This document shows positions 1-64,000 of a DNA stretch of 64,000 nt, one piece after another (within the stretch, counting starts at the first letter, position 1; each line of letters starts with the position of its first letter). The DNA is from Harmothoe impar (taxonomy: Eukaryota > Annelida > Polychaeta > Phyllodocida > Polynoidae). The stretch is taken from assembly GCA_947462335.1 (NCBI GenBank), contig OX381709.1, forward strand, positions 65,960,609 to 66,024,608, written 5' to 3'. The position numbers were made by a program, and so were the translations under genes. The notes beneath the pieces are model-generated. The model saw nothing but the letters and a program-made list of their open reading frames with translations. It was not told the DNA's origin and searched no databases.

Positions 1-2690
1 CAGCCAAACCTAGGACTATAAATCTCATAACGATTAGCTTACTGTAGAGACATATTCCCATATATTTAATTTTTGGCTTCTTAAATGGCCATTTGCCGAT
101 AGTGCAGCATAATTCATTAAACACTAAACTGAGGGTGAACTATTACATCCAAAACAAAAATGCTCATCGGATACATTGCCATATTAACATGTGTACCCCT
201 AGTTTTCTATTCCTCTATAGTCTACTGAATAGATTAAGTCTGGAGTGCAAGCGATCTTCTTAACGTAATTCTAAGATGACCTCTTATTTACCACCTGACA
301 GTTGTGATCACTAGGATGTAAAATCCGACCGTCGCTCAAAAGAAAAGATTCATATGGGGGAAGTAGATGATTATGCTATGTATACTGAAACGGCAGAGAT
401 CTCTACTGTATGTCAGCAAGTGATAGATACAGAATACACGTGAGAGAGAACTGCTCAGATGTAAAGCCGCCCCCACCCAGGTGGCAGAAGGGCCCACCTA
501 CTGTCACAGGGGGCGTGACACATACGGCCACCAGCTGGCCCCCAGCAGCCAACTGCCCCCGGCAGCGCTCAGATAAATTGCGGCGTAGCCGGCCTGCTGC
601 TCAAAGCCTCAGCCTACGGGGATCCAGGCTCCCCACCAGCCTGCCAAATCTTCTCTGAACAGCTCACAGCCACAGAGAAGAGCAACTCGAGTTATTATAG
701 CTCCAGTCTCTGAGCAGCTCATGGGGCAGTCCCAAAGGGGCCGACTTCAATGTATGACCTCCTGGAGGGTCAGCGGGAAGGGGTGACAGGTAGAAATGGG
801 GCTAGTGGTTGGTGACAGGCATCCATTTGTGGCCACATGAAGGCAGAAGGTCATCCCAGTTCAGCAGGGGTGGGATTTCCTTTCCTTTAGTAATCTGCAA
901 GATTGTAGCCCTGTCTAAAATTGCCCCTGCTGCCCGGTGCCTCTAGATGTATTCCCCAGACACGTGAGCAGCTCCCGTGCACGCTGAGCGCCTCTGAGCA
1001 GATCAGGAGCTGCCCTAACCGGGTAACGACCCAGAGCTGGGGCTCACCAGACCTGGCTAAAATGGACGCCCTTTAACGTTAATTGGGACAAAGCTTTGAT
1101 TTGCAGGTGAAGCTGTATGCTAGGGCATACCTATAGAAGTATAGATCTGTAGTGTTCACTAATATTGACGACTAGAATCATTTTTGGGCTGTTTGAGGCA
1201 TGTCATGTGATGATCATCTCCCTAGAGAATACACCTCTGCCGAGAAGACATCTGTCTCCATGTACATGTCCTTTTGGGTATTGCCCTGTTTTTGATTAGC
1301 CCTTCATGTAACAGATTGTTTTAATAAGGTTTATATGAAAAAGCAGCTTTTAGCTATCATTCATATATTTTTACACTCCTATATAGTCTGAATCATATGT
1401 TAGAAATTTTGGGAGGATTTTCACAGATAATCTATGTTCAGGTGTACCAGAGTTGGATATCAACATGTAAAGATAAGTTCTCGTGGTCCAAAGGGACTAC
1501 ATGTACGATTAAATATCAAATTAATAAGAGTGACCTGCCAGTCCTAATGTGACAGATACAGGCTATTTTACATTAAGTGGATAGCCCTAGGGGGATTGAG
1601 GAGACAAGCTGACTGCTGTATGTGTCTCTCCAATATCTGAAGCAATATCGTATCATTTCTATTACAGCTCGGTTTTTGCTCTGGTGATTTTATGATGAGA
1701 CTGCTTCTTCCCCTTGAGTGTTTTTATTACTGCCACTATCATTCGAGTGTAGATATTATAATAAAGGTATCTCAGAAAGGGATTAGAAGTCGTTTTGGGG
1801 ATGCTCATTATGGTATACTGGTTCTAAAAACGAACGACCTTACATAGGATTTGGAAGGACAACTATATTTAATATGGACGTGTAGTCTAGTTCCATTGCC
1901 TCAGTGCCTCGTCTCTCATACTTCATCCTACATTGACGTAATAGAGAGATCCAGTCCCCAATGTCTTTTAGTTTTTCCAAGGTTGCCCCGTTTTTTTCTT
2001 TCTGCTTATACTGGAGAAAAGATCGCTGGCTGAATAAATATCGGCGCAGACAAAAGCAACTACCGCTGGCAAAGAAGACAGCGACGAAAAAGCATATGGG
2101 AAAGGATTCTATTCATTTGTATACATGTGGCCACAGATTAGTAGCTCCCCGGTTGCTGTTTGGAAACGTATTCCTCCGGTAGTCCTTCAACCATTCCTAG
2201 ACCACCATCATTTTACCTCCTGTACAGAGAAGAGCTGCCTGCGCCGATTCCATCGATGTACTACTGTGTGTTCTTCTAGCACAGCTCACATACAAATGTA
2301 AGAGAAACACATTAGTCATTTTTTAGAATCACCTTGAGCGCATTGAATGTGGCGTATAGGAATAGACTGGTCTCATGTACACATAGATCCAGATTTTGTT
2401 TTTACAGGTTGGGTCATTTCCAAAAGAGTGCTTCCTATGCTACTGATTTATATCGATACTCTTCTGCTTTGCATTGGATAAACCCATGCGTAGCCACGCC
2501 CTACCAACCAAAAGTATACAGCCGGTCCAGAAGTCTCCAATACCTCCCAGTGTGTCTGTTCATAGTAAGATGTATACATTCGAGAGAACTGTTTTTAGTA
2601 CAGTACTAGAGGAACAGCTGCTTTAGCTGTACCAAAGTACCCGTAAAAACTCATAGAAGGAGGGAAATGTCATGGAGACTGCAGTCTGGT
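1..2690. other. Gene-free stretch, no recognised feature
   Basis: I find no convincing coding sequence here. The short reading frames have no recognisable domain and no splice-supported continuation. The 480-1,080 part is more GC-rich than its surroundings and repeats the 9-mer GAGCAGCTC and variants (near 704 and 963), a motif that recurs elsewhere in the window. The rest is AT-rich noncoding sequence. Confidence 0.5.
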
Positions 2691-3010
2691 TTCACAACAC
2701 CTGCACGGAGAGAGAAGTAAGAGTCAGCTTGCCTGGGGAACAGTTGCCTCCAAAATGACTCCCCTGTCTAGGGGGGTCCAGGTCGCCTAAGGGAGCCTAG
2801 CTGACTCTCTCGCTGACCTAAGAGAGTCACCTGGGGGAGTCATATAGCTGTCTGGGTCATATGACTCCCACAGGTGACTCCCTTAGGTCAGCCAGAGAGT
2901 CACCTAGGCTCCCTTAGGCGACCTGGACTCCCCTAGACAGGGCCTAGACAGGGGAGTTATTCTGGAGGCAACCTGGACTCCCTTTTGACGCTGTTTCTTC
3001 TCTCTGTGTT
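2690..3010. repeat. Foldback (long inverted-repeat) element
   Basis: Two arms of roughly 110 bp face each other. The left arm begins GTTGCCTCC at about 2743 and the right arm ends GGAGGCAAC at about 2972. Inside, CAGGTCGCCTAAGGGAGCCTAG is mirrored as CTAGGCTCCCTTAGGCGACCTG. A weaker outer pairing (ACGGAGAGAGAAG against CTTCTCTCTGTGT) extends it to about 2705-3010. It is built from alternating GACTC/GAGTC pentamers. There is no coding capacity, so a non-autonomous foldback/MITE element is the simplest reading. Confidence 0.75.
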
Positions 3011-3104
3011 CCCTTGAGGGAGGGCCAGACCGATGCTCTTAATCCGTCATATATCAAAATTTTCATTCGACCCTGGATTAGGATAGCGATAATGTATATT
3101 AATG

Positions 3105-3275
3105 GGCTCTACTGACGGAGTCAGGCATAGAGAGAGTCCGGCATTTCCTGACCTTGCTGACGAAGAGAATCAGATAAAGACGGACTCTTTCTACGGTGAA
3201 AGTCAGCCTGATCCTTGAAACGGTGCAAATTTGACTGACTCTGGTGTGAGAGTGCAACTGGCTCTCAATTCTCTG
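3105..3275. repeat. GAGTC/GACTC-rich repeat, related to the adjacent foldback
   Basis: The pentamer GAGTC or GACTC recurs (GGAGTCAGGC, GAGAGAGTCC, GGACTC, TGACTGACTC) over about 170 bp right after the foldback element. Similar vocabulary appears in the lyase gene's first intron near 52,690-52,830 and 53,230-53,460, so this is probably a degraded member of the same repeat family. Confidence 0.45.
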
Positions 3276-5300
3276 AACCCATGTGTGTGTTGATATCTGT
3301 TATGGCAAGGTATGAGCTGAGATAGTTATGAAGCGAATACGTAGAAACAGGTCATATAAAACATATGGATAGCAAAAAGGTCTCCCTTTAGGAAGTAACA
3401 TATGTCTGTAAGGCAACCAAATAAGTACACGGTGGTGCATAACTAGACTATTATATGACACTCTAAATATGAGTTGGCGCTATACTAATATGTCGTATCA
3501 TGTTAGATAGTTTGCAAGAATATTTCCCTGCATTGTAATAAAGAATTTCCCAATAGACAGGTTACCCGATGTGGTGGGTGCCATCGGATAGCACAACAGT
3601 AATTTGAGGTGATGGGTAAAAAGACGTGTGTTTTGTTCCCAGATAATTGGCAATTTCCAATACCTGCAGGCAGTGAGAGGCGATTACAAGTAAGGCTGAC
3701 ATTTGTCGCAGGTAAAAAGCCGGGTTTGCCAACTTGTCGATGGTGCCGGGTAGGAAGGTAGACCGGGTAATGTATTGGGTAAGCTGAGATATGTATGATG
3801 CTGTGGTGATGGCAGAGATGGTAGTAGAGAATAGAAAGTTAATGCGGAAGGAAATGAGTGGTCGGGGAGGGAAGGCAGAGGGAGGTATAAGGAACACGTG
3901 TAGAGTAAAGGCACCCAAAGGCGGACAGACCCTAATTCCGGACACCCTGCAATCGCATGGGGATTGTGGTTCTAGATATATACATTATTGGACATCTGAC
4001 CACACTTGCTGACTGCCCTTCATGTTACCTTGCCACAACCCAAGAAACTGAAAAGCAACACACAAGAAAACATAATCAAATAATCATAATTCCAGACAGG
4101 CTATATGTAACACCAGTTATGGCCTGCCTGACTCTACTAGCTCTGCATAACCTAGCTCCTTATTCGTGATAAATTTCTTAATGTATGTTAGGAATGTAAG
4201 ATCGTAATATTGCATCTGTGCCTTTGTTAATATTCAAATTCAATTAACAAATATATCATTTAGAAAAATTTACAATTCCTTGTGCCTTGTTCCGAGGGAG
4301 TTTTGTAGGGTATCCGGAATTAGGTGCCTATGTCCGGAATTAGGTGCCAAATTGATATTTAATCAGTCAAGCCTCACCCATTTTGCTGAGAAGACAATGA
4401 TTTCAAACCAAATGCAATTTCATAAGGACATGATCACCTTTCATATGACAATACTTGGGCTTTAACAGATAATTCCTAACCAGAGACATTTGAAGATGTC
4501 CACTAACTGTCCGGAATTGGGGTACTTTACTCTATAGGGGCTGCGTTGGTATGGAGGATATAAAAAGGTCTGCAGAGGTAGGGAGCGGGATAACAGAATG
4601 GTAGAATAGAGTGGCTACATCAAATCACCTGTTACATCCTGTGCCACCTGCCGTACGTAATTCAGAACAGATTGGACTTGGGAGCTCGGAATCCTAGACC
4701 TGCTTTCCATACTGTTGAGCCTTGAAGCCACATGTAGGCATCCAGCCCCTTAGGCTTCAATGTATGCCAGCCGATGCATACACACCCCTATTTTTATATA
4801 GGAAAATAATGATTTTATCCCCCTCATCTCCAAATTTTCACCCCCTCCCATATATATCTATATACTGAGTACAGCATCAACGTCACTGCAGGTACAGCGT
4901 GCGTTTATACATACTTAAGCATGGTATCTCTGTGGATGGCTTCAGGAGGAGGACCCTACAGGCGTGATATGGATGTGGCTAGCAGGCAGGTAACCCAGGT
5001 AGACATACAGACTAATTGACCCCTGCCCGACCCCAGGTAACTGCAGCAGGAGGGACTGAGTGTTACCAGACCTCGGTGGCCGCCTCCACTCCACACCTGT
5101 CGCCTGTCAGCTTGCAAAACTATGCATCATGAGTTGGCAATTGTATGTCAAGCTTGACATGCGATACATAAACGGTGAAACCTTTTTTTTAAACGATCGA
5201 TACTTGGTAAATTGACAGGCTATCTATAACTGTACTGGTATTTATTGGAGACTCTACCTGTAGTGAATTGTTATTCTTATGAACTCAAAACGCTATACAT
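3276..5300. other. Gene-free stretch with recurring TCCGGAATT motif
   Basis: No gene is recognised. The motif TCCGGAATTAGGTGCC occurs twice, 27-29 bp apart, near 4313-4350. CTAATTCCGGACACC lies near 3940 in the opposite orientation and GTCCGGAATTGGGG near 4509. The arrangement suggests a non-autonomous element of about 0.6 kb with inverted ends at about 3936 and 4525, but the ends are not sharply defined. Confidence 0.35.
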
Positions 5301-5303
5301 CTT

Positions 5304-6220
5304 GTGAATAAAGTAATTACTCATGGGTTGATCCGGGTGTCCAGCGAGTGTATAAAAGACCTACTTCTAGCTTCACCACTAACCGTGGATCATGTGAGAG
5401 CGTTACTACAAGAGGACCTCAACCGCGTGGGTGACTGGTGCAGGACAAATAGACTGACTGTGAAGACCAACAAGATGCAGGTACTCTGGTCTTATTCACA
5501 ACGCTCCCCACCAAACCTAGACAATATGACCCTATACCTGAATGGTACAGCACTGAAAGTGGTGGGTGACTTCAACTACCTTGGTGTGGTTATTGATCGT
5601 CACCTGAGCTTCGCCACACACCTGAAGAAGAGAATCGACTTGGTCCAGGTGCGATGGAGACAGCTGAAGCAAGTGAGAAAGGCTTCTGATCAACAGACTA
5701 CACTATAAGTCTACACCTCGATGGTACACTACATAATGGAATACTGTAGCTTTGTGACTGATGGTGGGCCAGTATGGGCAGTGCATAAATATTAGACACT
5801 CCAAAATGACGTTCTGTGCATATGTGAGCGCACCAGGGACCCCCGAGGGGTGAACATTGATGAGTTACACATGAGAAACAAAACCGAGAAGCTGCTGCTG
5901 GTGAGAAACTGTAAACTACTGAGCCATCTCCACAAAATGTCACTGGTCCCAGACAACCTGATCATGCCCACCAGAGAACTCGGAGGGAATGATTCCCTGA
6001 AGCTCAAAGTCCCCCACTCCAAGAAATGGATATTCGACAAAAGTCCATAATCATAATCGAGGTCATAATCATAATTAAGTTCCTGTATGTCATAAACATA
6101 GAGCCACTTATATTGACAATATTCTATCTGCTCTGTTCTGAGTCCCTTCTGGCTATATAATAACAAATTATTTGTATGTTACATTACTTAGCCAATAAAA
6201 TTTCCAACAACAACAACCAA
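5304..6220 (+). mobile_element. Degraded LINE reverse-transcriptase 3' end
   Basis: The frame at 5304-5708 has the signature of a non-LTR retrotransposon RT C-terminal (thumb) part: a W-C-x-x-N-R-L-T-V-K-T-x-K segment followed by a FNYLGVVIDRHLSF block. After a frame break, 5850-6050 continues with typical LINE tail residues (ELHMRNKTEKLLLVR). The sequence ends with AATAAA near 6195 and a short CAA tail (AACAACAACAAC) at about 6208-6219, as expected for a LINE 3' end. The 5' part is missing and the frame is broken, so it is a dead 5'-truncated copy. The clade (CR1/RTE/Jockey-like) cannot be fixed by eye. Confidence 0.75.
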
Positions 6221-8400
6221 TTGATGGCTTATACTTGGAAATGCTATCGATCTTATTGGTCCAGTTTTGGAACAATGTTAGACCATCATTCTATTTGTAG
6301 ACCAACATTAAATATAACTAAATTGGTTCAATTTTGGCAGTGGCGATCTCTACTTGGGGGATTATGTTGTATGAAGATTTACAGCCATATCCTTGCTTTG
6401 CTATCATAATCAGTGATACATTTGAATCTCACTCTGATTTAAAAGTTTAGATGTCAGTAGAATATTGATGAAAGGAGTATATAAAATGACTAGCCTTCTG
6501 TGGAAAATCGCTAAGAATATTGCAATAGTAGTATGAGACAGTAAGGACAGAAATGGCTGTTTCTAAACTGACAATCATGTCTTAGCATATCCAGTTTGTT
6601 TGAAAATGTTCTACATTGGTTCATATCTTTTGCATAGGAAAGGCATCATAAATCACCTGATGCCTTAGATGGCTTCCAATAAAGTGGAAGCTTCTACAGG
6701 GACAAAAGTGCAATCTAATATACCGGGTAATGTCAATTTCATAAATCATTTAATGAAATGAAGGTTGGCACTTCAGGAGTGGGCCAATATATTTGATTGC
6801 TGCATTGGCACAGAGTTGGAACTCGAATTTCGAGTCAACATATAAATCACTATGCTGCACCAACATGTCATTACCATCCACGGCCTAATGTTGCAACATT
6901 GCATTGTTGATCCAACATTGTTCCAACATAAGGCCAATATCAACACTGGCAAGCATCAGCTGTTTGCATCGTAATTCATTTCAATCCATTTACAATTTAA
7001 GATAATTTACTTCCCTGGGATATTCAGATGTGGTCATATTGATAAAATGACAAAAGTGTGACCTATAAAAATACTGATACCTGTATTATATAAAGTGTTA
7101 TTAGGAATATGTATTGATCTTCTTTTTTCTTCTATGCATTTCCTTCTCTACTGTCACATGAGGATCTAGCATAAGGGCTACAAGTTCGAACAACCCACAT
7201 CTCATAATTAGTGCATGATTGATGAAGTGTCGGCAAGGCATCATGCAGTGGGTATAACAACATACCATACAATTACCTACAAATCATAGGCTGCTATAAC
7301 ACATACATACACATTTGTTTCCATAATGTACCCTAATTGTCGTTGAGTTACGAGCCATCTGGACCATCTCGTCCTTACCACGTAATAAAAATATCAACAT
7401 TGCAGGATAGATTAGATCCAGCTGCGCATGCGCGATGGGCATGGGACGCCACCAGGGGACGCCACCTGATGCGCCGCCTGGTGGTGAGCGGTAAAAACAC
7501 TGACCTGCGGGCAGAAATAAGCCATAATAAAACATGACCTCTCCTTCCGGGCCCGGAAGGGGGCGGGCCATTATATCAATTAGGGGGAGGAGGTAAAACA
7601 GGTGGGTTCAAACATGGATCCTTGCTTCAGAAGTGAAGGTTAAAGGTCTGCAATACCACCTGGATCTTGATCCTAATGTAATATAGTACCGCAGAAAACA
7701 CCCAGGCATAATTTATCACCTGTACGGGAAGAAAGATTCTCTTCATTCCCTAGCCTGTGTTAGTTCAGAATGAATTACTTTGTAACTTGATGGATTGTGT
7801 GAAACACTGTTGACTATTCCATCCATTATTTCACAGGGACGGGCACTGGCACAAGTGCACAGTCTGATCACACATTCATGCAGCTTTATGTTGCAGGTAG
7901 TCTCTCTATCCCTCTCTATAGGTATCGTGAAGACGAATGGCCCAGTGCCCTTTATATATAGAACACTCTGAGCTACTTGTCGCAGTATCGCAGTATATCT
8001 TCCTCACCAATCTGCTATCTATACCCGATATCACCCACCTTTTCACCCCTACCCCAGCCCTCTCTCACCATGCTCACTCTACTCCTGACTCCAACAGGTA
8101 TACGTGCGGGGTAAAGACGGGGGGTGAGTGAAAGGGTGAGAGAGGTGAGAAGGGGTGAGAGGGTGTGGCTAGGGGCGTTGGACCCCATTAGGTTTCATCA
8201 TTGCTGTCACCGGGTTAAGACCTTGTCGGTCTGCCCTGTCTGTCAGCCACAATTCCCTCGAATTACCTGCCTTCCAGGCTTGCCAGGTGCCAAAGAGTCT
8301 AATCTCCTATTCAGCTTATCAAGTTACAGGAGGAAGGGCAAGTTGGGGAGGATGTGAGCGGGTGTTGTAGGAGGGAGACGATAGCCCCCCTCCCCCTCCG
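6221..8400. other. Gene-free stretch, small GC-rich island
   Basis: No gene is recognised. Around 7430-7570 there is a compact GC-rich patch (GCGCATGCGC, CCGGGCCCGG) unlike the flanks. A run of GGGTGAGAGAGGTGAGA-like sequence lies near 8115-8165. The short frames covering this stretch have no recognisable domain. Confidence 0.4.
7449..7486. promoter_or_regulatory. Two head-to-head CTCF-like motifs
   Basis: CCACCAGGGGACGCC on the plus strand is followed within 25 bp by GCGCCGCCTGGTGG, whose complement reads CCACCAGGCGGCGC. Each differs by about one base from the bilaterian CTCF core consensus (CCANYAGRKGGCR). The opposite orientation could mark an insulator, but binding is untested and such short matches arise by chance. 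Confidence 0.3.
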
Positions 8401-8600
8401 CCCTCTTGGTTACAACCGTTTGAAGGCACACTTGTGAGGCCCCTATCCCTCAAAATGGTTTGAGATATAGGGACCTATGTGCTTAATGGCCCCTATCTCT
8501 CAAAACGGTGTGAGATATAAGGCATATGTGAAGGCCCTAAATCTCAAATATTTTGGCATCTCCCAAACCTTCCCTATCCCTCAAACGTGTCCCGTTGGTT
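8400..8600. repeat. CCCTATCTCTCAAA-type repeat, left of the LTR element
   Basis: Imperfect repeats of the phrase CCCTATCYCTCAAA alternate with its complement TTTGAGATATAGGG (for example near 8445, 8491 and 8571). The same vocabulary reappears near 22,440-22,650 on the other side of the LTR retrotransposon, so both belong to one dispersed family. Confidence 0.6.
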
Positions 8601-8845
8601 AAATGTAGGTGTATATATAGTTCTATCATGGTTCGCTATGCATCTCCTATTGAAAACAATGGACCAACATTCAGGGTGTTGGTCAGAGGACCAACACCAT
8701 GCTCTGACGTCATTAGAGCAAGTTGCCTGGCAACGTGGGCATGTTGCCGTGCAACATGACATGGCCATGGCAACGTCACAAGTGCGACATCACAAAACAA
8801 GATGGCGGAGATGTAAAAAATTACGATCTCTTTTCTGATGCTTCG

Positions 8846-9329
8846 TGTAGGGGCATGATATTACATATTAATCTCATACACGGTATTTCCGGGTAACGTC
8901 TGTTTACTCGGCTTCTCCACCTGGAGCTAGTGCACACAGTTCCCGGGAGAGGGCGCAGGTCCTCTTCGGGTGACCGTGTGCCGCTCTCAGGTGGGCGGCC
9001 GACCCACCCACCTGGCCACGTGATCTAAGAGCCGGTGTTATATAAGACCCATGTGTTTACCTGGAACGGCAGTCAGTGCAGGCCCGACTGACGAGAGACT
9101 TCACATGTCCAACCGTGCGGACAGAGTTGTATGCTAAGAGTTGTATACTGACCGTTTCCTCTATTTATAGAGAAACCTGATCTACCTGTGTGTATTAATT
9201 CTACACTGATCGTTCCCTAGTAAAGGAACTAGAGTTGTTATTCTTGTGAATAAAGACAGATATATTCTCGCACCTGGAAACTGCCGTGATCGTTGTTCTT
9301 TAACCTAGAGTAAACTACGAACCACCACA
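8846..9329 (+). repeat. 5' LTR (484 bp)
   Basis: The LTR starts TGTAGGGGCATGAT and ends ACCACCACA. It matches the 3' LTR at all but four positions I can find: ATTAC/ACTAC near 8860, CTCGG/CTCAG near 8909, GGAAACT/GGACACT near 9279 and TAAAC/TTAAC near 9311. U3 holds an inverted repeat CAGGTGGG (8989-8996) / CCCACCTG (9007-9014), an E-box CACGTG and a TATA box; R holds an AATAAA signal at 9249-9254. Confidence 0.96.
9038..9076 (+). promoter_or_regulatory. LTR promoter: TATA box and initiator
   Basis: TTATATAAG at 9038-9046 is followed about 35 nt downstream by GTCAGTG (A at 9075), which resembles a TCAGT-type initiator. This places the probable start of the genomic RNA and the U3/R boundary near 9075. 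The start site is inferred from spacing only. Confidence 0.65.
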
Positions 9330-9330
9330 C

Positions 9331-9343
9331 TGGTGCCGTGACC
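9331..9343 (+). other. Primer-binding site
   Basis: TGGTGCCGTGACC begins one nucleotide after the LTR end. The initial TGG is complementary to the 3' CCA of a tRNA, as for reverse-transcription primers. I could not match the rest to a specific tRNA from memory. Confidence 0.8.
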
Positions 9344-9448
9344 AGTAGCAGTGAAGGTAGCAGAACAAGCTAGTTGTTCGAGAATATGTTCGGGTTATAC
9401 TGAACAGGAAGTCCTTGAGTGGACAGGCAGTCCTTTAGTGGACGGACA

Positions 9449-11989
9449 ATGGCTACCGGTGGTAGCCTGGGCGGCTCTGGCCCAGAGCTGAGTGAAGGGG
9501 AGTTGGAATCAACTCGCCTGGAGGTGCCAGGGATGGACCCTGGGGAGGGCTTGAAGCCAGAGCAGAAGAAGAGGAAATTGCAGGATCTTTCCTGGGTGGA
9601 ACCCTATGTAGGGGATGAGAGATTCCAGAGGGAATATGACGAGCGTTTGGCTCGGGAAGAGGATGACCTCTATTGGGAGAATGTCCGATTGGACAAGCAG
9701 TCAATGGAAGATCAGTATGCTGCATTGACTGAGGAATTGACTTCCCTGGTAAAAGAAAGGGACGAGATCCTCTCTGAGAATCAGAGGGTAAAAGGAACTC
9801 TGATAGAAGAGAGAGAACGGTTGATAGAGGACAACCGGTATATGAAAAAGAAGGTTGCTCAGGAATCGCATGAATACCAAAAGATTCAGGCAAAGGTTGC
9901 TGAGAACCAGAAGGAGAATGACCATTCAGAATCTCTTAAGGAGAGGTATGAGAGGGAGTTGAAAAAATACTCTAGAGAATGGTATGCCCTGAAGAAGGGG
10001 ACAGAAGAGCTTGAGAAGGGCAGAGACCAGCTGGTCAAAGATAACGAATCCACCAGGATGCAAATCCTGGAGGAAACGGAAGAGTTAGAAAGGAAACGGA
10101 AAGCTGAGGTAGAAGCTGTCTGTTCCCTGGAAGCCAGAAAAACGCTCCTACGGGGTGAATTATCAAAGGCATTGGAAAAACAGGGGAAGGAACAGGTTCC
10201 AGCTGTCAGGCCGGAAACTGTTCCGGATAGTACTCCTACTACTAGTAAGGGGGAAGCATTACCTCAATTCGATCCATTTATTAATGATAATGGATTGAGG
10301 AATGTGGAAGACTCTGTGTATAAAAACAGAGAGAAAGATTCAAGGAGAGTGAATGTTACCGGGCGCTCTCTTGGATGGGAACCAGTTAATCATGCCAGTA
10401 ATGGTCCGGTTAACAGGGAAATGTCTCCAGAGGAGGAAGTGTCTCGACATTATAAAAATAAATTTCGAGATGAAGTGGTGAACCATAGTTATGGCTCATT
10501 GAACCCCTTTGCGGGAGATGACCCGGCTCTATATGGGAATCCGGGAGGTTATGATAGCAAGGGTAATTATAGGTATTGCCCAGATGCAACTTATTCGTAC
10601 CCACCTCCGGCCACGGAAACACACTCGGGAATCAATAAAGATCCTGAGATTAGGCCGAGGGATAGGATGAATAAGGGGACCCAACCGGGAACAAAGGGAA
10701 GGTCAAACCCGGTGCATAAAAACACTGAGGGACTGTCAGGCTATCAAGGCCCACGCTTTGATGAGGGTTCAGAATCTGAATCAGATAAATCATCTGACGA
10801 TGTACCCAAGAGAAAGGTTCCTTTGAACCGGCGGGTCACAATGACCCCGGCGGAGCACCGATTACATAATCGAGACCCCGCCATAGGTAATTTGGGACTA
10901 GATTGCTCTAGCCGAGGTCAAGACGGTACAGACCTGCTAGCTTGGAGTAGACGCATGTCGGGTCAATTAGTGCATTCTAATTATGCCGCTAAAAGAACTG
11001 CACGTGTGACTAAGCCTTACAGGGGTTTACGACCCTGGAAGGAAGAATATCAATCACTTCTAGATGATTGTAAGTACAATTGCTGGAACAAGGAGGAATC
11101 CTTGGGAGCTTTTGTGATATGGTTGAGTGACGGGCCGGGTAAGATAGTGGTTGAAGAATGGAGGGACACTTACGGGCCGGAAGCTACATACGACCAGCTG
11201 GAAGTATTAGCTTGTTATACCTTTGGGAAAATGGTGACAGTAGATCACTGGACTCTGTTTCAGAGAAGAACGCAGAAACCAAAGGAATCTGCTAAAATTT
11301 TTGGGCTGGAATTGCAGCGATTATTGCGGCAGGCTAGGCCAGAATGGAGTAGGGATGCTGAATATTACATAGAATCCCTATTTGTAAGATTTATTAGTGG
11401 ATTAAGTGATCCCGAACATGCTAAAGTTTGTGGTAGAGCTTGGGAAGCTGGGTCTTCCCTAGCAGATTTGTTCATGGCGATTGATCAACATGACAAGAAG
11501 AAGATACTGTTGGCTGGTATGATACCCGCTAATAGGGGGCAGCGCGTCTCTGGAATTGAACATTCCTTAGATGGAGACGATTCTTCCGCGGAAGAATCTG
11601 AAGGGGAGGAGAGAGTAGACGCCCTTAAATTCAAGGGTCGACAGAAATCTAACTCAACCCCAGCTTCCGGGAAACTTCCTAGTAACAAAGGTTATTCTGA
11701 AACCCCCCGGAAACCCGACATTCGGGAGCCTCAGACTGAACCCAGTCAGAAAACCCAGACCCCGGAGACGACCACTCCGGATAAAACAAATGCGTCAGGA
11801 AACTCATTAAATACCTTAATGGAGTCCATGATTAAACGCATGAACGAGGTGTTTGATAATCAAACCAGGCGCCGCCCTAGGGTCGATCGTAACACCGTCC
11901 AGTGTTACAGATGTCAAGTCAAAGGGCACTTTGCATCTGAATGCAAAGCCGAGAAACCTGTTTTAAGAAGTGAGGTTTCGGGAAATTAG
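9449..11989 (+). CDS. gag: Gag polyprotein, long coiled-coil type
   Basis: Structural protein expected to build the cytoplasmic virus-like particle. I start it at the ATG at 9449, giving 846 residues; the frame opens slightly upstream without an ATG. Residues about 80-260 are rich in E/K/R with regular hydrophobic spacing, indicating a long coiled coil. About 265-480 is a low-complexity linker. About 510-680 (PWKEEY through VRFISGLSDPEHAKV) is a capsid-like helical region. A CCHC zinc knuckle CYRCQVKGHFASEC (C-x2-C-x4-H-x4-C) near the C-terminus binds RNA in this family. Twice the length of many gypsy Gags, mainly because of the N-terminal coiled coil. It ends TAG right after a slippery heptamer, so Pol is made by frameshifting. 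Confidence 0.93.
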   Translation: MATGGSLGGSGPELSEGELESTRLEVPGMDPGEGLKPEQKKRKLQDLSWVEPYVGDERFQREYDERLAREEDDLYWENVRLDKQSMEDQYAALTEELTSLVKERDEILSENQRVKGTLIEERERLIEDNRYMKKKVAQESHEYQKIQAKVAENQKENDHSESLKERYERELKKYSREWYALKKGTEELEKGRDQLVKDNESTRMQILEETEELERKRKAEVEAVCSLEARKTLLRGELSKALEKQGKEQVPAVRPETVPDSTPTTSKGEALPQFDPFINDNGLRNVEDSVYKNREKDSRRVNVTGRSLGWEPVNHASNGPVNREMSPEEEVSRHYKNKFRDEVVNHSYGSLNPFAGDDPALYGNPGGYDSKGNYRYCPDATYSYPPPATETHSGINKDPEIRPRDRMNKGTQPGTKGRSNPVHKNTEGLSGYQGPRFDEGSESESDKSSDDVPKRKVPLNRRVTMTPAEHRLHNRDPAIGNLGLDCSSRGQDGTDLLAWSRRMSGQLVHSNYAAKRTARVTKPYRGLRPWKEEYQSLLDDCKYNCWNKEESLGAFVIWLSDGPGKIVVEEWRDTYGPEATYDQLEVLACYTFGKMVTVDHWTLFQRRTQKPKESAKIFGLELQRLLRQARPEWSRDAEYYIESLFVRFISGLSDPEHAKVCGRAWEAGSSLADLFMAIDQHDKKKILLAGMIPANRGQRVSGIEHSLDGDDSSAEESEGEERVDALKFKGRQKSNSTPASGKLPSNKGYSETPRKPDIREPQTEPSQKTQTPETTTPDKTNASGNSLNTLMESMIKRMNEVFDNQTRRRPRVDRNTVQCYRCQVKGHFASECKAEKPVLRSEVSGN

Positions 11990-12024
11990 AGGGGGTTACC
12001 GGGGATGGCAGGACGGTAACCCCT
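11980..12024 (+). promoter_or_regulatory. Programmed -1 ribosomal frameshift signal (gag-pol)
   Basis: The heptamer GGGAAAT at 11980-11986 sits in the gag frame as G GGA AAT, the canonical X XXY YYZ form, and the gag stop TAG follows at once (11987-11989). A -1 slip enters the open pol frame, which is open from 11974. Five nucleotides after the heptamer begins a perfect 9-bp stem, GGGGTTACC (11992-12000) with GGTAACCCC (12015-12023), enclosing a 14-nt loop. Heptamer, spacer and stem have the spacing of known frameshift stimulators. Seen directly; efficiency is unknown. Confidence 0.9.
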
Positions 12025-14472
12025 GAGGAAATATGTCAGATTATCACCGACGTTGGCGGTGAAGATTCATTAGCAGTGAATGCGTCCAGCAAGAAGGGAG
12101 ATGGGACCGTACATCCCGGAAACCATGAGGCTGGGGAGACTGGTACAACAGGCGCCCAGGGGTGCGCGTATGGGAAACCTAGTGCCAGTTTAGAGGAGTC
12201 AAAAACCAAAGAGTTGGTTAAGGTTGGAGGAACCAGGCTTCCCCCGGGTCATCCTTGTCTGGAACACCTGAAAGGATGTGGATTCGACCTGGGCACTGAT
12301 AGTGACCTTCACCGGTTTACTAGGAATCCCTCAGTAACTGATGGGAAGAGGTGGTACGTTTCCTGTTCTGTACAAGGAAAGACTGGGGAGTTTCTTATGG
12401 ATACTGGAGCTAGCCACTCCATGGTCTCTAAGAGATTCATCAGCTTATTGCCGAATATGTGTGAGAACCTCACAATGAGGGTAAACGCATGTACGGCCGA
12501 TGGTACCAGAATGAGGACATTTGGACGGACTTTTCTGATAATCTCTGTGGCCGGGAAAGAATTTGTTTGGGCCCCGACCATAGCTGAGATTGAAGATGAT
12601 GGTATTCTTGGTTTGGATTTTGCGGCGCTTTTCGGTGCGACTTTGAATCCGAAAAGTGGGAAGTTGAAAATTGAATACCCGTATGATATGACCATACTCT
12701 GTAAGTTGAGAGTGATAAGTAGTGTCGCTAGTGTGGCACAGACTGTGAAGATTCCCCCGGGGATGACCTGTGACGTGTTAGTCAGTTCAGGGAGGCTAAT
12801 CCAGAAAGGATTAGCGGTAATCGAGCCGGATATGGCTGTATTATCCCGGAAGGGATTGGAATCTGCGGATACCCTAGTAGGGAATTCCAGATGGACAGTG
12901 ACACCCATTTCCAACCCCGGAAACTCCACAGTATATCTTGAGAAAGGCACTGAAGTTGGGAAAGTGATACTTGCGGAGGCAGTCACCGGTAGCCACCAAG
13001 ACCTGAGGTTAGAAGAAGGAGGGGAAGAGGAATTGCATGAAGAGTTAACTAAGTTGTTAACAGGATCGTCCATAACGGATGAGAATGATCAGGAAGCCCT
13101 AAAAGCTATGCTGAAGAGATGCAGGCAAGCTTTTGCGGCCCCAGGGGAACCCCTGGGGAGAACCAATAAGGTATTGCATGAAATTAAAACCGGGGATAAC
13201 CCCGCTTTTAAGATTCCTTATAGGAGATTACCCCTCAAAAAGAAGATTGTAGCTGAGGAAGAGATAGCGAAAATGCTGAAGGATAATGTTATTGTTCCCA
13301 GCATGAGCCCTTGGTCCTCCCCTGTGTGTATGGTAACCAAGAAGGATGGTAGCATACGGTTCTGTATTGATTACCGGAAACTGAATGGGTTGACTAAAAA
13401 GAACTCCTATCCTCTTCCTAGGATAGATGAGACGATTGATTCCCTGGGAGGGAATGAATGGTTTTGTACCCTGGATTTACAGTCCGGGTATTGGCAAGTA
13501 GGCATGAAGCCTGAAGATATGGAGAAAACCGCGTTTTCCAGCCATATTGGGTTGTTCGAATATAAGGTAATGCCGTTCGGGTTATGTAACGCGCCGGCCA
13601 CCTTTGAAGCCATGATGGAGACGCTGTTAAGTGATTTATTATGGCGGAAATGTCTAGTTTACTTGGATGACGTAATAGTGTTTGGAAAGACCTTTGCGGA
13701 TTGTTTAAGTAATTTGGAAGAAGTCTTAAACCGAATCACGTCTAACGGTCTCAAATTGAAACCAAAGAAATGCAATCTGTTTAAGAAGGATATTAACTAC
13801 CTAGGGCGGATTATTTCCACCGAGGGGGTTAAGGCGGATCCGGAAAAGATCAGGAGTGTGACTGAATGGGAAGTCCCCAGGGGTCCTAAAGATGTGCGAT
13901 CCTTTCTAGGATTCTGCTCATACTATAGGGATTTCCTGCCGGGGTATTCCCGGGTAGCCTATCCGATCCAGTGTTTGTCACACTGGACACCCGGAAATAG
14001 GAAGGAGGAGTTCCCATGGGGGAGGGAACAGGACACAGCTTTCTTAGCAATAAAAAAGTTGTTTGTAGAGACCCCGGTGTTAAAGTATCCCACCCCGGAT
14101 GGTCATTTTGTATTGGATACAGATGCTAGTAATGAGAGTATTGGGGCCGCCCTCAGTCAAGTCCAAGACGGAGTGGAGGTTCCCATTGCCTTTGCTAGTA
14201 ATACTATGAGTAAGACACAGCGTAATTACTGTACCACTAAAAGGGAATTGTTGGCTGTGATAGTTTATACTAAGAAGTTCAAACATTTCCTTTGGGGGTC
14301 CGATTTTACGCTAAGAACAGATCATTCCTCTTTGAGATGGTTATTGAATTTCAAAGATGCGGAAGGAATGATTGGACGTTGGCTAGCACACCTTTCCGAG
14401 TTCGGTTTGGAGCAAAGTCAGATCCAGCATAGAGCTGGGGTAAAGCATGTAAATGCTGATGCACTTTCCTGA
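11986..14472 (+). CDS. pol: Pol part 1: protease, reverse transcriptase, RNase H
   Basis: The frame is entered by the -1 shift and has no ATG near its start. It contains, in order, an aspartic protease with FLMDTGASHSMV (active-site DTG, near 12400), a reverse transcriptase with conserved blocks including LDLQSGYWQV, MPFGLCNAP and the catalytic YLDD (near 13660), and a Ty3-type RNase H with DTDASNESIGAAL, TKRELLAV and RTDHSSL segments. These mature enzymes process Gag-Pol and copy the RNA into cDNA inside the particle. The frame stops at TGA 14470-14472, immediately after the RNase H end (NADALS), where related elements normally run on into integrase; the same frame is open again directly after the stop. 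Confidence 0.95.
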   Translation, partial: LEGVTGDGRTVTPEEICQIITDVGGEDSLAVNASSKKGDGTVHPGNHEAGETGTTGAQGCAYGKPSASLEESKTKELVKVGGTRLPPGHPCLEHLKGCGFDLGTDSDLHRFTRNPSVTDGKRWYVSCSVQGKTGEFLMDTGASHSMVSKRFISLLPNMCENLTMRVNACTADGTRMRTFGRTFLIISVAGKEFVWAPTIAEIEDDGILGLDFAALFGATLNPKSGKLKIEYPYDMTILCKLRVISSVASVAQTVKIPPGMTCDVLVSSGRLIQKGLAVIEPDMAVLSRKGLESADTLVGNSRWTVTPISNPGNSTVYLEKGTEVGKVILAEAVTGSHQDLRLEEGGEEELHEELTKLLTGSSITDENDQEALKAMLKRCRQAFAAPGEPLGRTNKVLHEIKTGDNPAFKIPYRRLPLKKKIVAEEEIAKMLKDNVIVPSMSPWSSPVCMVTKKDGSIRFCIDYRKLNGLTKKNSYPLPRIDETIDSLGGNEWFCTLDLQSGYWQVGMKPEDMEKTAFSSHIGLFEYKVMPFGLCNAPATFEAMMETLLSDLLWRKCLVYLDDVIVFGKTFADCLSNLEEVLNRITSNGLKLKPKKCNLFKKDINYLGRIISTEGVKADPEKIRSVTEWEVPRGPKDVRSFLGFCSYYRDFLPGYSRVAYPIQCLSHWTPGNRKEEFPWGREQDTAFLAIKKLFVETPVLKYPTPDGHFVLDTDASNESIGAALSQVQDGVEVPIAFASNTMSKTQRNYCTTKRELLAVIVYTKKFKHFLWGSDFTLRTDHSSLRWLLNFKDAEGMIGRWLAHLSEFGLEQSQIQHRAGVKHVNADALS
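14470..14472 (+). other. In-frame TGA between RNase H and integrase
   Basis: This single codon interrupts an otherwise continuous pol frame. The base context (TGA followed by CG, within a CpG-rich element) is what a C-to-T change at a methylated CpG would leave. A leaky, regulatory stop is the alternative, but the strong readthrough context TGA-CTA is not present. The copy is therefore probably not autonomous. Confidence 0.75.
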
Positions 14473-16197
14473 CGTCCTATCAGGAAGTGCGAAAACACCA
14501 ACTGTGATGACTGTGGTCAGCATGAAGCTGTCATAGCCGGAGCAAGGATTCCCTTTGAGATCAAGGGAACTGGGGTTCTGGAGTGGTCCATGGGAACCAT
14601 CCGGAAATTCCAGGAAAAGGATCCTAACCTTAGCCGGTTGTTGGTATTGTTACCTAGGAAGATACGGCCCCCGCGGCCTGAGATTTCCCTGGAGAATCGG
14701 GAAATGAGACGACTAATAGCTCAATGGGCAGAGCTAGAGGTCCAGAGCGGGATCATCTACCGGTGGAAGATTAATTCATCCGGTAGGAGAGTCCGGCAAG
14801 TGGTAATACCTTCCGGTATGAGGAGGGATGTTATGTATTATTGCCATGGACACCTGACCAGTGGACATTTCGGAAAAAAGCGTTCCCTGGAACGTCTGAA
14901 AAGGAGATATTACTGGCCAGGGATGAGTAGTGATCTATTAAGATGGATTGCTACTTGCCCGGATTGTTGTAAAAACAAACCTGGGCCTGGGATGGGTAAA
15001 ATGCCTTTGTCCCAGGAGTTGTTTGGTGTAAGATTTGCGCGAGTCGCCATAGATATTATCAGTGGGTTTAAAACTACCCCTGAGGGTAATACTTGTATGA
15101 TGGTCGTCACTGACTATTATACTAAGTATACGAGAGTGTTTCCATTAGCGGATCACAAAGCAGCAACCTGTGCAAAAGCTTTTGTTAAAGGTTGGGTATT
15201 GCATCTTGGGGTTCCCCTAATGATGCATAGTGACCAAGGTCGGGAATTTGAATCTGATCTTTGGCAGGAAATGTGTCACCGACTGGCGATTTGTAAGACG
15301 AGAACAAATCCCTATCGGCCACAAAGTGATGGAATGGTTGAGAGATTCAATCGTACGTTGATTCAGGTGTTGAAATCCCTGGTGAATGATAGAATGGATG
15401 ACTGGGATGAGCAGTGTGATTATGTATGCCATGCATATAATAGCACTGTCCATTCTAGTACTTCCTGTTCCCCGAATCTATTAGTTTTCGGGGAAGATTT
15501 GATAATGCCCGCGGATCTGGTATTCGGGGTGGTTGGGATGAACCCGGAAACCCCCTGCCATGTGATGTTTGTGGAGTCATTAAGAGATCAATTCAAATAT
15601 GCTTATGAATTGGTGAGAACTGAACTGCAGAAGAATGCTACCTGGCAGAAGACCGGCTATGATCTAGGCCTTAAGCCGCGACGATTCAAAGTTGGTGATC
15701 AGGTAGTAAGATTACATGAGCCGTTATCGACTCTGAAACTTGCTAGTAATTGGGACGGCCCCTTTGTGGTTACCCGCATAGTAAGTGACAGTACTGTAGT
15801 GATACGTTCATTACAAGGAAAGATGTATAAATCTAATGTAGCTCGACTAAGAGAGTGGAAGGGGAGAGATTTGTCCCTGGACTCGTATGAGTTGGAAGTT
15901 GATACTTTGATAGAGGAAAGTGAACAGCGGAAATTAGTGAAGGAACCTCCCCGGAAACGCGGGAGGCCGCGGAAGGAGGTTTCCCGGAAACTAATGGTGC
16001 AGAAGCCCGTCATCCCAAAAAGATCCGGGAAGAAGGCGGCTAATAAAGTCTCGCTGGCTGAAGGGAAAAGGACCCGGAAGAGTGTGGTTAAGGCTAAATC
16101 CACTCTGGAAAAAGCGTGTCCTAGAACCAGGTCTAATGTTATGCCTAAAAACATAAGACGCAGTCCCCGGTTACTAGCCAGGGACGGTATAACCTAA
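14473..16197 (+). CDS. pol: Pol part 2: integrase (after an in-frame stop)
   Basis: Same frame as the RT part, separated only by TGA 14470-14472. It has an HHCC zinc-binding domain (HGHLTSGHFGKKRSLERL then CPDCC, about 14850-14970), a DDE catalytic core (D of VAIDIIS, D of HSDQGREF, E of VERFNRT), a GPF-type module (NWDGPFVVTRI) and a basic tail with an AT-hook-like core KRGRPRKE. There is no clear chromodomain. Integrase inserts the cDNA with a staggered cut, matching the 5-bp duplication. Because of the stop, this copy can make integrase only through readthrough or internal initiation (an in-frame ATG is at 14590). The last codon before TAA is at 16192-16194. Confidence 0.92.
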   Translation, partial: RPIRKCENTNCDDCGQHEAVIAGARIPFEIKGTGVLEWSMGTIRKFQEKDPNLSRLLVLLPRKIRPPRPEISLENREMRRLIAQWAELEVQSGIIYRWKINSSGRRVRQVVIPSGMRRDVMYYCHGHLTSGHFGKKRSLERLKRRYYWPGMSSDLLRWIATCPDCCKNKPGPGMGKMPLSQELFGVRFARVAIDIISGFKTTPEGNTCMMVVTDYYTKYTRVFPLADHKAATCAKAFVKGWVLHLGVPLMMHSDQGREFESDLWQEMCHRLAICKTRTNPYRPQSDGMVERFNRTLIQVLKSLVNDRMDDWDEQCDYVCHAYNSTVHSSTSCSPNLLVFGEDLIMPADLVFGVVGMNPETPCHVMFVESLRDQFKYAYELVRTELQKNATWQKTGYDLGLKPRRFKVGDQVVRLHEPLSTLKLASNWDGPFVVTRIVSDSTVVIRSLQGKMYKSNVARLREWKGRDLSLDSYELEVDTLIEESEQRKLVKEPPRKRGRPRKEVSRKLMVQKPVIPKRSGKKAANKVSLAEGKRTRKSVVKAKSTLEKACPRTRSNVMPKNIRRSPRLLARDGIT

Positions 16198-16517
16198 GCC
16201 GGTACACAACGAGTGTGGTGTCCTGTAATCTTGTTAAATATTTAAATGTTGTAATCAGTTATGTGTGGAAGTAAGTACGGTCGGAATGATCGTGATAGTC
16301 CCCCTGTCAAGGATCCCATGGGTGATGGACGGATAATCCGGTGAATGTGCTTTATTATGCCATTCATATATATTTCATTGATACTCTCGACGAGTTGACA
16401 GAGCGTAAGGATTAACACGTGGAATAAGGGTACCTGTTTACAATTGAACGCGCGGTGACCTGGTTCCAAGGAACTGGGTCACGGGACGCGCGGGGTTGCG
16501 CATGCGCGGTGGCGCGC
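16198..16517 (+). promoter_or_regulatory. Noncoding spacer with a 44-nt palindrome before ORF3
   Basis: Between the integrase stop and ORF3 lies noncoding DNA that turns sharply GC/CpG-rich after 16440. At 16449-16492 a palindrome is visible: CGCGCG, then GTGACCTGGTTCC (16455-16467), loop AA, GGAACTGGGTCAC (16470-16482, two G-T wobbles), then a GGGA bulge and CGCGCG (16487-16492). The core GGTGACC also occurs in the LTR U3 (near 8969). It sits about 27 bp upstream of a TATA box, so it is either a regulator-binding site or an RNA hairpin. Confidence 0.6.
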
Positions 16518-16553
16518 CTTATATAAGGCCCGCGGAGCGGCGGGAATCGCCAG
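16518..16553 (+). promoter_or_regulatory. Putative internal TATA promoter for ORF3
   Basis: TTATATAAGGCCC at 16519-16531 closely resembles the LTR TATA segment TTATATAAGACCC at 9038-9050. About 32 nt downstream is CCAGTT (A at 16552), an acceptable initiator. No ATG occurs between this point and the ORF3 ATG at 16676, which has A at -3. TATA, spacing and first-AUG logic together suggest a separate ORF3 mRNA ending at the LTR polyadenylation signal. Confidence 0.6.
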
Positions 16554-16675
16554 TTGGGGTTGAGAGGCGGTCCAGAGCAGACGTGAGAGCTCGGACACGA
16601 CCATTGTCGCTGTGGGGAGGTGGATCCCCTATAAATCCATCAACAAACACTTTTCTTGAGTGTGACACAAAAAAC

Positions 16676-19600
16676 ATGTCCTCCGAGACAGACCACCAAC
16701 AGGTGGACCCTCTTCAAGAGGGCGACTCCGCTAGCGGAGGAAATGAGGTTGTTAATCAACCTGACCTCGTGGACCAGGAATCTCTGGATTTCCTGGGACA
16801 AGGGGAGATAATGGACGTCGACACTGACTCTCAGTCACCGCTTCGCCCTGCTAATGTCGCCGCCAATTACTTGGAAGGTCTAGACATTGAGGCCATCAGC
16901 CCTGCTGACGGTCGCGCTGATACCGGTGAAGCTGAGTATCAGGATCCGGGTCTATTGTACCATGGAGAACCGCCGGCGGACGTTGAAAAACCCCGCCCGG
17001 CAGTACCAACACTAGGAGGCTTCATGTCCAATTACGATGGACGTGAAGTAGAACTGCACGAGGACGTGCTAAGACTCACGGCGGAGGGAGCTCCCCGCCG
17101 GATAGACCCGCTCACGAGCCAGGCGATATTGCTCTTCCTGTTAGTGGAGGAGCAGGAGGAGATGCCCCCGGACTGGTTTGTGTACTGGGAGGCACTCCAG
17201 AAAGGACTACGCGTATGCTACTGCTTACGACGAGCTGTCTTCGATTTGCATATCGCAGACATAAAGCGGTTAATGCCCGCACTCCCAATTCTGTCTCTGG
17301 ACCCGAATTGTGGAGTTGCCGGGATGTTGTTGACTGGGGTCAACAGATACCGGGCGCGAATCGGGAAACTCCGAGAACCGAAAACCCGGAAGGAGTACGA
17401 GATTGCTGCCGCTAATACGCAGGGGGTAGTTTCGTATGTCCTGGATGTAGCCACTATTGAAGACTACATGGATTCTCACAATGTCAAACGAGATATTGCC
17501 ATATCTTGTTTGATTGACGAGGCGGTTCGTACAGTACGAACCCGATCTTCCAGTGCAGAGGAGAAGGCGCGAATAAAAGCGCTGAAAGCCACACCTAGGG
17601 GGCGCGGCAGTAAAGGTGAGAGGGGGGCCTCAAACCGGTCAAGCTCGGCCGACAGTAACCAGTCGGACGAGTTTGTCCAGGAGAGAGGACGTCAGGCTCG
17701 CCGGAACGAGAAGGCAAGATTAGCTAACTTGCCGGACTCTGTATTAGCAGAGGGATTACCGGAACAACCTTCCGGAGGACAGCCCGTTATTCCCCGGGCT
17801 GAGGAGGTAACGGATGAGGCTATGGACATAAACGAAGCCAATACTCCGGCGCCCTCCAACACCAACACCACCACCACCACCCCGGCCCTTGTGGCAGATA
17901 TGACCGCCGCCGCGGGAGCAGCGGCCGCCGTGGCGGCTGCGCTGGTATTTAATCCAGCACGTCTCAGCCCTCTCCGTAGTCCGGCTCATTCGGATCCGGA
18001 AGAGGGAGAGGTTCCGGCTAACGCTGAGGAACCAGGAAATGCCCCAGAGGACCCCATCCCGCCTAATGACGTGATGAGGCGGATCTGGCAGAACGCGAAC
18101 AATAAGTTCCGCGTGTTTATTCCCAATTCATGGGAACAGTGTCCGATTGGTCCTACCAATTTCGGATGTCCACTTGCGATCAACTGTAAAGGTCAGAGTG
18201 ACGATGAGGATTGGATCCGGAATACCCCCCGGGACCGTCCTCCGTCTGCTTTTTATCAGCAGTGGCTAGATCAACTCAGGATCCTGCCGGATACTTACTA
18301 TAGTAAGGAGCAGAAAGAAAAACTTCTTTTTGCGATTAACCGCTGGTATAGCCAACGGGAAAGAAACTGGTGCCCATTCGCTACGTGTGTAAACACGATT
18401 GGCACAGACAGAACCGTGTTTGTAACAAAGCAACGGTTTCTGCGACACCTCTGTGAAAATCACATGCACCACTGTGTGGTGTACCACTGTGATATCACAG
18501 TAGGTAGGGAGTCCCAGCTGTGTAACGGGTGTTTAGAACCCCGGAGAGGTGAGCTCATGCGCCACATGAAGGATTGCCATAATATGGGAATCAGTGTAGC
18601 TCGCAATCGTGTGAATGCGCTACATGATGCCGTATGTGACCAGTACAAGTCACTCACGGAGGAACAGAAGGCTAAGATCCGGCCGGCAACTCCCTTCTAC
18701 TGCGAGGTCGCAGATGGGAAGTTCAAAGCCAGGATTGCCAGAGTGGACGGACGACATAAGTTCGCCATGAATGACGAGGAATATACGGTGTTATGCACTA
18801 CCCGTACTTCCCGCAGAGGTGGCGGTAGTTTCCGTCAACCGGAAACCCGGGGTAGTTCCCGGGGGAAGAGCCGGTCCGCCCGCGACCGCTCTCGATCTCC
18901 TGCGGTCTCACCTGGACCAAAACGGAGACATGCCGGATCCAATTTGGAGGAACTCGATAATTCCTACTATGGGATTTATCATGCCCCGGAAGGTCGCGAC
19001 TATTATCGCGAGTATCCAGACCCGCTGTTTACAGACCGGAAAGATCGGAAACGTGATTCCGGTGGTCAAGCGACGGCGGCGACTAACATGGATTACCGTT
19101 CTAGACGTCTGAGCAGTTCAGACAGTGCCAACAGTCAACCTGACTGTGGAGGTGCCCGGCCTAAAGAACCGGCTACCAGAACAAAGGCTTCCCTGCCTTT
19201 GACGTACCATCTGGGGACAACTGCAAAGCTAACCCCCAGGGACGTCCGGTCACCCACTACCCCAACTCGGGATATGCAGGGCTTGACCGTGAAAGCTGAA
19301 CCAAAATCACTAATATCAGTGGTAACGCCTCGGGGCATAACTGTCCCGAAGGCTGCAGCGGTTGCGAAAGCGCCGCAAGCGGATGTTAAACCCGTGATTC
19401 CTGCAGCCCAGGAGCCGGTTGTCATCCAGCCAGTCGCGGGCACCTCCCGCACGGAAACTACCGGTGGCGTAAAGTTAAAATACGTCCCGATAGTCAACTA
19501 CTTCTCTCGGGAAGAGAAAGCGAGCTGCGAAGTGGGACAGAGAATTGTAACGGAATTCCAGGAGTCCCAACGCGAGCTGGCGGTGGAGTATAACACCAAG

Positions 19601-19894
19601 ATGTTAGGCCTGTTCACGCATGGCCTAAAGATTGCCCACCGGGAGGAGAAAGCATTGGTCGCTGTCGGCAATGCTGACTACTTGGCTAAAAAGTCAAGGG
19701 AAGCTGCTTCAGGCCAAAAGACTGCTGAGGCCGCCGCAGGGTTCGTTCAGCAAGAGAACGAGAAGTTAACCAAACGGTTACAGGACATGAACGTAAAATT
19801 TTACGGGGTGTTCGGCGTGACTATCGATACCTGGGATGGCACAACTGAGCACGCGCTTGCTTTAATGAGGGCAAGAGATGAACCTTTAGGTTAA
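16676..19894 (+). CDS. ORF3: large zinc-finger/RS-type protein of unknown function
   Basis: I start at the ATG at 16676 (1,072 residues); the frame is open earlier, but that part lies across the putative TATA box. The N-terminus is acidic. A folded-looking part (about 17060-17540) contains LTSQAILLFLLVEEQEEM and several helices, then a basic stretch and a P/A/T-rich linker. A Cys/His cluster at 18371-18580 reads as two C2H2-like units, C-x4-C-x19-H-x4-H and C-x2-C-x10-H-x4-H. An SR/basic segment follows (SRGKSRSARDRSRSP), likely nuclear-targeting, and the last 120 residues are helical. There is no signal peptide or transmembrane segment, so it is not an envelope. I do not recognise the family. 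The intact frame in a recent copy suggests it was under selection; a nucleic-acid-binding regulator or accessory Gag-like protein is inference. Confidence 0.85.
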   Translation: MSSETDHQQVDPLQEGDSASGGNEVVNQPDLVDQESLDFLGQGEIMDVDTDSQSPLRPANVAANYLEGLDIEAISPADGRADTGEAEYQDPGLLYHGEPPADVEKPRPAVPTLGGFMSNYDGREVELHEDVLRLTAEGAPRRIDPLTSQAILLFLLVEEQEEMPPDWFVYWEALQKGLRVCYCLRRAVFDLHIADIKRLMPALPILSLDPNCGVAGMLLTGVNRYRARIGKLREPKTRKEYEIAAANTQGVVSYVLDVATIEDYMDSHNVKRDIAISCLIDEAVRTVRTRSSSAEEKARIKALKATPRGRGSKGERGASNRSSSADSNQSDEFVQERGRQARRNEKARLANLPDSVLAEGLPEQPSGGQPVIPRAEEVTDEAMDINEANTPAPSNTNTTTTTPALVADMTAAAGAAAAVAAALVFNPARLSPLRSPAHSDPEEGEVPANAEEPGNAPEDPIPPNDVMRRIWQNANNKFRVFIPNSWEQCPIGPTNFGCPLAINCKGQSDDEDWIRNTPRDRPPSAFYQQWLDQLRILPDTYYSKEQKEKLLFAINRWYSQRERNWCPFATCVNTIGTDRTVFVTKQRFLRHLCENHMHHCVVYHCDITVGRESQLCNGCLEPRRGELMRHMKDCHNMGISVARNRVNALHDAVCDQYKSLTEEQKAKIRPATPFYCEVADGKFKARIARVDGRHKFAMNDEEYTVLCTTRTSRRGGGSFRQPETRGSSRGKSRSARDRSRSPAVSPGPKRRHAGSNLEELDNSYYGIYHAPEGRDYYREYPDPLFTDRKDRKRDSGGQATAATNMDYRSRRLSSSDSANSQPDCGGARPKEPATRTKASLPLTYHLGTTAKLTPRDVRSPTTPTRDMQGLTVKAEPKSLISVVTPRGITVPKAAAVAKAPQADVKPVIPAAQEPVVIQPVAGTSRTETTGGVKLKYVPIVNYFSREEKASCEVGQRIVTEFQESQRELAVEYNTKMLGLFTHGLKIAHREEKALVAVGNADYLAKKSREAASGQKTAEAAAGFVQQENEKLTKRLQDMNVKFYGVFGVTIDTWDGTTEHALALMRARDEPLG

Positions 19895-21358
19895 AAAGAC
19901 TAATAGAAGGTTCTGAGTCTATTTCTAATTCTTTTAGGAATAGAGGAGGGAACTATAATAGTTTCCGGATAGATTAATTGTTGTTTCATTTAATCTGACG
20001 TCATAAATTGTTTATGACGGGGTATCCCTTTTGAGGGGAGGGGCATCTTTTTAGATGCATATGGATCAACGCGGGGGGAACCTTCCGTGGAAGCTCTGGA
20101 CTTACCTAACTACTCAACTCTCAACTATAGCCTACCGATGGGGAATCAGGACTCCACCGGGAAGCTACCAAACTAACGTCCCTGAAACTAACTTTTGGGA
20201 TACGTTACCATGATGTGTTCCTGATACTATTATGCTGAGTTATAAACTGTTCCCGTCCAAAGGATTACGTGTCAAACAGACAATGCTCGTGGTTCCAGAT
20301 CTACTTATATATTTCATGAACATTCCTGGAGCTAGGATTACGTGTTAAACGGACAGTACTCGTGGTTTCCAGCCGGATTATAGTTATATATGTCATGAAC
20401 TTTACTGGAGCGAGGACGGGATACTTATCGAGCTGTATACATATGAACTTACCTTCGGGTGATATTTATCCAAGAAACAGTATTAAGAAGAGGAGAGCAC
20501 CTCACTCATTCGTCTATTAGAAGCGGAGAGCACCTTGACCACAACTAGATCACCAGTAAGCTATATTTAATTGTAAGGGTTTCCGGGTACACTGCCAGGT
20601 TACTCATTAAAACGTTTTTAATATATAAAATATATCATTATTATGTGATACATATCACCTCAGGTGTTCCAATAAGGTATTCTCATATTTACCTTATGAA
20701 TCGGGTTTCATAATATGCTATATATGAAGATTGTATGATCTGATAACCTAGGAAACGTGGCTACCCGTAATGTTTATATGAAGTCGTTAAGACTATGTGT
20801 ATATACTAAATATACCGCCAGGTATTGTCGTGTGTGTTGACTCTGTTGTATGTTGCGAGAGATATTAATACTCCGGTTATATAATCGGATTACCCGGCTT
20901 AAAACAAAGGCTGTGGTTACTGTTATCCATTGTGTGAATGTTTTCATTAAATCACAAATCAATGTAAGACGCTGGTGGTTGTGAGTCCTTATCAGGACTG
21001 GTTTTTAATAACTTTTCTGTTCAACTTAAATATATACACACCCCACGCGCATTTTTTTAAATAACCGAGTAAGGAAACTTCATAAGGAAGTCATATCGAA
21101 ATGTGTCAAGCCGTTCGATTGTATGTATGATATTATATTCACTTGTCATAAAACATACCTAAATCATCTATTATGGTTGCTATTACAGTGTAATGCCATA
21201 TTTATATTGAGTTTGATGATCTCGCTTGTGTAGTATGTCGTGTTAATATGTTACGCCCCTAGTTACTGTATAGACAATAACTGTAAAGTCGTTGTTCTAA
21301 AAGGTTTTCTATGTACTAGGAAAACAGTATATATGTTCGTTACCACCTAGTTTTGTCT
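19895..21358 (+). other. 3' noncoding region of the LTR element
   Basis: About 1.46 kb without coding capacity. It includes a two-unit direct repeat with 73-bp spacing (GGATTACGTGT at 20262 and 20335, each followed by a CTCGTGGTT segment and a TATAT..TCATGAAC segment), and a shorter pair (GGAGAGCACCT near 20493 and 20526). The tail becomes AT-rich. It could hold the ORF3 3' UTR or cis signals such as packaging or insulator sites; nothing proves a role. Confidence 0.6.
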
Positions 21359-21369
21359 AGGGGGGGTAG
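21359..21369 (+). other. Polypurine tract
   Basis: AGGGGGGGTAG lies immediately before the 3' LTR. A G-rich purine run in this place primes plus-strand DNA synthesis in LTR retroelements. Confidence 0.85.
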
Positions 21370-21853
21370 TGTAGGGGCATGATACTACATATTAATCTCA
21401 TACACGGTATTTCCGGGTAACGTCTGTTTACTCAGCTTCTCCACCTGGAGCTAGTGCACACAGTTCCCGGGAGAGGGCGCAGGTCCTCTTCGGGTGACCG
21501 TGTGCCGCTCTCAGGTGGGCGGCCGACCCACCCACCTGGCCACGTGATCTAAGAGCCGGTGTTATATAAGACCCATGTGTTTACCTGGAACGGCAGTCAG
21601 TGCAGGCCCGACTGACGAGAGACTTCACATGTCCAACCGTGCGGACAGAGTTGTATGCTAAGAGTTGTATACTGACCGTTTCCTCTATTTATAGAGAAAC
21701 CTGATCTACCTGTGTGTATTAATTCTACACTGATCGTTCCCTAGTAAAGGAACTAGAGTTGTTATTCTTGTGAATAAAGACAGATATATTCTCGCACCTG
21801 GACACTGCCGTGATCGTTGTTCTTTAACCTAGAGTTAACTACGAACCACCACA
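21370..21853 (+). repeat. 3' LTR (484 bp) with polyadenylation signal
   Basis: Same length as the 5' LTR with four mismatches by eye. AATAAA at 21773-21778 is the expected poly(A) signal for element transcripts. The LTR is followed directly by the 3' copy of the target duplication, CTTCG (21854-21858). Confidence 0.96.
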
Positions 21854-21942
21854 CTTCGTTTCAACATAATTATCCTAAAGCATTGTTAAATGTATACTAA
21901 GTTTAAAATGCATTATTTGATGGTAAGACGATGATAGAACCA

Positions 21943-22067
21943 TGTTTACAGATTAGAGTGTCGTGTTAGATTTCCCCTACCATCCCACTTGGCTCCCCAG
22001 ATGGCTGTGCTATTGGGAGCCTTGTGGGATGGTGGGGGGACCAACAATCCACCCCCATCTGTAAACA
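21943..22067. repeat. Small foldback element
   Basis: Outer ends TGTTTACAGAT (21943-21953) and ATCTGTAAACA (22057-22067) are exact inverted repeats. An inner stem pairs CTACCATCCCACTTGGCTCCC with GGGAGCCTTGTGGGATGGTGG-type sequence. It is noncoding and most likely a non-autonomous hairpin element. Confidence 0.75.
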
Positions 22068-22439
22068 CATAGATAATTAGTAGACTATCATTTATAGGAT
22101 ATTTGATAATATTCCCATCACCAATCTCACCCTTAGTAATGTCCCCTTACCCCCCCCCCCCTCAGGAGGGGTTGACAGTTTTCACCAGCCTCCCCCTGTT
22201 GATAATGAATAACCGCTCCCTAAGTAAGAAAGGGGGAGGGATTACAGGATGTTTGGTGTGTTTGATATTTGCATAAAAATCATGATCTCTCTTGTGGGGG
22301 GGGGGGTATAAAATTCTATCCCCAAAACCTTTTTAAGGTCCGCCCATTCTTTTGAGGCCTGCTTTCTGCAGAAGTAAGAGATAAAATGAATTATAAATGC
22401 ATTTGCTGGATAGGGCTTTTGATACTTAAGGATCTTTTG

Positions 22440-22655
22440 TAGGATAGAGGACTGACATGTCCCAATGTCTCAAATGGTCCCTATCCCTCAAATCTTTGGG
22501 GCTGTTTGAATGTGGTCCCTATGTCTCAAATATTTGTGGGATAGGGACAGTTTGACTTTTGGGGACTTCATGTGTGCCCTAGGTCTCAAAATGCCCCTAT
22601 CTCACAAATATTTGAGGGATAGGGGCTTTTTGAGACTTAGGGGCCTCACAACCCA
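22440..22655. repeat. CCCTATCTCTCAAA-type repeat, right of the LTR element
   Basis: Phrases such as CCCTATCCCTCAAA, CCCTATGTCTCAAATATTTG and TTTGAGGGATAGGGGC alternate on both strands, as in the stretch at 8400-8600. The short frame here is only a by-product of the repeat. Confidence 0.6.
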
Positions 22656-22790
22656 TCCCTGTCGGGGGCCTAGGGTAGGAGGGAAACCCTGGAGTGGGAT
22701 GCAGTTGTATGAGACAGCTGCATACCAGGTGTACTAGGTAACAATTAACTACATTCACCTGTACTTATTCATCCAGTATGGAGCTCACAA

Positions 22791-23653
22791 CCCAGTAAAC
22801 ACCCTACGTATTTCCAACGTAGCTCAGAGGTTTCTCTAGGTAGTTTTCCAACCAAAAGGCTTAAGATTGGTAATTTTGGAAGGTTTGTAGACGTCAAAAC
22901 ATTAAGGTTTATTTACGTTCAACAGACATAGACGTCTGATTTACGTTTACCTACCTCATTCGAAGGTAAATCTACGTAATAAATCTACGTAGATCTACGT
23001 TAAAAGATGTAACTTTTCAACTTAAAGTGGGTAGATGACTTCCAAGTGTCACACTAGGTGGCAGCACTATCAATTATGGAGAGAATGTTACAGCTCTTTA
23101 ACAAACCTACCACATTCAAGCAGTAAATTCTCATTAACTATGAATTCAATATCATGCAAATAACCCGTATCCAATATAATATTTATATATAAAGAAGAGT
23201 AGACTAAAGCGTTGGGCGTGAACATGTACTTTGTGGCACTTTATTGAGTGAACACCACATTTGTGGTAACAGAAGAAATACAAGGCCTCTCTGCGGCCCA
23301 AAACTATTCAACAGAGCTATACTGTGAGGCTGTTCTGTTGAATGACAAGAATATACTATATAGAATGAAATGACATAGTGATTATTTTGTATGAATCTTG
23401 TTTGTTACTGTGAATTTGTCTGCAATATAATGCAAGTCTTTGTCTGAATCCCTATTTAGAATTATATGTAATGTGTTTTAAATCCCAGTTGAACGTAGAT
23501 TTACGTAAATTAGCTACGTAAATCAGACCTGTAAGTTTGAGATTGGTAAATAAACCTTAACATTTTCACGTTCATAAACCTTCTCAAATTACGTAGTTCA
23601 GACCAAAATTCAACGTAGATTTACATCTGGCCAACGTAGTTGTGTTTACTGGG
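22791..23653. repeat. Foldback element with CCCAGTAAACA ends (863 bp)
   Basis: The ends CCCAGTAAACA and TGTTTACTGGG are inverted repeats, and the inversion continues inward for more than 150 bp with ACGTA-rich blocks (TTTACGTTCAACAGAC, ATCTACGTAGATCTACGT on the left; GTAGATTTACGT, ACGTAAATCAGACC on the right). The unpaired centre includes CACTAGGTGGCAGCA at 23052-23066. No coding sequence; a non-autonomous DNA transposon is likely. Confidence 0.75.
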
Positions 23654-26317
23654 AAGGACCCTTACAGTACGTTTTCTAAAAATGGGACTGGTTAATACAA
23701 TTGTCACTGTTATGCCACCGCACAGAAACACTTTTTGGCTACGGTGTTGACCATAATTATATGCACTGACTAGTTTCAACTGCTAAATCACTTAGTACTA
23801 ATGTCATACAATTCATATAATAATTTTCTTCCTTTTTCGATTTAAAAATTAGAAAAGGAGTGATTAGAATCATGTAACCTTGCGGTCAGTATAAACAGTC
23901 CTAACCAATAAACCCCAAAGCCTTCCCTCAAGCAATACATCAGAATGGGATATATAGACATAATCGGTTTGCTTATTGTACCTCCCTAGCTTTACAACAC
24001 CCAATGTTGGAAAGTTGCCAGTAGAACGGTGTTATAACAATGTTTGTCCATTACCCACTTCTCTCTACAAAGCGTCTCAGTTCCCACCACTGGTGGCACC
24101 CCTTGAGTCTGACATCTCTGCTTCCTGTACGTCAAAGGTGTAGACGGGTGGGAATATTGTTAATCCTTTGTACCACTATGGGATCCATGTAATGGCTTAC
24201 TGCGTTTACCCGTGTTTGTCCTTGCCCCCGGCGCCCCAGGAGTCTCAGAGCTCCCCACACCAAATATTGTGGAATGGCAATAAGGCCATAAAAAGTAAAT
24301 CGATAAAACCCTGCAGAAAGACGGTTGACATTTAATTGAAGAAACACTCCAAATTACCAAGCACTGTGCAAACATTAGTCCAGGGGATTGGGGAGCCCTC
24401 GCGGACATTTTCACAGCAATCAAACCGACAAGTTGTCCCTTCTACTTTGTTTGTCTGTCCCTTCTTGAATATGGATTAAATGGATTTCTCAAGTTCCTGA
24501 GAGATTTCTCCATGTTGACTCATTACAGGACCTGGTCTTAAAATATCCCACATAATAACTGTTCCATTCAGCTTTATACCATGGTTCGTATTTATAATGA
24601 AATTACTTAATTATAATCACTCAAATGAGAAAAATATAAGTATGAAAAATTATATATAGATCCCTGTACGCTGGTTTCTCACTAATATTGTACGTTTGTT
24701 CATAAATATTTGGGATAAACAGGTATTTCTGAATACCACCCAGCTGGCTTAGGCTTAAAGTGGGAAACGTTATTTCAGTTCGTGCATTAAATCAAGTTAA
24801 TGATTATGATGCATAACTCCTTGACACATTCCAAACAGGTTAGGAGTTACACAATCTCAAACATTGGAGGATGTCCAGGTGCATGTAACTATTAGGATTA
24901 GGCGCTATAACCTGATAACTCTCTCAGATATTCAAATATGATGCACACATAATATTCGCATAGTAAGCAGACTAATCTAGATTGATTGTGATACACAATT
25001 ATTGATCTAAAAATACATCCCTAGGTAAACCTAGTTATTCCAGATTACACTCATATAGTTACCCTTTGTGAAAGTTGTCTACAACTTGAATGCATCCTTG
25101 ATAAGCTAATTAATGTGTAACCTGACCTAACCCCATTTTCTGGATATCCCGTAAAGTGCTGTGGGATTGTTGTTTTAAAAAAAAGGTATTTTGGGCCAAC
25201 AAGTTTAAATTATCTAGAAATATAGGCTTCTAATGAATTCTACCATATCACCCTACAGAATTGTAGAAAGGAGTCGACCTACCCATATATATATAGACAG
25301 AGGTCCACGATAATCTGTCCGAACGACAGGTTTCTCCACAAGTGAGACCTTGGGTCGTATCACAAGAGGTGCAGCGAATGTTGATCAATTCCATTTTAAG
25401 ACAACATTTAATGATTGGTTTTACAATTAAACCGTGGAGAATGGGGCTGTGTAGAATGAGATTCAGTTTCTCCACGGAGGTGTGGAGAACGGCCCTTCCC
25501 ATACAAAACAATGGTGAAGTTGTTTCTCCACATGAAATAAACCCTATTTCGCTTGGCTATATTATCTGAACACAACAATCTTTTCTTGATAAAGGCAAAC
25601 CTACTTATCTCCCTTTTCATGATCTTTAATGAAAACCCTTTTTTAAACACATGTACACAAACCTGGGCATATTCGTTATAATACTAGTTTTTGTATTTGT
25701 GTTGGCATCAGTTCATTACAAGTAAGGTCTTTCGAATACATCCACGTGATGAAAAAGAGGAATGAACAACCAAGAAACTTTACAATCCTTGGTAAGGTAT
25801 TCATATTATATGATAAAGCTTATGGTATCAGTAATGGAGTAAGATCACCGACAGAAGGAAGAGGTCCTGGTGGCAGAACGGCAAAGCACCGAATCCTCCC
25901 AGTTCCACGTTATATGTTTTTATCCACCCAATACACACTTTAAAGCATTTGCATTTCAGTTCAATCAACTATTGAAATGCAAAAAATTGGAGTAATTGTC
26001 ATTGAACCTGTCTTCATTGTTTGCCAGGTGATAGAGGATCATTACAAAAATGCATAGACCTAGGTATTTTTAAATGATCAGCGACTAACTCATGGGCCAT
26101 CGTCGATACCTCAGTCCGCCCACACCTCCCTGCCCACAAAACTGATCAGTAGGGGGGGGGGGATTTAAATACAGGATTGATAGCCATGTTTTGTCTCCAA
26201 GGCAGCCCATTGTGAAAGTCATAGCAACCCTAACCCGTCCACAGGAGACTTATGGCGTGATTTTGTGGCATGGCCGCCTCATAAATACCAGAACCCTTTC
26301 TGGTTCGTGCCGTGCAT

Positions 26318-26348
<31 letters not shown>

Positions 26349-26960
26349 GGGTTACTGGGACATGGTGGGGCGGTAGGACACCAGTTGCGTGCTTCGGCAA
26401 GCAGTGGTCATTCTGTATTCATACGCTGTCCGTAATCGCCGCCTGACATCGTCACGTCAGCAACCGATGTTTGCCGACTGGGGACAAATGGAGGGCTAAT
26501 TCCACTGTCATGCAGCCATTTCTACTGGTCATGCTCCTGGCCGGATGCCCCGTCTCCCATAACGTCTTTACATTGCCTGCACGACCAGGGACAGGCCCTG
26601 CTATCAATGTGTCCCTCAAATATCCTGTTATTCATATAACCTCAGGTGGTGGTGTTTTTCTTTTGTCTGTGTATTTTCACAGGGCTGTTTGGTATTCATT
26701 TTTCTTGCGCTTTTGTGGCTTGTTTGTACTTATTTTATGGGGTTTTAAATATCATTCCAAGGTTTTATGCGTGACAATCTCCAGTTAAGATCATACTACT
26801 CATGGAAATAAATCAAAGGTACAGCGAAATGATGTTAAACGAACAGGACTCTCTGTCCTCTAGTGTACTTCTATTGTGGGCTAACACGTCCACTTAGTCT
26901 AGTTGGCCTAGAAACCACTGGCTCCATTTCAGGCCGGGCTCGTCTACCTATGAGCCTCGG
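23654..26960. other. Gene-free stretch with simple-sequence tracts
   Basis: I see no gene. There is a G run near 26,152 and a (GT)n(G)n tract at about 26,318-26,351. A partly inverted pair of TTTCTCCAC / GTGGAGAA motifs lies near 25,330-25,535. The open frame at 26,471 starts with a hydrophobic stretch but matches no family I know and has no supporting context. Confidence 0.45.
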
Positions 26961-27109
26961 GCTTCATGCAGACCCGGCTTATTAATGGAGCTCTAATACC
27001 GCACGTCGACCAGCGGCCAAACGCCCCGCGAGCAATTAACAACTCGCTCAGTCTGTGGCAGGAACATGCTGGAGCTGCTCGCCGCACGACACGCATGGGT
27101 GGCTTGAGG

Positions 27110-27900
27110 GTAGGACGGGGAAGGGAGGATGGGATACAGGCAGTGAGACAGGAAGGGAGACAGGCAGGTAGGCAGAGAGACAGGATGGGGAGACTGCCAG
27201 GCAGGCAGAGTCAGGATGGGGAGACAGCCAGGCAGGCAGAAGGAGGGAGGCAAGTAGGTAGAGAGACGGGATGGGGAGGGAGGCAGGTAGGCAGAGAGAC
27301 GGGATGGGGAGGGAGGCAGGTAGGCAGAGAGATGGGATGGGGCGGGAGGCAGGTAGGCAGAGAGATGGGATGGGGCGGGAGGCAGGTAAGCAGAGAGACG
27401 GGATGGGGAGGGAGGCAGATAGGCAGAGAGACGGGATGGGGAGGGAGGCAGGTAGGCAGAGAGACGGGATGGGGAGGGAGGCAGGTAGGCAGAGAGACGG
27501 GATGGGGAGGGAGGCAGGTAGGCAGAGAGACGGGATGGGGAGGGAGGCAGATAGGCAGAGAGACGGGATGGGTGTGGGAGGCAGATCTATAGGTGGAGAG
27601 ACAGGATGGGTGTGGGAGGCAGATCTATAGGTGGAGAGGCGGGATGTGGAGACAGCCAGGTAGGCAAAGAGACGGGATGGGGAGACAGCCAGGTAGGCGG
27701 AGAGACGGGATGGGGAGAAAGGCAGGTAGGCAGAGAGACGGGATGGGGGGGAGCAGGCAAGCAGTGAGATGGGATGGGGAGACAGGCAGGTAAGCGGAGA
27801 GACGGGACTGGGAGACACACAGGTATGCAGGGAGACGGGATGGGGAGACAGCCAGGCAGATTAGGAGGTAGTGAGACAGGCAAGCAAGTAGACAGGGAGA
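27110..27900. repeat. 33-bp G-rich minisatellite
   Basis: A tandem array with a 33-bp unit approximating GGAGGCAGGTAGGCAGAGAG followed by ACGGGATGGGGAG; best-ordered between 27,245 and 27,570 and more divergent outside, with AGACAGCCAGG variants. Since 33 is a multiple of three, open reading frames arise on both strands (an 11-residue repeat), but these are artefacts of the array. Confidence 0.9.
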
Positions 27901-29260
27901 CACGAACGCAGGGAGGGGTCAATAGAGGAAAGCTGCATAGCAGGGCGGGGGTTATGACTGTAAGAAGCGTATAAAGGGTAGCCCAGTAGAGGGTCGTTAT
28001 GCGAGGCAGGAAAATGATATCAGACATTGATAGTGATTTCGAGGAGAAGGCAAATTTGTTGGGAGGGGTGACGAATGGTTCGCCCAGGAAGGAAGATGGA
28101 CATAATGCTAATGATGAGATCATGGTAGTGGCCTTGCGGGGGAGTGGTCTTGGCAGGGTGTCGCGAGACTCCCCCTATCAGTCTGTTAATGTGTAGGTCG
28201 AACCCTGGTCGATAAATGTGAAACATCGTACTAAATTATAAAGACGACAAGGTAACTTGGACCATTATGGTATTGGCTTAGATCTACTCCACATGTACAA
28301 CAGTAGAAAGAGGTCAAGGATCCTACTGAGTTGCGCTTTGGCATGCTCCTTCTCCTGTATGATGTGTGGGCTGGTAGCGCAGTGTGGGCAGGTGTGTGTT
28401 GGCTTTAGGTTATATGGCTTTGCTAATGGAACCCATAGGCTTTAATGTACCTTGGTAGAAGAATGGGGGTGCAACCGGGGCGGGGAGGGAACAATTGGCG
28501 AACGCTGCAGTTTCCCAACTATCTCTGGTGAGAACCCATCAGGTGTCTTTGCCTTGGAACCGCGCCATAATTATGGTTCCATGTTTTATTCCTGCCTCCT
28601 ATCACCAATTCCTATGACCCAAAGCACCGACATCTCTGACCCTCTGAGACCATGGACCCGTATACCAGTACCCTAATCCACCAGTACATGTACCACTTAG
28701 CCCTCAGCCCTATAGATAGCTGCATGGCCATGGTCTAAAGCTAGAGACCATGCAGACTAGCTGCATTTATGATGAATTAGTTTTGGCAACGCAGTGAGTG
28801 AGGTAAAGGTAGGAGTTGTATACTGCCGGCATTATGTCTCTAGGCGTCCATTGCCTTGTAGTTAGAAGGATAGGCAGGTTCTCACCCTGGAGGAGGCCTA
28901 GGCTGTGGGAGAAGCTACACGGTGGTTGAGCGGTGCCAGGTGCCACTCTCACCTCCGCCTCCAATAGCCTACCAACACGCCACAGCCCCCCCCCCCTCCT
29001 CAGGGGCAGCAACCACTACCCACCTACAAGCCCCCGGCATGTCTACCTGTTGAAGCCCTAGTGTACCCTTAGACCCTCTCCAGGGTCGGCTCCCCACAGG
29101 AGGGGCAGGTATGTTCCTTTCCTCCAGGCCAGGAGGCGTCTTAACACCTACACAGAGAACACCAGATGGAGTTATTGGGTCTTTATAGACGCTCAAAACG
29201 CTGAGCACTAGGTTAGGGGGGGGGGCATACACAAGAAATAAAGGCATAAATGATATATCA
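27901..29260. other. Gene-free stretch
   Basis: No gene is recognised. The short frames have no domain. There is a C run near 28,988 and a G run near 29,217. Confidence 0.45.
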
Positions 29261-29267
29261 TGGTATA

Positions 29268-29719
29268 CCGTATTTCCCCGTTAATAAGCCGGCCCCGAAT
29301 GATAAGCCTGTGCCCCCGTTTATAAGCCAGGTAAAAAAGGGCACTAGGACCAATATAAGCCGGGGTCCGAATATAAGCCGGGGCCAAAATCATCAGATAA
29401 CACTTATCTGGTTATACATTTGCATCTAATTGCATTATTCACATAATTCTTGCGGTTATACAAATCACAGTGAAATTCATTAACTATAGAAATGTTTATA
29501 AAGGTGATAAGCTCATATGTTGATGAGGTTTTCGAGATCTATTCAAAGATATTATTGAAAAGTACAGGATTAATCAGAAAATATGACAGGATGTCAGAGA
29601 AATTCCCCTTGCAAAATACTATAAGCCTGCGCCGTTTATAAGCCTGCCCCGTTTATAAGCCTGGTAAATATACCATTTGAAATCAGTATAAGTCCGGGCT
29701 TATAAACGGGGAAATATGG
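29268..29719. mobile_element. MITE with TA-flanked CCGTATTTCCCC ends (452 bp)
   Basis: The left end CCGTATTTCCCCG and right end CGGGGAAATATGG are inverted repeats, each flanked by TA, as for Tc1/mariner-type target duplications. Subterminal repeats of TTATAAGCC / GGCTTATA occur at least eight times. There is no transposase. The element at 62,276-62,457 has related ends. Confidence 0.8.
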
Positions 29720-29721
29720 TA

Positions 29722-31580
29722 TGTCAGCTGTCTAGAGTTGTCAGGTAGTATCTCTGTATGATGTGAGTAGCAGAACATATGACTACTTGTACCAAGTGTA
29801 GATGAAGACGTTGATGTACGCCCTAAGTCCTCAGAGTTTATAGAGTTTTATGAATCGATATGAAACTGTTGAGAAATATAGTAAGATTGGTAATATTAAA
29901 TGTGGCAAAGCAAAGCAAAGATATCTACCATGTGCTATCAACGAAACGTGTATCAGCATTGAATCTGATTGGTGAATTAGTGGTATGAGTAGAGGAAAGT
30001 ATAGACCGACCTATACAAACACAGTCTATATTCGTTTCAGACGTAGTTGGGCAGTTAAAGTAACGTTCTCCAGAAATATGGTGAAATAATGAGAATATAA
30101 CAGAATTGTTTGTCATTCACGGTACATGGGTAGATACGATCAACTAGACAGCGAACTGTCTGGAATCCAATTGCTAAACGAGTGACAATGAGAATGACAA
30201 TGGATGTCCGGCACCGGTTCCCAAGGGATACCCCGCCCCCTCCCCTCCCCCATGGACATTCCAGGAGGGCTGAATGAAGCCTTAACCCCCCTCCCTCCTC
30301 CAGTTCCTCAGGTGGGAAGACACTCACCTGATTGTCCGGCGTTGCTATCAGGAAGCAATTTCGATCATCCAAAGGTCAATGCCATTAGCGTGGCCGCACC
30401 AGATCGGGGAATACCTGGGTCCGGCCGGTCACTGGGGTAGCACATCCTCCTCCATAAGTGGCAGAGTACAACTTTGTCCAGTTACTGGAGTGCTCAAATC
30501 TGGGTCTGCATCTGGTTACTCCCTCCTCTGTGCATACATGTATAGGATATACATGGAAGTAACTGTATAACACGTGTAAGAACTCAGCGGTCGTCTGGAT
30601 AATACACCTTTGGTGGGCCTGTGTACCGCGGTGCTGCGCCCACCGCGCGAGCAGCTCACGCTCCTGGTACGGAACTGCTGCTCTTTCTCACATAATATGC
30701 GCCGACAGGTGGCATATACTCTAGAGCAGCTCGGAGCTGCTCGGACGGCGCCCAGGTGGTGGGTGGGAGGTACTGCTCCCCTGGTAGAGACGTCAGGGGG
30801 CTCATAGAGGGTCACGGAGTAGTTCTAAGGCGGCGCTCCTATGTCCACTTAGAGAGAAACTCACAGAAGTGTGAGCAGTTACCGGCTAAACTATCTCCTT
30901 CTCCCATCCATCCTGGCACCCCTACGTATACCTAACCCAGTCACTATATAACATAATGATAAGTAAATGTAAGGGAACAGACATGCACCTCTCATTTCTC
31001 AATGTTCTACACAGATTCCGTTAGATACTACAAGTCTACCCATCCATCTACATTCTGTGTGAGTATTCCTCAGATGCACCCACGTTGTATGGTGTCGGGT
31101 GCAGCACCTAGATATACATGCACACTATGTAGTGGGCGAGTGGACCTGACCCTTTAAGGCCCGCATAGTGCTTTACCGCATTATAACATTTTGACACCAA
31201 AATAGTCATGCATACTAGATACTAGGAGCCAGATTAAATAATTTGTGAGCGATCACCTTCATTCCAAACAATTCTTCTTTTTGCACTAGTGGGGGGATCT
31301 TAACAATGGGCTGAATTCCTGTTGGTCCCCTCAGTCAGGAGGGGTTCGGGTGTGTTGGTTTCCCGCTCAGAAGAAATCCACCAGCCTATTGTTGAAAGAT
31401 TACCACTCCCCGAATCCTGGAGACAAAACGAGTTATCAATATATATGTTTGGTAGCGAACACTGTTGACTTATTCTGGAGACACTATGTACTAAAGTTAT
31501 CAATATCAGCTTGTATGATATCAAGTGGGTCGCGATTTGTCTCGCTACAGTGTATGACAGTGCCATCCGCGTAGTCTGAC
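29722..31580. other. Gene-free stretch
   Basis: No gene is recognised. The GC-rich segment 30,600-30,830 carries GAGCAGCTC twice and GGAGCTGCTC once within about 110 bp, matching the recurring GAGCWGCTC motif of this window. Confidence 0.4.
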
Positions 31581-31589
31581 TTAACACTT

Positions 31590-33130
31590 TTTGATAAGTT
31601 AAAGAAGGTCATGAAGATAGTTTGTGACTATAGTTTGGGTCTCTGATTCCATAGAACTGCAATTTTTCAAAGAGGATAGAGTGGTCCACGGTGTTAAACG
31701 CTTTACGGAGATCAATCAAGTTTGCTATGGTTTTTCTACAAACAATTAGTTCACCAGTGATGTCATCAACAAAAAGGTGATTTCACTGTGCATCCATCCC
31801 TAAGGCCTCCCTGGTTTTCGGAGAGAATATTGCTTTGTTTAAGGAACGCATACTCTATAGTGAACCGTCTTCTCAATCAAGGGGCAACAAGGGACGAACC
31901 TGCGGAGTCACTAGACGCCAACCATTTTGTGCGTCATCTTAAATCGCCACTTCTGGCATAATCTTAAAGTCTTATTCTTAGTCTTAAAGTCTTAATAGTA
32001 CTCACCATCTGAAAGAAAGAAAAGAAGAATGGGGATGGGGGGCAGAGCCCCCCATATCAACATAAGTCGCCATCCACAATTAAGATTACGCCAGAAGTGG
32101 CGATTTAAGATTACACCAGAAGTGGCGATTCAAGATTACACACAGAATGGGTAGCGTCTAGTGACTCCGCAGGTTCATCCCTACGTGCAGGATAGGGGGT
32201 AGAGAGTTGTGTCTGCAGTCGTTGACCACTTTTGTATCGCCAGATTTGGGGATGGGGGTGACTTAACACAGTTTCGAAGAGACTGGTATGTTTACTTTAG
32301 AGAAAGACAATGCAATATTTTTACTAGTTTATGAACCAAGTGTTTGAATGCTACTTCTGTAGGGTACATAATCAATTGCTGAGGTTTAATTGATGTTGAT
32401 GACATGAACTAGTTTGGCTGTCTCCTGGACTTTTGTGGCCAGGTTGGAACTTTCTCAGGTGTGACCTTTTAATCATCAGATTCATCGAAACTGTTAAGGA
32501 CATGTGTGTGAGCTTTTTGGCCTGGAAGGATGATGTTTATTATTCCCCAGAATTTCTATGGCCATGTTTGTACTCTTCAAGCATGTCCTTTACGTATCTT
32601 ACACAGAAATCTAAATGCTCCGACCCTTAGTCTATAGTGCCTATCCCAGGTTAGTCATAGGAACATTGTTCAGGCATGACTAAATGCTATTCATATATGA
32701 CTGAGACAATGCGACATATTACTAATGCCTTACTCAAAAGGACCTAGACTGTGTTTGTCATTGTAAGTTGAGATACTGGATTTCTATTAAAGGATAGTCT
32801 CTTTCAAGATAGACAACCGTGACATTGAGAAGAATATCCGAACATAAGTCATTTCTTATGTCGAACTGAGTCCAATCGTATTTATCTAGAGCTGTATAGA
32901 TCTATGCTACCAGTTTAGCAGGGGTATAGGCTGACATTAAATCTGTTGTTTGGGAAATTTCATGCTGACCTTTTACTTGTCAAAGAGATTGTTAGGGAAT
33001 CAGTAACATGAACATCAAGCACCCCGTAGGCTACAGCAAATTGAGAATTGATGAACACTAGGTCCAGTTTATGGTTACAATCTGGGTGTAAAAGATTTGA
33101 TCAACTGAGACAGTTCATTTTAGCTTTTCA
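31590..33130 (-). pseudogene. Degraded LINE (endonuclease and RT remnants), minus strand
   Basis: Read on the minus strand, 33,110-33,000 gives an endonuclease-like tail (HKLDLVFINSQFAV), 32,290-32,190 an RT N-terminal block (VTPIPKSGD), 31,890-31,800 a block around LIEKTVHYRV, and 31,790-31,640 the RT motif LIDLRKAFNTVDHSILFEKL. The order EN then RT is that of an APE-type non-LTR retrotransposon. Frames are broken by stops and indels, and a separate TIR element (31,891-32,181) is inserted within it. It is old and inactive. Confidence 0.8.
31891..32181. mobile_element. TIR element inserted into the LINE (291 bp)
   Basis: The ends ACCTGCGGAGTCACTAGACGC and GCGTCTAGTGACTCCGCAGGT are inverted repeats of about 21-28 bp. 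Subterminal AAATCGCCACTTCTGGC blocks are mirrored as CCAGAAGTGGCGATT. The centre has a GGGGCAGAGCCCC hairpin. LINE reading resumes on both sides, so this is a nested insertion. No transposase. Confidence 0.8.
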
Positions 33131-36010
33131 TACCGATTTGTGGGGTCGACTTAAATATTTACCCAGTGCAGTATACACTCGATGAAGAATATTTCAGGGA
33201 AGAAATCCAAAACCTTTTATAGTGTAAGATTTTTGCTTACTTTTCGAAAACGTCCTTATTTACTCTACATTATGACTTTTTTTTCTGCAATTGTGCCAGA
33301 CTAGTGGCGGGACCCTGTGGAGATGTTCAGAACCTTTAGAAACGCATTAACCCCACCAGGTGGACATTCCCAGAATCTTCAGAAGCTTACTGACTCCCTC
33401 TGATCAGGCTGATGTGTGTTGGTTTAGGGATAATTTTTGAAAACATTTTTATTAAGTTTCCCCAAGAGAGTATTGGACCCTTTACCCTAGCATTTAGAAG
33501 CAGGCAGCCTATCAACTGAACTAACCAGTCAAATGTCAGCAAGGCCTATTGATCAGATAGTCAATGGTATCTCTGAAGTTATCATGGAGATACAACGGTA
33601 ACACACTCTGGTATGTTGATATATTATAGGATGGATATGTCTAGATCTGATGAGAAGTCCATAAACCATTCTCAACAAATGCTATGTCATTTTCAGTTTA
33701 TAGATTCACATTCTGTGGAAAGCTAGCTCGGTCATATGTTGTGAATGACCTATAAGAAGTCTCTAGCGGTTTACATACGATTTAATTTTGAGATACTCAG
33801 AATGAGCCTTAACTTGGCGTCAGCTGGCGAAGGACAATCTGTATACGATCTGCAAATAAATACCAGTCTTTTCGAAATTTACATACATCTGTAAGGTGTT
33901 TTCTGATTGGCGTTCTCGTTTCTGGTGTTCAGTCATGAAACGATTAACACTGAGCCTGTTCCCCAGGGATGTAACCAGGGCAGTGCAGAGGATTCTGGAC
34001 TTGATAGAAACCTATGTCAAAGTGGCAGACAATACTTGGGATTGGCAAGTAATTGTGGGAGGGGATTTCTCACAATTTTCTAAGCCTTTTAGCCTCACAT
34101 TTTTTTGACATTTTCATGGCTGCAGGACAGCAGCTATTGAGAACCCCATCGATAGTTGGGTTGCTTTGGGTTCAGGGTGAATGGTGGTCTGTGCCAAATA
34201 GGGCAGCGTCCTAATATACACCAATGTAAAGGCGCTAGCTTTAACTTGGTTCGGCGTACGTATTGCCTACTGATGATGATGAGAAACCAGTATTAGAAAC
34301 ATCCAGGTGGCCATGGTATCAGTGCTATCGCTATTGCATGTGTAGCCGCCCTGGAGGGTGAGATAGTTCTATACACCGTCTACACCTGTCCTGAATGATT
34401 CCATCATCCATGTATATTTACACACAATACGACATGCACCTCTTGGCTTCTGAAAATGTGTTTCTGGATAGTGTGTTTATTTTGGGTAGATATGTCGTTC
34501 CATACCAGACCACCGACAGTCCCAGTTAATCTATATCTGGGAAAACAGTTGGTCTTCTTATTACTCGTGCTTCCCCTATAGCCTTGTAATATTGTTCAAA
34601 CGGTAGTAATATGGAAGCGAGTACCTATAGCTCCCCAGGGATAGGGAGTGTTTAAAATAGTATATGTACTTGAAATCCTACCATTTCAGTTAATGATAAG
34701 ATAAAAAAGAAGTATTTGCTAATATATATGTATATTTTAAATTCTTTCTGAGAAGTAAACTTTCTGGTTGGTCTTTTATATAATCATGCATTTCCGAAAC
34801 CTTTTAGTGGAACTGCAGATTAAATAGACCAGTATTGCAATTGCCATCTAAACCAATTCAAATTGAAAATGTAAATATGGTGGTTTCACTTGTCGAAAAC
34901 AGTGTGATGTCATGTCCGTCTTCTCTGAATCATATGATGCTATCCATTGTCAGATACATTTGTTCTAATACGATTACAAATATAATTTCACCTTTATAGG
35001 GCGTAGTAAATGTTCCCTTTGTTCGCACATATTGGATAATTCATTCATGAAATACAATGAGCAGTACATCATGCAAAATGAGGGCCTCCCCACATATTGA
35101 TACGTGTATTTTATTTTTCATGCGCTTTTAAATATCCATGTACAGCTGATAAATTGATGTTAGGGTTAGCATGTGGCACACAAGCAGGCAGTACGGAACT
35201 ATTCAACAGCGACAACTCGACCATGTTAGCTTCCATTATAGGTTTTAATCTTAACTACCGGTAGTCTTGTTAAAAATGCACTACAATTCACTAGACCATC
35301 TGTCTACAGTACCTAGATAAACCAAATAGTTTACGATGCGGCTTGCTATCTATATAAAGGACGTAGTAAGTTATATGTGGATATACTGGAGCTACTTCCC
35401 AGGGCCCCTGGCATTGTTAAAACCAGCGATTCGAATTTAGTACATACTTTTTCACATAGGAATGTGGTTTTCACTGGAAATCCAACCTAAACCTTTATGA
35501 AGTACATAACAACAAAAACTAAAACATAGGTTTGCAGACAGGAGGAGAGAGGTACAGCCACAGAACCCCCACGGTGAGACTCTCTTTACCAACAGCCTGT
35601 ATCTTGGAATGTTCCTCGGACTGCTGCTGATGATAGTGTTGGTGTCTACCTCCAGGTGGCAGTTCTGTCTGTGTGTGCGCCCATCGACACATGCGTACAC
35701 ACCCTGAGATAATTTACCTCACCTCCACCTACACGCCTACACCTGTCCTGAATGATTCCATTATCCATGTGTATTTACACAATAAGACAAACACATCTTG
35801 GCTCCTGGGATAGGGCATGTGTTTCTTGGCACTGTGTTTATTTTGGGGGATAGTGCTTTCTATAAGAGATTTAGAGTATGGGTCGTAGTAATAGGTAGCT
35901 ATGGGTGTGGGGGGAATCATGAGAGGCCAAAAAAAGTGAACAGTGCTAGCTATTCTTATAATGTACAAAACATATTTATCTTCCAGCTGGGTGCTGCCGC
36001 ACTGTAAAAA
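33131..36010. repeat. Gene-free stretch with a duplicated ~125-bp segment
   Basis: A segment at about 34,372-34,500 recurs at about 35,731-35,850. Both start CTACACCTGTCCTGAATGATT and continue with CCATGT/ATTTACACA, then CTTGGCT and GTGTTTATTTTGGG. The two copies are diverged and about 1.36 kb apart in the same orientation. No gene is recognised around them; the small frame at 33,896 is discussed under rejected items. Confidence 0.6.
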
Positions 36011-36297
36011 GTTGTTCGTGAACAGCAAAATTTGCTGTAAATGTACAGTACTTTAGCTGTAAATAATAATACAGCAAATTTTACTGTACATGTACAATTC
36101 TGTTACTGTAGATGCAGGTTACGGTAGTGACTTGTAGATCTACAGTACTTTTCCCTGTAATATGTACACGAGAGGTCGTGGGATCGATCCTAGGTCTAGC
36201 CACCTCTCATCAGGGATCTTAAGCTACAAGGCTGTAGCTCATTCAATACAGACATGGCAGAGGTAGCTTATATCCCAATATGACCATTTGTAACACA

Positions 36298-36369
36298 GGC
36301 TCTGTGGCGCAATGGATCAGCACCTGTTTCCAACACCACAGGTGGTGAGTTCAATCCTTGGTGGAGCCA
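36298..36369 (+). repeat. tRNA-Arg-like SINE head, copy 1
   Basis: GGCTCTGTGGCGCAATGGAT matches the start of animal tRNA-Arg (TCT-type), including the polymerase III A box. GGTGGTGAGTTCAATCC supplies a B box. The anticodon arm is altered, so this is a SINE promoter head rather than a functional tRNA. Confidence 0.75.
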
Positions 36370-36534
36370 CTTCTCTTGTTTCACCTACATCCACCTAAAA
36401 TTTGTCTTTCCCCTCACATGGATGATTAAAAGTATCACCAGCACTGGGAGGCGAACCCCAGACCTTTACAAATTATTATTAATTAGTTGAGAAGTAGAGT
36501 AGAGATATATCCCAATATGAATGTCTGTAACACC

Positions 36535-36606
36535 GGTTCTGTGGCGCAACGGATCAGCGCCTGTCTCCAACACCACAGGTGGTGAGTTCAATCCTTGGTA
36601 GAGCCA
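36535..36606 (+). repeat. tRNA-Arg-like SINE head, copy 2
   Basis: GGTTCTGTGGCGCAACGGAT and the same GGTGGTGAGTTCAATCC B box, 237 bp downstream of copy 1 in the same orientation. The two heads differ by only a few substitutions. Confidence 0.75.
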
Positions 36607-36959
36607 CTTCTCTTGTTTTACCTACATCCACCTAAAATTCGTTTTTTCCTCACATGGATGGTTAAAAATATCACCAGCATTGGGAGGTGAACCCAGGACC
36701 TTCAGACTATGATTTACAATCAATTTCGCTGTACAGTAACAGAAGATTCTGCTGTCCCTATACAGTACATAGTGCTGTAAATATACAAAAGCTCACTTGC
36801 TGTAGGTCTACAGCACAATCTACTGGAACCAAATTTGCCCCCAGTATTTGGTGTACAGGAACACTACTTACTTCTAACAGTGCGGGTGTAAAGAGAATCT
36901 GTCTACTATTTAGTAGTGTTTACTAAGTAATTGTTGAGTACTCTCGGTGTTGCTTAGAG

Positions 36960-37870
36960 GCACCACTGGGGAATGAGGGGAAATGGTTATGGAAGGGCTG
37001 TGTGTACTGCTGAGAGGGGCGGAGGTTAGAGAAGGGCTGTGGGTGCTGAGAGGTACAGTGGCTAGGGGAGGTTTGTGGTACTCTCGTTCCCAAATCCTTC
37101 TGAGGGAAGGCTGTGGTAACTGCCACATGACCTTGAACTACCATCATACATTCTGGTTCCTGTTCACTGATTCCAAGCTACCAGCAGGGATTACCCAGAC
37201 CAAGAAAAATCCCGAGTGCTAGGTCTTGTGGCAGTTACCAGAGCCTTCCTTCGGAAGGATTTGGGAACGAGAGTAGGGTTGTAGGTGCTGCTAAGGGGGA
37301 AGTGGTATGGGGAAGGGCTATGTGTGTTGCTGAGAGGTACAGTGGTTTTGGAGGAGCTGTGGGTGCTCCTGAGGGACAGTGGTTTTGGAAGAGCTGTGGG
37401 TGCTGCTGAGGGGGCGGTGCTTTTGGAAGAGCTGTGGGTGCTGCTGAGGCGGGTGGTAGTTAGGGAAGGGATGTGGGTGCTGCTGAGGAGGACAGTGGTT
37501 TTGGAAGCGCTGTGGGTGCTCCTGAGGGGGCAGTGGTTACGGAAGGGATGTGGGTGCTGCTGAGAGTGGCAATGGTTTTGGAAGCGCTGTGGGTGCTGCT
37601 GAAGGGGGCCGTGGTTTTGGAAGTGCTAAGAGGGGTGGTGGTTAGAGAAAGGTTGTGCGTGCTGCCGTGAGGGGTCACTGAGAGATGGTTAGAGAAGGGC
37701 TGTGTGTGCTGCTGAGAAGTGCCGCGGTTAGGGAAGAGCTATGTGTGCTGCTGAGAGGGGCGGTGGTTAGAGGAGGGCTATGTGTGCTGCTGGAGGGGCA
37801 GTGGTTAGAGAAGTGACGTGTTTGCTGCTCAGGGGCCACTGAACAGTGGCTCAAGAACTGTGCAGAGTGC
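36960..37870. repeat. 37-39-bp G-rich minisatellite
   Basis: A degenerate tandem array with units like GAGCTGTGGGTGCTGCTGAG followed by GGGGCAGTGGTTTTGGAA. It is interrupted at 37,081-37,273 by a TA-flanked inverted-repeat element. Reading frames across it (both strands) are low-complexity by-products. Confidence 0.85.
37081..37273. mobile_element. TA-flanked foldback/MITE inside the minisatellite (193 bp)
   Basis: The ends CTCTCGTTCCCAAATCCTTC and GAAGGATTTGGGAACGAGAG are perfect inverted repeats, each flanked by TA (37,079-37,080 and 37,274-37,275). The arms continue through GTGGTAACTGCCACA / TGTGGCAGTTACCA to about 50 bp. Noncoding; the TA flanks suggest mobilisation by a Tc1/mariner-type transposase. 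Confidence 0.85.
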
Positions 37871-40800
37871 TGCTGAGCGGGATTGAAGAGATTGCAGTCT
37901 GGAACCTCCCCCTCCCCAACACAACCCATGATAGAAACTCCCTTTCTTATGTCTAAAATTGTCTCCCAGACTACAGTGCTGCCTACAAACAGCGAAAATG
38001 TTTAAAAGACCCATCAATTTTAGCTTTCTACCTTGAACCTGAAAAACGTCCATGATTTGGTTTTGGCGTTTTTATAGGTAATTGTTTATCGCAACCTGCC
38101 TTATTGATTGTCCACATGGTATGATCGACGCCCAATCCTTAGGCACCAGTGTTTGTTGAATCAATCCTGCCCTTGATTGGCCCCAGACTCTTTTACCTCC
38201 AATAAGCCACTGAGAGGTGTTTTCGTCATCGGAAGTCGACGCGGAAGTGGTGTTGGGACGAAGAGGGTCAAATTATGCCGTTGACGGGCGCCACCGTCTA
38301 CACCTGCCGTTGCTTGTAGACGCGGGGAGGGGGGGGGGAAGGGGGAAAGAAATATCATCTCCACCCAAGTGCAGGCCAATGGGAGGGCGACAGGTATTTA
38401 CATGTATCACTCAAAGTCATTCATCACCGCGGGACTCATCCGCCCTGCATAAACTGTTTCATCATGTTCTTAATCTTATAGGAGGATGTATGAGAATTGG
38501 CTACTTTCCAAGTTTTAATCGTAGGTTTCATTGATTTTTATTGAGAGAATGTGAATAGTTGAACAGTCCTACTGGCAACATTATTTTCTAGCTACACAAG
38601 TTTCGCCAAAGTCGTCCCCTAGAGGTTTAACGGGTTGTGATCTCTAAATAGTGATAAATAATACAATACGCAAGCAAGGAATAAGGAGACAATATAGTGT
38701 GATCTTTGGCGGCAGTTTCAAAACAGTGTTTTAGGCGCTACAGTTCAATGCTTAGTTTGTATACAAACCTTCCAACAATCGGAGATTAGCACATAAGTAC
38801 GTACTCAGATCTGAAGGTACACATAATAATGTTATATATTAGTACTAGAGGGATTAGGATATTTCACAGGAGTAGTTCATACACCATTTGGTACCTCTTG
38901 GTACAAATGTACTAGTCCGTATAGCCCCCCCCCCCCCTAGTGGTTTTCAGGATAGGGGTGGCATTTTCTGTATGAGGTGACTCTCAACCATCAGTCCCCC
39001 AAAGAAGAGATACTGTTTGTGTCAGACAGGCAGAGATATATGGTCCTGTCGCACATTACTTTGGGGTCAACCAGGAATCATAAACATGTTTGTTATCTCT
39101 CCCATGCATGAATGTTGCCTTTTTGTTTCTAGACCCTATGTGCTATATGTTGTTTGCATGAGTAGTTCAATGGTCTTGCTGGGCCTTTCTCAGCAATACC
39201 ATTTCTGCATGGTAAAGCTTTTCGCTCATTTTGGCGATTGAATCTATATTAGGGAAACAGGGACTTATAATACCGCTTGCCCATGTACCAGTGATGACGT
39301 CTATATTTATAAGCTCTTTTCAAACGATAGCAGTATCAGCAAGTGCCCTTATGTTTGCCCGGTCCCATTGACGAGGTATTGTGTCATAGATGTATATCCT
39401 GTACACATTAAAGTGGTAACCCCTGTTTACTGTCATCAACTGGTATCTCAAGGGCAAAGGGCCGAATTCACCACCACTTTAATGTTGCCTTCTCTCAATA
39501 AGATGATCAACTTTCCAATGAAGTTAATGTTGTTATTGTATGATATATAATATGCAAAGAAACAAAACCACAATTGAGCAGAAATTGCTTTAATTCGTTT
39601 TCTACTATACATGCACGCGCAAATATACGAGGTGAGACAAAAATACGTCCTCTTTATTCTTTATATACACATTAACAGTCATGAAGTCTATTATTCTAAT
39701 ATCCTGACACTAAATGTACAATGATGGTGACTGGCGTTCTGCTGGGTCCTATATCGGTGTCCCGCGTGGGCCTCAGGACCAGGGGTGTAAGTGGAGGAGA
39801 AAACATCTACAAAGGTTTAAAACACATGATAAAAAGACAATGGGAACCATCTACTACGAGTAAAAGTTGACTACTGCACACATATTCTTTGTTTAAGTAC
39901 ACAGCCAATGGCTTCCCCACTAGTTCCTAATCCCTAACACAAGGTGGCGTAACTGTTTTAAGTGGGGGTGGTTTCCCAGTCTTGCACTAGGGGGTAGCAC
40001 GGTAGGTGTAGTTCTTGTGCTCTCCACTAGGTGTCCTCCCATAGTTAGAGCTGCTCGGAGTTGCTCACCGTGTACGACCTCCCCCGGCTGGAGTTAGAAC
40101 AGGGGTCGGGCAAGGCTGTGCCTGTATTCTGAGATCTTTGGAAAACTCGGCGATATAAAACTTTTAGGTAAGGTGGCACTGCTATAGATATAAAGGGAAG
40201 GGACACCGACAAACACCGTCAACTAAGAGGCAACTTGCATGAAGTACTGTTTGCAGCTACAATTATAATATATATGATATAATCTTACTATGGAGTACAA
40301 TAATACCATTAACATACTGAAGTAAATGTCTTGTGACACTGATATGGTAATAAATGTACATATTACAGAACACTCAAGTTCTCAGTTAAGTACGTATGCC
40401 GCAGAAACGACTCTCTAGTTTCATTGACTCAAACATCATCTACGATCTACTGTATGTGGAATTTGTAAAGTATAGTCGAATGATGCGGAAGTACCAATAG
40501 TGCAAAGAAAAAACGGGACATAGTCCTTGAAAGGTAGGGAAGTAGATCTAACTGTTCCCTTACTTGACCAAAGAGGAAACACATTGATTAACAATTATGT
40601 TATTCTTGGTCGGTTGTGTTCCATTCCTTGTGTAGTTTTGTTTTTTGCATAATGTATTAGTGACTCATCTCGAGCTGACTTGGGATACTTCGTTCCTGAT
40701 CCAAATATCCCCACGTGTTATAGCACTTTCCGTATTTACCACTATATCTCATCCTTCTCACTTTATTCCTTTAAAAAATAACTTGATTCACATTACCACT

Positions 40801-41340
40801 TTTGGAGAAGCCAAATAACAGCGATAAATTACGATTTCATCTTTCACCATCCAGAAACCCCGATTCTAATACATCACAGTCGGTCGCTTTCGTCCTCTTG
40901 AATCTGACTCTCCAGTTACGGCCTACTTGCGTATATATGTACAACATGATTTAACAACTGTGCACATCTCAGCTAATGTGCATCATAATTAGTTAGAATA
41001 ACACGGGGATCCCTACTCTAACTATCCCTGATGGGGTATAATAAATAGACGTACCTTCAGTACAATGGGCCATCAACAGATTACAACCGGGCGTTTTAAT
41101 TCCATATAACATCTATTGTTGAAGACTTTTTTCTTCTTCATACTGTTTTGAGAACTTACATAGAAACATGTTCAGCAATGCACTTACGACGTGTCTTTTT
41201 ATGGTAATATTAATGAATAATTCATACATTATAGTCCTGAACAGTCTGTGTTGGCGTATTTATACAGTTCCTATGTTCACAACCAGACAACACCAGGAAT
41301 TTAAGGTGGGACAAGGGTGGGTGGCGCCGCTTGAAGTTGT
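37871..41340. other. Gene-free stretch downstream of the lyase gene
   Basis: No coding exon is recognised. The lyase transcript could extend into it: AATAAA on the minus strand (TTTATT on plus) is present near 39,652 and 40,782, but I cannot tell which is used, if either. A C run lies near 38,926. Confidence 0.4.
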
Positions 41341-41349
41341 ACTTAGTTC

Positions 41350-41668
41350 ATGAGTGGCTCACACAGAATGGCCCACATCTCCTCTCACACAATGAGCTGC
41401 TCACCCAATGAACCAAATTGGGCAGATCACACTAAATATCTGTAACCCACAGGGTCTCATTCACTGAGTGACTAGCCATAGCTATAGTATCAATAACCAA
41501 GTGATCCACACTTTACTTTGATAATATGACCCATACTGTGTGACCCACTGAGTGATCTTCGACGGGTGAGTCACTCTATGACCCACTAAGAGCAGTTCAC
41601 AAAGAGTTACCTACAAGCAATGACCCACAGAGTGACCCACACCATGTCCTTTACATTTAGTGAGCTGC
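41350..41668 (-). repeat. Probable lyase 3' UTR with repeated TGACCCAC motif
   Basis: Immediately after the stop codon, on the plus strand, TGACCCAY occurs about six times (near 41,527, 41,542, 41,578, 41,620 and 41,632) interspersed with GAGTGA and GAGCTGCTCA. In the transcript these read GTGGGTCA. The spacing is irregular. It is either a degenerate satellite or a clustered RNA-binding site; no evidence distinguishes them. Confidence 0.5.
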
Positions 41669-44600
41669 TCAGTGTATGGGGTGCTTAGGCCCATGAGCTG
41701 CTCCATTCTCTGCTCCAACATCTGTCTCAGCAGTGTCTCCATGGTCCACCTGCTCGTGCTCGTGCTCCATCTCCTCGTCATCTTCATCATCATCTTCATC
41801 GTCTTCCTCTTCTCCTTCTACAAATTCAAATGGAGCCGATGAGCCAGCTTCAGGTTCCACCTTCTCGAACTTCCAGACGTGTTTGCGGTCCTCCTCGGTG
41901 TGTACCTCCCCTACGTAGACATACTCTCCTCCAGGGGACACGGCCAGAGCGTGCGGCTGGTAGAAACCCTGAAATTGTGAGTGATGGAGGTTAGGGGTGT
42001 TCAATTCAGGAATGCTGTAGGAATCGTAATGCTTGAGTGAATATAATAGGGGAAACTCGTGTAGTCATTTCCTAAACAATACCAGAGTAATACTGATCAC
42101 ACATGGGATTACATATTACGCCAAGTGAACAAAGAGTTTACCTCACGCATACCTAACCTAGTCCCCAATGTAGAATTAGATAATCTATAAGGGATAGTGA
42201 AGTGGACATTCTATAACTTTTATACTTAAGCCAAGTCCATGATATAAATAAATATGATTTAACAGTTGGCTCACCTGCTTGCCGGTCTTCCAGTAGCTGA
42301 GGATGTCTGTCTTAAACTTGGGGTCCTCCTGTAGGTCTATGGTGAAGCCCTGTCCGTTACCAGTGTGGTCCTCCTGCCACCCAACGCCGTACAGGAACCC
42401 GTCTGTAGCAACACCAAAGGCCAAATGGTGAAATAGTGAATATTCTGCTTACAATACATGGGAGGGGGTTTCAAGTAAGGCTAATCACACATCGTGAACC
42501 TAGGTAGATCGAGGCTTATAGACCCCCCAGAAGTGAATTCTTATCCCTAAGTTTACAGCGCTGCGGGTAATGTTTTCATATCTATTTTGCTAAGAAACAC
42601 CCGAATATCTCCAGAGTGTTGTTCAATGAGATCACTGCATTGAGCTCTGTACATGTATAACGCTAGAGTACCTTTGGGGCTGTAGTCAATGGCGAAAACA
42701 CGTCCGAGGTTGTCGTCGGTGTACTCTCTGTCGGGAGTGCCGAACTCACGGGGGTCTTTAAGACCAGCATTGAAACACATGATCCTGGAATATGTAAGAG
42801 ATGTTTATGTATTAGTGAACAGTTTGGATCTTGGTACACAGGTAGTACATGTATGTCTAAGACTGAGGGTAATTTATGGTCCGTTAGTCTGATTAATACA
42901 GTGCCTTTATTAGAATAGTTATTTGCTGACGCTGCATGCATACATCAGTAAGTCATACTGACACTTAGTCAAAACACTTTGGTGATCTCAAAGTCTTTCA
43001 CCCTCTCTTTCCCTTCATCCTCTGATCCCATTGCCTTCTCTTCCTATCTCTAGACTGGCATTGCAGGTCCATAACTTACATTGAAGACATTAGTGGACAC
43101 GTCGAGAGCCAATCCACTTCCTCTTTATCTCTTGGATTTAACATTCTGCCTATCCCATCTTTTTCATTACTTGGGAAAATTTCTAAATTGGTTTCCGTCC
43201 CCGTCATAGGTAACACATTTTCCATAATAGTTTACCTGAGGTTCTCTCTGTCGGCCACGCAGATAAGGTCGAGGTCCTCCGCCAGCGCCAGACTGTGCGG
43301 TACATCAAACTCATCGTCACCGAACTTGCCGATCAGCGTCCCGTTGGAGTCGTACTTCATGATGCGGCTCCGGCAGTACCTGCAATGTGGTGGGGTAAGT
43401 CACGTTTACTATTAGTAGTCGATAAGGGGAGGTATATAGCTTCAGGTGCTAGGGATGATTATATTATGCAAAAGGTTTGATTCTGATGATTTGGAGTTTG
43501 GTCGATTTTTTAAGGGGCTTTGTTGCAAATTTATCAAATGGCATCGTTTGAACGTGTGTGTTTTTCTGACGTCACCTGAAGAAAGCATACCATCCACTTT
43601 TGCTAAGGATTGTATCCATCTATACATCAAAATTAATAATTAATAATGAGTCATTGCCTACTTGATATATATAAATGATGTACTGTAATCTATCTAATTA
43701 TGATTGAATACGAATACATGCGATTCGTAACACTTAAGTTGATAAAGGGTGACAGCTATGCATTTATTTCATCATGAATTACAGTAACACTTTTAATGAA
43801 AGGCGTAACCTGTTGCGAATTCTCTGCCAATAAAAAATGTGAAGCGTCAAACGTCAAACGTCAAACGTTCCAAGATGTGTACAGTGTCTATGGGTGTAGG
43901 TTTAAGAGCAACTCCTCACCCATCAGCGATGAACACTGTGCCATCAGAAGCCACCACCACGTCAGTGGGTTTACAGAAACGCTTCGTGTCCTCGTCATTT
44001 CTGGCTGGCTCGAAGGCCTTACCCAAAACCAGCTCGGGTTTGTTCAACTTGCCGGGAGCGAACTTGAATACCTGATAACAAAGAATGCATGTCGGTGTAT
44101 AGTTGATATTCTGTAACCGAATAGGCTGTTCTTCCCAATCAAATAGCCTTTACTTTAATAGTTCCACCTCTGAATTGAGCCTGAAGTGTTTTCGACTCCT
44201 GAATTCATTTATACTCATACAGTAATGTACTAAATGCATGACTGCCATATAGATGAAGAATCCCATAATGTTGTTGATTTATCGAGGTGAAGGACATCAG
44301 TTAACTCAAATCAACTCCATTGTACCTACCTGATGCAAGGCCACGTCCGTCACCCAGTAATTGCCCTTTGAATCAACAGTGATGCCGTGGGGAAGGTAAA
44401 AGCTGAAGAATAAAACCAGGGAATAATTTGATATTGCTATGAGGAGTGTTGATTTCAAAGATCGGTCAACAATCGGTAAATACATGATCTCCTCCAAGGG
44501 ATAGGAAAGTACAAGTCATGAACATTGCTAATGGAAGATGGTACCTAGCTCACGCAAGTGCACGGACACATATACAGCGAATCTTACAACAATCCTACTG

Positions 44601-47600
44601 GAGTATTAGTCTTAGTCTTAAATATTGTCCCGCTGCAAAGTCTTGACACACCTCATAAAAACGATTGGTAATCTAGTGATGTATAAAGAAAAACACAGGG
44701 GTTATGGGGCAGAGCCCCCATAACATACACATTAACAAGACTTCAGTAAGACTGTTGTAAGACTCACTGTAAACGTTTTTCCGCGCACTCGCGGAGCTAC
44801 ACTGAAAATCTCAGGGTCGTCATTTTGACAATGCCAAAACTGACAACTTTAGGTAGTCAAAGTGACCACCTTAGGTCGTCATTGTGACTACCCATCTGAG
44901 CCATTCAGACCAAAGTTGTCATAATGACGACCTTAGGTAGTCACAATAATTGGGTAGTCAGAATGACTACCTTAAGGTTGTTAATCTAGGTATTGTCCAT
45001 TTGAAGACCTAAACTCATCAGTAATGACAACTCTCAAGTCCTAGGTTGTCCCAATGACTACCTTATGCCACATAATTCTATTCCTCACTTGCTACCTATG
45101 GCACGCTACTGCCACCTGGTTTTAATATCTGCATAACTATATCTGTCATGAGATATACACTGGTGACAGGGAGCAGAGTGGTCTCTATACCTTTGCGGAA
45201 ATCATTCTCACCCATTGGCAACTTATTTATAACAAGTAATGCTACTTAGTTCAGTCAAGACTAAACCAAATATGTGAAAAGGATGCCTCTCATTGAGAAG
45301 TGAACTAATTAGAGACTATATTCATACACCATTCTCCACTCCATCTGTCATTATTCATTATGACTACCTATGTCGTCATAATGACTAGGCTCCTTGCTCT
45401 GGGTTTTCAGTGTAGGTCGGTCTTGCGATTTAATGTAACCCCCGCTTGTCAGGAATATTGCTGTCCTATACCTTATACTTTTAATTAAGAACGGCCGTAT
45501 ATAGAGAGACTGTGTACTTACTGATTCTGTCCCCAGTAGCCCCTGACGGTGCCTGAATCCGGCTCTAGGACGGCCACCGTGGCGTCTGGGATGGGGCCCT
45601 GAGCACGGTACGTGTACAGATTATGTTCATCAAACCTGCGGGAAAACATGGAAAGTATTAAATATAGGTGTGGCAGCACCTATAAATGGTACACTACATT
45701 CAGTCATGCCTATGTAAATGTTCTCTACCGTATTAGTCACTGAAAACCTCATTTTGACAATACCAAAATTAACAACTTTAGGTAGTCATGGTGACAACCT
45801 TTGGTCATCATTTTGATGGCCTAAGGTAGTCACATCTGATCCATTCGAAACAAAGTTGTCATAATGACTACCTTAGGTAGTCACATTAATTGGGTAGTCA
45901 GAATGACTACCTTAAGGTTGTTGATTTAGGTATTGTCAACTTGAAGACCTAAAGTCATCAGTAATGACAACTCTCAAATCCTAGGTTGTTCCAATGACTA
46001 CTCAATGCTACCAATGCTATTGCAAACTGGACTTCTCATGGCACACTACTGCCCCTAGTGTTAAAGAATTGAAGTAACTGCATAACTAAAGTTATCACAA
46101 GACATAAACTGGTGACGGGGAGTAGGGTGGCCTCTATACCTTTGGGGCCATCATTCTCACGCGTTGGCAACTTATTTATAACAAGTAATGTTACTTAGTT
46201 TAATCAAGAGTACACAAAATATGTGAAAGGGATGCCTCTTGCTAAGAGGTGAACTAATTAGAGACTTTATTCATACAACATTCTCCAGAGCACCTGCCGT
46301 TATTCATTATGACAACCTAGGTCGTCATAATGACTATAGGCTCCTTTCTCTGGGTTTTCAGTGGTGGAAGAACATATTTCTTTCTGCATTTGATTTAATC
46401 GATTAAAAACTACCACATAATTAGATAGCTATAACTAGCAAGTATCTTTTTATTCACAGTTTCATTTAAATCAAGGCATCTGTGGGGGTCACCCCTTAGA
46501 CTCTCTTATAGCTGTAGGCTATGCATACCATAATAATAATGAGGCGGGGGCGGAGGCTGTGGATATAGAAAGTTCTGTATCCTATGTACATATGTCCATT
46601 TGGCGCCATCCTCAAATAATGATGCATTTTGAAAACTGACCATGCTAAATAAAGCTATAACACAGGGATGAACCATAGATTATGGGCTCTTACAGCCCTG
46701 GTCGTAAGCCTTTGTTCTTATAACTGTGTCAGTAAACACGTGTGTTCTGAACGTCTACCCTAAACAGCTCCCCAATACTACTACCTTCATTTAGAGGCAA
46801 ATTTAGGACCCGTCCTCCAGGTTATAAGAAGATGCACGTGCGTTGAGGGCTGCCTCCTACCACCTTACCGGCGCCGCCCTGGAGTGCTTCAGGTGCGTGT
46901 TAAATGTACCCCTTCGGTGGCCTTTATCTAGTCACCCACCTCCAGTAACCTAACGCCATGAGTCATCCCAAACCCCTTCCAGCAGGCCCAAATCCCTCCT
47001 GGGCGGGAGAGCCTTCCAGTACAGGCCCACCTGCGCACCAGTCCCCAGGTATATAGACACCCCTAGCTGTAATGGCCTCCACATTCAATCCTCTACAGTA
47101 AAGTCTAATACCCCACCCTTCCCTCCATCCCATCATACAAGCTAAAAGTTTGGTGAAAAGTTTAGAATTATACATTAGCCTTCCTCTAGCACATGTTTTG
47201 CTAGTGAAAGGTCAGTTGTGCTAGACTAGGCCAGGCTGTGTCTGGGACTCCAAGCTGGGTCCAGGCCTAGTTTGATACCTCTCAACTGTGGGGAAGTGAT
47301 AAGTATGCTAGAGTCATGGGGTTGAGTGAATCTTGTAAAGGGTCCTAACTAAAGAGACTATCTACAGGCACACAAACCAAGATGTTCTCCTGTTTTGAAA
47401 TATTCCCTTTTATTGTCTGCACTCTGCTCGCCTCTTTGTCCTGACTTTGAGTCTGACATGTTATATTTAGCTACACCCTGGAGTGACTGGAATACTTGTG
47501 GCAGATGAAAGGAGGAAGAAGAACGTCTGTCATGTGACCAGTTCTCTAAAACATCATTGGGATCCAGCCACGCTCTAAAAGAAAGGTTTAGAGTTCACAT

Positions 47601-50600
47601 TCCTTTAGGGTCCCCAAATACATTGTTAGAGGAGCCATCCCCTAACCATCAGTGATAATTGGGAGTACTTTAAATTACCTCTGACTTGTTTAATACAAAG
47701 GAAAATGGCTCTCGGCGGAAGTGTTTAATTCCAGTCTGTCATGGGCAACATGACTTGAAATCTGGAAATGTCAGGTTTGAACACAAACTAGGCGTTAACC
47801 CGGGGCGTTAACCAGCATCTGTCGTATTGCAGTGTAGCATAGCTGGAAGTGTTGATGGACGTCACTGACACTATGTTACAGTAACGTAGTGATATACAGG
47901 GTCTTTGCTGACGTCATATGTGTCAGTGTTAATATCGACGCAGCTCAGTATGGTAAACAACATAATTGGTACAACTAATTATAGACTGGTGTACATCATA
48001 TTGGGACAGCTCAGCATGGTGTTCATCATATCATTATTATGTTATATCATATTGGTGCACTTGTGTATCATATTGGGATTATACATCTCAGTATCGGTAT
48101 CATATTAGAATGATTCAAGATCGGCATCATATTTGCAGATGCAATTCAGTATGATATAATGAGCTCAAAACGAGTATAATGTCTCCGATAGACTCAGCAT
48201 TACGATTAATTGGTATACACATTCCATTTTAAGCTGATTCTCAATAATATTGGCAGATGTTAGCACGTATATAACGAGAACAATGTGCAAACTCGTCGAA
48301 CAGTTATCTTTGTCCTCCGCTCCGATCATTGAACCACATTATGTTATCTAGGTCCTGTTCAAATTAAACGACGGGTTTCCTTTGATCAATGCATAAAGCA
48401 GAAATTCCATAGAAGAACCAATATGAGGAGGCTAGTATGAATGAGACACTGACAAGTATTCAGTTGCATTCGTGTCTGAAATTAAACTTCACCTGTGCGC
48501 GCTCCTTGGTCTAATTGGTCTGTGGTAGTGAGCGGATCACCGTCATACATACATACTTCAGAAAAACGACCGGATATAATTATGCGATATTATAAGATCC
48601 TGACACCTATCCAAATCGATTAATCTGTGACAAAGATGAACTTATAGGGCCTTTACAATGGATTGAAGTCGATCCAAAGTCCCTAGTCACTATCAATCTA
48701 ATTGTGGTCGGTACAATGGAGGTAATTGTAGTTGGGACCCAGCGCCTCCTTCGCTCCCCCTGGAATGGGAGGTGGTTTCCCTCCATTTATTGACTGCCAA
48801 TGGCCATCTCCTCAATGCAGACATTGGCCTCCACCTTCTACCTTCATCAATACACCCCTTATCGCCCACCTCCCTTGCGCTGTGGGAACGAGGCTTACCA
48901 CACTCGTTGGCACCAGTTTGGATATTGCTGCTTATTTTTGTTCTACTTAGATTATATCACGTGACACTGTCACCCAATATACTAGCCCAGTGAAAATCAA
49001 TCAGTGGAGAGTGCTGGGGTGAGATAGTCAACAGTTTTATATAAACATGTTGATCTCGTAATAGAAAGGTCTAGGGTTAATTGGGTTTGAGTATAAGGTT
49101 CATGTCTGTCTACTAAGAAGCACCTTTGCCGATTTAGCGATCGACTTTGGCTCCTCATGTTTATGCTAAAAAGGCATTGTAGCCAGAGGAATAAACATCT
49201 AAACCCAGTTAAAGCCTCACTTTCACCACTCCCACTTCATCCGTTAATTAGAGTAGACCGATACTAGAAAAGTACTTGTGCCCCTTGGTAAACATGCCCC
49301 TTTAAATCGGAAGCATGTTATCCATCCGTATACATCAAATACAGAATATTATATATGAAATAGAACTCACGAGTCCTCTTCCCACTTCCGGTTGGCGCGG
49401 TGGAAGACGTTCACGTCGCCATTTTGGTCCACAGCCAGTCCCCCGACCTGTCCCACAGACAGAGGGGTCCTTGGCCAGTGGCGGACCAGCTTAAGGCGGC
49501 CCAGGAGGTCAGCCTCGTCCACGAAGTAACCATTGGCATAGGCTGACGTGCCCTTCCGTGCAAAGTCGTATAGGTCTGGTAGATGGTCACTGTCGTAGCC
49601 ATCCACAATGCCTCTCTGTTGGTGAAAGGTACAAGAGACACACTGGTTATTATACATAATGATATCAACATTAAAGTACATGTAGAAGAGACATTAACGA
49701 GGGGTTGCAAAATAACTGACGTGTGTGGTGGGATTCTTGGTAATAATATGTTTTTAAGAAAGCTGAGACGGTATAGTGCACAGCAAAAAAATGATTATCT
49801 CATTTCAAGAAAATAAGATTATTAAACTCGTCTCATATTTTTCTTAAAACAAGTGATTTGTCCGCCAGACGAGTTTAATAATCTTTTTTTCTTGAAATGA
49901 GATAATTATTTTTGGCTGTGTGTATGGATAGCACCATTTTGAATGACATAATTGGCCTGATAAAATGATTTAGCACTAGACAATTGCAGTGGAAATATCA
50001 CGTAAGTGATGTTAAACTGTCCATACATAATTTGTATTTGAACGATGTTACAAAGATAATGACCCACGGACAAGTCTACTTATTTCAGCTTTTTGACTAA
50101 TTGCCAACGGGGGACCGAGTCAGCAGAAATTAATGATTCTATTGTTAGCGCTGATATAATCATACGTTGTATCACGTCCATCGTTTTCCACAATGTTATG
50201 CCGTGATATTGAACAGATATCAGTTTACACATCCGACTTAATTGACTTAGTCTACTTTCTTTCCAGCACGTATACTGTATAAATACATTCCCTATATACA
50301 TAACAGAAGATCACGATGCTGACTGTTATGAATACCCCGGTAATTACATCTTTTATATACCACCGGATAGTGTTGAATAAGAACTTTGTCGTGTTGATAG
50401 GTTCCGTACCAGGTGGTTAAATACGACATTTGCGTGAGCTGCATTGGGAGGGAACATGGTAGAAGTTGGGGCTGAGTTTATGAGTGTATAAACCAGGTAC
50501 CAGGCGGAGGGTGGCATCATGTCACCACAGTGCTACAGATACAGTCAACAACCCAGAATCGTTAAAACAAGTACTCCTCATTAAAGCCACACCTCTCTTA

Positions 50601-53600
50601 TATAAGAAGCAGATTACCGGTCCTTTCACCATCCCGCCTCTTGCTGTAAGGGTAGCAAGATATGAGCATTTGATATACATTATAATACGCAGCTGTGCAG
50701 AGATGTATATATATACATCTGTTCGTGTTTAATTTGCATAGCTTATAAAACCAGAAACCAACAACCACGTTTTTCAATGAGAAGAGGCTTACCTGCTTTG
50801 CTATATATGAAATAGAAGGGGACAAAGCAAATAGTATATGATGAAGCATCCTCTTCAGATCTTGGGTCATACGCTGTATAGATTTCTGCTCACAACTATC
50901 AACTTAAGCAGATTTGTTGCTATTTTATGTTCGGAAGTGTGTGTCACCCCCCCCCCCGCTATATTTGGTTTAAAGGACACCAAGTGTTTCACGAAAGTAT
51001 GCTTCTTTTTATGTAGAAAAGTGACACCTTTCATTGGTCAAACGTTGTGCTAGACCATCACGATATACATACATGTATTTATGGTGTATTTGCCTCTGTA
51101 ATTGATAACATGGACATACATGAGAGGCCGTGGGTCTGTTATCGTGGTCAGCTCTCACCTGGTGGGCTGGGCCGACAGGTGAGAGGACCACACACAGGTA
51201 TTGCACACAGGTAGATAACCACAGCTATGTGCCACGTATGCATGTACTTCGTGGGTGGGCTTATAGGTGCAGTGTTTCACCCTTATTGTAATCATTACAA
51301 CATGTAGGCGCATTCAGAGAGCAGGTCCATAGGGATAATAACCATCAACTATTATACTTCAGCAATGAGAAATGGGCGGATGGCTAAAATCGTAAGCTAT
51401 TCTAGGGGGAAATCTAACCCTTACTTCAAAAACCCGCGACACCTGACCTCCATGGTATTCCTGTGTTGGTTTGTTTACTTGCGTGTCTACCATTGTTCAC
51501 CCCATCGGATATAGTATAATGCTAATCTCTTGGACAGCCAATCATCATTTAGTGTCTGCCAATAACCAGACATTACTTAGATCTATAGAACATGATCCTG
51601 CTATAAGCCCCTGCCCCCTACACAGCCCCAGGGCCCCTGATGGGAGGGATCCATAGCTATCAGTTTGGCCACAAAAGGCAATCGATTGGCAGTCTTATGG
51701 TTCCCCTTGGTAGCATGGCATGTGAATCGATGCTGGAATATGAGCGCGCCCATGCAAACATTGACTACCACAGGCATCATATTAATTCAAAGCTGTATTG
51801 GGGGAAGCGTAATTCCCTGTTTGCCTGGAAACTGCAGTCTCAGATCCTCATTACCTAATTTTAATTGTTTGATCGATATCCATGGATCCTTCAATCTAAG
51901 AGTTATCATCACTGGGGTCTGCCAACTTTCTCTTATATGTGAGTGTACATGTCCTAGTTGTTTCCTGTTTGTTTCCGGCAGCCTACTTACAGTACCTGCC
52001 ATTTTTTCTATTATAAACATATTGTGTAATATAACAGACCAATAATCAATAATATTCTAATTAGTGTATAACATTGTGACCACAGCTGTCTATACCAAAA
52101 TAATAAGAGAGGTGTCATGTTAACATGTGTTTATGCTCACCTTGATTCATCCAAAACACACTACATGTAATATGTGATGTAGCCTATGTGACTGCTAGAG
52201 TGGTCTAATCTCTCTTAATAACCAGACGACCTATTGTGGGTGACAACACTATCTAGGATCAACTAGGATTGACAGGGAACTACACCTTATATCCGCCAGA
52301 TAATATCCCTTTCTAATTCAGGAAGTTTGTCTATGATAGCAGCCGTACACTATTATGATAATATGCAGATATAAAAAGTCATTTCTTCTTTAGTCTTTGT
52401 AAAATCTTTGTAAAATCAAACTGCAATTGACCAGTCTGCTGATGTAGAATTTGTAACATTACAACCTCACATGACCTAGCCCTAACGGACAGAACATATG
52501 GTAGCTATGAAATTGCGCACATGATTCAGATGTTATTCTGGTGGTCATGCATATCGGAGCACGACTAGCAACTGTAAATAATTCACGGCTACACCAGTAA
52601 CGCCATGCATACGCCGGTGTCGTGGTATCAATTAATAATTATTATGATATAAGTACAACAGTGTTCCAAACACTTGGCTTACACGGAGAGAAAAGTTAGT
52701 CAGCTAGACTCTCTTTCCAGAGTCATGCTCACCATTTTCCTGGGGAGTCAGCCAATGTCTTTCCAACAGAGAGTCAGGCTTCATGACATGAGGGAGCCCA
52801 CGGGGAGGCCAATATAGCTAAATATACATTCTCTTACCAATTTACCCAATTAATCTATTCAATCTTGGTGGGTATTGTTTCACGGATTTAATGGCTAAGA
52901 TAATCGTAGCGCAACCTTAATGTCGGTCTGAATAACTACAGTGGTTCAACTACAAGTGGTCCCTGTGACTGACAATATTGATGTACCTGAATTCAACTCA
53001 CAAATGGACAGTTCTAGTGTCTCACACCTCCTTATGGTTAATGTCATACTTTTCTACTTTTATACATTTAGATGTTCATGTACTGCCTATAACTATGTAT
53101 GTAATTTGAATATAATCTGTCATCTACATATCAATTCACGAAAGATTATTGGATTTGTTCTAAATAAGGGAGAGGGGATTACATAGCTGGCAAATATACA
53201 TTCTTACAGTATATGTATGTCTCTACCTGGTAGCAAACGTGAACTTCACATAGCAGGTTCAGGCTGACTGTGGGGTCAGGCATTGCATGACTCTTGGAAG
53301 AGAGTCAGGCTGACTATCATGAGGAATCGTGTTGCCTGACTCTCTTTCTCTCCCCAGAGTCTGACTCTCTCTGAGGGGAAGAGAGAGTCCATCTGCCTCT
53401 CTTACCAGGACTGTCTGACTCTTGCCAGGTCCAACCATTGCCTTAATCAAGGGAGATTCCAGCTGACCATCTCTTCCGTGTATTTGTCTGTTCCACCTCT
53501 AGCATGAATTGTATTTTTATGTATGTACTGTGGCATGACACGACCACAAACAATGTCGTATCATGCTGTTCATTCCCACACCTACCTACAATAAGTATTA

Positions 53601-54406
53601 ACGAGCCGTTAAATGAGACTCATTACTTTATTGTTTCAGACAACTGGTGTTATGGTTTACTGCATCGGAACGTACCATTCCGCTATACAGTACCAGTAAG
53701 CTAAGCTCACACAGTTAATATTTTTAAGAGTTCACGATCATTGATAACAAGTTCACGAGTGTACCATATATATATACACAGTCCTTTCTATTGGTCATAC
53801 AAATATCTGTTGGGATGGGAGTATACCCTTGCTGCGTAAAAGGCTATGAATAGCATCTAGCATGCCTCTTTTTAAGAGAGGACACTTGTATCCAAGGCGT
53901 TGTCAACACGGATGATAGAAGACGGTATTGCCATAAAGAAGGGAGGTAAAGACTCATCAAGTTCAGTCCTTCGGTGAAAACTAATCTAACCAAAATTCAT
54001 AAAACCCATGTGCTTCAACATGAGTGTTAGCTCAGGGTAGTAGGGTGATCCTTAGTGGTAGTGAGTAACCCAGTGCATGGTACCAGCTGTGACGGCGGGC
54101 TGTGGTGAGTAGCTCACTGAGCAACTCACTGAACTGCTCAGACTGACAGCAGCCAGACCCGTGAGCTGCTCCATCCAAAGCCTAACAGCTGTCACAGCAG
54201 CCCTGCCTAGAAATGCCGAGAACGGTTTTGGATGGTGATAACTACCCCTAGTGACTATATGAAGTACGTACCCGGGCCTGTTCGAGGAACTCCTTCAGTT
54301 CCTGGAAGTCCCTGTCCTCACTGTTGGTCGGGAAGCCTTTGGACACGCCGACGAAGGCGGCACATACTGCTAGGAGCAGCAGCCATGTTGCTTTGTCCGC
54401 AGCCAT
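41669..54406 (-). CDS. Peptidyl-alpha-hydroxyglycine alpha-amidating lyase (stand-alone PAL)
   Basis: Converts peptidyl-alpha-hydroxyglycine to amidated peptide plus glyoxylate, the last step of neuropeptide amidation in the secretory pathway. Nine exons (54272-54406, 49371-49615, 45522-45635, 44330-44402, 43920-44071, 43236-43379, 42672-42784, 42275-42402, 41669-41968) with GT-AG junctions and matching phases give 467 residues. Residues 1-24 are a signal peptide (TWLLLLAVCAAFVGV). The NHL-type six-bladed core keeps three zinc-ligand histidines (H170 in LPHG, H268 in VPHS, H374 in QPHA), R118, Y241 and the cysteine pairs C222/C242 and C280/C291. The hydroxylating (PHM) half and a membrane segment are absent, so it is a soluble single-function enzyme as in insects. 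The C-terminus has a strongly acidic run (about 405-440). Family residue roles are from the known rat enzyme. Confidence 0.95.
44800..45412. mobile_element. CACTGAAAA foldback element, copy 1 (lyase intron)
   Basis: It starts CACTGAAAATCTCAGGG and ends CTCTGGGTTTTCAGTG (inverted). It contains many self-complementary GGTAGTCA / TGACTACC blocks and no coding sequence. It is flanked by TA on both sides (44,798-44,799 and 45,413-45,414 region) and lies in the intron between the exons at 45522-45635 and 44330-44402. Confidence 0.85.
45738..46363. mobile_element. CACTGAAAA foldback element, copy 2 (next lyase intron)
   Basis: A full-length relative of the 44,800 element in the same orientation: CACTGAAAACCTCA at the left, CTCTGGGTTTTCAGTG at the right, with shared internal phrases such as CTTAAGGTTGTT and TGGCAACTTATTTATAACAAG. 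Spacing is about 940 bp from copy 1, across one coding exon. Divergence is clear but modest. Confidence 0.85.
46364..49370. other. Remainder of lyase intron 2
   Basis: No exon or gene recognised. It holds degenerate tandem CATATTGG / TCATATTGG phrases at about 47,990-48,140 and a GC-richer patch at 46,800-47,060 with CTCCAGG motifs. Confidence 0.4.
49779..49920. mobile_element. MITE-like inverted repeat in lyase intron 1 (142 bp)
   Basis: The left arm CACAGCAAAAAAATGATTAT.. and right arm ..ATAATTATTTTTGGCTGTG pair over about 54 bp, including TCTCATTTCAAGAAAA / TTCTTGAAATGAGA and ATTATTAAACTCGTCT / AGACGAGTTTAATAAT. Short central loop; no coding capacity. Confidence 0.85.
49921..54271. other. 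Remainder of lyase intron 1, with GAGTC-rich repeats
   Basis: No additional exon is needed or seen; the flanking exons join in phase 0. GAGTCAG/CTGACTC-rich blocks at about 52,690-52,830 and 53,230-53,460 resemble the foldback family at 2.7-3.3 kb. A GAGTAGCTCACTGAGCAACTC cluster is near 54,110, and a C run near 50,948. Confidence 0.5.
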
Positions 54407-54960
54407 GATGCCTAGAACTGGTTGACACTTCCCGGCAGTGGCAGAGAAGATGTGGGTGGGCCTGGGAGTACGACCACGGGGGCCCGAGCCGTCAGGGACG
54501 GGAAACCCTGGGGTGGGACCGGTATAGGACGGTCAGTGTTGGTGGTGGGACGATGTGAGAGACGAGCAGGGACTGTGTGTAGTGGGTCCGATCTCTCCTC
54601 CTGTGTTGTTGTAAACACGCTGTGTACTACAGGTACATAGACTGCTCTGCCACCAGCCTCTACATCAGCAGTACCAGCAGCAGCAGCAGCAGAGCCAGCA
54701 GCAACCGGAGCTACTCCTTCCTGCTACCCTGGGCCCCTGCACCTCCAGCCAGTCTATACACAGCACATAGAACACAGCAGAGCAGAGGCAGCACTGGAGG
54801 AACACTTGGCAATGTACTCCTCCTGCTGCTAATGGTGGTAATGCTATGCGGCTGGAGGTGGGCGGCAGGCGGCAGGTATGGCGTCACAGGAGGAGGGAGG
54901 GAGGGAGGCTGACTCATGAATAAATAACTAGCCGGCCCGCACGCGCACAGCTTATTATGA
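54407..54960 (-). promoter_or_regulatory. Probable lyase 5' UTR/promoter region
   Basis: Sequence upstream of the lyase ATG. It is GC-richer than the flanks and holds an (AGC)n tract near 54,672-54,706, an AP-1-like TGACTCA near 54,910 and a TGACGT core at 54,958-54,963. I see no clear TATA box in the minus-strand direction, so the start site is not placed. Confidence 0.35.
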
Positions 54961-56373
54961 CGTGCTGCTCGCAGTATGACCCACCGCTATACCACTCCAT
55001 GATATCCGATCATGTTACCAGAGGGGGGGGGGGTGGTCAGGGGATGGGAACTTATCAGGTATCGGGTGGGCTATATTGTGGTGATGTGCGATGCAAGAGA
55101 AAACATCTGGAACACCATTTACCGGTAAATGGGTTTTTGGGTTGTGTTACTGTTCCTGTGACAGTTCCACAGAATTGTATTATCTTATTGCCAGAACGAT
55201 TGCTGATTTAAGCATGGTGTATATCTCAACAGGTACTTAACATTCATGATGAAATATATAAGTCCATTAACCCGGAGAGACATGCATTTATAAGCATTGC
55301 TCTTTCCTTTCATAAATTCAACACTTTATTTCACTCACCTTTCAAAGGTTTTCCGCCTCATGTTATGTTGAGGTCGGTAGGTTTGGTGTTTTGGCAAATT
55401 ATTTAAAACTAAGTTTGCTTGTTTTTAATTGTACAAAAAAAATGCTGGGGACTGTCATTTGACAGTGAGCAATTTTGATCTGGCCTATATAGATCTGTAT
55501 GGTCAATAGATGGTGACAATCACATTGAAGGGGTCGATTTCCAAAGGAGGATGTCGGAAGGTCTATGAGGAGTGAAATAGCAGCAGAAGACGATGGCATG
55601 ACCTGGTGTTTTGGGTTGGTGTAGCTGCACCAAACCCCAGTTCCCTGCCTGCTGCATGAAGTATGGAGAAGGGGTAGATGTGGCAATAAAGAAGAAGAAA
55701 AATACCTTTGACGCTAACATGTTTTTCCTCGCTATAGGCCAGAGGATTCTAACTGGGTGTCTGTAGGGGGCAGGTAGAGATTAGAACCAGGTGTCTGTCT
55801 CCTCCAGCTCCTATTACTGACCTTGCTGCACGCTGAACTGCCTGCTGCACACGGAGCAGAAGTCAAATGCAGCGTAAAGAAACCCCTTGAAAGTTGCTCC
55901 ACATCTTCCTAAGTATATAAATAGTACAGAAGAACAATATGAAACAAATTTATCGTTTCATACCAGAGTAAAGCACCCCACCTGGTGGGACTTTTTACAG
56001 AGATCATAGACATTATTTCAACCTAAAACAAGGCATCAAGATGTTTTTCATGACAGTAAATTGCTTTAGTCAGGCAACTGAGGATATTTCTCAGGATCCT
56101 ATAAGTAATTAGCTTATTATATCTTAATAGAGTTGAAACTATTGAGTTAGATATTGGGGACTTGTTTGAAATGTGCAAGATAATCCCTTCATTAAAAAGA
56201 ATCAAACCATAGATTCTTGACCAAAGTCTTCCAGAAAATAGCTATATATGATAGGTATGATATATCAAAAGAACAGCACCAAACATGGTGCCAATGTTTA
56301 GAAATTGGTCAAGAACCACCTGACAAGCTAGTTTTATAGCTACATCATTAGCTGATATTCTACTATAGTCATC

Positions 56374-56600
56374 AGATAGCTCAGTCAGTAGTATGGCTGC
56401 CTGTTAATCCATAGGTTGGGAGTTTGAGCCTCTCTCGGAGAAAAATTAAAAAGTTTTCTAATCTGAACATGCTAAGTACTACTGACCATAACATTAGCAG
56501 TCCTCACAGACACTTGTCTGGTTAGATTAGTCAGTAGCAAGGCTGCCTGTCCATCCTGAGATTGTAAGTTCAAGGCTCTCTTGGAAAAACTACTAAAACA
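56374..56600 (+). repeat. Dimeric tRNA-derived SINE remnant
   Basis: TAGCTCAGTCAGTAGTATGGC (A-box-like) and GGTTGGGAGTTTGAGCC (B-box-like), with CTGTTAATCC between them, resemble an Asn-type (GTT) tRNA. A second, more diverged unit starts near 56,520 (TTAGTCAGTAGCAAGGCTGCCTG, then GTAAGTTCAAGGCTCTC). Both are followed by GGAAAAACTA/GGAGAAAAATTA-type tails. Not a functional tRNA because the stems do not close. Confidence 0.6.
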
Positions 56601-57396
56601 TTTTCCAAATTGGTGTTTGTATGCATATCCACCAGGTGGAGCTAGGGTGCCCCTGAACATATTCTGAAGGTTCTCAAAGCATCCACAGGGGGGCAGAGAG
56701 TTTGTATCTAGCTCCCTTAAACATGCACTGATATAGGAGTGTAAATAACATATCACATAGCAATCTGGGGGAGTTTCCATTGAAAATATAATTTAACACC
56801 ATAGAAATATTGTAGTTCATATGGATGTAAGAGTCCACATCTTGACAAGTCTACAATATAATGTCGTTCTCTGTATCTCTTTTGACAACGTAGTCCTGGA
56901 GTAATGGGCATTTGCCACTTCCCATACATTGATTCATATACCATATAAGTATCCTTAGCAGAATTTTACGATCACATAATGACATTATATACATGACTAT
57001 TGTATATTCATTATTCGATGTAACTGTTATTTTGCAGTACGTTCTTGAAATCTTCATTTTGTTTCTTCCCAGGCCTCAATATGGATGTTATTATAATTAT
57101 ACCCCTTCAGATGAGTGGTCCCTAAACCAAAGGGTACAGGTTCCTTGAGGGCAAAGATCGACATGTTTTACCAGAACTGTAAACGAAAGACGGCAGATGG
57201 TAAAAATTCATATATATATTTTGTAGAAGTCAAATTGGCCTGCACTTCTGTTCATACCACCGCCTGAGGCCCCCCTGATTCCAAGGCCAACAGTCATAGC
57301 AAGTCGGAATGCTCTTATCGTCGGGTCAGCTTGCTACGGATTTGCTTGGTAGCTCTACCCCTGTAGAGATTGCATGTAAGTGAAGAGCAGTTTTAT

Positions 57397-57467
57397 AGAA
57401 TTATCGGGAATCGAACCCAAATCGCTCAGCCCAGAATTGAGAATGCTAACCGCTACACCACGATTCC
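57397..57467 (-). repeat. tRNA-Gln-like pseudogene or SINE head
   Basis: On the minus strand the 71-nt sequence begins GGAATCGTGGTGTAGCGGTT and has GGGTTCGATTCCC as T arm and a TTCTGGG anticodon loop (CTG, Gln). Overall it follows animal tRNA-Gln, but the acceptor stem pairs at only about four of seven positions and the anticodon stem has a mismatch. I therefore call it tRNA-derived rather than a working tRNA gene. Confidence 0.6.
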
Positions 57468-59202
57468 TTGCCTGACACCTGACAACTGTATACCTTTTGT
57501 TACTGGATCGGCACGAGAGGGGAGCAGTGATCACCCTCATGGCCCACCCTTGCAGGTCTACCACTAGGCCGTGGGAATTACTCATCCTCTACCGGTGTAT
57601 CGTTGGTTGTTCTTGCTTTAGTAATGAAATGGCAGCGCTGAGGCAATGTACCTGTCTGATAAAGAAATATCAAGCTCATATGAGAGAAGCCCTGATGCAC
57701 TGTATTTATCACTTCGTAGTCAATCCTTTCACTGCTGTTGAAAGTCCCTCACATTCCTCTGATGACATCCTTCATGTCTCATTGTGACAGGGAGGAGCAG
57801 CGCTAATGCGCTAGTTAACTTTACCTTCACAATCCCAATCTAAGTGTAGGGTGCAGCAGGACTAGTGTCCTCGCCCTAATTTATTAGAGCATGCCTTACC
57901 TAGTGTAATTAATTTTGAAGATATCGTTATAATTTTGCTGTGCAACAGCCCACAGTGATATTTTGACCACCTGCAAATTACGTTTGAATCATTGCCATTC
58001 AAGTTGAAGCTATCTTTAGTATACGGTATTTTTGGGGCTATTGATAAAAAATATTCAAAGTAAATTAGATAGCCCTGGCATCCTATGACATCAGTGGGTG
58101 AGCCATACTTCTACATGTGCATTATGTAAATAATGGTCACCCGGTATCGATCATTGTAATTGTGGTAGCTAGGATAGGCATCCTGGTCTAAAATCTATTC
58201 ATACAAAATGAAATCAGAGTCCACCCACTACAATAGTATTTTTACATGGACGACCATCGATCATCTACAACAGAATTACCTCCTATAATCAGGGACAGCC
58301 TTAGATGATGTGAAGATAATAACCATCTATATTTAGATCTGCCTACTCATGTCCTGTATACCCGCACTGTCGGTGGTAGTGTAGATGGGCGGTAGGATCT
58401 AGTGTAGATTTACAGTACATGATACAATATTAATGTACATGTGCAGTAGAATCTCCTGTGTGTTTATAGTACATAATATGGTACTTTTTTGTTGACTATT
58501 TACAGTGCAACCAATGCATTCTGGAAACATTTGATCCCGACGGTTGATCCAATGGAACAGCAAATCTTGAGAATCATGTAAATGAAACAAAATATTTTCT
58601 CTCAACCTATTGAGTTTGTAGTATATCATGCTTAAACCCCTATCTCCTCTATAAAGGCGTAGAGTGCCGGTCCTCACTCACGCTCGACTGTTACTGGTGG
58701 AGAAGAATGTTTGGCTTTTAACATTATCAACGTCAGAAATATCTAATTAAAAAGGCACGAAAGTTTCGTATATATAGAGAGAGAGAAAGTTTCTTGGTTT
58801 GCACCCGCTCTGACGAACAGCCCAAGAGAAAACACCTCTATAACTGTACAGGATAACCAATTCAAACAGTCAATACTTCAACTCAGATGACCTACCTGGG
58901 CATAACACAGGTTGGAGCATGTCCAGTTGGGTCACCATCACTCTGCTCTATGGGGATGTATTACGTAGCAGTTTACCTGACATGTATTATAAGGGGCATT
59001 TTGTTACTCAACTGATATCGGTCACCTTATTTTCTAATGCAACAAGTACGGATATAAAGAAGTAATGAGTCCCCATAAGGAAAAGTCCATTAATGTAAGA
59101 GTCTTAACAGAAAACGAAGGAAATGTGTCACCCTGTAAAAATAATCATGATTATTTGGTCACAACAGGTCATGTTATAGTCCTTTCCATTGATCCCCCAT
59201 GG

Positions 59203-59235
59203 TATAAAAGGATGGTGTGATGGCTGTAAGAGTAA
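59203..59235 (+). promoter_or_regulatory. TATA box of the PLAT-EGF gene
   Basis: TATAAAAG at 59,203-59,210 lies about 190 bp upstream of the chosen start codon. A start of transcription some 30 bp downstream would give a 5' UTR of about 160 nt. Inferred from motif and position. Confidence 0.55.
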
Positions 59236-59394
59236 TACTTTCGTTGGGTTCTGCTGATCAACAGAAACACTCAAACCACTAGCATCGACTCGTTTAACAT
59301 CAGTTTGGAATTTAATTCGTTTACATTCAATTCTGCTGCTTATATTGAAACCACTGCTCATAGGGAATATTTACAACAGCAGAAAGTTAAGACA

Positions 59395-61820
59395 ATGTCT
59401 GTTGTCAACCCCCTCCGTGCACTCACTACCTGCGCATTCCTCCTCCTGGGTTTGCTCCAGGGTGGGGCTGCGGCGGAGGAGGCCGTCTACATGCTAACCT
59501 TCTACACAGGCTCGTGGTTCATGGGCGGCACGGACGCCAACCTGGTGTTCAGACTGGCAGGTACTGGAGGAGACTCGGGCCTCACCTGGGTGCGGCCTGG
59601 AGGCAGTCAGCTGGAGGTGGGAGGGGTGGACACCTTCTCCGTCACCACAGACTATGGACCCATCACAAGGGTAAGCCATATTTAAAGTGAATTAAAATTA
59701 TTACAGTCAACTCCCTCTATTGCGACCATCTTGGGACTATCTAAAAGTGGTCGTAATGGCGAGGTGGTCGCAGTAGGGGAGAGTTTGGTATAGTACATTT
59801 TTGTATAATTAATTGCCGAGACTTCTTTGGACATACATTCTTGGAAATATTTTACCCCCGGGGGTTAGATTCTATAAAATAAAATAAAAACAATTTTGGA
59901 CATGTGTCACTTCCTTGGAGATGTGTAACTTGTTTGGAAAAGCAAACGATTTTAGGCTTCTGCATTTTCGATACTGTTGGAGCAAACTTTAAACAAGGCA
60001 GATACCCTGTTCTAACACCTGTTGCCATAGTAGTAATCATCCTGACAGACACATTTTGAGCCTCCAAAGGCTTTGCCAAAGGTGTTCTCATATATGTCCA
60101 ATTTTCAAACCAGGCAGTAAGTCCGGTACACATTGACTGAGATTTTAAAGTTAATCAATTGTGTTTCCAGGTGATGATTAGTCACGACAACGCGGGCCAG
60201 GGTCCGTCATGGCACTTCTACAAGCTCGTCATCCGGGACTTGGTACGTCAGCAGACATTGACGTACGTGTGTGACTGCTGGGTGCCAGACGACATTGAGA
60301 CGCCCTCTCACGTCTTCACAGAGAACCTGGACGAGTGTAGCTCCAGCCCCTGCCTCAACAACGCCTCCTGCGTGGACGGTCTGCGCAGCTTCCGGTGTGA
60401 ATGTGCCCCCGGCTGGACAGGGCCGCGCTGTGAGGCGGATCTGGATGAGTGTGAGACTGGTGGTGCCCCCTGGTGTGAGAATGGCGGTGTGTGCCAGAAC
60501 GAGGCTCCAGGGGCAACATGTGACTGCCCACCAAGCTACACCGGACATCGGTGTGAGGCTGATGTGGATGAGTGTCTCATGGTGTCACAGAACCGCTGTA
60601 TGAATGATGGAGCATGCGTCAACACAGCACCGGGCTTCCACTGCGCATGTCAGCCGGGGTACACTGGTCTCCACTGTGAGAATGACGTCGACGAGTGTAT
60701 GACGTCACAACCATGCTATAACAATGCCACATGTATCAATTCCTATGGTGGTTTTACCTGTGAGTGTTCAGAAGGCTGGAAGGGACTGAACTGTTCTTTG
60801 GATGTTGATGAGTGCTCCACTGAGCTGCTCATGGATGCTGGGAACAGCTCCTGTGAGGGAAACTCAACCTGTGCCTATGCCGTATGTATGAACAACTCAA
60901 CCTGCGTCAACACTAATGGTGGATATCAGTGTATTTGCCACCCTGGATTCAATGGACTGCGCTGTGACATCGACATCAATGAATGTCTGAGCAATGCCAA
61001 TGACACAGCCTGGTGTGAAAACGGGGCAACATGTGAGAATATGTTTGGAGGCTGGGAATGTGTCTGTCCTGATGGTTACTATGGCAACAGGTGTGAGAAC
61101 GATGTAGATGAGTGTGAATCCGCTGAGGAGGTGTGTTTACACGGGGGTCTGTGTAACAACACCTTTGGAGGGTACAACTGTACCTGTCCCCCAGGTTACA
61201 GCGGACTGAGGTGTGAGAATGACGTAGATCATTGTGTGTCACAGCCCTGTCTCAACGGGGGCACATGTCATGATGACGTCACGTCATACTCCTGTTCCTG
61301 TGCCCCTGGTTACCATGGTCACCACTGTCAGAATGAGACCAATGAATGTGCCTCTGATCCTTGTGCTAGTGGTGCCACCTGCGTAGATGCTGTGGACCAG
61401 TACATGTGCATCTGTCCACCTGGCGATAAGGGAGAGAACTGCGACCCCAGCACCACGGCGTCCCCTAGTGGAGAAGAGGAGACTACCATTGGGGACGATT
61501 TCAATCTTGCTGGGCCAAGAAATGTCGAGCCTTTCATTATCAAGGAACTGAATAACATGACCCTTAAAGGCGAGGACCCTGAGGCTGAAATAACCACTGA
61601 CATCCTATTAGTGATGGGTACCAAACAAGTCACCACTTCTACTACAATGGAGGGAGGAAGTAATGTTACCATTGCAAAGGGAGAGGCGAGTGATATCCCC
61701 AGTACCACTATTTCTGATAAGGAGGGCGTCGTTAACAGTGAAGCTGGGTTGGGCAAGTCGGTATTAGGAGGATGTCTTTATTTAAGTGTTGTATTGGCCA
61801 TATCATTGATTATGAATTAA
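59395..61820 (+). CDS. Secreted PLAT domain plus nine EGF repeats, likely GPI-anchored
   Basis: Two exons, 59395-59670 and 60171-61820 (phase 0, GT-AG), give 641 residues. I chose the ATG at 59395 because it opens a signal peptide (ALTTCAFLLLGLLQGG). Residues about 30-135 form a PLAT/LH2-like beta-sandwich (YMLTFYTGSW, GPSWHFYKLVIRDL). From about 144 to 516 come nine EGF modules, most with the calcium-binding start D-V-D-E-C; the eighth reads DVDHC and the fifth has an insertion with extra Cys. A Ser/Thr-rich, N-glycosylated stalk follows, and the protein ends in a hydrophobic stretch (GGCLYLSVVLAISLIMN) with no cytoplasmic tail, typical of a GPI signal. Role: probably cell-surface adhesion or matrix contact; no ligand can be inferred. 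It is divergent from the lyase gene, about 5 kb away. Confidence 0.93.
59706..59784. repeat. Short TIR element in the PLAT-EGF intron
   Basis: CTCCCTCTATTGCGACCA at the left is mirrored by TGGTCGCAGTAGGGGAG at the right with two mismatches, and a further TGGTCGTAATGGCGA lies between them. It is about 79 bp, noncoding and probably a MITE fragment. Confidence 0.6.
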
Positions 61821-62906
61821 CCAGATTGGATTGGACTCCTTCCTCTATGGCACAATTCCTGTTGGACAAAGAGTACAGAATACAGCGTACAATATATAAC
61901 ATAGACAATCCTTTGAAGGTGACACAACCAGCGCCAAGGATCAAACCCAGCATACCTGGACTTAAAGCCCCGTGCTCCACAGACATCCCACACCTCCACC
62001 ATGTACATTTGTATCAGTTGAAAATGAAGCATAGACTGACTTTACATCCAAGCTTGCATGTGCATATATCATTTCTCCGTTGCTTCATTTAAGCACATAA
62101 TACTGAAAAGGCCTATAGTAAGTATGAAAAAACAAGTCCTGTCGAATTATTTGTTTATTGAGTCTTTGACTTTATTTAGAACAGCATATACATGTATACG
62201 TGTACTGTAGTCTAGTATATTTTCAAATTAAGCGAGAGAATAATGCAAGCACCTACGTGAAATTCAGAAGTATTACCGTATTCCACGTAATAAGCGCCCT
62301 GGGCGCTTATGAAATAAATTTTATGTCATTTTAAGTACTTAAGAGTTTAATTGTCTCCAAAATCGGGGAATATGAGCCTTTGTTCCAGTCTAAAAAAATG
62401 TCACAAATTGTGGAGGGGCGCTTATGACGGGGAGGGCGCTTATTACGTCGAATACGGTATACATAATCATAATCTAAGTTGTTTTTATAGCAGTTTATTT
62501 CTTATCGATATAATGATTAGCATAACCCACTTATTTGATATATTTGTGTAATGTATGGGCAGTTAAGATGAACATGGATAACTGAATAAAATGCAAACCC
62601 ATCTTACAATGCTTCCGAGTTATATGTGTATCATTAAGTCATGTAGTGAGCGGCGAGCAAGGCATTGCAGATATGGCATGTGAGCGTATACATGTTTCCT
62701 TGCAAATCTGGCATGTTTCCTATATAAGCTATAACACACCTATGTATCTCGCGCCGCAATCCCTCCCGTTCATTTTCCACTCCACATCCCCACTACCCCA
62801 AAGCTTGAAAGATTTTCAGTGTAATATCATATGTCCTTTTCTGAATGCATTTTGCATCTTTTTTCTGTCCATAGGGAGGTTTTATATGAATATCAAGGTC
62901 ATCTTC
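61821..62906. other. Convergent intergenic region and 3' UTRs
   Basis: Downstream of both the PLAT-EGF stop (plus) and the LIM stop (minus). AATAAA on the plus strand occurs at about 62,313-62,318, inside the MITE, and at about 62,585. No further coding sequence is recognised. Confidence 0.5.
62276..62457. mobile_element. MITE with TA-flanked CCGTATTCCACG ends (182 bp)
   Basis: The ends CCGTATTCCACGTAATAAGCGCC and GGCGCTTATTACGTCGAATACGG are inverted repeats with TA on either side (62,274-62,275 and 62,458-62,459). Subterminal GGGCGCTTATGA motifs repeat. It shares the CCGTATT terminus and TA target with the 29,268-29,719 element, so the two may use the same transposase. Confidence 0.8.
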
Positions 62907-63950
62907 TTATGTACTGAGGGTACCTGCACCGATGCCGAAGCCCACGCCTTTGGGTCCGAATAGTTTACCATAGCACCCTACAAGGAAAGAGAAGGAAAAA
63001 CATAAGTATATACTATGTATACATTATTGATTTTTTTTTTTAATTTAATCTTTCTTCAATGTTTGTCTCTATGTAAGTCTGCTATGCTATTCGATAGACC
63101 TGTGCATGTCAAATCTAACGTACCACTACTCTGTTTTTAATTACAAGAGCAATGAGTGGAAGGGTCAGTTTTGAAGATGTACCTTTGCAGTAGATCTCTC
63201 CTTCTTTATCATTCAGAGATGTTGAGTCAAGAGACTTGTGGCATTCAGCACAGTTAAAGCAGGTCTTGTGCCAATTCTGAAAGAGAAAGAGCATAAGTAA
63301 TCAACACAAACATGTACATGTGTAATCAGAGATACGCCGATGCCTATACCCTTAAAGGATAAGAGTAATACGATTAAAATGTTTAAAAGTTGATTTCTTA
63401 TATACGTTACAGTTTACTTCTTATGATCAAAAAACATAACGGTATTGTATTTAGGGTGAGACTTACTCCGCCGGCCCCAATTTGTTTCTCGGCTTCATAG
63501 ACCCTCCTCCCGCAGCGGGGACACCCCCCTTCTACAGCAGCTCCCCCAGCGGCCTTGGGGGCGGTTGGGCGGTTCCTGTAATGGGAAGATCCATTCGTGT
63601 TAATAATATGAATTGTCATTGAATTAAGTTGTTTGAGGTTTTCTCTCCCAAGTTTTCTCTCCTAAATTTGAGAGAAAACAGAGTTGACATTTCCATGATG
63701 CTTAAACATTTTATCTATATGCATGTACAACTACGTAATTCGTCATATATGCTATTTCTATATAACTAATAGCAAAATGTTAGGGAGTGGTCTTACTTGT
63801 CGGTATCTCCTCCTTCCATGCTGAGAACGCCAGCTCCCTGGCCAAATCCGTAACCTTTGGGGCCGAAGCTCTTTCCATGACAGGCCTTGCAGTATAGCAC
63901 ACCATCGTGTTCAGTTACATTGGTACTTTCCAGAAGTTTGTTACATTTGG
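62907..63950 (-). CDS. LIM-domain protein of the CRP/muscle-LIM family, 3' part
   Basis: Four exons are visible: 63797-63950, 63467-63575, 63183-63276 and 62907-62977 (TAA), all with GT-AG junctions and consistent phases (2, 0, 1). The 5' part lies beyond the window. The visible protein has the second half of one LIM domain ([25 protein letters not shown]), a glycine-rich linker ([12 protein letters not shown]), and a complete second LIM domain: [36 protein letters not shown] and [18 protein letters not shown]. The zinc ligands and the FGPKG(F/Y/V)GFG signature after each LIM are diagnostic of cysteine/glycine-rich proteins and muscle LIM proteins, which bind actin-linked partners such as alpha-actinin. 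The protein ends shortly after, at GAGTLST. Confidence 0.92.
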
Positions 63951-64000
63951 CTGTAATAGACAATGAGAATGAATGCCAACACGTGTAGTGGTAACCGTTT

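Follow-up and report, generated by a model that had tools for sequence, protein, structure and literature searches.

Regulatory accessory genes are usually seen as a retroviral trait, and those in LTR retrotransposons are mostly orphans without an assigned role. In foamy viruses, the downstream regulatory gene Tas is preceded by an internal promoter that lies inside env.

Additional ORFs that follow pol and are not envelope genes have been described for plant, rotifer, and C. elegans elements (PMC7264820, PMC5408684, PMC10309623). Gene23 of the plant element Grande is an accessory gene between pol and the 3′ LTR with its own promoter and a nuclear protein product; related genes are found in related elements, and the excerpted accounts report no database match (PMC7264820, PMC11963269). 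CERV, from the C. elegans element Cer1, is a nuclear protein needed for the export of unspliced genomic RNA (PMC10309623, available text). LTR elements of bdelloid rotifers carry varied non-envelope ORF3s in the env position, of the GDSL and DEDDy types (PMC5408684, available text).

Architecture of the Element

The element described here lies within a 64,000-nucleotide stretch of DNA (denoted the window). It is of the Ty3/gypsy type, spans ~13 kb, and contains gag, pol, and a third gene, ORF3, between its LTRs. The 5′ LTR (8846..9329, + strand) has TG...CA ends, with TATATAA at 9039 and CACGTG at 9017, and pairs with the 3′ LTR (21370..21853, + strand). With boundaries set by eye, the two are identical at 480/484 positions (4 differences), and a 5-bp target-site duplication, CTTCG (8841..8845, partner 21854-21858, unstranded, by eye), accompanies them, which agrees with the nearly identical LTRs described in a first-pass annotation of this DNA. 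The primer binding site read directly from the sequence, TGGTGCCGTGAC (9331..9342, + strand), is presumably the complement of the tRNA-His 3′ end. The gag region (9419..11989, + strand; first ATG 9449) encodes a CCHC knuckle and a charged, heptad-like N-terminus. ORF calls and Pfam place protease, RT, and RNase H of pol at 12076..14472 (+ strand), followed by integrase (IN) at 14590..16197 (+ strand), with Integrase_H2C2 and rve (Pfam), the GPF motif NWDGPF, and an AT-hook-like basic tail whose match to Pfam AT_hook falls below the cut-off. In the window copy, pol also contains an in-frame TGA (14470-14472), located after RNase H and before integrase, a point absent from the first-pass annotation.

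The criteria used for Ty3/gypsy elements, from the available text of PMC12440569, are TG...CA LTR ends, a target duplication of 4-6 bp, and GPF/Y in integrase. The TG...CA ends, 5-bp duplication, and integrase GPF of the window element fit Ty3/gypsy (Metaviridae), and the order protease-RT-RNase H-integrase between LTRs is present. The Pfam scan lists no chromodomain, the chromovirus criterion, at the pol C-terminus. Pfam and the hydropathy scan likewise detect no envelope ORF of the errantivirus type (signal peptide, cleavage site, TM segment); the earlier term “errantivirus-like” holds for the position of the ORF only. Troyka, a group of LTR retroelements of aquatic animals, is discussed outside the standard gypsy groups and characterized by CG...CG ends, 3-bp duplications, a CX2CX8-10HX4C knuckle, no GPF/Y, and mostly a single Gag-Pol ORF (PMC12440569, available text). 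Membership of Troyka was rejected on the TG...CA ends, 5-bp duplication, GPF, and ORF3 of the window element. The element is probably from an animal, because an EGF-repeat gene is found within the window at 60159-61820.

The ORF3 Protein

ORF3 (16676..19894, + strand) is a single open frame of 1,072 aa read from its ATG, located 3′ of integrase (14590-16197) and 5′ of the 3′ LTR in the sense orientation to gag-pol. The intact ORF of ~1,072 codons reported after integrase is therefore real, and the frame stays open upstream of the ATG (1,132 codons counted from TTG at 16496). The zinc-finger domain, residues 461-715 (18056..18820, + strand), has homologous counterparts in proteins P0002, P0124, and P0125. 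Inside it are an SDDEDW motif (18197-18214, + strand) and two C2H2-like units (18371-18463 and 18488-18580, + strand) composed of C566/C571...H591/H596 and C605/C616...H630/H635, of which C566, H591, H596, C605, C616, and H630 are invariant across a four-way ORF3 alignment. The translation then reads through an RS/basic tract at residues about 728-751 (18857..18928, + strand) and a charged, helical-looking C-terminal segment ending FG...WDG (19448..19891, + strand), so that all of the protein features named in the first-pass annotation are found.

That annotation also described a non-envelope ORF with no signal peptide, TM segment, or furin-like site. The hydropathy scan agrees, finding no hydrophobic N-terminus or convincing TM segment and a peak 19-residue value of 1.76, which falls in an Ala-rich linker within residues 404-427; the third absence needs a correction, as one minimal R-x-[KR]-R match is present at residue 808. 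Pfam returns no family for the ORF3 protein (P0001) at E up to 1 and 0 families for P0001, P0002, P0124, and P0125, and matches in PDB and NCBIfam are at chance level only. Because Pfam reports no domain in it, ORF3 is not of the GDSL or DEDDy type.

The env position of ORF3, its large size and strong conservation, and a C-terminus that is coiled-coil-like by eye could suggest a structural or particle protein, such as an entry factor of a new type or a second capsid partner that binds nucleic acid, rather than a nuclear regulator. This role is quite improbable given the lack of a TM segment or hydrophobic N-terminus and the chance-level Pfam and PDB matches, while the RS/basic tracts and C2H2-like units indicate the nucleus. 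From this composition alone, RS/basic tracts and C2H2-like units without a TM segment, the ORF3 protein probably acts in the nucleus.

Genomic Copies and Selection

The ORF3 motif HMKDCHNMG is encoded at 577 genomic sites, compared to 0 for a reversed-pattern control, which refutes a capture confined to the window copy. Among fetched ORF3 copies, 22/22 are directly preceded by a match to integrase over its full length. Two divergent ORF3 families look recently active, with copies 98-100% identical.

ORF3 is under strong purifying selection. For 15 pairs drawn from six subfamily members (dS 0.09-0.77), dN/dS is 0.11-0.22 and not near 1, and the zinc-finger domain is the lowest part of ORF3, with values of 0.06-0.07 in four pairs. 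Of the copies taken by position, a sample (n = 5) in which each copy also had to contain an exact 26-base motif, 4/5 are without a stop or net frame change and give an omega of 0.08-0.12 against the window copy, the exception being the decayed copy L041. An initial pN/pS from 23 copies, 0.19 for singletons and 0.14 for shared changes, is biased, as these copies headed a list ranked by ORF3 protein score; the selection claim rests on the subfamily dN/dS and the five positional copies instead. In the same 23 copies, ORF3 has a stop in 1, and the integrase frame is shifted in 3 and broken by a stop in 1, with 24 nonsynonymous, 21 synonymous, and 1 stop change among singletons and 1 nonsynonymous and 8 synonymous among shared changes. 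With dN/dS well below 1 and most sampled frames open, the proposal that ORF3 is under selection is supported.

Homologs in Diverged Elements

ORF3 homologs follow integrase in related elements, where the first-pass annotation had proposed looking for them. A deeply diverged element of the same genome, L060, encodes an 803-aa homolog, and L044, whose contig is catalogued under a Calditrichota MAG, encodes one of 1,051 aa. Common to the ORF3s of the window, L060, and L044 are SDDExW and the two C2H2-like units, a combination that provides a seed for locating the lineage elsewhere. In shuffle-fitted scores, the zinc domain of L060 against P0001 gives p 3e-8 and L044 against L060 ORF3 gives p 5e-15; the C-terminal segment of P0124 has no significant similarity to P0001 or to L060 (p 0.18 each). 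Of the L060-type copies scored, 49/56 are without a stop, and the pol pieces of the ORF3-carrying diverged elements are 40-60% identical to those of the window. Since homologs follow integrase in both L060 and L044, sequence comparison indicates that ORF3 is a conserved third gene in a Ty3/gypsy lineage that is old and probably animal.

The same observations bear on whether ORF3 is a host gene captured recently by one successful family. Host-gene captures are known in LTR elements (PMC7264820, available text) and Pfam holds no homolog, but the presence of ORF3 after integrase in elements with such diverged pol already contradicts a recent capture. Of the 12 places found in a P0124 search, the one read, L060, lies in an element, and a host homolog may be present among the other 11. 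The probability of recent capture by one family is very low.

Searches of the protein database with whole ORF3 (7,999 candidates sharing most words scored) and with the zinc domain (243 scored) each returned one homolog, P0002; because the method works only through exact words in common, this result does not show absence elsewhere. With pol as the query, 2,280 proteins fall within an E of 1e-30, mostly unnamed among the 120 listed. No relatives were found in the viral contigs scanned, and the ORF3 alignment gave no match in the genome contigs searched. The pol alignment found 16 loci in the genome contigs, of which ORFs were read in L044 and L046 (the other 14 were left out); no ORF3 homolog was seen among the ORFs of L046.

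Candidate Internal Promoter

A conserved non-coding block (16198..16525, + strand) extends from the pol stop to a TATA box and is a candidate internal promoter for ORF3. Compared with other subfamily members in five alignments, the block has 2-26 mismatches in 337 aligned columns, a divergence of 0.6-8% before the TATA box, compared to 7-27% in the stretch after it and an IN dS of 0.15-0.30. Part of this conservation could reflect exchange between subfamilies, because IN, too, has a lower dS than ORF3.

Several motifs are found within the block. The motif ACACAACGAG (16204..16213, + strand) is also present after the pol stop of L060 and L044. An imperfect palindrome, GTGACC...GGTCAC, is at 16455..16482 (unstranded), and GGGTCACGGG (16476-16485) recurs in L060 with almost unchanged spacing to the ORF3 ATG. 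The words shared upstream by L060 and the window element are 10 bases long and shuffles reach a maximum of 12, so their length is within the shuffle range and they are notable for placing only. The palindrome GCGCATGCGC (16498..16507, unstranded), which we take to be NRF-1-like, is 22 bp before the candidate TATA box of this putative promoter, TATATAAGG (16520..16528, + strand), in 9/9 elements (the window element and L031-L038, several near-identical). This 10-mer is also seen once outside the element within the window, at 7424. Exact composites of palindrome and TATA box number 539 in the genome (control 0), and 27/29 of those on contig C1 sit 1.9-2.1 kb before a same-strand ORF3 site.

Between TATA+30 and the ORF3 ATG there are 0 ATGs in 9/9 elements, compared to 8-9 in the 300 bp upstream of that box. 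The ORF3 ATG is thus the first after the TATA box in each of the nine, which suggests that ORF3 has its own internal promoter. In L060, TATATAAG lies at -176 and no ATG follows it, and L044 has no TATA-like box before ORF3.

The absence in L044 would suit production of ORF3 through splicing of a transcript begun in the LTR, as for env or CERV, with the block serving RNA packaging, export, or splicing. The CERV message is spliced (PMC10309623, available text), the block begins right after the pol stop with ACACAACGAG well away from the TATA box and shared by L060 and L044, and a donor-like GTAAGT is at 16271 inside the block. However, the block stops at the TATA box with its fixed 22-bp spacing to the palindrome, the sequence drifts beyond, and no ATG intervenes before that of ORF3 in any of the nine elements. 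By eye, one pyrimidine-rich acceptor-like AG was noticed before the ATG, and it is altered in L033. Splicing from the LTR is a less likely source of ORF3. The internal promoter remains the preferred reading, and the case goes beyond what the first-pass annotation claimed: judged from its sequence, ORF3 is an old gene of its lineage and probably has its own promoter.

Proposed Function and Comparison with Known Systems

The reading that we find moderately probable as a whole is that of an old third gene, internally promoted, encoding a nuclear nucleic-acid-binding regulator of the RNA or transcription of its own element. ORF3 would be transcribed from the internal promoter as a separate mRNA that terminates within the 3′ LTR. 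The protein, with a predicted layout of acidic N-terminus, two C2H2-like units, RS/basic tract, and coiled-coil-like C-terminus, would enter the nucleus, multimerize, bind the RNA or DNA of the element, and promote production or export of full-length RNA, as an early regulatory gene would. Among RNA export, transactivation, and anti-silencing roles, we would place RNA export or stabilization first.

A more tentative extension is a two-promoter early/late plan, where a host-factor-driven internal promoter may first make the zinc-finger/RS regulator and the gag-pol genome is then activated, shielded from silencing, or exported by that regulator. If true, the plan would be an independent analog of foamy-virus Tas and lentiviral Rev, in an element that lacks an envelope gene, and would use a protein family unmatched in the databases searched. 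Irrespective of the plan, a large accessory gene persists across deeply diverged elements with a conserved candidate promoter and hundreds of genomic sites, and the apparent recent activity of two divergent families makes the role of this non-envelope third gene directly testable.

The foamy-virus arrangement resembles that proposed for ORF3 in having a second, internal promoter ahead of a regulatory gene, and differs in that Tas serves an env-bearing retrovirus, with the promoter inside env. Non-envelope ORFs after pol are already known in other lineages, and, from the available accounts, the nearest precedents of ORF3 are plant Grande gene23 and Cer1 CERV, which are set beside it by description and not by sequence homology. 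Like ORF3, gene23 is located between pol and the 3′ LTR, has kin in related elements, and has no database match in the available accounts; unlike ORF3, it is antisense to gag-pol, whereas ORF3 is sense, in a probably animal element, and has C2H2-like units. Gene23 is reported to have its own promoter and a nuclear product, both of which are predicted from sequence for ORF3. CERV and ORF3 are both large non-envelope ORFs located between pol and the 3′ LTR of a Gypsy/Ty3 element, but CERV comes from a spliced mRNA and the available text mentions no zinc finger for it, in contrast to the C2H2-like units of ORF3. The bdelloid ORF3s are enzymes that are family-specific and, in the available text, missing from the earliest branches (PMC5408684), whereas Pfam finds no domain in the window ORF3, and the deeply diverged elements sampled carry it too.

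Element Architecture and the ORF3 Protein

The window contains a 13-kb Ty3/gypsy-type element (8846–21853). Its LTRs, 484 bp each, differ from one another at 4 positions and end in TG...CA, and a CTTCG duplication lies at both flanks. Gag bears a CCHC knuckle, and pol encodes protease, RT, RNase H, and integrase. The copy is "young" by its LTRs, yet youth does not imply autonomy because an in-frame TGA (14470–14472) breaks pol between the RNase H and integrase regions. Of the other 22 copies fetched, 4 have a damaged integrase, through frameshifts (L011, L016, L030) or a stop (L015). Integrases of the lineage (the window, P0004, P0009, P0019, and the diverged elements L044 and L060) carry a C-terminal GRPRK/RGRP-type AT-hook-like tract and a basic RRS-type end, possibly a chromatin-targeting tail in the place of a chromodomain.

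The third ORF, ORF3, is a single frame of 1,072 codons (16676–19894), as the first-pass annotation had described. Its protein, P0001, contains two C2H2-like units, an RS/basic tract, an acidic N-terminus, and a coiled-coil-like C-terminus, and membrane features are absent. The annotation had claimed that signal peptide and transmembrane segment are missing, in agreement with hydropathy, which reveals neither a hydrophobic N-terminus nor a convincing transmembrane segment. In Pfam, the full-length protein has no listed family, and searching it in pieces at E up to 10 adds a single chance-level one (HPTransfase, E 0.2); matches in the PDB are at chance level only.

Elsewhere, the window holds a 33-bp minisatellite of ~22 copies with repetitive ORFs open on both strands (27138–27847); a minus-strand tRNA-Gln gene (CTG; 57396–57467); and a long open stretch with at least nine EGF-like repeats, either a host gene exon or a retrocopy (60159–61820).

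Selection on ORF3

The HMKDCHNMG motif of ORF3 is encoded at 577 sites of the 1.51-Gb host genome (736 contigs), and the reversed pattern at 0. With P0001 as query, 42 of 43 copies scored among 7,862 first-look candidates are stop-free, and all 22 copies fetched with flanks have a full-length integrase match upstream of ORF3. With the 45% identical homologue P0002 as query, 35 of 42 copies scored among 6,125 candidates are stop-free; eight of these, when read, are 81–92% identical to P0001.

The substitution pattern indicates that ORF3 is under selection. Across 15 pairs (the window and five of the eight read copies), dN/dS is 0.11–0.22 at dS of 0.09–0.77, and a region-wise test of four pairs gives 0.06–0.07 for the zinc-finger domain (residues 461–715). 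Within the family, 23 copies yield 23 nonsynonymous, 54 synonymous, and 1 stop singletons, with 9 nonsynonymous and 28 synonymous shared changes, a count that agrees in direction but is biased, the copies being best protein matches. The bias is reduced in a position-ordered sample, the first five ORF3 sites along contig C1: four lack a stop or net frame change and have an omega of 0.08–0.12 relative to the window; the fifth, L041, has decayed. The proposal of a selected frame, which dN/dS near 1 or broken frames would have contradicted, is thus upheld.

Homologues in Diverged Elements

Alignment of pol located a near-complete gypsy-type element, L044, on a contig of 13,374 bp assigned to a Calditrichota MAG (JAADFT010000005.1; 91-bp terminal overlap), probably eukaryotic DNA binned into it. 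Its pol is 52% identical to that of the window in the best segment; P0043, whose sequence occurs in the L044 pol ORF, reaches 59% over 488 residues of RT–RNase H. A 1,051 aa ORF lies 3′ of pol. Its protein, P0124, gives 12 matches among 44 scored in the host genome (E 9e-13 to 3e-8), every one in the zinc-finger region. One that was read, L060, is a further element; it shares 40% identity with the window in the integrase tail, and an 803-aa ORF3 comes after. Another gypsy-type gag-pol, L046, occurs on a MAG contig labelled 'gamma proteobacterium symbiont of Bathyaustriella thionipta' (JAHXHI010000345.1) and is probably host DNA; no ORF3 homologue was seen on it.

Smith-Waterman scores, fit to 1,000 shuffles, give zinc-domain p values of 3e-8 (P0001–L060), 5e-15 (P0124–L060), 3e-10 (P0002–L060), and 2e-5 (P0001–P0124). 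C-terminal values are 9e-5 (P0001–L060), 3e-6 (P0002–L060), and 0.02 (P0002–P0124), and 0.18 for both P0001–P0124 and P0124–L060. Residues unchanged across the four-way alignment are S-D-D-E-x-W, R623-R624, and C566, H591, H596, C605, C616, and H630 (P0001 numbering). By these alignments, ORF3 is old. Copies of the L060 type are 98–100% identical, and 49 of 56 scored (among 4,580 candidates) lack a stop. Two or more deeply diverged families of ORF3 thus appear to have been active recently, alongside each other.

A Candidate Internal Promoter

From the integrase stop to the TATA box TATATAAGG at 16520, 337 aligned columns hold 2, 6, 5, 14, and 26 mismatches in subfamily members L035, L034, L031, L036, and L033, respectively; integrase dS in the same comparisons is 0.15–0.30. 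Immediately 3′ of the box, divergence is 7–27%, closer to the synonymous rate. Among 23 copies, differences per kb rise from 3.1 in the spacer to 5.0 in ORF3 and 8.8 in the 3′ UTR. Module exchange between subfamilies could partly account for the spacer conservation.

Within the block, the NRF-1-like palindrome GCGCATGCGC lies 22 bp upstream of the TATA box in 9/9 elements (the window and L031–L038, several near-identical); the 10-mer occurs once more within the window. In all nine, the first ATG past TATA+30 is that of ORF3, compared with 8–9 ATGs within 300 bp upstream of the box. Genome-wide there are 539 exact composites of palindrome and TATA box, against 0 for the control; of the 29 on contig C1, 27 sit 1.9–2.1 kb upstream of a same-strand ORF3 site, and 27 of the 30 ORF3 sites there have one. 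Taken together, spacer conservation, TATA box, palindrome spacing, and first-ATG arrangement suggest that the block is probably an internal promoter of ORF3.

L060 appears to keep the window's upstream plan, with no ATG following TATATAAG at −176 and with GGGTCACGGG at −198 (−200 in the window). No TATA-like box was found ahead of the L044 ORF3. Just 3′ of the pol stop, the window (16204–16213), L060, and L044 share ACACAACGAG, a possible cis element. Window and L044 agree over 15 bases here, compared with 12 in the best of 60 shuffles, and the window–L060 match of 10 bases is inside the shuffle range (maxima 12 and 11), notable only as an identical word.

Comparison with Known Systems

Non-envelope ORFs 3′ of pol are an already known kind (PMC5408684, PMC7264820, and PMC11963269). 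What is new is the ORF3 protein family, its depth in a probably animal gypsy lineage, and the candidate promoter that this sense-strand gene has to itself. A search of largely open-access literature, with term look-ups in two LTR surveys of annelids and one of a mollusc, turned up no account of a gene of this sort.

The composition and motifs of ORF3 suit what is probably a nuclear nucleic-acid-binding protein. CERV of Cer1 is described as required if unspliced genomic RNA is to be exported (PMC10309623), and gene23 of Grande as nuclear, with transcription driven by its own promoter (PMC7264820). By analogy with these two, for which a nuclear role is reported whereas that of ORF3 is inferred, the ORF3 protein may regulate the element's own RNA or transcription.
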